Shown here one piece after another: positions 1 to 35,526 of a stretch of DNA of 35,526 nt (position 1 is the stretch's first letter; every line of letters begins with the position of its first letter). The DNA is taken from the NCBI RefSeq assembly GCF_001982615.1, contig NZ_MLCO01000026.1:1-35526 (forward strand), in the 5' to 3' direction. The DNA comes from Teichococcus deserti (GTDB taxonomy: Bacteria > Pseudomonadota > Alphaproteobacteria > Acetobacterales > Acetobacteraceae). The notes under the pieces were generated by a model. It was not told the origin of the DNA. It saw only the letters and a list, made by a program, of their open reading frames with translations, and did no database searches. The position numbers and the translations under genes are program-made.

Positions 1-644
1 AGGGTTTCCTCGTCGGGCTTCGAGCCACCGCGGCGCCGCGGTGGTGCCCCGCCGTCGGCCAGTTGGCCTGCCACAGCCGCCACAACCGGCGCCCGCTCGA
101 ACAGCCCTTCAGCGCCCGCCCCCCGCTGGCGGGGGGTAGGGGGGGAGATTTCTGACCGAAGGGAAGAAATCTCTTCTTCCTTCCTCCCTCCTCCTATCTG
201 CGGAGAGATTCTCTTACCGGTATCGTACTCGTCCTCTACCGGTATCGTACCGCTATCGTCCTTCCCCTGGTCCGCGCTGTCCCCGGCACGGTACTTGCCG
301 ACGTAGAGAGCCAGCTCGTCCGGTAGAGGGTGCACCTGCTTCGGCTTCTGGGGGCGCTGGAAGCGGCGGAAGTTGCGTATCGCTACGTACTGCCGACCGT
401 CCTGGGAGAAGCGCCGTACCATATCGAGCGCTTCCAGGCGGCCCATCAGATCGTCGATCTCGACGGGAGCCGCCGGTACAATCCGCGCTTTGAGCGTCAG
501 CGGCTTGTACTCGAGCACACCGCGGTCGTCCGCCTCCATGAGCAAGCCGATCCAGAAGAGGATCGCGATCGGGCTGCTGATGGTTAGCTGCATCATCGCC
601 TCGTCCGTGAACAGACCAGGGTGCACGCTACGGATACGCGCCAT
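1..644 (-). CDS. Phage replication-initiator-like protein (partial, C-terminus outside window)
   Basis: An open frame runs leftward from an ATG at 644 to the window edge without a stop, giving at least 214 codons. The protein begins MARIRSVHPGLFTDEAM, followed by ISSPIAILFWIGLLMEADDRG. This is the hallmark start of phage and prophage proteins with an N-terminal winged-helix-like domain that sit in the replication-initiation position. Residues 1-110 form this domain. From about residue 115 the sequence becomes low-complexity, charged and linker-like. The ATG overlaps the TGA of the upstream gene by one base (TGATG), so the two are translationally coupled. It is the last visible gene of the leftward operon. 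A role in phage DNA replication is inferred from family resemblance only. Confidence 0.75.
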   Translation of the reverse strand, partial: MARIRSVHPGLFTDEAMMQLTISSPIAILFWIGLLMEADDRGVLEYKPLTLKARIVPAAPVEIDDLMGRLEALDMVRRFSQDGRQYVAIRNFRRFQRPQKPKQVHPLPDELALYVGKYRAGDSADQGKDDSGTIPVEDEYDTGKRISPQIGGGRKEEEISSLRSEISPPTPRQRGAGAEGLFERAPVVAAVAGQLADGGAPPRRRGGSKPDEET

Positions 645-898
645 CAGGCACCGCCGATCTGGCTGGAGTTGGAATTACGCGCCAGCGCGAAGCGGGTGAC
701 TTTCCGCAAGCCGAGCGCGCGCAAGATTGCGGGACTGATGCCCGCTCTCCGGACGTGGAGGCAGTCGGACACCGCCGTCTCAGCGATGCCCTGCACCCTG
801 GCGAAGGCACGCTGGCCGCCAGCCAGGTCGCACATCTCCTGCAGCCGGTCTCTCACCTGCTGTTCGGTCAGCTCAGCGGCTCGCTTCGCGGCGCTCAT
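644..898 (-). CDS. Small helix-turn-helix DNA-binding protein
   Basis: 84 residues. After a charged N-terminal helix comes a helix-turn-helix-like stretch, about residues 26-62: GGQRAFARVQGIAETAVSDC, followed by PAILRALGLRKVTRF. This resembles the short Cro-like proteins beside replication genes in alphaproteobacterial prophages. The start overlaps the stop of the 34-codon gene upstream (ATGA at 895-898), and the stop overlaps the next start, so it sits inside a tight leftward operon. The likely role is a phage regulator or replication accessory factor. The DNA target is unknown. Confidence 0.65.
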   Translation of the reverse strand: MSAAKRAAELTEQQVRDRLQEMCDLAGGQRAFARVQGIAETAVSDCLHVRRAGISPAILRALGLRKVTRFALARNSNSSQIGGA

Positions 899-999
899 CG
901 GCGACCGCCCCTGAGCCAGTCGGCTGCGCGGTAACAGGCCCGGGCGATAGGAGGCGCCCAGGCGCCAGCACGGAGGAAGGCGTCACCCACCTTCTCCAT
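895..999 (-). CDS. Very small phage protein, 34 aa
   Basis: A 34-codon frame starts MEKVGDAFLRAGAWAPPIAR and ends GGRR. It begins inside the 3' end of the upstream gene (17-nt overlap) and stops in an ATGA overlap with the next gene. That start/stop coupling on both sides is the main reason to accept it. One amphipathic segment is visible and no domain is recognised. Function unknown. Confidence 0.45.
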   Translation of the reverse strand: MEKVGDAFLRAGAWAPPIARACYRAADWLRGGRR

Positions 1000-1300
1000 G
1001 GCACTCGCTAGAATGCGCATTGTGCGATCTCCGCGACGCCTTCAGCGCCGCAATGTCGGATTCCAACCGGGCGATCCGCTGTTCGCGCAAGGCTTCGCGA
1101 CGGAGGCGCAATTCCTCCATCTCCCAGCCCGGGACCATGCGGACTTCGCCCCATCGATAAGCCTCGGCCCGACGCGTGGTCAGGCCAAGAAGTCGGGCAG
1201 CCTTCGCGATGGCCGCCTTCACGCCGAGCGTCAGGTAAGGCTCTGCAGCCTCCTCGACGATCTCCGCCATCTCTGACCGGATGGCATCAGCTCGCGTCAT
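983..1300 (-). CDS. Small phage protein: putative HTH followed by a coiled coil
   Basis: 105 residues from the ATG at 1300 (MTRADAIRSEMAEIV). The frame stays open further upstream to 1483, but the extension is low-complexity and crosses a palindromic control region, so the internal ATG is preferred. Residues 28-60 (VKAAIAKAARLLGLTTRRAE) look like a helix-turn-helix. Residues 65-95 are rich in Arg, Glu and Leu and should form a coiled coil (REQRIARLESDIAAL). It is the first gene of the leftward operon. A DNA-binding role is an inference. Confidence 0.6.
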   Translation of the reverse strand: MTRADAIRSEMAEIVEEAAEPYLTLGVKAAIAKAARLLGLTTRRAEAYRWGEVRMVPGWEMEELRLRREALREQRIARLESDIAALKASRRSHNAHSSECHGEGG

Positions 1301-1321
1301 GCCCTTGTCCTCGGGCCAGCG

Positions 1322-1367
1322 ACCCAAATTCTTGGGTGAATGACCCGCGCAATTGTGTGGGTGACCC
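1322..1367. promoter_or_regulatory. Cluster of inverted repeats upstream of the leftward operon
   Basis: A perfect inverted repeat ACCCAA-ATTC-TTGGGT spans 1322-1337. A second dyad, ACCC...GGGT, spans 1343-1362 around CGCAATTGTG. The half-sites GGGTGA (1334-1339, 1359-1364) and TGACCC (1341-1346, 1362-1367) each occur twice within 45 bp. The array lies 22 bp upstream of the start at 1300 and before the rightward gene at 1441. It could hold operators for a divergent promoter. The binding protein is unknown; one of the small HTH proteins nearby is a candidate. Confidence 0.45.
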
Positions 1368-1440
1368 AACATCTCCGAATCCCTCTGCGCCACAGTGCTG
1401 CTTGTCGAGGGCAGCATTGGGCTGGGCGGAAGGATCCAGG

Positions 1441-1728
1441 ATGGATTTGGAATGCGGTGTTTCCGCCGATCGGCAGACAGCAATCGTCTGCGTCGACCGG
1501 CAGCTCGGCGCCGCGGAACTGGAGCAGCTAATTGAAAACCTGATGGCCTGCCGCTCGGAGATGGTGCCCCGCCGGCGGGCCGTCATGTTTCCAGGGGCCC
1601 GGATCCTCGTGGGGTCCGGGGTGCACCGCCAGGCAGCTGGCGTTGGGCGCGCCATGGTGGCGGTGCACCACCCGGGCATCGGCTGGATCGGCGCGACAGC
1701 GGAAAACTGCCCGCCGACCACCACCTGA
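1441..1728 (+). CDS. Hypothetical phage protein, 95 aa
   Basis: 95 residues starting MDLECGVSADRQTAIVCVDR, preceded by a purine-rich AAGGATCCAGG that can act as a ribosome-binding site. No family is recognised. It is orientated opposite to the genes on its left and is followed after 90 bp by another rightward gene. The antisense strand is also open here, but its translation is serine-rich low-complexity sequence and looks like a shadow. Confidence 0.5.
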   Translation: MDLECGVSADRQTAIVCVDRQLGAAELEQLIENLMACRSEMVPRRRAVMFPGARILVGSGVHRQAAGVGRAMVAVHHPGIGWIGATAENCPPTTT

Positions 1729-1818
1729 TGGCCGGGCATCGCGAGACGGATCGCCCCGTTGCCGGAGCGACCCGCCTCCTCCAGCATGGGCGCATCCCTA
1801 CGACCCCTGGAGGATTCA

Positions 1819-2172
1819 ATGGACGAGCAGGAGCGGATGAACCGCCTTCTCGACGCACTGCTGGAACAACTGAACCTGGTCCGATCCGAGAACATCGTAC
1901 TCAAGAACACGCTCGGACTGCTGCTCAGCGAAATCTGCCTGGTGAGCCCGGACCCGGACGTCCGGCTCGCCAAGATCGCGGCCATCATGGAAGCGGGGCG
2001 GGTCAATCCGCATACGCCCGGGTATGAAGCAACTGGCGGCTTCCAGGCCGAGGCGGCCGAACTCATCATCGCCATGGCCGAGCGCCGCCTTGCGGATGCC
2101 CGGCTTCAGGCCGGTGAGCCAGGCGGCGCTGGTAAATTGCCTCCAACGCTTCGGCCTGATCAGTCGTCATAG
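1819..2172 (+). CDS. Hypothetical phage protein with N-terminal coiled coil, 117 aa
   Basis: The start chosen is the ATG at 1819, eight bases after CTGGAGGA, which gives MDEQERMNRLLDALLEQLNL. The frame is open further upstream, but no good ribosome-binding site precedes the earlier ATG. Residues 1-40 are leucine- and glutamate-rich and should form a coiled coil. A second helical segment lies near residues 80-100 (EAAELIIAMAERRLADARL). The last 107 bases overlap a possible leftward gene at 2066-2248. Function unknown. Confidence 0.55.
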   Translation: MDEQERMNRLLDALLEQLNLVRSENIVLKNTLGLLLSEICLVSPDPDVRLAKIAAIMEAGRVNPHTPGYEATGGFQAEAAELIIAMAERRLADARLQAGEPGGAGKLPPTLRPDQSS

Positions 2173-2248
2173 TTTGCAAGGAAACCGGCGGTGCCGCCTC
2201 CGCAAGGAGGCGCCACAGCCAGCGAGCGACCAGCCGCCGGACCATCAT
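2066..2248 (-). CDS. Possible small protein downstream of the Cro-like gene, 60 aa
   Basis: A 60-codon frame beginning MMVRRLVARWLWRLLAEAAP. Its ATG overlaps the TGA of the Cro-like gene by four bases (ATGA), the coupling used throughout this element. Against it, the last 107 bases lie antisense to the end of the rightward gene at 1819-2172, and no domain is visible. It is arginine- and tryptophan-rich. Either this frame or the tail of the opposing gene may be the less real one. Confidence 0.35.
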   Translation of the reverse strand: MMVRRLVARWLWRLLAEAAPPVSLQTMTTDQAEALEAIYQRRLAHRPEAGHPQGGARPWR

Positions 2249-2508
2249 GCCGCCCCGCTGTCGGGGGTGTGGGGGGTGGCGCGCGTAAGGCCCGCGGGCG
2301 CGTCGGTTGGTAAGTCAAAGAAATCCGAAGGGGTAACGGTACCGGCTGTGGCGACACTGATCTTCGCCATCTGCGCTGCTCGCGGAATGCGTTCGCCATT
2401 TTCCCACCGACGGACTGCCCGCGCGCGGTGCGGGGAAGCGAGGCCGACGAGTTCGGCCATCTGGTCGTGCGATAAGCCTCTAGAGGCCCGATAGGCAGCA
2501 AGCTTCAT
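2245..2508 (-). CDS. Cro-like XRE-family transcriptional regulator
   Basis: 87 residues starting MKLAAYRASRGLSHDQMAEL. Residues 3-60 form a helix-turn-helix of the XRE/Cro-C1 type, ending in the typical ARAVRRWENGERIP recognition-helix region. The C-terminal 25 residues are proline/threonine-rich. It faces the S24-type repressor divergently, the standard lysis/lysogeny switch layout. The operator palindrome TGTCCA-TAA-TGGACA ends only one base before its ATG, and no in-frame start lies further upstream. The message therefore has little room for a Shine-Dalgarno and may be leaderless. Occupancy of the operator would block this gene directly. Confidence 0.75.
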   Translation of the reverse strand: MKLAAYRASRGLSHDQMAELVGLASPHRARAVRRWENGERIPRAAQMAKISVATAGTVTPSDFFDLPTDAPAGLTRATPHTPDSGAA

Positions 2509-2537
2509 GTGTCCATAATGGACATTTTCTAGAGGCC
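2479..2537. repeat. Direct repeat TCTAGAGGCC flanking the left operator
   Basis: The 10-mer TCTAGAGGCC occurs at 2479-2488, inside the start of the Cro-like gene, and again at 2528-2537, on the other side of the operator at 2510-2524. The two copies are 49 bp apart. CTCTAGAG at the first copy is itself palindromic. This could be a second operator type, for example for the Cro-like protein, or chance. Only the repeat itself is certain. Confidence 0.35.
2510..2524. promoter_or_regulatory. Repressor operator, left (perfect palindrome)
   Basis: TGTCCA-TAA-TGGACA is a perfect 6+3+6 inverted repeat in the divergent region between the Cro-like gene and the repressor gene. The same arms recur beyond the 3' end of the repressor at 3336-3350, which supports a real operator. 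A degenerate copy lies at 2542-2556 (CCA-AAT-TGGAC core), centred 32 bp away, about three helical turns. That spacing would let two dimers bind the same DNA face. Confidence 0.7.
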
Positions 2538-2541
2538 GTCA

Positions 2542-2556
2542 ATCCCAAATTGGACG
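2542..2556. promoter_or_regulatory. Degenerate second copy of the left operator
   Basis: The sequence ATCCCA-AAT-TGGACG matches 8 of 12 arm positions of the TGTCCA-N3-TGGACA operator. Its centre is 32 bp from that of the perfect copy and it lies just upstream of the repressor start at 2564. It may be a weaker site for autoregulation of the repressor. Confidence 0.4.
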
Positions 2557-2563
2557 GATACAA

Positions 2564-3301
2564 ATGGCCAGAGCTGGGCACAATGTGGCGATGCAAACCC
2601 GCCTTAAGCTTATTATGGATGATCGAGCCGTCAGCGCTGCGCACCTAGCGCGCGAAACCGGTATCAGTCCCTCTACGCTGAACAAGCTGATACATGGCCA
2701 TCGTAAAATGGCTCAGCATTGGGCCGAAAAACTTGCACCTGTCCTTGAAGTCTCTCCTGAACAGTTTTTCCGGCCTATTTCCACGGAAAACTGGGAACAG
2801 ATTGGGCATGGCGTCCTCACCGCCCCGAAGACAGAAATTAGAGAAAGCCGAAAAGGCGCTTCCTCTGTCGCCATTTCGTCAGATAGCAGCGACATACCAA
2901 TCATAAGATCGACTTTCGTCGATAGCAGGATCTTTGTATTAGAGCCTAGTCAGACGATTAATAAAATACGACGCCCGCCGGCGCTCGAATTTACAAAGGG
3001 GGTATTCGGCTTCTTCGTAGTGACTGACAACATGAACGGACGGTTCGCGAGAGGAGATTTGCTGCTCATCGACAAGGATCGTCCGCCTGCTCGAGGAGGG
3101 TTTTCCCTAATTTACACCCCTCAGGAGGACGGCTCCCTAGTCTGCGAGCTGGGGTTTGTGGGAACAGATATACATGACCAGAAGCGGTATGTGACCGACT
3201 GGAGTGTGCCCGAAGTTCCACGAAGCGGAATGGCCCTTGAAGACCGTCCAGGCACCGACGCTTACAAGATTCTCACCACAGCGGAAATTCTCGGCCTGTA
3301 G
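2564..3301 (+). CDS. Phage repressor: HTH plus S24/LexA-like domain lacking catalytic residues
   Basis: 245 residues. Residues 11-68 are an XRE-type helix-turn-helix (LARETGISPSTLNKLIHGHR). Residues 145-200 match the fold of LexA/CI C-terminal domains (FVVTDNMNGRFARGDLLLID). In cleavable family members the nucleophile serine sits in an S-M pair; here the position is Asn156 in D-N-M. The expected catalytic lysine is replaced by Cys194 in LVCEL, and no Ala-Gly or Cys-Gly cleavage dipeptide is seen in the linker. The domain may therefore only dimerise. The gene is AT-richer than its surroundings, common for acquired regulators. The start at 2564 follows GGACGGAT; an internal ATG at 2591 is an alternative. 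It probably binds the TGTCCA-N3-TGGACA sites on both sides. Confidence 0.85.
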   Translation: MARAGHNVAMQTRLKLIMDDRAVSAAHLARETGISPSTLNKLIHGHRKMAQHWAEKLAPVLEVSPEQFFRPISTENWEQIGHGVLTAPKTEIRESRKGASSVAISSDSSDIPIIRSTFVDSRIFVLEPSQTINKIRRPPALEFTKGVFGFFVVTDNMNGRFARGDLLLIDKDRPPARGGFSLIYTPQEDGSLVCELGFVGTDIHDQKRYVTDWSVPEVPRSGMALEDRPGTDAYKILTTAEILGL

Positions 3302-3304
3302 GCC

Positions 3305-3319
3305 ACCCCAATTTGGCCA
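3305..3319. promoter_or_regulatory. Degenerate copy of the right operator
   Basis: The sequence ACCCCA-ATT-TGGCCA matches 8 of 12 arm positions of the operator and begins four bases after the repressor stop. Its centre is 31 bp from that of the perfect copy at 3336-3350, mirroring the spacing on the left side. Confidence 0.4.
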
Positions 3320-3333
3320 CACCGGCGTTGACG

Positions 3334-3352
3334 TATGTCCAAAATGGACATA
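3334..3352. promoter_or_regulatory. Repressor operator, right (19-bp perfect palindrome)
   Basis: TATGTCCA-AAA-TGGACATA is a perfect 8+3+8 inverted repeat, 34 bp before the start of the antirepressor-like gene at 3387. Its core is identical to the left operator at 2510-2524. By position it should control the promoter of the rightward early operon (3387-7409). Confidence 0.72.
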
Positions 3353-3386
3353 GCTTGCCTTCGCACCCAGCGGAGGCACCCTCATC

Positions 3387-4235
3387 GTGCGTTCCCCATC
3401 CGATACTCCCGACCTGCTCGGCGCGGCCGATATCTCGGCCCCGACGCAGGCGAAGACCGCCATCGAACTCGCCGTCGTCAGCCGTGACGGCGAGCTCCGC
3501 ATCCTCGACACGGATCTGGCGGCGCGGCTCGGCTTTGAGCGTCCGCGCAAGATCCGCGAGCTGATAGCGCCCCACCGCCGGGCGCTTTCCCAGCTCGGCG
3601 AGCTGGCTACCGCCGATGTCGTTGTCGGCAAGGGCCAGCGCGCCACGGCCTACTATCTGAACAAGCGCCAGGCGATCTTCCTGACCGCGAAGTCGGAGAC
3701 GGTCGAGGCGACGGCGATCACTCTCGAAATCATCGAGCGGTTCGACGCCTACGAGCATGGCGCCATCCGGGCACCGGCACCTCTTCCCGCCCGCCGCGGC
3801 GTCACCGCGCGGGAGGCGGCTTCCACCTTCCGGGCCTATCGCGGCATCGCGAAGCTGGTCGGCCTGGACGAGAACCAGGCGGCCCTGTCCGCGGCGCGGG
3901 CGACGAAGCTGGACACCGGCATCGATCCCCTCGCCCAGATGGGCATCACCCACCTGCTGGCGCCCCAGCAGGAGTTGCTGCTGACCCCGTCCGACATCGG
4001 CGTTCGCCTTGGCGGCAAGTCGGCCATCGCGGTGAACCAGCTGCTGGCGGAGCGCGGCTTCCAGGTCGGCCGCCGCGACGGCAAGGGCCAGCCCTACTGG
4101 GAGCCGACCGCCGCTGGCGAGCCGCATGCGACGCTGCTGGATACCGGCAAGCGGCACGGCAATGGCACGCCCATCAGGCAGCTCAAATGGGGTGCCGGCA
4201 TCATCGACCTCCTGACCGAAGGAACGGTGCAGTGA
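3387..4235 (+). CDS. Rha/KilAC-type phage antirepressor-like protein
   Basis: 282 residues from a GTG start, first gene behind the right operator. Residues 24-125 resemble the phage Rha/antirepressor N-terminal domain: AIELAVVSRDGELRILDTDL, then YYLNKRQAIFLTAKSE and EIIERFDAYEHG. Residues 195-276 resemble the KilAC-like C-terminal domain (LLTPSDIGVRLGGKSAIAVN, then DGKGQPYWEPT and KRHGNGTPIRQLKW). In temperate phages such two-domain proteins bind DNA or the repressor and can relieve repression. The position directly under repressor control fits. Its stop overlaps the next start (GTGA at 4232). The exact role here is inference. Confidence 0.75.
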   Translation: MRSPSDTPDLLGAADISAPTQAKTAIELAVVSRDGELRILDTDLAARLGFERPRKIRELIAPHRRALSQLGELATADVVVGKGQRATAYYLNKRQAIFLTAKSETVEATAITLEIIERFDAYEHGAIRAPAPLPARRGVTAREAASTFRAYRGIAKLVGLDENQAALSAARATKLDTGIDPLAQMGITHLLAPQQELLLTPSDIGVRLGGKSAIAVNQLLAERGFQVGRRDGKGQPYWEPTAAGEPHATLLDTGKRHGNGTPIRQLKWGAGIIDLLTEGTVQ

Positions 4236-4582
4236 GCCTCGCCCAGGTCTCCGTGGCCGCGCAGCCGATGGCTTCGGCGTCGGCCTTTCCGCCCTCGAAC
4301 GACAACAGGATCCGGGGGATGAACCGCCGCATCCGCACGTCCCGGCGCCGGTGGGAGAACGGCCGCCGGCTGCGGCACCAGGTGCAGGTCCTGCGTTTCG
4401 AGCGCGACGTCCTGCCGCCCGGCCCGGCCTACGATAGCGCGTCGCTGCGAATGTGGGCGACGCAGTACCGGGCTGAAGCCTGGGAAGCGCTGGCCGAGGG
4501 CGATGCTGCTGAGGCCGCCCGCCTCCGACGCTCCGCCGTCGCCTTCACTCTGAGCGCGTGGGCGCTGGCGGTGACGCAGTGA
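4232..4582 (+). CDS. Hypothetical phage protein, 116 aa
   Basis: The start is a GTG at 4232 that overlaps the upstream TGA (GTGA). The frame extends further upstream but would run inside the previous gene. Residues 28-55 are very arginine-rich (RIRGMNRRIRTSRRRWENGR) and may bind nucleic acid. The C-terminal half is alanine-rich and helical. No family recognised. It is coupled to the next gene by another GTGA overlap at 4579. Confidence 0.6.
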   Translation: MSLAQVSVAAQPMASASAFPPSNDNRIRGMNRRIRTSRRRWENGRRLRHQVQVLRFERDVLPPGPAYDSASLRMWATQYRAEAWEALAEGDAAEAARLRRSAVAFTLSAWALAVTQ

Positions 4583-5784
4583 GCACTGCCACGAAAAGCC
4601 GCAAGAAGGCATCCGTGAAGGCGCCGGCACCGCTGCAAGCGACCGCAGCAGCCTTTGCGCCCGCCTGCACTGCGGAAAGCTGCACGCCCGCGCCAACGAC
4701 GCTCGTCGGCATGTGCGACCAGTACATGCTGATGTGGGAGCAATGGAAGAATGGGGGCGAACGCCACACGGCGCTGGCTGCGCGAAGGGACCTCACCCGG
4801 CGGCTCAACGAGCTCGAACACCGCATAGGGGGCGTACCGGCGGCACACCTCGGCGAACTTGCAGCGAAAGCGACGGTCCTGCGCACCGAGTTCGGCCCGG
4901 GGACGAATACGCTGGATGCGGAGAACGAGATGGATGGGCTTGGCCTATCTGTTCTCACCGACATCGCCGCCCTCACCTCGAGTCCGTCTGCAGTGCCGAT
5001 CGGCACCGACGCCGCATTGATCGCGGAGTGCAAGCTGTTCAACCAAGTCTATGCTGAATGGCTTGGCGTGTTCGACCGCTTCCCCGATGACGATCAGGAC
5101 GCGATCGATAAGGCGCATGAGCCGTTGAGTTCTGCAATGCACGCGTCGATCAGCAGGATGGTCGAGCACCGGGCGACCTCCTGGGCGGGCATCGCTGCAC
5201 GCTTCCGGTCGCTGTGGATGGAAGACGAGGAGCTCCGGAAGACGGCCTCCTCGGACTTTAAGGAGAAATTTTTCAACGAGCGTATGAACCATGCACTGAA
5301 CCGTGACATGGCCGGGATCCTTGGCCTTTTGGATGCCGAAGCGGCATCGCTGGCGCCCGCCCGGAACCCTCATGGCCCTCTGGCTCTGCTCGAAGCCGCC
5401 GTCGAGCACGACGCGGAGCACCAGTCATTCGATCGCCAGGCCGGCCACCTGAACGCACAGAAGAAGCTGGAGGAGGGCGAGGCTGCCGCGATCAGTGCCG
5501 ACTATCGCTTCCGTACAGCGGTCGCATTGGAGCAAGCCGCTATTTCTGCGGCTCCAACGACTTTAGCTGACGCTGTCGCGCAGCTGGTTCTGACGAGGTC
5601 CGAGATCGCCGACCAACTGCGGAACAACATGTCGCACGGCATCCATAAGGCTGAGTCCCTTCTCAAGGACCAGGCCCGTTCGATCGCCTTCCTGGCGCGC
5701 CATGCCGGCGTGGACCTCGAGCGTCTCGGCGTGAAGTACTTCGACACCGAGGAATTTCTGCTGGCGCTGGGGAAGTCGACATGA
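4579..5784 (+). CDS. Helical phage protein with three divergent repeats, 401 aa
   Basis: A GTG start at 4579 overlaps the previous stop. After a lysine/alanine-rich N-terminus of about 30 residues, the protein is almost all helix. Three segments look like diverged copies of one two-helix module: about 44-105 (TLVGMCDQYMLMWEQW), 143-215 (ALIAECKLFNQVYAEWLGVF) and 265-345 (LLEAAVEHDAEHQSFDRQ). Each opens with an L-x(4)-C/E-x2-aromatic helix, and the last two close near an A-x-S/T segment. No catalytic motif is visible. Similar repeat proteins are known in alphaproteobacterial prophages without a function. Its ATGA overlap with the next gene places it in the early operon. Confidence 0.65.
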   Translation: MSTATKSRKKASVKAPAPLQATAAAFAPACTAESCTPAPTTLVGMCDQYMLMWEQWKNGGERHTALAARRDLTRRLNELEHRIGGVPAAHLGELAAKATVLRTEFGPGTNTLDAENEMDGLGLSVLTDIAALTSSPSAVPIGTDAALIAECKLFNQVYAEWLGVFDRFPDDDQDAIDKAHEPLSSAMHASISRMVEHRATSWAGIAARFRSLWMEDEELRKTASSDFKEKFFNERMNHALNRDMAGILGLLDAEAASLAPARNPHGPLALLEAAVEHDAEHQSFDRQAGHLNAQKKLEEGEAAAISADYRFRTAVALEQAAISAAPTTLADAVAQLVLTRSEIADQLRNNMSHGIHKAESLLKDQARSIAFLARHAGVDLERLGVKYFDTEEFLLALGKST

Positions 5785-5924
5785 TGGAGCACATCAGCAA
5801 GCCGGTCGGCCGGGTGATGGAGCAGCTCTTCGGCGGGCATCCCTGCCCGGCGCCGCAGCCGCGGCAGCGCCCGCTGGATGACGATGACGACGACCTATTC
5901 GCGCCGATGGAGGATCTCTCGTGA
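5781..5924 (+). CDS. Small acidic-tailed phage protein, 47 aa
   Basis: A 47-codon frame starting MMEHISKPVGRVMEQLFGGH. It carries a proline/arginine stretch and then six consecutive aspartates (PLDDDDDDLFAPMEDLS). Its start overlaps the previous stop (ATGA, 5781-5784) and its stop overlaps the next start (GTGA, 5921-5924), which supports it despite its size. Function unknown; the acidic tail could mimic DNA or bind a basic partner, but that is speculation. Confidence 0.6.
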   Translation: MMEHISKPVGRVMEQLFGGHPCPAPQPRQRPLDDDDDDLFAPMEDLS

Positions 5925-6652
5925 TCAACGTCGAGCACTTCCGGAAGCTCTGGGTGCTGACCAGCAGTTCCAACCAGCACGAGGCTGATCAGGCGCTGCG
6001 CAAGGCGACTATGATCCTGGCGGCTGACGGGAAGACGCTGGACGACGTTCCCGGCTTGCTGGCCGGCTTCGCCTATAGCGCGGCGATGGAAAGCCTGATG
6101 GACACTATGTGGGGCCCTGGCAGTGCCCATGCGGCCGAGAGGGCGGCCAAGCGCCAGGCGGTGATAGACCGCTACGGCAGCAAGGAGGCCGCCCTAGCTC
6201 CGACGGAGTGGGAGCGCCTGCTGGACGGCGCGGTCGAGCCGTTCAAGCTCAATGTCCAATACCGCTTCTCGAACGGCACCTATCCGACGGAGAGCCTGGG
6301 CGGATGGATGGGCACCCTTTCCGATGATGAGCCGCCATCGGACGTCCGAGAAGCGGTCGAGCGGGCCTACCCGCTGCCCCGAACGATCGACGAGGCGAAG
6401 GTCGAGAAGGATCGTTGGGCACTACGCTGCCAGGATCTGCACGACCTGCTGGGCATCGAGGCGGGTGACATGCCTCTCTCGCTGGCCGCCTACCTGCGCA
6501 GCGAGATCGTCACGCACCTCTTCGAGACCGAGCTGCGCGCGAAGGACGTTTATGACGTCATCTCGCGGGTGATCGCCTTCCGCCAGCAGGGCATGGATCC
6601 CACCGACGTGCAGATGGCCGCCATTCAGGCGGATCTCGAGGGGCTGCTGTGA
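5921..6652 (+). CDS. Phage protein with DUF2786-like N-terminus, 243 aa
   Basis: Begins at a GTG overlapping the previous stop. Residues 5-45 (FRKLWVLTSSSNQHEADQAL, then RKATMILAADGKTLDDV) look like the DUF2786 helical motif found in phage and mobile-element proteins. The remainder is helical; residues 120-150 include YRFSNGTYPTESLGGWMGTL. There is no recognised enzyme motif. It is coupled to the next gene by ATGA at 6649-6652. Function unknown. Confidence 0.65.
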   Translation: MINVEHFRKLWVLTSSSNQHEADQALRKATMILAADGKTLDDVPGLLAGFAYSAAMESLMDTMWGPGSAHAAERAAKRQAVIDRYGSKEAALAPTEWERLLDGAVEPFKLNVQYRFSNGTYPTESLGGWMGTLSDDEPPSDVREAVERAYPLPRTIDEAKVEKDRWALRCQDLHDLLGIEAGDMPLSLAAYLRSEIVTHLFETELRAKDVYDVISRVIAFRQQGMDPTDVQMAAIQADLEGLL

Positions 6653-7005
6653 CCGGCCGCGCGAAGCGTTCTGACCCGGAGCGCGACGCCCCGTGGCGCC
6701 GGAAGAACTGGCACCTGTTCCTGCCTGATCCGCTCGACCTCGGACGGGAGATTGCCCGCGCTGCGCCGCGGATGTCGGTCGGCCGCTTCGCCGGGATCCT
6801 CGCCTGGAGCCTGCCGTCGATCTGCAACAGCCTGCGGGCGGGCGCAGAGGCTATCCGCGACGGCGACCTCTTCTTCGACATCGCGCCGTGGCTGGCGCAG
6901 GTGCGCTATGACGCCGTCATGGAATTCCGACGGATAGGGCGCAGCCGTCGGCTCCGGCCCACGGACCACCTCTGGCAGCTGCTGCCAGACGCAGACACGT
7001 CCTGA
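6649..7005 (+). CDS. Hypothetical phage protein, 118 aa
   Basis: 118 residues starting MTGRAKRSDPERDAPWRRKN. The basic N-terminus is followed by a helical segment (MSVGRFAGILAWSLPSICNS) that may be a helix-turn-helix, and a second helix with VRYDAVMEFRRIGRSRRL. The ATG overlaps the previous stop. No family recognised. Confidence 0.6.
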   Translation: MTGRAKRSDPERDAPWRRKNWHLFLPDPLDLGREIARAAPRMSVGRFAGILAWSLPSICNSLRAGAEAIRDGDLFFDIAPWLAQVRYDAVMEFRRIGRSRRLRPTDHLWQLLPDADTS

Positions 7006-7103
7006 CGCCGACAGCCTGACCTCATCCAACCGAACTGCCGAGGGCCCAGGAGGCGCGGGTCAACGCCCCCTCTTTGCCTGCGGCCACCCTACGGAGAAGG
7101 CGC

Positions 7104-7409
7104 ATGAACTCTATGGCTCGCAAGAAGCTCTACACCGACTTCGATCGGATGATCCACACCGGGGATCCCTTGGCGGCGCTCGATCGCGAGCTCCTCGGAA
7201 AGTCTGCCAGGCTGCACATCCCGCTCCGCGATGTGCCCGACATGGACCGGATCGCCACCATCCTCTTCGTCCTGGCTGGCCGGCTCAGGGTGCTCTCGAA
7301 GGACAAGAACCGGGACTTCTCGGTGCTGTTCAGCGCCCGGCAAGCCATCGTGCTGGCGAACGCGCAAATACGCTCGAAGCCTCGACTGGGAAAAGATTCG
7401 CGTTTATAG
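7104..7409 (+). CDS. Last gene of the element, hypothetical, 101 aa
   Basis: The ATG at 7104 follows GGAGAAGG at an ideal distance, so it is preferred over an upstream in-frame start. The protein begins MNSMARKKLYTDFDRMIHTG and has a helical central part (DMDRIATILFVLAGRLRVLS). Unlike the preceding genes it is separated from its neighbour, by 98 bp. Its stop lies 21 bp before an AT-rich dyad, and after that the DNA has chromosomal metabolic character. Function unknown. Confidence 0.6.
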   Translation: MNSMARKKLYTDFDRMIHTGDPLAALDRELLGKSARLHIPLRDVPDMDRIATILFVLAGRLRVLSKDKNRDFSVLFSARQAIVLANAQIRSKPRLGKDSRL

Positions 7410-7430
7410 TAGGATATAATTCGTCAGCGG

Positions 7431-7479
7431 CTACTAGATGTAGATGCCGCAAGACGTCTTACTATATTACATCTTATAG
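7431..7479. repeat. AT-rich imperfect dyad at the element/chromosome boundary
   Basis: The centre is the 10-bp palindrome AAGACGTCTT (7451-7460). Flanking arms AGATGTA (7436-7442) and TACATCT (7468-7474) are placed almost symmetrically around it, and CTA/TAG continues outwards. The stretch 7405-7480 is far richer in A and T than anything around it. It could be an attachment-site core with recombinase arms, a terminator for the rightward phage operon, or a protein-binding site. No integrase gene lies beside it, so the att interpretation is tentative. Confidence 0.4.
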
Positions 7480-7496
7480 GCCATCGATGGCACACT

Positions 7497-7514
7497 CCCG
7501 GAGGCGCCTCCGGG
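7497..7514. terminator. 18-bp GC palindrome between element and aldolase operon
   Basis: CCCGGAGGC-GCCTCCGGG is a perfect inverted repeat with no spacer. It lies beyond the 3' end of the leftward aldolase gene and the 3' end of the rightward phage operon, so it could end transcription from both sides. No T-run follows on either strand, so it is not a canonical intrinsic terminator. Confidence 0.35.
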
Positions 7515-7548
7515 ACCCATCCGGAAGGACGCCTCCAGCCCCGCGCCC

Positions 7549-7596
7549 CAATAAAGCCGCGCCTCAGTAAAGCCGCGTCTCAGTAAAGCCGCGCCT
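7549..7596. repeat. Three tandem copies of a 16-bp unit across the aldolase stop codon
   Basis: Units at 7549-7564, 7565-7580 and 7581-7596 read CARTAAAGCCGCGYCT with one or two differences. On the minus strand each unit carries CGGCTTTAYTG. The unit at 7581-7596 encodes the protein's last residues (ARLY) and the first two bases of its stop TGA, and the two extra copies lie downstream. This looks like slippage duplication of the gene end, leaving a spare in-register copy of the tail. Confidence 0.8.
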
Positions 7597-8425
7597 GGCC
7601 CGCCGGCGCAGCCTCGGCCACGCCCTTGTCCAGGATCTGCCGCATCGCGCGGCCATTGGCATCCCACCACTTGGCCAGGATGCCGACATCCCAGCCGATG
7701 CAGAAATGCTTCACCCCCATCTCCAGGTAGCGCCCGGCATGGGTCGGGTCCTGCAGCTCGACGCGCGGATGCAGGCCGAGGCGCAGCGCCGTCTCGATGG
7801 TCTTCCGCTCGGCCGCCCGCACCTCCGGATCATCGCCCTGTCCCGGCTTGCCGATGCTCATCGAATAGTCCGAGGGGCCGAACTGCACCATGTCGAGGCC
7901 CGGCACCGACAGGATCGCCTCGAGGTCGTCGAGGCAGGACTTCTTCTCGACCATGATGGCGATGACGATGTCGTTGAGCGCCTCGACATAGGAGGGCTTG
8001 CCGACCTCCTGGATCATGCCGACGTCGCGCCGCATGCCGACGCCGAGCCGCCCGACGCCGCGCGAGCCGGCCTGCGCCAGCGTCTCGGCGCGCACCGCGT
8101 CGACCGCGGCGCGGGCATCCCCGACATCGCGGATATCGGCGAAGAGCACGCTCTGGAAGCCCGAGCCGATCGCCCGCATCGCCTGGTGCGTGTATTGCGT
8201 CTGCTCGATCTTGATCATGCCGCCGACCCCGGCCAGCTCGAAGGCGCGGCCCAGATTGTCCAGGTCGTGCAGGTCGAAGGGCGCGTATTCGGCGGTGAAC
8301 TCTATATAGTCGTATTGCCGCGACTGGCCCACCAGCTCGACCAGGGTCGGCCAGGTGGAGAGGAGATGCGTCCCCACCGTCGGCTGGTTGGCGTTCAGCT
8401 TCTCGCGCAGCAGATTCCGACGCAT
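7580..8425 (-). CDS. HpcH/HpaI aldolase/citrate lyase family protein
   Basis: 281 residues, normal for the family of class II pyruvate aldolases and citrate-lyase-like enzymes (TIM barrel, divalent metal). The metal ligands appear present: Glu160 in IAIMVEKKS and Asp186 in QFGPSDYSMSIG. Other canonical positions differ. The usual G-E-H-A-P motif reads TAEYAPFD, with Tyr47 for the catalytic His, and the R-x-P motif region reads GMIKIEQ. It may therefore be a divergent subfamily with a different 2-oxo-acid substrate or chemistry. GGGGAGGG upstream is a good ribosome-binding site. It is the last gene of the leftward operon, where it might process a carbon fragment released upstream. That role is inference. 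Confidence 0.85.
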   Translation of the reverse strand: MRRNLLREKLNANQPTVGTHLLSTWPTLVELVGQSRQYDYIEFTAEYAPFDLHDLDNLGRAFELAGVGGMIKIEQTQYTHQAMRAIGSGFQSVLFADIRDVGDARAAVDAVRAETLAQAGSRGVGRLGVGMRRDVGMIQEVGKPSYVEALNDIVIAIMVEKKSCLDDLEAILSVPGLDMVQFGPSDYSMSIGKPGQGDDPEVRAAERKTIETALRLGLHPRVELQDPTHAGRYLEMGVKHFCIGWDVGILAKWWDANGRAMRQILDKGVAEAAPAGQARLY

Positions 8426-8535
8426 GGCGGCACCCTCCCCTTTCCCGTTTGGCCGGCAGCGGCGGGCGCCGCCGCCCCGGCCGGGTCAGGCTCGCGGAAG
8501 TCGCCGGCTTCGGCAAGGCAGGATCGTCGGCGGCA

Positions 8536-10146
8536 TCACCCCGGCCGCACCATGGTCGCCGCCGTGTAGCCGCTCATATTCGGCTCGAAGCGCAGGCCGG
8601 GGCGCAGGCCCCAGACCAGCGAGAGGTGGAAGAGCGGGATGATCGGCAGGTCGTCGGCGACCAGCTGCACCGCCTCCTGCAGCACCTTCTCCCGCGCGGC
8701 GGGCTCGAGGAGGGTGAAGGATCTTTCGGTCAGCGCGTCGAGCGCCGGGTTGGAATAGAGGCTCCAGTTGTTGGCGCCCGCCCGCTTGGCGCGGTCGACC
8801 GTGCTGACGACGTTGCTGAGGAAATAGGAGGCCTCGCCGGTCGAGCTCGCCCAGCTGTGCAGCCAGACGCCGTATTCCTGGCGGCTGGCGCGGGCGCTGA
8901 AGGCGGCATAGGGCAGCGCGTCCACCACCGTCGCCACGCCGATCCGCGTCCACATCTGCGCCACCGCCTGGGCGATGCGGCTGTCATTGGCGAAGCGGTC
9001 GGTCGGCGTGTGCACCACCAGGCGGAAGCCGCGCGGGAAGCCCGCCTCGGCCAGCAGGCGGCGCGCCGCCTCGGGGTCGAAGCGCGGCACGCCCACCGCC
9101 GGATTGGCCGAGTAGAAGCCGGCCGGCAGCCATTGGCCGCTGGGCGTGCCGCGGCCTTCCATCACCCGCTCGACCAGCGCCGCGCGGTCGATGCCGAGCG
9201 ACAGCGCCTGCCGCACCCGCAGATCCAGCAGCGGATTCTTCGGCAGCGGCTTGCCGTCGGCGTCGGTGATGTCGGGCAGCTCGCCGGCACGGGCGAAGCC
9301 GGGCTGCATGAAGGTCAGCCGGGTGCTCTGGGTCTCCACCACCTGGACGCGGCTGTCGCGCGCCAGCGCCTGGGCGTCGTTGGACGAGACCTCGTCGATC
9401 AGGTCGACATCGCCGGCCAGCAGCGCCGCGCTGCGCGCCCCGGCCTGCGGGATGATGCGGAAGACCACGCGTTCCCAGGGCTCGGCGCCGCCGAAATAGG
9501 CCTCGTTGCGGGTCAGCTCCACCGTGCTGCCGGGCTGGAAGGCGGCCAGCTTGTAGGGGCCGGTGCCGATCGCGGCGCGGCGGCTGTTGTAGTCCTCGGT
9601 CGTCGCGCCCTCGCCGGCATGGCGGGAGACGATGGCGACGAAGGTCAGGTCGTTGGGCAGCGAGGGATGCGGCCCGGCGGTGTGCAGCCGGACGGTCAGC
9701 GGATCCACCACCTCGACCCGGGTGATCGGGCGGACATAGCCGGCGAGGCTGCCCGGGCTGCCGGCGACGGTCGGGATGCGGCCGATGGTGAAGGCCACGT
9801 CATCGGCGGTGAAGTCCCGCCCGTCATGCCATTTCACGCCCGGGCGCAGGCGGAATTCCCAGATCCTGTCCTCGACCGGCGCCCAGCTGAGCGCCAGGCC
9901 GGGGATCGGGCGCAGCCGGGCGTCGCGCTCGACCAGCCGGCTGAAGACATGCAGCGCCAGGTTGAAGTTCGGCTGGAAGGCATAGAAATGCGGATCGGCC
10001 GAGCTGGGCGTGGTGGCGGTGGCGATGGTCAGCACCGTCTTCGCCGCGGCGTGTGGCTGGGCCGATGCCGCCTCTGGCAGGGCGCCAAGGGCCAGCAGGC
10101 CGGCCAGGCCGCGCCGTGTGATCGCCGAATTCTGCATGCGGACCAT
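8536..10146 (-). CDS. Peptide/nickel-type ABC solute-binding protein (SBP family 5)
   Basis: 536 residues, typical for DppA/OppA-like periplasmic binding proteins. The N-terminus has a twin-arginine-like signal (ITRRGLAGLLALGALPEAAS) with likely cleavage after ASA. Family landmarks include LRPGVKWHDGRDFTADDVAF, AAIGTGPYKLAAFQPGSTVE and DLRVRQALSLGIDRAALVER. The start at 10146 is used; an ATG three codons later is possible. It lies in the leftward operon without its own permeases or ATPases, 71 bp after the acetyltransferase, and could feed one of the two importers encoded divergently. The 71-bp gap is AT-rich and could hold a secondary promoter. Ligand unknown. Confidence 0.9.
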   Translation of the reverse strand: MVRMQNSAITRRGLAGLLALGALPEAASAQPHAAAKTVLTIATATTPSSADPHFYAFQPNFNLALHVFSRLVERDARLRPIPGLALSWAPVEDRIWEFRLRPGVKWHDGRDFTADDVAFTIGRIPTVAGSPGSLAGYVRPITRVEVVDPLTVRLHTAGPHPSLPNDLTFVAIVSRHAGEGATTEDYNSRRAAIGTGPYKLAAFQPGSTVELTRNEAYFGGAEPWERVVFRIIPQAGARSAALLAGDVDLIDEVSSNDAQALARDSRVQVVETQSTRLTFMQPGFARAGELPDITDADGKPLPKNPLLDLRVRQALSLGIDRAALVERVMEGRGTPSGQWLPAGFYSANPAVGVPRFDPEAARRLLAEAGFPRGFRLVVHTPTDRFANDSRIAQAVAQMWTRIGVATVVDALPYAAFSARASRQEYGVWLHSWASSTGEASYFLSNVVSTVDRAKRAGANNWSLYSNPALDALTERSFTLLEPAAREKVLQEAVQLVADDLPIIPLFHLSLVWGLRPGLRFEPNMSGYTAATMVRPG

Positions 10147-10217
10147 CCATCAGGAATGCTTTACACACTTCCGATAGGTGATTTATGCCATATCCGGCAA
10201 TGGGGAAAACACGGCGG

Positions 10218-10724
10218 TCAGGCCAGGGCGGCCTCCGCCGTGACCGTCAGTCGCTTTTCGAAAGGCAGGGTGCGCAGCGCCTGCAGGTCGGCGGCGGGGT
10301 CGTAGAGCGCCGTGTAGCCGCGCCGCAGATAGAGGCCGACCGCCTCCGGCTGGCGGAAGCCGGTGGTCAGGTAGATCCGTCCGTAGCCCTGCTCGCGCGC
10401 CGCCTGCTCCAGCGCCGCCAGCACGCGGCTGGCCAGGCCCTGGCGCCGCAGGTCCTGCCGCGTCCAGATCCGCTTGAACTCGGCGGTGCTGTCGTCGTAG
10501 CGCTTGAAGGCGCCGCCGCCGATGGTCTCGCCGTCGCGCAGCAGCAGCAGGAACTGGCCCTGTGGCGGGGCGAAGGCCTCGGGCGGGTAGCGGTTCATCT
10601 CGGCCGCGGCGCCGGCGACGTCGAAGAAGGTGCCGTAGCGGCTGTCATATTCCTCGAGCAGCGCTGCCACCAGCGGCCGGGCGCGCGGATCGGCGGGGGT
10701 GGTGGAGACGATCAGGTCGCGCAT
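10218..10724 (-). CDS. GNAT-family N-acetyltransferase
   Basis: 168 residues from the ATG at 10724 (MRDLIVSTTPADPRARPLVA), preceded by GGAAGA. A longer frame upstream runs inside the amidohydrolase gene and is rejected. The acetyl-CoA-binding motif A is clear: FKRIWTRQDLRRQGLASRVL, with the R-x-x-G-L/I-A pyrophosphate loop. It is followed by IYLTTGFRQPEAVGLYLRRG, as in small-molecule and amino-acid acetyltransferases. It lies 13 bp after the M20 amidohydrolase. In the B. subtilis Ytm and Yxe sulfur-salvage loci a GNAT enzyme N-acetylates S-modified cysteine before FMN-dependent cleavage. The same role is proposed here from context. Confidence 0.88.
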   Translation of the reverse strand: MRDLIVSTTPADPRARPLVAALLEEYDSRYGTFFDVAGAAAEMNRYPPEAFAPPQGQFLLLLRDGETIGGGAFKRYDDSTAEFKRIWTRQDLRRQGLASRVLAALEQAAREQGYGRIYLTTGFRQPEAVGLYLRRGYTALYDPAADLQALRTLPFEKRLTVTAEAALA

Positions 10725-10737
10725 CGCGGGTCTTCCG

Positions 10738-11919
10738 TCAGGAGGGGGCGAGATACGCCTCGGCCAGGCCGGACCAGAGCGCGGCGCCGGGCAGCAGCAG
10801 GGCGTCGTTGAAGTCGAAGCGCGGATTGTGCAGCGCCGGCCCTTCCCCCGCGCCGAGGAAGAGATAGCTGCCGGGCCGCGCCAGCAGCAGATGGGCGAAA
10901 TCCTCGCTGGCGGTGCGCGGGCGGAAGTCAGGCAGGATGGCATCCTGGCCCAGGAGGCGGCGCGCCACGTCGCGGGCGAAGCCGGTTTCCGCCGCATGGT
11001 TGACCAGCGCCGGAAAGCCGCGGCGGTATTCGACCTGCGCAGTGGCGCCGAAGCTGTCCGCCTGGGCCCGGGTGATCGCAGGAATCCGTCGCTCCAGCAG
11101 CGCGCGGGCGGCTTCACGATAGCTGCGCGCGGTGAGCTTGAGCGAAACGCTGTCGGGAATGACATTGGCCGCCTCGCCGCCCTGGATGGCGCCGACGGTG
11201 ACCACCGCCATCTCCAGCGGATCCAGGTTGCGCGACACGACCGTCTGCAGCGCGGTGATGACATGCGCGGCGACGACCACCGGATCCACCGTTTCCTGCG
11301 GCGCGGCGCCATGGCCGCCGCGGCCGAGAATGCTGATCAGCGCCAGGTCGACCGCCGCCATGGCCGGGCCTTCGACGAAGCCGAAGCGGCCCTCGGCCTC
11401 GCCCGGCCAGGAGTGCAGGCCGTAGACGGCATCGACGGGAAAGCGGTCGAACAGCCCCTCGGCCAGCATCCGCCTGGCGCCGGAGCCGGTCTCCTCCGCC
11501 GGCTGGAAGATCAGCGTCAGACGGCCGTCGAACTCGCCATGCAGCGCCAGATCGCGCGCCGCGGCCAGCAGGATGGCGACATGCCCGTCATGGCCGCAGG
11601 CATGCATGACGCCGGGGCTGCGGCTGGCATGCGGCAGGCCGGTCTGCTCGGCGATCGGCAGCGCATCCATGTCGGCGCGCAGCCCCAGGCTGCGGCGGCC
11701 ATGGCCGCGCTGCAAGGTCGCGACCAGCCCGGTGCCGGCGATGCCGCTTTCCACCTGATAGCCCCAGCCTGCGAGCATTCGCGCGGCGGTCTCGGCCGTG
11801 CGGTGCTCGGCGAAGGCGAGCTCCGGATGGTGATGCAGGTCCCGGCGCAGGGCGGCGAAAGGCTCCAGCCCCGCGGCCAGCCGCGCCAGCGGGCCCGGCC
11901 GCAGCAGCGTCTCGCTCAC
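10738..11919 (-). CDS. M20-family amidohydrolase (N-acyl amino acid deacylase)
   Basis: 393 residues, standard length for M20D hippurate hydrolase/N-acetyl-amino-acid deacetylases. Metal and catalytic motifs are intact: [12 protein letters not shown] (residues 25-36), [11 protein letters not shown] (79-89), [14 protein letters not shown] (105-118, Cys108 and His110), [14 protein letters not shown] (138-151, Glu142/Glu143) and YGLHSWP (166-172). The lid domain starts near [11 protein letters not shown]. The start is a GTG overlapping the TGA of the monooxygenase gene (GTGA), so the two are coupled. It probably removes the N-acyl group after oxidative cleavage, as YtnL/YxeP-type enzymes do. Substrate is inferred. 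Confidence 0.9.
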
Positions 11920-13256
11920 GAGGCCTTGGCCAGGGCGGGTTCGGGATGGGCCGCAGCGCGGATGGCGCGATAGGGCAGGCCGAGATTCTCGCGCAGCGTG
12001 GCGCCGCGCAGCACCGGGTCGTGCCGGCCGCGCGCCTCCAGCACCGGCAGCACGTAGCGGATGAAGTCGTCCAGCCCCTGCGCCACCACCGGGAAGCCCA
12101 GGATGAAGCCGTCGGCGGCGCCCTGCTCGATCCAGCGGATCATCTCGTCGGCGACTTCCTCGCCGCTGCCGATGAAATGCGGCTTCGGCGTCGCCGAGGC
12201 CAGCGCCACCTGGCGGAGCGTCAACCCCTTCTCGCGCGCGTCGCGCTTGATGCGGTCGGTGGTGGAGCGGAAGCTGTTGGCGCCGATGTCGCCCAGCTCG
12301 GGAAACGGCGCATCGAGCGGATAGGCCGAAAAATCATGATGGTCGAAGAAGCGGCCGAGATAGGCCAGCGCCTCGTCGATGCTCAGCAGGTCGCGGATCG
12401 CCGCGTATTTCTGCTCGGCCTCGGCGCGGGTCGGGCCGGTGATCGGGCCGATGCCGGGCATGATCTTGATCTGGTCGGGATCGCGGCCGTGCCTGGCGGC
12501 GCTGGCGCGGACGGCCTCGCGGAAGCGCTTCGTCTCCTCGAAGGAGGGAGAGTTGGTGAAGACGGCGTCGGCGTATTTCCCGGCGAGGTCGATGCCGGGC
12601 TCGGAGGAGCCGGCCTGGAAGATCACCGGCTGGCCCTGCGGCGAGCGCTGGATGTTCAGCGGCCCCTCGACCTTGAAGAACTGTCCTTCATGGTCCAGGC
12701 GGCGGAACTTCTTCCGGTCGAAGAACTCGCCGGTCTCGCGGTTGCGCGGGAAGGCGCCGTCCTCCCAGGACTCCCACAGGCCTTGCGTCACCTGCAGATA
12801 TTCATCGGCGATGCGGTAGCGCAGCGCATGCTCGGGATGGGCGCGGCTGTAGTTGCGCGACGACCCTTCCAGCGGCGAGGTCACCACGTTCCAGCCGGCG
12901 CGCCCCCCGCTGATCAGGTCGAGCGAGGCGAATTGCCGCGCGACCGTGAAGGGATCGCTGTAGGAGGTGGAGACGGTGCCGGCCAGGCCGATCTTCTCCG
13001 TCACCGTCGCCAGCGCCGAGAGGATGGAGATCGGCTCGAAGCGGTTCAGGAAATGCGGAATCGACTTCTCGTTGATATAGAGGCCGTCGGCCACGAAGGC
13101 GAAGGCGATGCCGGCGGCCTCGGCCTGCTTCGCGCGGTCGATGTAGAAGCCCAGGTTGACGCTGGCATCCGCCGGACCGCTGGGATGCTTCCAGGCATTC
13201 ATGTGGCCGCCGGCGCCATGCAGCATGACGCCCAGCGGGATCTTCTTGTCGGTCAT
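11916..13256 (-). CDS. LLM-class FMN-dependent monooxygenase, NtaA/SnaA/DszA family
   Basis: 446 residues from the ATG at 13256 ([20 protein letters not shown]); a longer open frame upstream belongs to the preceding gene. Features of the NtaA/SnaA/DszA family are clear: [51 protein letters not shown] and [10 protein letters not shown]. Members use reduced FMN from a partner reductase to oxidise N- or S-containing substrates (nitrilotriacetate, EDTA, dibenzothiophene sulfone, S-alkyl cysteines). Length and family match B. subtilis YtnJ/YxeK, which cleave C-S bonds of N-acetylated cysteine derivatives. It is 16 bp downstream of a second luciferase-like gene and coupled to the M20 gene. No flavin reductase is in the window. 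Confidence 0.92.
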
Positions 13257-13272
13257 GACAGGGGGTCCTTGG

Positions 13273-14259
13273 TCAGGCCGCGACCGGCTGGCGCGCCGGG
13301 GCCAGCAGGTCGAGCATGGCGGCGCGTTCGGCGAAAGCAGTGGAGGGCGTGTCGAGAATGAATTCGGCGATGCCATGCTCGCGCTGGAGCGCGTCGAGCG
13401 CGGCATGGATGTCGTCGGGATTGCCGGCCAGCAGGCTGGGCCGCACCTCCTCGATCCGCCAGGTGGTGGCGCCGGCCTGGCGGGCATATTCCTCGGCCGC
13501 GTCCCGCGTGCCCAGGTTGAAGCTCTGGCCGGTCGGCAGATGCACCTTGTAGGTGCGCAGGGAGGCCGCGCGGCGCTCGGCCTCGGCGCGGCTGGCATCG
13601 GCCAGCACATGCAGCGCCAGCAGCGGCGCCTGGCCGCTGTCGTCGCGGTAGCGCGCCAGGCTGTCGCGCAGCTTGGCGTCGTCGCCGTTCAGATGCCCGG
13701 CATAGCAGAATTGCCAGCCATGCCGCGCCGCCAGGGCCGCGCTGTCGGCGCTGGCGCCGAGCACGATCTTCTGCGGCGCCTCCGGCGGGATCGGCGTCAG
13801 CTGCGCCGCGGCATGCGGATGGTCCTGCGGCAGGCTGTGCGTGAGGAAGCCCTCGAGCTCCGCAAAGCGCGCGGCAAAGTCCTGGGCGTCGCCGCGCAGC
13901 GCGCGGGTGGAAAACGGCAGCCCGCCCGGCGCCTTGCCGATGCCGAGATCGACGCGCCCCGGCGCCAGCGTCGCCAGCAGCGAGAAGGTCTCGGCGACCT
14001 TGTAGGGGGCGTAATGCTGCAGCATCACGCCGCCGGAGCCGACGCGGATGCGGCTGGTGCGCGCCAGGAGGAAGGCCGAGAGCACCTCGGGCGCGACGCT
14101 GGCGAGGCCGGGACTACCGTGATGCTCGGCCACCCAGAAGCGGTGATAGCCCAGCTGCTCCGCCCGCTGCGCCAGGGCCAGGGTGTTCTGCAGCGCCTCG
14201 GCCGCGCTGGCGCCGGCGGGGATGGGGCTCTTGTCGAGCAGGCTCAGGCGGTAGCGCAT
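13273..14259 (-). CDS. LLM-class flavin-dependent oxidoreductase, MsnO8/YtmO-like
   Basis: 328 residues from the ATG at 14259 ([20 protein letters not shown]). The frame is open 20 codons further upstream, but that extension is not family-like. Bacterial-luciferase-like TIM-barrel motifs are present: [40 protein letters not shown] and [16 protein letters not shown]. This is the MsnO8 group that includes B. subtilis YtmO, an S-oxidising partner of YtnJ. It is the first gene of the leftward operon. The pairing of a short YtmO-like and a long YtnJ-like enzyme is the strongest clue to the locus function. FMNH2 use is family knowledge; the substrate is inferred. Confidence 0.9.
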
Positions 14260-14478
14260 GGCGCGGAACTCCGGCTCAGGGCGCGCGGCGGCGGGGCCGC
14301 CGTGTCGGCTCCGCCACATTAATCACCTTGGAATTTCGTGCGTCAATCATCGCGCGGCGTAGATTCGTGCTTAAGCGTCGGCGCGAGGGTCCGAAAGGCC
14401 GAGGGGCAGCCGTGATCCAGCCCTGCATGCCGGTGAGCCGGGAGGCTGGTCGGTGGCCGCTCCTGCCGAGATAACCCT

Positions 14479-14498
14479 TTGATTGAAAATCAATTTTT
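14479..14498. promoter_or_regulatory. Dyad TTGATT-GAA-AATCAA followed by five T
   Basis: A perfect 6-bp inverted repeat with a three-base centre, followed by TTTTT. Two readings are possible. It contains T-N11-A inside a 15-bp palindrome, the shape of a LysR-type regulator site, common for sulfur-assimilation regulators. Or it is a weak intrinsic terminator or attenuator for rightward transcripts. No regulator gene is encoded in the cluster, so a LysR-type protein would have to act from elsewhere. Confidence 0.4.
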
Positions 14499-14608
14499 CC
14501 CTGAGATCACGGCATGCTCGATCGATCCATCTGGAGCCGAAGCGGTCTTATCACGTCGCGTTGTAGCTATTTATTATATTGACTCTTTATCGTCGCTATT
14601 TGATTGCT

Positions 14609-14637
14609 CGGGGCGGGGCCGCTTTGCCCCCGCCCCG
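14609..14637 (+). promoter_or_regulatory. Perfect 10-bp GC stem-loop abutting the OsmC ribosome-binding site
   Basis: CGGGGCGGGG (14609-14618) pairs with CCCCGCCCCG (14628-14637) around a nine-base loop. The putative ribosome-binding site GGAG (14637-14640) starts at the last paired base, and the ATG follows at 14647. Such a stable structure should affect translation or transcript stability of the OsmC gene and possibly the whole rightward operon. No T-run follows, so it is unlikely to be a simple terminator. Confidence 0.5.
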
Positions 14638-14646
14638 GAGCCCGCC

Positions 14647-15192
14647 ATGTCCAGCCTGATCGGCTACCTCGCCCAAAAGCGTGACGCCCTGTTCCGCCTG
14701 CGTGAGCGCGCCGCCCGCCCTGACGCCCGCCCGCAGCCGCTCAGCGCCCGGGTCAGCGCCGAGGGCCGCAGCGGCATCCGCCGCATCCGCATCCGCGATT
14801 TCCAGCTGATCAGCGACAGCCCCGCGAGCTTCGCCGGCTACGACCTGGGGCCGAGCTCGCCCGAGCTGCAGCTCGGCGTGCTGGGCAGCTGCCTGACGCA
14901 TACCTTCCTGATCCAGGCGGCGCTGCTGCAGATCCCGCTGCACCGGGTCGAGGTGCAGGTCGACGGCCAGATCGATCCGCGCAGCGGCCAGCCCGGCTTC
15001 GAGACCGTGCCGCGCAACCCGCATGCGCTGCGCTACACCGTCGCGCTCGACTCCCCGGCCTCCGAGGAGGAGCTCGCGCAGCTGCATGCCGCCGTCCAGG
15101 CGAATTGTCCGATCCTGCACCTGCTGCGCGACCCGCAACCGATCGATGGCGCCCTCGCCCGTCTGCCTGCCCAGAGCGACGCGGCCGAATAG
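14647..15192 (+). CDS. OsmC-family protein (thiol peroxidase-like)
   Basis: 181 residues from the ATG at 14647 (MSSLIGYLAQKRDALFRLRE). The two conserved OsmC cysteines are visible: Cys82 in LGVLGSCLTHTFLIQAALLQ and Cys154 in AVQANCPILHLL. Homologues reduce organic hydroperoxides or, in related subfamilies, act on thiols. It is the first gene of the rightward operon, opposite the LLM monooxygenases. A role in dealing with reactive oxygen or sulfenic intermediates from flavin monooxygenase chemistry is plausible but inferred. Confidence 0.85.
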   Translation: MSSLIGYLAQKRDALFRLRERAARPDARPQPLSARVSAEGRSGIRRIRIRDFQLISDSPASFAGYDLGPSSPELQLGVLGSCLTHTFLIQAALLQIPLHRVEVQVDGQIDPRSGQPGFETVPRNPHALRYTVALDSPASEEELAQLHAAVQANCPILHLLRDPQPIDGALARLPAQSDAAE

Positions 15193-15232
15193 CCCGCATG
15201 CGCCCGCACCCTTTCCGCGAAAGCCCCGAGCG

Positions 15233-16843
15233 ATGAACCGACGCGACCTGATGCTGGCCGGCCTCGGCCTGGCCGCCCTGCCCGATCTCGCCCTGGCGCA
15301 AGGCCATGCGCATGCGACCGCCGCGGGGACGCCGGTGCGCGGCGGCACCGCGCGCATCGTGGTGGCCGAGCCGCCGATCCTGACCTCGGCCTTCATCACC
15401 ACCATGAACATCGGCATGGTGTCGTCGAAGATCCTCGAAGGCCTGGTCAGCTACGATCTCGAGCTGAAGCCGGTGCCGGCGCTGGCCGAATCCTGGGACA
15501 CGGCGGAGGACGGGTTGTCCGTCACCTTCAACCTGCGCCGCAATGTCCGCTGGCATGACGGCCGCCCCTTCGGCAGCGCCGATGTGCGCTTCACCTTGCT
15601 GGAGGTGTGGAAGAAGCTGCATCCCTTCGGCCGCGCCGTCTTCGCCAACGTGACCGCGGTGGAGACGCCGGACGACCACACGGTGACCATCCGCCTCTCG
15701 GCGCCGGCGCCCTATCTCTTCAACTACATCAACACCTATGGCGCGCAGATCCTGCCGCGCCATGTCTATGAAGGCACCGACGTCCTGCAGAACCCGGCCA
15801 ACACGGCGCCGATCGGCACCGGGCCTTTCCGGTTCAAGGAATGGGTGCGCGGCAGCCATGTCGCGCTGGAGCGCAACGCCGATTACTGGCAGCCGGGCAA
15901 GCCCTATCTCGACGGCGTGCTGTTCCGCTTCATCCCCGATCCCGTCGCCCGCACCGTGGCGCTGGAGGCCGGCGAGATCGACGTCACCATCGGCTCGCTG
16001 GTGCCGGTGACCAGCCTGCGCCGCTTCTCGGATGCGGCGAAGTACACGATCAACACCGATGACGGCCGCTTCCTCGCCTCGATTTTCCTGGCGCAGATCA
16101 ATGTGCGCCGCCCCTATGTCAGCGACCGCCGCGTGCGCCAGGCGCTGTCGCATGCGATCGACCGCGCGGCGCTGGTGCGGCTGGTCTGGCAGGGCTACGG
16201 CAAGCCGGCGACCGGGCCGATCCCTTCCTCCGTCAGCCAGTACTATGCGCGCGGCAATCCGCAGGGCTTCGACCCGAAGCGCGCCGAGGCGTTGCTGGAC
16301 GAGGCCGGCTTCAAGCGCGGCGCCGACGGCAAGCGCTTCCGCATCAACCTGGTCTCCGGCAGCGGCGACAGCCTGGAATCTAACCGCGCGGGCGAGTTCA
16401 TCAAGCAGTCCCTCGCCCGCATCGGCGTCGAGCTCGAGCTGATCATCGAGGATTCCGCTGCCTATCTGCGCCGCGTCTACACCGAGGCCGACTACGACAT
16501 CATGACGTCGAGCCTGCACAAGCTGCCCGATCCGACGCTGGGCGTGCAGCGTCTGTACTGGACGAAGAACATCGTCAGGGGCGCGCCCTGGACCAACGGC
16601 TCCGGCTATTCGAACCCCGAGCTCGACCGCATCATGGAAGCCGCCGCCGCCGAGGGCGATGCCGCGAAACGCCGCGCGCTGGTCACCCGCTGGCAGGCGA
16701 TCGTGCAGGAGGATGCGCCGATCCTCGACCTGGTGGAGCTGACCTGGACCACCGTCTCCACAGCGCGCTTCCGCAAGGACCGTCCACAGGGCGACGGCAT
16801 GTTCGCCGGGCTGGAGGATGCATGGCTGGCGCTGGCACGCTGA
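15233..16843 (+). CDS. Peptide/nickel-type ABC solute-binding protein (SBP family 5)
   Basis: 536 residues. The Tat-like signal peptide MNRRDLMLAGLGLAALPDLA ends near ALAQ. Family-5 landmarks include NLRRNVRWHDGRPFGSADVR, APIGTGPFRFKEWVRGSHVA and DRRVRQALSHAIDRAALVRL. The start at 15233 gives the signal peptide; the longer open frame upstream overlaps the OsmC gene. Its last 22 bases overlap the first permease gene, so it belongs to that transporter. DppA-like proteins bind peptides, opines, nickel chelates or glutathione. The cargo is not evident from sequence. Confidence 0.92.
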   Translation: MNRRDLMLAGLGLAALPDLALAQGHAHATAAGTPVRGGTARIVVAEPPILTSAFITTMNIGMVSSKILEGLVSYDLELKPVPALAESWDTAEDGLSVTFNLRRNVRWHDGRPFGSADVRFTLLEVWKKLHPFGRAVFANVTAVETPDDHTVTIRLSAPAPYLFNYINTYGAQILPRHVYEGTDVLQNPANTAPIGTGPFRFKEWVRGSHVALERNADYWQPGKPYLDGVLFRFIPDPVARTVALEAGEIDVTIGSLVPVTSLRRFSDAAKYTINTDDGRFLASIFLAQINVRRPYVSDRRVRQALSHAIDRAALVRLVWQGYGKPATGPIPSSVSQYYARGNPQGFDPKRAEALLDEAGFKRGADGKRFRINLVSGSGDSLESNRAGEFIKQSLARIGVELELIIEDSAAYLRRVYTEADYDIMTSSLHKLPDPTLGVQRLYWTKNIVRGAPWTNGSGYSNPELDRIMEAAAAEGDAAKRRALVTRWQAIVQEDAPILDLVELTWTTVSTARFRKDRPQGDGMFAGLEDAWLALAR

Positions 16844-17847
16844 GCGCGGCGCCCGCGGCACGCGGCGGGCTGCCGCCGCTGCTGCGCCGCCTGCTGCAGG
16901 TGGTGCCGGTGCTCTTCGGCATCGCTACGCTCAACTTCCTGATTCTCCAGCTGGCGCCTGGCGACGTCGTCGACGTCCTGGCCGGCGAGGCGGGGGCGGC
17001 GACGCCCGAGACCATGGCCGCGCTGCGCCAGAGCTTCGGCCTGGACCAGCCGGTCTGGCTGCAATACCTGCGCTATCTCGGCCAGCTTGCCAGCCTCGAT
17101 CTCGGCCATTCCTACCGGCTGAACCTGCCGGTGCGCGCGCTGATCCTGACGCGGCTGCCGCCCACCCTGCTGCTGATGGTCTCGGCGCTGCTGCTGGCCA
17201 TCGTGCTGGGCTCGCTGGCGGGCATCCTGGCAGCGCGGCAGGTCGGCGGCTGGCTCGACACGCTGCTCTCCGGCGTCACCCTGCTGAGCTATGCGGTGCC
17301 GACCTTCTGGCTCGGGCTGATGGCCATCGTGCTGTTCTCGGCGCGGCTCGGCTGGCTGCCCTCGGGCGGCATGCTGACCATTGGCGCGTCGCATGACGGG
17401 TTGGCACTGCTGCAGGACCTGGCGGCACATCTGGTGCTGCCGGCGGTGACGCTCAGCACCTTCTACCTCGCGGTCTATGCGCGGCTGGTGCGCAGCGCCA
17501 TGCTGGAGCTGCACGGTGCCGACTTCATCCGCACCGCCCGCGCCAAGGGCGCCGGCGAATGGCGCATCACGCTGCACCACGCCTTCCGCAACGCGCTGCT
17601 GCCGATGGTCACCATGGCGGGCTACCAGGCGGCCTCGCTGCTCAGCGGTGCGGTGCTGGTGGAGACGGTGTTCTCCTGGCCCGGCCTCGGCCGCCTCGCC
17701 TATGAGGCAATCCGCACCCGCGACCTGAACCTGCTGCTCGGCATTCTGTTCTTCAGTTCGATCCTTGTCGTCATCGTCAACATTGCCATCGACGGGGTCT
17801 ATCGCCTGGTCGATCCGCGCGTGGCGCCGAGGGCGCGGCGGGCATGA
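16822..17847 (+). CDS. ABC transporter permease, DppB type
   Basis: 341 residues, six predicted membrane segments. The first (LLQVVPVLFGIATLNFLILQ) is typical of DppB/OppB, followed by LAPGDVVDVLAGEAG and DLGHSYRLNLPV. The coupling-helix EAA-like loop reads HGADFIRTARAKGAGEWRIT, with the C-terminal segment VETVFSWPGLGRLAYEAI. It overlaps the binding-protein gene by 22 bp and the next permease by four, so the transporter is translationally coupled. Confidence 0.92.
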   Translation: MAGAGTLSAAPAARGGLPPLLRRLLQVVPVLFGIATLNFLILQLAPGDVVDVLAGEAGAATPETMAALRQSFGLDQPVWLQYLRYLGQLASLDLGHSYRLNLPVRALILTRLPPTLLLMVSALLLAIVLGSLAGILAARQVGGWLDTLLSGVTLLSYAVPTFWLGLMAIVLFSARLGWLPSGGMLTIGASHDGLALLQDLAAHLVLPAVTLSTFYLAVYARLVRSAMLELHGADFIRTARAKGAGEWRITLHHAFRNALLPMVTMAGYQAASLLSGAVLVETVFSWPGLGRLAYEAIRTRDLNLLLGILFFSSILVVIVNIAIDGVYRLVDPRVAPRARRA

Positions 17848-18689
17848 GCACGCGCCATCCCGGCCTGCTGCGCCGGCTGCTGACGCACCGCCAGGGCGGC
17901 GCCGGCCTGCTGCTGCTGCTGGCCATCCTGCTGCTGGCCGCGGCCGGCCCGCTGCTCTGGCCGGGCGACCCCTGGGAGATGGCGGCGCCGCCAATGCTCT
18001 GGCCTGGCGAGGACGCCGCCAACCCGCTCGGCTCCGACGTGATGGGGCGTGACCTGCTGACCGGACTGGTCTCCGGCGCGCGGGTTTCGCTGATGGTGGG
18101 GCTGGTCAGCACGCTGATCGCCGCCGTCCTGGGGACGCTGATCGGCGCAGTGGGCGGCTATCATGGCGGCCGCATCGACGCCGCGCTGATGCGGCTGACC
18201 GAGTTGTTCCAGACGGTGCCGACCTTCGTCCTCGCCGTGGTGCTGGTCGCTGTCTTCCGCCCCTCGGTCGCGACCGCGGTGCTGGCCATCGGCATCGTCT
18301 CCTGGCCGGCGACGGCGCGGCTGGTGCGCGCCCAGGTGCTGTCGCTGCGCGGCCGCGACTTCATCCTGGCGGCCGAGACCTACGGCATGGGCACCGCGCG
18401 GCTGCTCTGGACACAGATCCTGCCCAATGCGCTGCCGCCGGTCATCGCCATCTCCAGCCTGACCATCGCCCATGCCATCCAGACCGAGGCGGCGCTGGCC
18501 TTCCTCGGCCTCGGCGACCCGAACGTGATGAGCTGGGGCACCATCATCGGCGGCGGCCGCGAGCAGCTGGTGGAGGCCTGGTATGTCTGTGGCCTGTCCG
18601 GCATCGCGCTGGTCGTCACCGTCCTCGCCTTCAACCTGCTGGGCGAGGGGCTGAACGACTGCCTCAACCCGCATCTGCGCAGCCAATGA
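17844..18689 (+). CDS. ABC transporter permease, DppC type
   Basis: 281 residues with an N-terminal membrane anchor (GGAGLLLLLAILLLAAAGPL), the DppC signature NPLGSDVMGRDLLTGLVSGA and five further membrane segments. The ATPase-coupling loop reads LRGRDFILAAETYGMGTARL. Overlaps of four bases with both neighbours (ATGA) mark one operon. It pairs with the 16822 permease to form the heterodimeric channel of importer 1. Confidence 0.92.
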   Translation: MSTRHPGLLRRLLTHRQGGAGLLLLLAILLLAAAGPLLWPGDPWEMAAPPMLWPGEDAANPLGSDVMGRDLLTGLVSGARVSLMVGLVSTLIAAVLGTLIGAVGGYHGGRIDAALMRLTELFQTVPTFVLAVVLVAVFRPSVATAVLAIGIVSWPATARLVRAQVLSLRGRDFILAAETYGMGTARLLWTQILPNALPPVIAISSLTIAHAIQTEAALAFLGLGDPNVMSWGTIIGGGREQLVEAWYVCGLSGIALVVTVLAFNLLGEGLNDCLNPHLRSQ

Positions 18690-19684
18690 CCATGACCCTG
18701 CTCGAGGTTTCCTCCCTGCGCACCAGCTTCGCGACCCGCTCGGGACGGCTCGGCATCCTGCGCGACGTCAGCTTCGCCATCGCCCGCGGCGAGACCGTCG
18801 CGCTGGTCGGCGAAAGCGGCAGCGGCAAGTCGGTGACCGCCGCCTCGATCCTGCGGCTGGTGGAGGCCGCCGGCGGCCGCATCGATGCCGGCCGCGTCAG
18901 CTTCGAGGGCGAGGACCTGCTGTCCCTCTCCCCCGCCAGGCTGCGCGCGCTGCGCGGCGGCCGCATCGGCATGATCTTCCAGGAGCCACTCTCGGCGCTG
19001 AACCCGGTGCAGCGCATCGGCGACCAGATCGCCGAGGCGGTGCGGCTGCATCGCCCGCTGTCGCGCCGCGCCGCCTGGGGCCGCGCGGTGGAGCTTCTCT
19101 CCCTGGTGCAGATCCCGGCGCCCGGCCTGCGCGCGCGCGACTATCCGCATCAATTGTCGGGCGGCCAGCGGCAGCGCGCGATGATCGCCATGGCGCTGGC
19201 CTGCGATCCGGCGCTGCTGATCGCCGACGAGCCGACCACCGCGCTCGACGTCATCACCCAGGCGCAGATCCTGTCGCTGCTTGCCGAGCTGCGCGACCGG
19301 CTGGGCATGGCGCTGCTGCTGATCACCCATGACCTGGGCGTGGTCGCCGGCGTCGCCGACCGCATCGTCGTGCTCTATGCCGGCCAGGTTGTCGAGCAGG
19401 GGCCGGTGGCCGAGATCTTCGCGGCGCCGGCGCATCCCTACACACGCGGGCTGCTCGACGCCGTGCGGCTGGACACCCTGACGCCGGGCACCGCGCTGCC
19501 GGAGATCCCCGGCCTGGTGCCGCCGCTCGACGCGCTGCCGGCCGGCTGTGCCTTCGCGCCGCGCTGCGGCCGCGCCGATGCGCGCTGCCGGTCCGCAGCG
19601 CCGCCCATGCCGCCCGGGGGCGCGCGCCAGGCCGCCTGCTTCCATCCCCTGCCCGCCCCGCTGCCCGGAGGCCACGCCGCATGA
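18686..19684 (+). CDS. ABC transporter ATPase, DppD type
   Basis: 332 residues. Walker A is GESGSGKS, the signature LSGGQRQR, Walker [14 protein letters not shown] and the switch histidine ITHDLG. The C-terminal oligopeptide/dipeptide extension carries a cysteine cluster ([14 protein letters not shown] plus a later Cys), as in DppD-like ATPases where related clusters hold an Fe-S centre. It overlaps both neighbouring genes by four bases. It supplies one of the two nucleotide-binding subunits of importer 1. Confidence 0.93.
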
Positions 19685-20631
19685 CCGCGCCGCTGCTGGA
19701 AATCCGCCGCGCCGTTCGGCATTTCGACACGCCGGCCGGGCGGGTGCGCGCGGTGGATGATGTCAGCCTCAGCATCCAGCCCGGCGAGACGCTGGGGCTG
19801 GTGGGCGAGAGCGGCTGCGGCAAGTCGACCCTGGCGCGGCTGGCGATGAAGCTGGTGCCGCCGCAATCCGGCGCCATCCTCTTCGAGGGCGACGACGTCG
19901 CGACCGCCAATCGCGCCACCCTGGCCCGCTATCGCGCGCGGATGCAGATGGTCTTCCAGGATCCGCTGTCGGCGCTGAACCCGCGCGAGAGCATCTTCCG
20001 CATCCTGGAGCAGCCGCTGCTGGTGCATCGCCGCGGCGACCGCGCGGCGCGGCAGGCGCGCATCGCGCAGCTGCTGCAGCAGGTCGGGCTGCGGCCGGAA
20101 GTCGCGCTCCGCTATCCGCACGAGCTGTCGGGCGGCCAGCGGCAGCGCGTCGGCATCGCCCGCGCCCTGGCGCTGGAGCCGCGGCTGCTGCTCTGCGACG
20201 AGGCGGTCTCGGCGCTCGACGTCTCGGTGCGCGCCCAGGTGCTGAACCTGCTGCTGCGCCTGCGCGCCGAGCTCGGCCTGGCGGCGCTGTTCATCTCGCA
20301 CGATCTCGCGGTGGTGCGGCATGTCGCCGATCGCGTGGCGGTCATGTATCTCGGGCAGGTGGTGGAGGAAGCGCCGCGCGACGCGCTGTGGCAGCAGCCG
20401 CGCCATCCCTATACCCGGGCGCTGATGGCGGCGACGCCGGTCGCCGATCCCGCCGAGGCGCGCGCCCGCCCGCCTTTGCCGCTGCAGGGCGAGTTGCCCG
20501 ATCCGATCGATCCGCCCGCCGGCTGCCGCTTCCATCCGCGCTGTCCGATGGCCGAGCCGCGCTGCCGCGTCGAGGCGCCGGTGCTGCGCGCCATCGCCGC
20601 CGGTCACGCCGTCGCCTGCCACCGCCCCTGA
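19681..20631 (+). CDS. ABC transporter ATPase, DppF type
   Basis: 316 residues. Walker A is GESGCGKST, the signature [15 protein letters not shown], Walker B LLLCDEAVSALD and the switch ISHDLAVV. The C-terminal family domain has CRFHPRCPMAEPRC. The ATG overlaps the DppD stop (ATGA). With the two permeases and DppD it completes importer 1. The next gene begins after 29 bp with its own ribosome-binding site, so it could be regulated separately. Confidence 0.93.
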   Translation: MTAPLLEIRRAVRHFDTPAGRVRAVDDVSLSIQPGETLGLVGESGCGKSTLARLAMKLVPPQSGAILFEGDDVATANRATLARYRARMQMVFQDPLSALNPRESIFRILEQPLLVHRRGDRAARQARIAQLLQQVGLRPEVALRYPHELSGGQRQRVGIARALALEPRLLLCDEAVSALDVSVRAQVLNLLLRLRAELGLAALFISHDLAVVRHVADRVAVMYLGQVVEEAPRDALWQQPRHPYTRALMAATPVADPAEARARPPLPLQGELPDPIDPPAGCRFHPRCPMAEPRCRVEAPVLRAIAAGHAVACHRP

Positions 20632-20660
20632 GCGCGACACCTTCCGTCTGGAGACCCATC

Positions 20661-22277
20661 ATGCCCCTCGCCCGCCGCGCGCTGCTGACGCTGCTTTCCG
20701 GTTCCGCTGCCCTGCTGGCTGCCCCTGCCGTCGCGCAAACCGCGTCCCCGCGGAGATCGGGTGGCGAGCTGACCTTCCTGATCGGCTCGCTCGACAGCGG
20801 CTGGGGGCTGAACGAGAAGGTCGACAGCTACACAGGCATCGTCTGGGGCCAGTTGGCCGACAAGATCGTGCATGTCGACGACAAGGGCGAGGCGACGCCC
20901 TGGATCGCCGAGCGCTGGGAGGAGAATGCCGGCCAGTCCGAATTCATCCTGCATCTGCGCGCCGGCCCCAGCTTCGCCGACGGCTCGCCGGTCGATGCCA
21001 GGGCGGTGGCCGCGAATATCGAGCTCTGGGCACGCGGCGACACCAGCCGGGGCGTCGGCCGGCTCGGCCTGTTTCCCTCCAGCACCTACAAGGGATCGGA
21101 GGTGCTGGACGATCGGCGGGTCAGGGTCAGCTTCACCCGGCCGACGCTCAGCTTCATCCCGACGCTGGGCTACCACAAGACGGTGCTGCGTTCGCTGGCC
21201 AGCCTGAACCTGAAGGCCGAGGAGCTCGGCAATCTCGACCGGCAGATCGGCAGCGGCCCCTTCACCCTGCAGTCCTGGCTGGAGGGCGACCATGTCGTGC
21301 TGCGCCGCCGCCCCGACTACAACTGGGGCCCGCAGGCGCTCGCGCATCAGGGCCCGGCCAGCCTGGAGCGCATCACCTTCAAGGTGGTCAAGGACGCCGC
21401 CATCCGCGCCGCCGCGCTGCAGGCCGGGCAGGCGCAGATCGCGCTGAACATCGCGCCGCATGAGCTGCGGCCGCTGAAGGCGCGCGGCATCCGCGCCGTG
21501 GCGCCGGACAGCCTGGGCTTCGTCAGCGGCTTCAGCGTCAACACCCGCGCGCCCTTCTTCGACGATGTGCGCCTCCGCCAGGCGCTGCAGCACGCCATCG
21601 ACCGGCAGGAGATCCTCGACACCGTCTTCACCGAGGACTGGAAGCCGGTCACCACCCTGCTGCAGCCCAACGTTCCCGAGGCGGCGGACCTCAGCGCCCT
21701 GCTCGCCTACGACCCGGAGAAGTCGAACCGCCTGCTGGAGGAGGCCGGCTGGCAGCGCGGCGCCGACGGCATCCGCGCCCGCGGCAGCGACAAGCTGCGC
21801 TTCAACCTGTTCGCCAGCCCCTGGGTCGGCACCTCGAAGCAGGTCGACGAGGTGATCGTGCAGCAGCTGCAGAAGGTCGGCATCGCGGCGCGGCTGCAGG
21901 TGGTCGACATCGCCACCTTCAACGCCCGCGTGCGCAACAACGACAGCGTGCCGCTGCGCGAGATCAGCCGCAGCTTCCTCGATGCCGGCGTGGTCGGCAA
22001 TGTGCTGACCGATGCCGACAGGGGCGACAACTGGTTCAAGCTGGGCCAGAGCAATGAGACGCTGAACCGCCTGGCGCAGGACATCGCGACCGCCGTCGAC
22101 CGCCGCAGCCGCGCCGAGACGCTGAAGGAGGCGCAGCGCTACGTGCTGGAGCAGGGGCTGTTCATCCCGACCGCGCAGCTGAACCAGCGCCTCTACGTCC
22201 AGGCTGGCACGGTGAAGGGCGAGGCCTATAGCGGCGGCGGTTATGCGCTCTATCACGGCGCCTGGCTGGATGCCTGA
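20661..22277 (+). CDS. Peptide/nickel-type ABC solute-binding protein (importer 2)
   Basis: 538 residues. Signal peptide MPLARRALLTLLSGSAALLA ends near AVAQ; the two arginines suggest Tat export. Family-5 landmarks: FILHLRAGPSFADGSPVDAR, QIGSGPFTLQSWLEGDHVVL and DDVRLRQALQHAIDRQEILD. CTGGAGA precedes the ATG at 20661. It is divergent from the other two binding proteins of the locus, suggesting a different ligand. The next gene, the permease, begins after 17 bp. Confidence 0.92.
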   Translation: MPLARRALLTLLSGSAALLAAPAVAQTASPRRSGGELTFLIGSLDSGWGLNEKVDSYTGIVWGQLADKIVHVDDKGEATPWIAERWEENAGQSEFILHLRAGPSFADGSPVDARAVAANIELWARGDTSRGVGRLGLFPSSTYKGSEVLDDRRVRVSFTRPTLSFIPTLGYHKTVLRSLASLNLKAEELGNLDRQIGSGPFTLQSWLEGDHVVLRRRPDYNWGPQALAHQGPASLERITFKVVKDAAIRAAALQAGQAQIALNIAPHELRPLKARGIRAVAPDSLGFVSGFSVNTRAPFFDDVRLRQALQHAIDRQEILDTVFTEDWKPVTTLLQPNVPEAADLSALLAYDPEKSNRLLEEAGWQRGADGIRARGSDKLRFNLFASPWVGTSKQVDEVIVQQLQKVGIAARLQVVDIATFNARVRNNDSVPLREISRSFLDAGVVGNVLTDADRGDNWFKLGQSNETLNRLAQDIATAVDRRSRAETLKEAQRYVLEQGLFIPTAQLNQRLYVQAGTVKGEAYSGGGYALYHGAWLDA

Positions 22278-22294
22278 GCCCGGGTCGCCGCGCC

Positions 22295-23260
22295 ATGTCT
22301 CGACAGAGCTTCCTTCCCTTCGCGGCGCGGCGGCTGGGCCATGCGCTGGTCGTCATCCTGCTCGCCTACAGCTTCACCTTCCTGATCATCTCCGTGCTGC
22401 CGGGCGACCCGGTCAGCAACATGCTGCTCGACCCCGAGAACGGCTTCACCGAGGAGGAGATCGCACCGATCATCGCGCATTACGGGCTGGACCGTCCGGT
22501 GCTGGAGCAGTGGTGGAGGGCGATCTCCCGCTTCGCGCTGGGCGATCTCGGCATTTCGCTGCGCGCCAGCCGCCCGGTCTCCGCCATGCTGCTGGAGGCG
22601 CTGCCCTCCACCCTGGTGCTGGCGGGCACGGCCATGCTGGTGGCGCTGCTGCTGGCGCTGGCCATCGCCTATGCCTCGCAGAGCCTGCCGCGGCGCTGGG
22701 GCCAGGGGGTGGCGCGGGTGCTGCCGGCGCTGTCGCTCTCGGTGCCGAGCTTCGTCATCGGCCTGGTGCTGATCCAGGTCTTCGCCTTCCAGCTCGGCCT
22801 GTTCCGCATCACCGATCCGAACGGCGCCGCCGCCACCGTCTTCGCGGCCCTCGCCCTCGGCATCCCGGTCTCGGCGCAGATCGCCGAGGTGCTGATCGCC
22901 AATCTCGACCACGAGGCGGGCCAGGAGTATTTCGCCGTGGCCAGGGCGCGCGGGCTGCGGCTGTCGCAGCTTTTCGCGCGGCACCAGCTGCGGCCCTCGG
23001 CCCTGCCGGTGGTGACGATGATCGCGGTCAGCATCGGCGAGCTGCTGGGCGGGTCGCTGATCACCGAGACCATCTTCGGCCGCAAGGGCGTGGGCTCCCT
23101 GGTGCAGAGCGCCGTGGTGACGCAGGACTTCCCCGTGCTGCAGTCGCTGGTCTCGCTGGCCGCCGTGGTCTTCGTCCTGGTCAACCTGGCGGCCGACCTG
23201 CTCTACCCGCTGCTCGACCCGCGGCTGCGGCGGCGCGCCGCGGCGGGGCGGCCGGCATGA
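22295..23260 (+). CDS. ABC transporter permease, DppB type (importer 2)
   Basis: 321 residues with six predicted membrane segments. The first (ALVVILLAYSFTFLIISVLP) is followed by GDPVSNMLLDPENGFTEEEI and DLGISLRASRPVSAML. The coupling loop is EAGQEYFAVARARGLRLSQL, and the end is typical (ETIFGRKGVGSLVQSAVV). It starts 17 bp after the binding protein and overlaps the next permease by ATGA. Confidence 0.92.
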   Translation: MSRQSFLPFAARRLGHALVVILLAYSFTFLIISVLPGDPVSNMLLDPENGFTEEEIAPIIAHYGLDRPVLEQWWRAISRFALGDLGISLRASRPVSAMLLEALPSTLVLAGTAMLVALLLALAIAYASQSLPRRWGQGVARVLPALSLSVPSFVIGLVLIQVFAFQLGLFRITDPNGAAATVFAALALGIPVSAQIAEVLIANLDHEAGQEYFAVARARGLRLSQLFARHQLRPSALPVVTMIAVSIGELLGGSLITETIFGRKGVGSLVQSAVVTQDFPVLQSLVSLAAVVFVLVNLAADLLYPLLDPRLRRRAAAGRPA

Positions 23261-24079
23261 GCGCGACCACCTTCTCGCCCGCCGGCCGGCGCGGCCGGGT
23301 CGGCGCGCAGCCGCTCGCGGTGCTGCTCTCCTTCGCCGTTCTCGCGCTGGTCGTCGGCTGGTCGGCGGCGCCCTGGCTGTTCACCGGCAACGATCCCTTC
23401 TTCGGGGTCACCGCCCGGAAGCTGCTGCCGCCCTCGGCGGAGCACTGGCTCGGCACCGATCATCTGGGGCGCGACCTCTATGCCCGCATCGTGCATGGCA
23501 CCTGGTCGTCGGTCACCAGCGCGCTGATCGCCACGGTGATCGGCCTGGCGGTGGGCGGGCTGCTGGGCCTGGCCAGCGGCTTCCTGGGCGGCTGGGTCGA
23601 CACGGTCATCGGCCGGCTGATCGACATGCTGCTGGCCATCCCGAACTTCCTGCTCGCCGTGGTCATCGTCAGCGCCTTCGGCTTCCAGACCATCAATGTC
23701 GCCATCGCGACCGGCGTCGCCTCGGTCGCCGTCTTCGCCCGGCTGATGCGCTCGGAGGTGATGAAGACCTCGACGGCCGTCTTCGTCGAGGCCTCGGCCC
23801 TGGCCGGCGGGCGCCCGGCGCATGTGCTGCTGCGCCACGTGCTGCCCAATGCCTATCGCTCGGTGGTGGCGCTGGCGGTGCTGCAGTTCGGCACCTCGAT
23901 CCTGACCATCGCCGGCCTGGCCTTCCTCGGCTATGGCGATCCCCCGCCGGCCGCCGACTGGGGCCTGCTGGTGGCCAATGGCAAGGACTATCCCAGCTCG
24001 CCCTGGCTGGTCTTCGCGCCTGCGGCGGTGATCGTGGTCACCGTGCTGGCCATCAACCGCCTCAGCCGCTGGATCCGCC

Positions 24080-24090
<11 letters not shown>
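23257..24090 (+). CDS. ABC transporter permease, DppC type (importer 2)
   Basis: 277 residues from the ATG at 23257. The frame is open far upstream, but that part is a shadow of the DppB gene. DppC motif HWLGTDHLGRDLYARIVHGT and coupling loop STAVFVEASALAGGRPAHVL are present, with about six membrane segments. It overlaps the upstream stop by four bases and the fused ATPase gene by eleven. Confidence 0.9.
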
Positions 24091-25710
<1,620 letters not shown>

Positions 25711-25711
<1 letters not shown>

Positions 25712-27021
25712 TGTCCCGCCGCCACGACCGCATGATCATGGTCGCCTTCTCCGACCCCAATGCGCTGTACCAGGGCAACCCGGAACGCCAGCGCGATCCG
25801 CAGCGCTTCGGCTTCGCCAATTTCGTGGCGCATGCGAAGCTCGCCGAAAGCGCCGGCTTCGACGCCATCTTCAAGCCCGACTTCCTGGGTTTCGACATCG
25901 CCAAGGGCAGCGTGCGGCCGCGCCCGGGCTTCGAGCCGCTGACCCTGCTCAGCGCGCTGTCGCAGCACACGCGGCGGCTCGGGCTGATCATCACGGAATC
26001 GACCTCCTTCAACGAGCCCTACAACGTCGCGCGCTACTTCACCTCGCTCGACAACATCAGCGACGGCCGCGCCAGCTGGAACGTGGTGACCTCCTATTAC
26101 GGGGAGGGCAATTTCGGCGATGGCAGGCTGCTGCCGCTGGCCGAGCGCTACCGCAAGGCCGAGGAGTTCATGCAGGTCGCCTACAGGCTGTGGGAGGGCT
26201 GGGAGCCGGGCGCGGTCGGCTTCGATGCGCGCGGCCCGGTCTTCGACGCCCGCCGCATCCACGAGACCAACTTCGCCGGCGACTTCTTCCAGGTGAAGGA
26301 GCCGCTGGACATCCCGCCCGGGCCGCAGCGCCGGCCGGTGATCGTCCAGGCCGGCGCCTCGGAGGAAGGGCTGGACTTCGCCGCGCGCCATGCCGAGATC
26401 GTCTTCGCCGCCGCCCCCGACCAGGAGACCGGCGCCGAATTCTATGCCGACCTGAAGCGGCGCGTGGTCGCGGCCGGGCGCGATGCGGCACGGCTGAAGA
26501 TCCTGCCAGGGCTGAACATTTTTGTCGGTGACAGCCAGGGGGAAGCGGACGATCTGTACCAGTCGCAGTTCAGCGACCGGGCGCTGCTGGCCTATCGCGA
26601 CAAGCTGGTGCGCGAGGCGCCGCTGTTCCGCATCGGGCAGCTCGATCTCGACGAGCGCATCCCGGCCGAGGCGGTGCCTACGGAAGCCGCGCTGCATCAG
26701 GTCGAGCGCCGCCGCAGCCGCGGCCTGCTGCTGCGCAAGTATCTCAGCCGGCCGGACCAGACGCTGCGGCGCTTCCTGTCCGATGTCTTCGAGTTCGGGC
26801 ATCTGACGCTGATCGGCACGCCGGCCCGCATCGCCGGAGACCTGGAAAGCTGGTTCGAGGCGCAGGCGGCCGACGGCTTCGTGCTGAAGGGCGGCAATTC
26901 CTTCCCGCGCGTGGCGGGGGAGATCATGCCGATCCTGCGCGAGCGCGGCCTGCTGCGCCCCCCCGAGGAAGAAGGGCTGACCTTCCGCCAGGCGCTGTTC
27001 GGCGACGCCCGGCCCGGATGA
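25711..27021 (+). CDS. LLM-class FMN-dependent monooxygenase, NtaA/SnaA/DszA family (third LLM enzyme)
   Basis: 436 residues; the ATG overlaps the ATPase stop by one base and follows GGGAGGAGAAG. Family features: ESAGFDAIFKPDFLGFD, ISDGRASWNVVTSYYGEGNF, RRPVIVQAGASEEGLDFAAR and DGFVLKGGNSFPRVAGEI. It belongs to the same broad family as the 11916-13256 enzyme but is clearly a different paralogue. Being last in the transporter operon, it likely acts on the compound imported by importer 2. A partner FMN reductase is required by family chemistry and is not in the window. Confidence 0.92.
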
Positions 27022-27038
27022 CGTTTCCGCGCAGCCGG

Positions 27039-27063
27039 TAGGCCGGCGCCGCGCGGCGGCCTA
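27039..27063. terminator. Hairpin between the importer operon and amn
   Basis: TAGGCCG (27039-27045) and CGGCCTA (27057-27063) form a perfect 7-bp stem with a GC-rich loop. It lies 18 bp after the monooxygenase stop and ends 11 bp before the amn start. It may end the long rightward operon or shape the amn leader. There is no T-run. Confidence 0.35.
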
Positions 27064-27073
27064 TCTTCGCCGC

Positions 27074-28564
27074 ATGAGCCGAGACCCTGCCGCCGTCCCC
27101 AGTTCCCCCCTGGCCTGCGCCACCGCCGAGGAAGCCGTCGACCGGCTGGAGGCGCTCTACGAGGCCGCCGTCGCCGCCGAGCGCGCGGCGCTGGACCGCT
27201 TCGTCGACCAGCGCATCCCGCCGACACCCGAGGAGCGCGCGGCCTTCCGCTATCCCGGCCTCTGGCTGCGCTGGGCGCCGGAAGGGCCGCCGCCGCAGGT
27301 GCGCCGCTCCTGGGCCAAGCTGCAGGTCTCCGGCGACTATGCCACCACCATCACCAACCCGGCCGCCTTCCGCCCCTATCTGCTGGAGCAGCTGCGGCCG
27401 CTGATCGCCGAATACGGCGCGACGCTCGAGGTCGGGCCGAGCAGCCAGGAAATCCCCTACCCCTATGTGCTGGAAGGCGGCGACGAGCTGGCGCGCGGCG
27501 GCGTCTCGGCCGCCGAGCTCGCGCGGCATTTCCCGGTGCCGATGCTGTCGGCCGTCGGCGACGAGGTGGCGGACGGGCTGTGGCGTTTCCGCGACGGCGC
27601 GCCGCGGCCGATGGCGCTGTTCGACGCGGCCCGCGTCGACTATTCGCTGCGCCGGCTGCAGCACTACACCGGCACCGACTGGCGGCACGTGCAGCCCTGG
27701 ATCCTGCTGACCAACTACCAGCGCTATATCGGGCAGTTCGTCGACTGGGCGCTGGCCGAGCTGCGCCGCGCGGACGGCGACTACACCGCCCTGGTGCTGC
27801 CTGGCGGCGCCGTGATCACCCGCGGCCATGCCCCGGAAGCGGCCGCGCGGCTGGTCGCCGAGGCGCCCTGGCAGCGCTTCCAGATGCCGGCCTACCACCT
27901 GCTGCGCGGCGAAGGGCGCAACGGGCTGACCATCGTCAATATCGGCGTCGGCCCCTCCAACGCCAAGACGATCAGCGACCACCTGGCGGTCACCCGGCCG
28001 CATTGCTGGCTGATGATCGGCCATTGCGGCGGGCTGCGGCAGAGCCAGGAGATCGGCGACTACGTACTCGCCCATGGCTACCTCCGCCGCGACCGCATCC
28101 TGGACGACCTGCTGCCGCCGGAGATCCCGGTCCCGGCGCTGGCCGAGGTGCAGGTGGCGCTGCAGCAGGCCGCGGCGCAGGTCACCGGCGAGGCCGGCGA
28201 GGCGCTGAAGCGGCGGCTGCGCACCGGCACCGTGGTCTCCTATGACGACCGCAACTGGGAACTGCGCTGGTCGCAGGAGCGGCTGCGCATCAACCTGTCG
28301 CGTGCCATCGGCGTCGACATGGAAAGCGGCACGCTGGCGGCGCAGGGCTACCGGCTGCGGGTGCCCTATGGCACGCTGCTCTGCGTCTCCGACAAGCCGC
28401 TGCATGGCGAGATCAAGCTGCCCGGCGCCGCCACCGCCTTCTACCAGCGCGCGGTCAGCGAGCATCTGGCGATCGGCATCGCCACCTTCGGCATCCTGCG
28501 CCAGCAGCTGACCGCGCTGCATTCGCGCAAGCTGCGCGCCTTCGACGAGCCGCCCTTCCGCTGA
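27074..28564 (+). CDS. amn: AMP nucleosidase
   Basis: 496 residues, the usual length. The enzyme hydrolyses AMP to adenine and ribose 5-phosphate in the cytoplasm, adjusting adenylate pools. The N-terminal regulatory domain is followed by a nucleoside-phosphorylase-like catalytic domain. Highly conserved stretches are intact: IGVGPSNAKTISDHLAVTRP, MIGHCGGLRQSQEIGDYVLA, AIGVDMESGTLAAQGYRLRV and GTLLCVSDKPLHGEIKLPGA, with the M-E-S and S-D-K-P motifs that define the base and ribose sites. It is monocistronic by spacing and orientation and has no obvious link to the transport cluster. Confidence 0.95.
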   Translation: MSRDPAAVPSSPLACATAEEAVDRLEALYEAAVAAERAALDRFVDQRIPPTPEERAAFRYPGLWLRWAPEGPPPQVRRSWAKLQVSGDYATTITNPAAFRPYLLEQLRPLIAEYGATLEVGPSSQEIPYPYVLEGGDELARGGVSAAELARHFPVPMLSAVGDEVADGLWRFRDGAPRPMALFDAARVDYSLRRLQHYTGTDWRHVQPWILLTNYQRYIGQFVDWALAELRRADGDYTALVLPGGAVITRGHAPEAAARLVAEAPWQRFQMPAYHLLRGEGRNGLTIVNIGVGPSNAKTISDHLAVTRPHCWLMIGHCGGLRQSQEIGDYVLAHGYLRRDRILDDLLPPEIPVPALAEVQVALQQAAAQVTGEAGEALKRRLRTGTVVSYDDRNWELRWSQERLRINLSRAIGVDMESGTLAAQGYRLRVPYGTLLCVSDKPLHGEIKLPGAATAFYQRAVSEHLAIGIATFGILRQQLTALHSRKLRAFDEPPFR

Positions 28565-28570
28565 GCGGGC

Positions 28571-28592
28571 TGCCTGCTGAAGGACGCAGGCA
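28571..28592 (+). terminator. Putative amn transcription terminator hairpin
   Basis: TGCCTGC (28571-28577) pairs perfectly with GCAGGCA (28586-28592) around an eight-base loop, seven bases after the amn stop. The following sequence (ATCCC) is not a T-run, so termination efficiency is uncertain. Confidence 0.45.
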
Positions 28593-28600
28593 ATCCCATC

Positions 28601-28656
28601 GGACTGCTTGCTTGATCGCGGGATCCAGGCTTGTCGGGGATTCCACCTCAAGCCAT
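28601..28656. repeat. Dispersed intergenic repeat, copy 1
   Basis: This ~55-bp stretch closely resembles 32004-32057. Both share GGATCCAGGCTT or GCGATCCAGGCTTTTCGG-like cores and end in CTCA-GCCAT. Within it GATC-GCGG-GATC can form a short hairpin. It fills the gap between amn and the opposing FecR gene and does not code for protein. It is a candidate member of a REP-like family in this genome. Confidence 0.55.
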
Positions 28657-28678
28657 GGCGCTCTGTGCCCGGCTGCCG

Positions 28679-29707
28679 TCAGGCGCTGCCGACCATCACG
28701 AGATAGGGCGAGACCTCGCGCACCCGGCCGCCGAGCGGCGCGACCGCCTGGCGGATGGCGGCCGGGATGTCGCGCAGGTCATAGGCGTCGCTGACCCGCG
28801 CCTCGCCAAGCGCCCTGTCGCGCAGCCAGAGCAGCCCGGGCAGGTAGCGGCCGAGCTCGGCCAGCACGGCGCGCAGCGGCGTGTCCTCGGCGACCAGCCG
28901 GTGGTGGCGCCAGGCCAGGGCCCGGGCCAGCGGCGCGTGCGGCGCCAGCGGCGCGCCATCGGCCAGCGACAGGGTCAGGCTCTGCCGCGCCTCCAGCGCG
29001 AAGTCGCGGGCGATGCCGGCCGCGGGGGCATAGCGGGCGCGGGCCTGGCCGTCCTCCAGCGCGATCTCCAGCCGGTCGCCAAGGAAGCGCAGGTTGATCG
29101 CAGCCCCGGGGGCGGAGACCTCCACCACGCCGCAGCGCAGCAGAAGGGGACGTGCCACCGCACGCGCCACGGCGATGAAGGCCTGGCCCTGCAGCAGCCG
29201 CAGCCGCCGCCCGGCGGCGGAAAACTCCAGCGCGACGGCGGTCGCCGTGTCCAGCTCCAGCCGCGAGCCGTCCGGCAGCTGCAGCGCCCGGGTCTCGCCG
29301 GCGCTGGTGCGGAGATCGGCCTGCAGCCGCTGCCACAGTGCGCCGCCCAGCCCGGGCGCGGCGAGCAGCGCGCCGGCGGCCAGCGCACCGCCGCCGGTGG
29401 CCAGCAGCAGGCCGCGCCGGCCCTGGGCGCGGATCGGCCGCGCCGGCAGCGGTGGCGGGAGGGTCGACCGGACGGGTGGCAAGGGGGGCGGCCAGGCGGG
29501 CGGCAGCTCGCGGATCGCCTGGCCCATGGCCAGCCAGGTGAGTTCCGCCCGCGCCCAGGCCTCGCGGTGCTGCGGCGCCTCGGCCATCCAGCGCTTCCAC
29601 GCCTGGCGCAGCGCCGCATCCTGCGGTGCCTCGCGCATCTCCATCAGGAAGGTCAGCGCCTGCTCCCACAGGAGATCGGGCGCGGGATCGGGATCGGTCG
29701 GGGCCAT
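28679..29707 (-). CDS. FecR-like anti-sigma/signal-transducing membrane protein
   Basis: 342 residues from the ATG at 29707 (MAPTDPDPAPDLLWEQALTF); the upstream extension is not family-like. The N-terminal 50 residues match the FecR N-terminal domain (W-x-MAEAPQHREAWARAELTW). One membrane segment follows (LLLATGGGALAAGALLAAPG). Then comes the periplasmic FecR domain (RALQLPDGSRLELDTATAVA, LLQGQAFIAVA) and a C-terminal STN-like region (VAEDTPLRAVLAELGRYLPG). FecR proteins relay a TonB-receptor signal to an ECF sigma factor. Neither a fecI-type gene nor a TonB receptor lies within reach upstream or downstream here. The gene is therefore an orphan in this window. Confidence 0.85.
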   Translation of the reverse strand: MAPTDPDPAPDLLWEQALTFLMEMREAPQDAALRQAWKRWMAEAPQHREAWARAELTWLAMGQAIRELPPAWPPPLPPVRSTLPPPLPARPIRAQGRRGLLLATGGGALAAGALLAAPGLGGALWQRLQADLRTSAGETRALQLPDGSRLELDTATAVALEFSAAGRRLRLLQGQAFIAVARAVARPLLLRCGVVEVSAPGAAINLRFLGDRLEIALEDGQARARYAPAAGIARDFALEARQSLTLSLADGAPLAPHAPLARALAWRHHRLVAEDTPLRAVLAELGRYLPGLLWLRDRALGEARVSDAYDLRDIPAAIRQAVAPLGGRVREVSPYLVMVGSA

Positions 29708-30321
29708 GGCGTCGCAGGTCAGGGCGGGAATGGCAGCTTGGATGGCCGTTCCCCGGGCAAGGCCGGCCAATGCCAGGGTGGCCGGACGGACCCCCCGCCC
29801 ATCCCCTACAATCTGTTGCCAGCCCCTGCCAGCACCTTCATGCAGGTTGTTGAAAATACACCCTCTGCTACCACAAGCGGGGCCGCCTGGGCTCACCCGA
29901 TCAGCAGCCGGCGCGGGCGCCCCGGGCGGCGTCCGTCATCTCGCCGCGCAGCGGCCTGCCGCGGCTGACCAGGCTCACCGGCACCTGGGTCGCCCAGATC
30001 ACCGGCACCTGCGCCGCCTCGCCGATCCGGCTCGGCCCGGCGCACGATCCCGGTGGACGATCCAGGCCGGGCACAGCGCTCCGCCGCGCCGGTGCCGGCC
30101 GGTTTCGACAGGCCGGTCGAGGCCCTGCTGGACGCGCAGCGCCCCTTCCCGAACGGCGACCCCGCCTTCGCCCTGGCACGGCGCCGGCAAGCCGCGGGGC
30201 CGCCGCCGCCGCGGGCGGTGACCGTCTCCTGCCGGTGCGCCGCATTGCCCCGCGCTGCGTCCGCGCCGCAGCCATCCGGACGATGCCGCCTTCGTCCCGG
30301 GGCGGCGGCCTGGGCCGCGGC
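29708..30321. other. 614-bp region without an intact gene
   Basis: Between the FecR gene and the ferritin-like gene no complete conserved gene was found. It contains a pyruvate-kinase-like fragment on the minus strand (29901-30020). The remaining open frames are proline/arginine-rich and look like non-coding high-GC shadows. One short plus-strand stretch (about 30050-30200, reading GFDRPVEALLDAQRPFPNGD) has protein-like composition but no recognised family. The stretch 29815-29880 is AT-richer and could hold the fecR promoter. The region looks like decaying DNA. Confidence 0.5.
29901..30020 (-). pseudogene. Pyruvate kinase remnant (C-terminal-domain-proximal fragment)
   Basis: A 39-codon stretch on the minus strand reads EAAQVPVIWATQVPVSLVSR and then GRPLRGEMTDAARGARAGC before a TGA. 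It follows the highly conserved pyruvate kinase segment of the form PVIWATQ-(VLE)-L-(x)-G-P-S-RAE-(I/V)-TDAA-(M)-RAEC almost position by position. Sequence on both sides, in any frame, does not continue the family, and the catalytic N-terminal barrel is absent. It is too short to function and is best read as the eroded remains of a pyk gene of the long alphaproteobacterial type. Confidence 0.6.
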
Positions 30322-30762
30322 TCAGCCGGGATTGGCCATCCAGTCGCGGTGCCGCAGCGCATCCGCCTGGGCGCGGCGGAAGAGCGCCTGCGCTTCCGGC
30401 GTCGCCTCGGGATGCGCCGCCGCGCGCTCATAGGCGATGACCGTGTCGTCCTCCTGCCCGCGCATGGCGGCGAGGATGGCGCCGTCGCCCTGCAGCCCGG
30501 CCAGCGCCGCCTGGCCGGGCGTCCGCGGCGTCGGGGCGCCGGCCTCGCGCCGCGGGCGCAGCTGCATCCGCCCGGCCAGCAGCGCCAGGGCGGCGAGCTG
30601 GCGGTCGTGGTCGGTGCGGAAGCTGGCGACGGCGGCGCGGGCCACAGGGTTGTCGAGCCGCGCCATTCCCTGGTCGTAGCGGGCGATGGCCTCGTGCTCG
30701 AGCAGCAGCAGGCTTTCGACGAGGCCAGGCAGGCCCGTCTCGATACCGACCTTGGTGGTCAT
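30322..30762 (-). CDS. Ferritin-like four-helix protein (DUF2383/PA2169-like)
   Basis: 146 residues from the ATG at 30762 (MTTKVGIETGLPGLVESLLL), preceded by AGGGAG. Two long helices rich in Glu and His suggest a ferritin-like bundle: ESLLLLEHEAIARYDQGMAR plus FRTDHDRQLAALALLAGRM in the first half, AAMRGQEDDTVIAYERAAA and AQADALRHRDWMANPG in the second. The family is often stress-associated, and the carboxylate/histidine pattern could bind metal, but this is not proven for this protein. It is monocistronic and faces away from the Crp/Fnr gene. Confidence 0.75.
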   Translation of the reverse strand: MTTKVGIETGLPGLVESLLLLEHEAIARYDQGMARLDNPVARAAVASFRTDHDRQLAALALLAGRMQLRPRREAGAPTPRTPGQAALAGLQGDGAILAAMRGQEDDTVIAYERAAAHPEATPEAQALFRRAQADALRHRDWMANPG

Positions 30763-31222
30763 GGCGTCGCTCCCTGGCGCGACGCCTGCCTGCCGGATGG
30801 CGGGGCGCGCGCCATCGGGAAACCACCGCCCGGCGCCGCAGTTCCAGGCGCCGGAGAAAATGCCGCCGGAGACATGCCACCGGACCGGGATCACCGCGGC
30901 GGCCGGCCCCATCTTCAAGAAGACAGCCGGCCTGCACGTCGATCTTGGCGAACAGGCCGATGATCAGGAAAAATCCTGCGCCGGGCGCCGACAGCAGCAG
31001 TGTCGCGAATACATAACATATGTAGTTGCTGGCCTGCCCCGCCTTCGGCAGTTGCCGAGCAGGGACCACGATCGAACGAGCCTCCTCTGACACGACTGAC
31101 CTTGACGACCCCGCTGCACCGCGCCGGAGCGCGCCGGCGGTGACCCGCTTCGCCCATCCGCCGATCCACCTGCCGGGCGGCACCCTTTGGCGCGCGCCGG
31201 AGGCTGCCATGTCCGGCGGCCG
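30763..31222. other. 460-bp divergent region between the ferritin-like and Crp/Fnr genes
   Basis: No intact gene seen. On the minus strand, about 30928-31027, one frame encodes a membrane-helix-like stretch (YVFATLLLSAPGAGFFLIIG, then LFAKIDVQAG) but has no ATG, GTG or TTG start in frame nearby, so it is either a remnant or chance. The AT-rich segment 30960-31030 includes a dyad (31010-31024) and is where promoters for the two divergent genes are most likely. No FNR-type TTGAT-N4-ATCAA box was found. Confidence 0.5.
31010..31024. promoter_or_regulatory. Dyad TACATA-ACA-TATGTA
   Basis: A perfect 6+3+6 inverted repeat in a short AT-rich island between the divergent ferritin-like and Crp/Fnr genes. 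It is an operator candidate. The binding protein is unknown, and the arms do not match the consensus of Crp or Fnr. Confidence 0.35.
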
Positions 31223-31963
31223 ATGAGCGACGCCTTGCAAGAGCTTCCTCCGCCGGCGCTGCCGCCGGAGATCGCTGCGCTGCTGCAGCGGCTGCACCGC
31301 CTGGCGCCGCTGGAGGAGGCCGATGTCGCGCAGGTCGCGGCGCTCGCCCGCCAGGCGCCGCGCGAGACCGGACCGCGGCAGGAGCTGCGCGCCGAGGGCA
31401 TCCGCGGCGCGCCGCTGCTGCTGCTGTCCGGCTGGGCCTGCCGCATCCGCATCCTGCCCGACGGACGGCGGCAGATCGTCAGCTTCCTGCTGCCCGGCGA
31501 CATCATCGGCCGGCAGCAGCCCTCGCTGGCCGAGCTCTGCAGCATCGCGAGCCTCACCCGGCTGCGCCATGTCGACGCCTCGCCGCTGTTCGTGGCGACG
31601 CCCGAAGGCGGGCTGGCCCGGGCGCTGCACGCGCTGGCGCTGCAGGACGTGGCGCAGCTGCGCGACCAGGTGGTGCGGCTGGGACGGCAGATGGCGCATG
31701 AGCGGCTGGCCAGCCTGCTGCTGGAATTCGAGGCGCGGCTGGGCGCTGCCGGCCTTGCCGGCGACGGCCGCTTCGCCATGCCGCTGACCCAGGAGGTGCT
31801 GGCCGATGCGCTCGGCCTCAGCGTCGTGCATCTGAACCGCACGCTGCAGCAGCTGCGGCGCGAGGGGCTGATCGCCCTGAAGGGCCGGGTGGTGACGCTG
31901 CGCCAGACTGCGGCGCTGCGCGCCATCGCCGACTGGCAGCCGCCGCCGCAGCTCCCGGACTAG
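31223..31963 (+). CDS. Crp/Fnr-family transcriptional regulator
   Basis: 246 residues from the ATG at 31223 (MSDALQELPPPALPPEIAAL). Residues 25-140 form a cyclic-nucleotide-binding-like fold (LLSGWACRIRILPDGRRQIV, SFLLPGDIIG), a long dimerisation helix follows, and residues 175-230 carry the Crp-type helix-turn-helix (MPLTQEVLADALGLSVVHLN, RTLQQLRREGLI). No N-terminal cysteine cluster for an Fe-S centre is visible, so it is unlike true Fnr. It resembles the alphaproteobacterial Crp/Fnr group with unknown ligands. Targets may include the adjacent divergent gene, by position only. Confidence 0.88.
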   Translation: MSDALQELPPPALPPEIAALLQRLHRLAPLEEADVAQVAALARQAPRETGPRQELRAEGIRGAPLLLLSGWACRIRILPDGRRQIVSFLLPGDIIGRQQPSLAELCSIASLTRLRHVDASPLFVATPEGGLARALHALALQDVAQLRDQVVRLGRQMAHERLASLLLEFEARLGAAGLAGDGRFAMPLTQEVLADALGLSVVHLNRTLQQLRREGLIALKGRVVTLRQTAALRAIADWQPPPQLPD

Positions 31964-32003
31964 AGCCGCCGGGCGTCGGACGAACGAAGCCTATCGGCGC
32001 GAA

Positions 32004-32057
32004 GGACCTTGCTGGATCGGGCGATCCAGGCTTTTCGGTGGGTCCGCCTCACGCCAT
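32004..32057. repeat. Dispersed intergenic repeat, copy 2
   Basis: This stretch matches 28601-28656 over about 54 positions with scattered differences, in the same orientation. It contains GGATCG-GG-CGATCC, which can fold into a small hairpin. It lies between the convergent ends of the Crp/Fnr gene and the small gene at 32072, so it may double as a bidirectional transcript end. Confidence 0.55.
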
Positions 32058-32071
32058 CACGCCCTCGCCGA

Positions 32072-32287
32072 TCAGGGCTTGCGCAGCGTCGGCAGACGCA
32101 GCTCGAAGAAGCGCACGGCATCCGCCTCGTTCAGGAAGATCCAGGGATCGGCCGAACGATCGGGGTCGTGGACGGCCCAGAGCGCATAGCCCTCCGCCCG
32201 CTCGGGTGGGGAGTGGCGCAGCTCCAGGCCGGCCACGCGGCGCAGCACGGTGAAGCCGGAGGGCGGGAAGGCGGCGCTGCGGCTCAT
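32072..32287 (-). CDS. Small hypothetical protein, 71 aa
   Basis: 71 residues, MSRSAAFPPSGFTVLRRVAG onwards, ending in FLNEADAVRFFELRLPTLRKP. The balanced composition and mixed strand/helix pattern (YALWAVHDPDRSADPWIFLN) look protein-like, unlike the arginine-rich alternative frames. No family recognised. It is convergent with the Crp/Fnr gene. Confidence 0.6.
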   Translation of the reverse strand: MSRSAAFPPSGFTVLRRVAGLELRHSPPERAEGYALWAVHDPDRSADPWIFLNEADAVRFFELRLPTLRKP

Positions 32288-32522
32288 CGGCGGGCTCCTC
32301 CGGTCGCCGCGCCGGGAGGGCCGGGAGCGCGCCGGCCGGCGACGCCAGCACGCAGCGTTCTACCCTTCCGTTAAAGCTCCGGCGCCGCGCCGTCATTCAG
32401 CTATGTTAACGACGCGCCCCCCCGGGACGGCACCCGCGCAATCATTTCGACATCGTGATTTCTGTTTGCGAAACCGGCTTCCGTACAAGGGGCGCCATCT
32501 CTCCTCGAAGGAACGGGTCGCG

Positions 32523-32795
32523 ATGGATCTCCTGGGCAAGGTGCGCTTCTGCCGCCTGCAGCCGGCCGTCACCGGCGCGCGCCCGGCCTGGCCGCTGCCC
32601 GGCCGGCCCGGCCAGCCGCCAGCCTGCCAGTACGGCCCGCACTGCCTGCTGCGCGGCGCCGAGCAAAAATGGTTCCTCTGGACCACCGCGCATCTCTGGA
32701 TGGCCGCCGACGGCGCCGAGATGAGCGCCGAGGATGCCGCGCTGGAATGGCAGTATCTCGGCCCGGCCTCGCTGGCGCCGGGCCTGCCGCTCTGA
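32523..32795 (+). CDS. Small hypothetical protein, 90 aa
   Basis: 90 residues from the ATG at 32523 (MDLLGKVRFCRLQPAVTGAR), preceded by GAAGGAACGG. Two tryptophan-rich stretches (EQKWFLWTTAHLWMAADGAE) and three cysteines (QPPACQYGPHCLL) are present. Longer upstream frames are not plausible. Function unknown. Confidence 0.6.
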   Translation: MDLLGKVRFCRLQPAVTGARPAWPLPGRPGQPPACQYGPHCLLRGAEQKWFLWTTAHLWMAADGAEMSAEDAALEWQYLGPASLAPGLPL

Positions 32796-32862
32796 GCCGG
32801 GATCAGCCGCGCTCCGGCCGCGCCAGCACCCGCACGCCCTCGATCGTCTGCGGCTTGGCCCC

Positions 32863-33438
32863 TCAGCGAAGGTCGTGCAGGTCGCGGCCCAATGGCGGGG
32901 TCACGCTGAACTCGGAAAACTCGACCTCCAGCCCCGCCCCCTCCGGGCTGCAGGCCATCGGCCCGACGGCGCAGGGCGCATCGCCCGGGAAGGGGCAAAG
33001 CCGCAGCAGCGGCCAGCGCCTGCCATCGGCCGAGGCCTGCAGCCGCAGCACCCCGCCCGCCAGCGTGGCGCGCAGCCAGACGTCCGAAGCATCGCCAGGG
33101 AAGGCGCCGGTGGCCCAGTCGGAATGGCCGAGGGTCAGCACGCTGCCCAGCATCGCCTCGCCATCCGACAGCTCGATCCCCGCCTTGATCCAGGCCTCCG
33201 GCCCGCGCCGCAGCATCAGGCCGGCCTGGTCGTAGAGCGCCGCATAGCGGCCGCGGATGCGCAAGGTGGCGGTGAAGTCGCCCGGCACGCTGCGTCCGAA
33301 GAAATGCCCGCTGTCGCGGGTGAAGCCGTAATGCGTCTGCCGCCAGAAGTCGCTGCCGGGCGCGGTGGTGACGCGCAGCCCGTCCGCTGTCTCCGCCCAG
33401 GCCGGCGGCGGGTTCAACCAGGCGCATCCTTCGAACAT
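32863..33438 (-). CDS. DUF1349-family protein
   Basis: 191 residues beginning MFEGCAWLNPPPAWAETADG. The DUF1349 pattern is clear: GSDFWRQTHYGFTRDSGHFF, YAALYDQAGLMLRRGPEAWI, KAGIELSDGEAMLGSVLTLG, SDWATG. The family adopts a concanavalin-like beta-sandwich with unproven function. Its start is 53 bp after the YeeE/YedE stop on the same strand, with a strong hairpin in the gap, so it may be read through from that operon at a reduced level. Confidence 0.85.
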   Translation of the reverse strand: MFEGCAWLNPPPAWAETADGLRVTTAPGSDFWRQTHYGFTRDSGHFFGRSVPGDFTATLRIRGRYAALYDQAGLMLRRGPEAWIKAGIELSDGEAMLGSVLTLGHSDWATGAFPGDASDVWLRATLAGGVLRLQASADGRRWPLLRLCPFPGDAPCAVGPMACSPEGAGLEVEFSEFSVTPPLGRDLHDLR

Positions 33439-33451
33439 TTTTGGCCATTCC

Positions 33452-33489
33452 CCCGCTGCGGGGATCGATCATGCCGATCCCGCGGCGGG
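33452..33489. terminator. Large imperfect hairpin between the YeeE/YedE and DUF1349 genes
   Basis: CCCGCTGCGGGGATCG (33452-33467) pairs with CGATCCCGCGGCGGG (33475-33489), about 14 base pairs with one mismatch and one bulge around a seven-base loop. It starts three bases beyond the stop codon of the YeeE/YedE gene. There is no T-run after it on the minus strand. It could act as a partial terminator or an mRNA-stabilising structure. Confidence 0.5.
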
Positions 33490-33491
33490 AC

Positions 33492-34673
33492 TCAAGCCTG
33501 CCCTGTCCTGGGGCGGGTCAGCCACAGCCCGCCCCAGACCGCCGCCAGCACCGCGGCGCCGAAGACCCAGCCCGACAGCGCGCCGGCCATGACGCCGGAC
33601 AGCAGCACGCCGATGGTGCAGCCCAGCGCCGTCATCGCCCCCCAGCCCATCAGCACGCCGCCGGCCAGGCTTTGCAGCTGTTGCCGGGCGCTGCTGCGGG
33701 CGAGGGAGAACTGCCCGGCCAGGCTCGCCGCAGCGAGCGACGCCGCGACCAGCCCCAGCACGAAGACCAGGTTGCCGCCCACCGCGTCCGGCGCCGTGGC
33801 GCAGCCGGCGAAGCCGTCGAGGCCGCCGATGCGCGCCGGCAGCCAGCCCTGCGCCGTGCCGACCCAGCGCGCGGCGCCGCCCAGCGCCGCGGTGACGCCC
33901 AGCGGCTCGTCGCGCAGATAGGCGACGGCGCCGAGCAGCCCGACCAGCACGCCGCCGCTCCAGGCCGGCCAGCGCTGCACGAAGACGGCGCGCAGCAGCG
34001 TCGCCGCATCGGGCGCCGCGGCGCGCGCGGGGCGGGCCGGCAGGCGGCGCAGCAGCGGCCAGGCCGCGGCCGCCAGCAGGGCCAGCGCCAGCGCCGCGCT
34101 GCCGGTGTAGCCCAGGTGATGCGGCAGCCAGACCACCGGTGCCTCGCGCAGCGTCGTGTCATACAGCGACGGCCAGGTGGCGAAGCCCAGCCCGAAGCCG
34201 GTCGCCGCGCCCAGCAGCGACACCGGCGCGCGCGAAGACCCTTCGCCCAGCCGGTAGAGATGCCCGGCGATGCAGGCGCCCGACAGCACCATGCCGGTGC
34301 CGAAGGACAGGCCCGCCACCACCAGCACCCAGGAGACCGGCCCGACATGCGCATCCGGCGGCAGGCCCGGCCCTGCCGGATTGGGCAGCCAGTTGGTCAG
34401 CACCACGAGATAGCCGAGCAGCCCCGTGGCCAGCGCCGCCAGCACCGCCAGCAGCCCGCGCGGATCGCCGCCACGCACGAAATCCCGTGTCAGGCACAAC
34501 AGGCAGAAGCGGCCGCGCTGCATGGCCAGGCCGCCCAGCCCGCCCAGGATCAGCGCCGTCAGCGGCCCGGTGCCGCCGCGCACCAGGAACCACCAGATGG
34601 CCGCGAGCCCCGCCAGCCCGGCCGCCAGGCCGAGCAGGCGGGGACCCCATCCGGCCCCAGCCTCAGCGCGCAC
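33492..34673 (-). CDS. YeeE/YedE-family (Sulf_transp) membrane transporter
   Basis: 393 residues with about nine or ten hydrophobic segments. Family cysteine motifs are visible: MQRGRFCLLCLTRDF, GMVLSGACIAGHLYRLGEGS and GWGAMTALGCTIGVLLSGVM. Relatives such as TsuA/YeeE import thiosulfate through conserved cysteine sites in the membrane. The start overlaps the sulfurtransferase gene by 11 bp, giving a two-gene sulfur unit: the rhodanese upstream handles sulfane sulfur and this protein likely transports it. Substrate specificity is inferred from the family. Confidence 0.9.
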   Translation of the reverse strand: MRAEAGAGWGPRLLGLAAGLAGLAAIWWFLVRGGTGPLTALILGGLGGLAMQRGRFCLLCLTRDFVRGGDPRGLLAVLAALATGLLGYLVVLTNWLPNPAGPGLPPDAHVGPVSWVLVVAGLSFGTGMVLSGACIAGHLYRLGEGSSRAPVSLLGAATGFGLGFATWPSLYDTTLREAPVVWLPHHLGYTGSAALALALLAAAAWPLLRRLPARPARAAAPDAATLLRAVFVQRWPAWSGGVLVGLLGAVAYLRDEPLGVTAALGGAARWVGTAQGWLPARIGGLDGFAGCATAPDAVGGNLVFVLGLVAASLAAASLAGQFSLARSSARQQLQSLAGGVLMGWGAMTALGCTIGVLLSGVMAGALSGWVFGAAVLAAVWGGLWLTRPRTGQA

Positions 34674-35526
34674 CCCAGACCGTGCCGGCCGGGTTGCTCA
34701 CCGGCACGCCGACGGCATTGCCGTATTCGGTCCAGGAGCCGTCATACTGCCGCACCTCGTAGCCCAGCAGCTTCGACAGCACGAACCAGGAATGGCTGCT
34801 GCGCTCGCCGATGCGGCAATAGACGACGATCGGCTTGCTGCCGTCGATGCCGACCGCGGCATAGAGGGCGCGCAGCTCCTCGACGCTCTTGAAGGTGCCG
34901 TCGGCGCGCACCGCCTGCACCCAGGGCACGTTCACCGCGCCGGGGATATGGCCGGCGCGGATGGCGAGCTCCGGCACGCCCGGCGGCGCGAAGATCCTGC
35001 CGGAGAATTCGTCGGGCGAGCGGATGTCGAGCAGCGCCTCGCCGCTGCGCTTCTCGGCGATGGCGACGGCATCGGCCAGGCGGGCGCGCAGCCGGCCGTT
35101 GGGCTCGGCGGCCAGCGTCAGGCTGCCGGCGCGCGGCGTCGTGGCGCGGGTGCTGACCTGGCGGCCCTCGGCCTCCCATTTGGCGCGGCCGCCATCGAGG
35201 ATGCGCACGTCGCGCACGCCATAGATGTCGAGCACCCAGGCGCCCCAGGCGGCGAACCAGTTGTTGTTGTCGCCGTAGAGCACGACGGTGCTGTCCTGCT
35301 CGACGCCGGCGCGGCGCAGCAGGTCCTGGATCTGCTCGCGGCTGGCGATGTCGCGGCGGACGGTGTCGACCAGGTCGCGATGCCAGGAGACGTTGAAGGC
35401 GCCCGGGATATGGCCGCGCTTGAACAGGCCGGGATTCACGCTGACCTCGATGACCCGCACCCTGGGGTCCTGCAGCCGCTCGGCCAGCCAGGCGCCGTCG
35501 ACGACGGGGCTGGGGCGGGCCTGGGT
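34663..35526 (-). CDS. Thiosulfate/3-mercaptopyruvate sulfurtransferase (partial, N-terminus outside window)
   Basis: 287 codons are visible and no start codon is found before the right edge. A GTG at 35460 is in frame, but the residues upstream of it (VVDGAWLAERLQDPR) are typical family sequence, so the gene continues past the window. Two rhodanese domains: the N-terminal inactive one (GHIPGAFNVSWHRDLVDTVR, NWFAAWGAWVLDIYGVRDVR) and the C-terminal one with the active-site loop CRIGERS in PIVVYCRIGERSSHSW. The enzyme transfers sulfane sulfur from thiosulfate or mercaptopyruvate to an acceptor. It is coupled to the YeeE/YedE transporter gene by an 11-bp overlap. Confidence 0.92.
   Translation of the reverse strand, partial: TQARPSPVVDGAWLAERLQDPRVRVIEVSVNPGLFKRGHIPGAFNVSWHRDLVDTVRRDIASREQIQDLLRRAGVEQDSTVVLYGDNNNWFAAWGAWVLDIYGVRDVRILDGGRAKWEAEGRQVSTRATTPRAGSLTLAAEPNGRLRARLADAVAIAEKRSGEALLDIRSPDEFSGRIFAPPGVPELAIRAGHIPGAVNVPWVQAVRADGTFKSVEELRALYAAVGIDGSKPIVVYCRIGERSSHSWFVLSKLLGYEVRQYDGSWTEYGNAVGVPVSNPAGTVWGAR

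Follow-up and report, generated by a model that had tools for sequence, protein, structure and literature searches.

A probable cmo cassette and its surroundings

The window, a 35,526-nucleotide stretch of Teichococcus DNA, carries on one strand two LLM monooxygenases, an M20 deacylase, and a GNAT acetyltransferase, with a peptide-type solute-binding protein behind them. The locus raises the question of which substrate these enzymes break down, and whether the binding protein takes part. The cassette is very likely an alphaproteobacterial version of the S-alkylcysteine salvage (Cmo) pathway, with what appears to be a split operon and a relocated amino-acid importer. This reading is based on gene content, order, family, and clade, each reaction being transferred from work on Bacillus subtilis. 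The genes are as follows.

13273..14259, minus: CmoO/YtmO-like FMN-dependent monooxygenase, 328 aa; TIGR03558 315 bits (cut-off 167)
11916..13256, minus: CmoJ/YtnJ-like NtaA-family LLM monooxygenase, 446 aa; TIGR03860 508 bits (cut-off 279.7)
10738..11919, minus: M20 family deacylase, YtnL-like, 393 aa; TIGR01891 335 bits (cut-off 153.8)
10218..10724, minus: GNAT acetyltransferase, 168 aa; PF00583 60.5 bits (cut-off 20.7), scanned with one additional codon at the front
8536..10146, minus: SBP_bac_5 (Dpp/Opp-type) solute-binding protein; PF00496 278 bits (cut-off 32.4)
7580..8425, minus: HpcH/HpaI-family (aldolase-like) protein; PF03328 56 bits (cut-off 25)
14647..15192, plus: OsmC-like gene at the head of a divergent Dpp set; PF02566 47.7 bits
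15236..20631, plus: divergent Dpp-type importer (SBP, DppB, DppC, DppD, DppF); SBP PF00496 304 bits, with permease and ATPase families
20607..27021, plus: second Dpp-type importer (SBP, DppB, DppC, fused DppDF), then an NtaA-family LLM protein; permease and ATPase families, LLM TIGR03860 352 bits

The CmoO-CmoJ-M20-GNAT cassette (10218-14259) is tightly packed and is followed by the SBP_bac_5 gene. From CmoO through to the aldolase-like gene, the successive junctions are 16 nt, a 4-nt overlap, 13 nt, 71 nt, and 110 nt. The five-gene unit that ends with the binding protein includes neither a flavin reductase nor a regulator. All of the genes named in the initial annotation are found where it placed them, both as open reading frames and by family profile scores. 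Because the four-gene set recurs in identical order in further genera, the grouping goes beyond chance.

The CmoO- and CmoJ-like monooxygenases

CmoO is 42% identical to B. inaquosorum YtmO and joins it in a 43-row clade (support 100/100), with nine other TIGR03558 proteins falling outside. Window CmoJ scores 531 bits against YtnJ, 243 against DszA, and 199 against EmoA (compared by score alone); its score with the alkanesulfonate monooxygenase 1m41 is 35. In the CmoJ tree it occupies a 47-row clade that includes YtnJ (support 100/98), and a YtnJ-containing clade is recovered again when DszA and DmoA are added (99/96). Constraining the three CmoJ proteins of the genus with YxeK, a group defined only after the first tree was known, is rejected (p-AU = 4.75e-101), placing window CmoJ outside the YxeK clade. 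The protein matches 22/22 positions that separate the CmoJ clade from YxeK, DszA, and DmoA. It is also identical at 140 of the 142 positions conserved across 43 other clade members, which argues for a presumably unaltered CmoJ chemistry; the larger, peptide- or chelate-like substrate suggested in the initial annotation is speculative.

The trees place CmoO with YtmO and CmoJ with YtnJ, apart from YxeK, DszA, and DmoA; judged by the EmoA and 1m41 scores and by the tree position of CmoJ, the grouping with NTA/EDTA or alkanesulfonate enzymes that would have spoken against the reading in the initial annotation was not found. These clades and the recurring gene order bear out the annotation's proposal of a Ytm/Cmo-type salvage cassette for S-modified cysteine. 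The alphaproteobacterial background that it assumed is likewise supported, since CmoJ proteins from genomes of the same class are intermixed with Rhizobium and Sinorhizobium plasmid copies, and we infer the class of the host from this interleaving. The structure 3sdo, labeled in the PDB as a nitrilotriacetate monooxygenase, sits inside the CmoJ clade. Its label seems to have been carried over from the family name and is likely a misnaming of a CmoJ-clade protein.

Deacylase, acetyltransferase, and proposed pathway

The M20 protein is 42% identical to YtnL and 35% to YxeP, with the HACGHD and PAEE segments in common. It also scores 305 bits with the DoeB2 model and 302 bits with CpsA, each under its own cut-off, against 335 bits for TIGR01891. 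ScmP, YhaA, and YtnL are described as N-acetylcysteine deacetylases in PMC12757645, and we propose the M20 protein as a candidate deacetylase of the YtnL/ScmP kind. The GNAT is 64% identical to that of a Comamonas cassette and matches YtmI only at E=0.28. Judged from its sequence, it is an ortholog of neither YtmI nor YxeL and belongs to another GNAT subfamily, so the acetylation step is assigned by gene position. We propose it as a candidate S-alkylcysteine N-acetyltransferase; in proteobacterial cassettes generally, a GNAT subfamily other than that of YtmI has probably taken on this step.

In the proposed sequence of reactions, the GNAT would convert S-alkylcysteine to its N-acetylated form, and CmoO would oxidize the thioether of N-acetyl-S-alkylcysteine to a sulfoxide. 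CmoJ would then cleave the C-S bond of the sulfoxide to give N-acetylcysteine sulfenic acid and an aldehyde. A cellular reductant would return the sulfenic acid to N-acetylcysteine, from which the M20 enzyme would remove the acetyl group, yielding cysteine usable as a sulfur source. The CmoO and CmoJ steps follow the chemistry given in PMC10863075.

The B. subtilis ytm/ytn (Cmo) genes, read in B. inaquosorum, resemble the window in their CmoO- and CmoJ-clade proteins, YtnL-like M20, and GNAT, and the same logic would apply to both: acetylation first, then oxidation and cleavage, and finally deacetylation. The window differs in gene order, in a GNAT that is not a YtmI ortholog, and in having a Dpp-type binding protein without a cystine-type importer in the operon. 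One gene of the B. inaquosorum locus (L015), which we take from its sequence to be LysR-like, is not matched by any gene identified beside the window cassette, where the divergent gene is OsmC-like.

Distribution in other proteobacteria

Plasmid operons of Rhizobium, Sinorhizobium, Comamonas, and Haematobacter have the four-enzyme order of the window and CmoJ proteins 71-74% identical to its own. Right behind the GNAT they carry an amino-acid ABC importer with binding proteins, unlike the window. Among eight plasmid loci picked by hand from 270 matching records, CmoO, GNAT, and the amino-acid ABC importer are each present in 8/8, and M20 in 6/8. A phylum sample of 30 other loci gives CmoO in 26, GNAT in 25, M20 in 22, an amino-acid ABC importer in 25, and a Dpp permease in 2, with 8 kb around CmoJ as the limit. 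Such cassettes are common among proteobacteria, and their core belongs to the S-alkylcysteine salvage (Cmo) pathway already described. This extends a Bacillus pathway that was solved only recently to many proteobacterial cassettes, among which the importer is the variable part. In the open-licence PMC literature, the matches listed include no study of a proteobacterial or Dpp-linked cmo cassette, which is weak evidence of absence.

Importers and binding proteins

The amino-acid-type ABC importer is not in the window operon, and its probable ortholog lies on another contig of the same genome (C142). This was the window genome's match in a search at E<=1e-120, which also returned a match on contig C24 of the congener G011. 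In G006 the sole match lies within the operon (79% identity), G001 has a 46% match, and G003 and G009 gave no match at this threshold. The operon thus appears to be split here, with the amino-acid importer at another locus and a peptide-type binding protein in its place; the view of the initial annotation that the cassette has Dpp-type rather than amino-acid-type importers is not supported, given the probable ortholog on C142. A binding protein from a family greatly expanded in the genus would now occupy the position where the amino-acid importer follows in most relatives. G011 has an SBP_bac_5 gene at the identical place (93% identity). Two congeners thus have the importer away from the operon, with a peptide-type binding protein in its stead, an arrangement that is modestly new. 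The cassette is sporadic in the genus, with CmoJ matches at E<=1e-130 in 4 of the 17 members searched, the window genome counted. The G009 match is only 48% identical, contains one internal stop, and falls outside the YtnJ clade.

Family scores proved uninformative about the ligand of SBP 8536-10146: the Opp4A, DppA, Opp5A_nikA, and GsiB models are level at 118-131 bits, and PDB matches include peptide-, heme-, and opine-type proteins alike. With 95 SBP_bac_5 matches in the genome, adjacency to the cassette is weak evidence, and this protein belongs to a genus-wide expansion rather than to the CmoJ-linked binding proteins of other lineages.

The plus-strand sets vary among congeners. SBP-DppB-DppC of the divergent set are collinear in G011, where DppD and DppF are absent; G006 has the entire set on the contig of its cassette. 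The second set (20607..27021) is conserved in G011. Its binding protein (20607-22277) is closest to TIGR04028 among NCBIfam models, at 298 bits under a cut-off of 468.5. TIGR04027, TIGR04028, and TIGR04029 (KPN_01858, KPN_01854, Avi_7170) are families of unknown function; none of the cmo cassette genes scores above their cut-offs, and full members of TIGR04027 and TIGR04029 adjoin the relocated importer on C142.

Alternative substrates

An unrelated operon for the degradation of sulfonate, chelate, or nitrilotriacetate is extremely improbable. The TIGR03860 family is named NtaA/DmoA and the 3sdo label points the same way, but 3sdo is itself a CmoJ-clade structure and EmoA falls far below YtnJ in score. 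We know of no role for M20 and GNAT proteins in such degradation. Breakdown of S-(2-succino)cysteine (2SC) through YxeK-type one-step cleavage, as in Bacillus yxe/scm (2SC pathway; PMC9706529), involves the same enzyme classes, sharing a GNAT, an NtaA-family monooxygenase, and an M20 deacylase with the window, and YxeK is 46% identical to window CmoJ, an identity from which substrate range cannot be read. Even so, it is very unlikely for this cassette: homologs of all three yxe/scm parts are present, but the GNAT and the monooxygenase are not yxe orthologs. The window has a separate CmoO, an enzyme that the component list for yxe in PMC9706529 lacks, and YxeK lies outside the CmoJ clade, in which the window protein clusters with YtnJ; the constraint with YxeK is rejected.

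A further alternative is a Dpp-linked variant that would import S-alkylated cysteine as a peptide (such as gamma-glutamyl or cysteinyl-glycine conjugates) and release cysteine. The SBP_bac_5 gene right behind the cassette, retained in G011, is consistent with this, and other lineages give the idea some support by likewise pairing a CmoJ-clade enzyme with a peptide-type importer. In Paenibacillus sp. BSR1-1, CmoO-CmoJ is immediately followed by SBP5-DppB-DppC-DppDF. A Pantoea plasmid operon reads GNAT-SBP5-DppB-DppC-DppDF-CmoJ, with a GNAT of the YtmI kind (37%) and a CmoJ 95% identical to that of G1067; in G1064, CmoO-GNAT-CmoJ lies close to a Dpp set. However, the Pantoea and Paenibacillus operons contain a complete importer and the window operon a lone binding protein of a different lineage, and the Pantoea operon and G1067 locus are without CmoO and M20. 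Of the 142 positions conserved in the clade, window CmoJ departs at just 2, and each of the two Dpp-linked CmoJs from gammaproteobacteria at 4, as counted over the protein as a whole. With the amino-acid importer still present elsewhere in the genome, and with the genus-wide expansion and abundance of SBP_bac_5 proteins weakening the adjacency, we consider this variant unlikely for the window. A broader proposal is doubtful, if slightly less so: that Cmo-type C-S cleavage has repeatedly been joined to Dpp/Opp importers (in this alphaproteobacterial genus, in Pantoea and its kin, and in Paenibacillus), through more than one binding-protein lineage, and that this branch recovers cysteine from S-alkylated small peptides, tying glutathione-conjugate debris to sulfur supply. 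If peptide-type importers do feed the pathway, some of the numerous orphan Dpp-type binding proteins of soil bacteria would gain a substrate.

Neighbors judged to lie outside the pathway

The OsmC-like gene was rejected as a part of the cassette. It occurs in 2 of the 55 loci scanned, each time beside the same Dpp set, and its copies are 91% identical in G011 and 78% in G006, the latter about 20 kb from the cassette. It moves with the divergent Dpp set, not with the cassette.

The aldolase-like gene, which the initial annotation had added to the pathway, was also rejected. Synteny with G011 ends at 8546, next to position 8536, where the binding-protein gene stops; in G011 the aldolase copy (89% identical) is inverted and roughly 16 kb distant. 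A search of the gap between the SBP and aldolase genes found no terminator-like site, so read-through transcription is possible. In the alignment, the catalytic histidine of HpaI, as we take that residue to be, seems to be replaced by tyrosine.

Gene layout of the region

The cassette belongs to a unit of five closely packed genes, whose successive junctions measure 16 nt, a 4-nt overlap, 13 nt and 71 nt; an aldolase-like gene lies 110 nt beyond the last of them.

14259 down to 8536 (-): CmoO-like, CmoJ-like, M20 deacylase, GNAT and SBP_bac_5 solute-binding protein (SBP) genes
14647-15192, divergent: OsmC-like gene (PF02566, 47.7 bits), the first gene of the divergent Dpp set
up to 27021, divergent from the cassette, after the OsmC-like gene: two Dpp-type importers, then a second NtaA-family monooxygenase
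beyond 27021, after that monooxygenase: AMP nucleosidase gene

The congener G011 carries the five-gene unit and most of the divergent region in collinear arrangement, with DNA about 87-90% identical to that of the window. The OsmC-like gene stays with the divergent Dpp set both there and in a second congener, G006. Of the first Dpp set, G011 (C3:34421-38044) has no DppD or DppF at the place that matches window 18686-20631, and the fused DppDF of the second set may serve both permease pairs of that genome. The aldolase, which the initial annotation had added to the cassette, was left out of the pathway: the G011 copy (89% identical, C3:9580-10422, + strand) lies apart from the cassette unit (26082-31803, - strand), and none was found in the 18 and 34 further loci scanned, each about 21 kb or less.

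Several minor features surround the array. ARAGORN reports a tRNA-Arg(CCG) at 27559-27640, within the AMP nucleosidase gene, which is probably a false call. A YeeE/TsuA-like membrane protein and a rhodanese/mercaptopyruvate sulfurtransferase-like gene (33492-35460), both below their NCBIfam cut-offs, are kept in G011 at 92-94% and are possible further sulfur genes. Phage-type repressor and anti-repressor-like genes (2564-4235; PHROGs 4 and 63, weak) lie past the aldolase end, and tandem repeats with a 16-nt step (7541-7596) overlap the 3′ end of the aldolase-like gene.

Identity of the cassette enzymes

Compared with solved structures, the 446-aa protein reaches 638 bits for 3sdo, 531 for YtnJ, 305 for 7e36 and 243 for DszA, followed by dimethyl-sulfide monooxygenase (208), riboflavin lyase (201) and EDTA monooxygenase (199). 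PDB entry 3sdo, labelled a nitrilotriacetate monooxygenase, itself sits within the CmoJ clade. Reference YtmO, YtnJ, YtnL, YtmI, YxeK, YxeL and YxeP sequences were taken from two B. inaquosorum loci, whose genes are given these names provisionally by operon order, with a direct check for the YtnJ match (96%). The window CmoJ falls, in a tree of 72 rows, within a 47-row clade that includes YtnJ (support 100/98), with YxeK outside. The identical 47 rows again form a clade (99/96) in a 66-row tree, from which eight long or doubtful rows were removed and to which DszA and DmoA were added. A constraint uniting the three genus CmoJ proteins with YxeK was rejected, for a group defined after the first tree had been inspected. 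The window CmoJ retains 140 of the 142 positions conserved among 43 other clade rows and matches all 22 that set the clade apart from YxeK, DszA and DmoA; two Dpp-linked gammaproteobacterial rows each depart at 4 of the 142, one being a signature position. Likewise, the 328-aa protein joins YtmO in a 43-row clade (100/100) that leaves nine other TIGR03558 proteins outside. The proposed Ytm type of both monooxygenases is borne out by the trees.

Sequence identity of the M20 protein is 42% with YtnL and 35% with YxeP. Both YtnL and ScmP (YxeP) deacetylate N-acetylcysteine, as shown in PMC12757645. For the window enzyme such a specificity is putative, since the DoeB2 and CpsA models score similarly, both under their own cut-offs. 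The GNAT is 64% identical to that of a Comamonas cassette and is not significantly similar to YtmI (E=0.28) or YxeL. In this it differs from the GNATs of the Dpp-linked loci in G1064 and Pantoea, which are of the YtmI kind (44% and 37%, respectively).

Distribution and predicted pathway

A CmoJ match (E<=1e-145) is present in 29 of 397 evenly drawn genomes of the phylum sample, 3 of 387 in the class sample and 5 of 397 in the family sample, the window's own counted in each. Every one of the 30 CmoJ matches in the remaining 28 phylum-sample genomes was inspected; within 8 kb, CmoO is found at 26, GNAT at 25, M20 at 22, an amino-acid ABC importer and its binding proteins at 25 each, SBP_bac_5 at 3, Dpp permeases at 2 and an aspartoacylase-type enzyme at 2; these counts apply identity floors and depend on resemblance to proteins of the window or of plasmids, and divergent substitutes such as the G1064 GNAT are missed. 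The YtnJ clade excludes the three loci that have no cassette gene at all (L123-L125). Plasmids yield 270 matching records at E<=1e-100, 159 of them with 60-80% identity, and eight hand-picked plasmid loci all contain CmoO, GNAT and the amino-acid ABC importer, with M20 in six. Beyond the phylum sample and these plasmids, G460 has CmoO, CmoJ and GNAT on a contig lacking M20 and the cassette importer, G037 and G119 have neither nearby, and the G566 locus occupies a 5.8-kb contig. In L039, L099 and L104, which lack the M20 gene, an aspartoacylase-type enzyme near the GNAT (5178-6203 in L039) is a possible substitute deacetylase.

The clade placements and the recurrence across the phylum sample uphold the initial annotation of a Ytm-type cassette for S-modified cysteine salvage. 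The cassette is judged to be a member of the known pathway, and its importer arrangement a variant. As set out in PMC10863075, acetylation precedes stereospecific S-oxidation by CmoO, CmoJ cleaves the sulfoxide C-S bond to a sulfenic acid and an aldehyde, and reduction and then deacetylation follow. Judged by homology and synteny, the window enzymes would act in the same order: the substrate would be acetylated, CmoO would oxidize its sulfur stereospecifically, CmoJ would split the sulfoxide C-S bond into sulfenic acid and aldehyde, and the sulfenic acid would be reduced before a final deacetylation.

Importers

The standard arrangement is seen in G006, where the amino-acid ABC importer immediately follows the GNAT. 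The supposed lack of such an importer was not supported, as the best match in the window genome (78% over its length) lies on another contig, C142.

C142 (L094) 6702-12738: amino-acid ABC importer, binding protein, GNAT paralog, TIGR04027 and TIGR04029 members

The GNAT paralog has 53% identity; the TIGR04027 monooxygenase scores 499.5 bits (cut-off 412.9) and the TIGR04029 CMD protein 191.9 (cut-off 100.75). This layout is repeated on G011 contig C24. With the C142 importer as query, G011 matches at 94% (C24), G006 at 79% (the operon copy) and G001 at 46%, and G003 and G009 give no match at E<=1e-120. Since the importer is present on C142 and C24 and its G006 match is the operon copy, its relocation, or a splitting of the operon, seems likelier than its loss.

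The proposed Dpp-type link gains some support from other lineages. The SBP at 8536-10146 is one of a group that has expanded across the genus, with 95 SBP_bac_5 matches in the window genome, so its adjacency alone is weak evidence. We note that this 6.25-Mb genome also has 29 luciferase-family matches. What stands, and is the most interesting remnant of the original idea, is the recurrence of Dpp importers beside CmoJ in other lineages, with SBPs not close to that of the window. In Paenibacillus sp. BSR1-1 (L167 2009-12665), genes for CmoO, CmoJ, SBP5, DppB, DppC and a fused DppDF share one strand, and those for CmoJ and the SBP are 12 nt apart. In G1067 (L127 3091-10589) the importer DppDF ends 10 nt ahead of CmoJ. 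This is a Pantoea plasmid locus, the best record matching 96% of its length with 88.9% identical DNA, and on the Pantoea sp. SS70 plasmid (L168 6507-13472) an annotated one-strand operon runs YtmI-type GNAT, SBP, DppB, DppC, DppDF and CmoJ; neither CmoO nor M20 was found alongside the Pantoea and G1067 loci. In G1064 (L126 2041-12165), CmoO-GNAT-CmoJ lies close to a Dpp set, from which a monooxygenase on the opposite strand separates it; this genome carries an amino-acid-importer version elsewhere. In L167, the genes after DppDF are one for a monooxygenase that weakly resembles the TIGR04027 protein of C142 and a YxeK-like one; farther along come another CmoJ and an importer of the amino-acid type.
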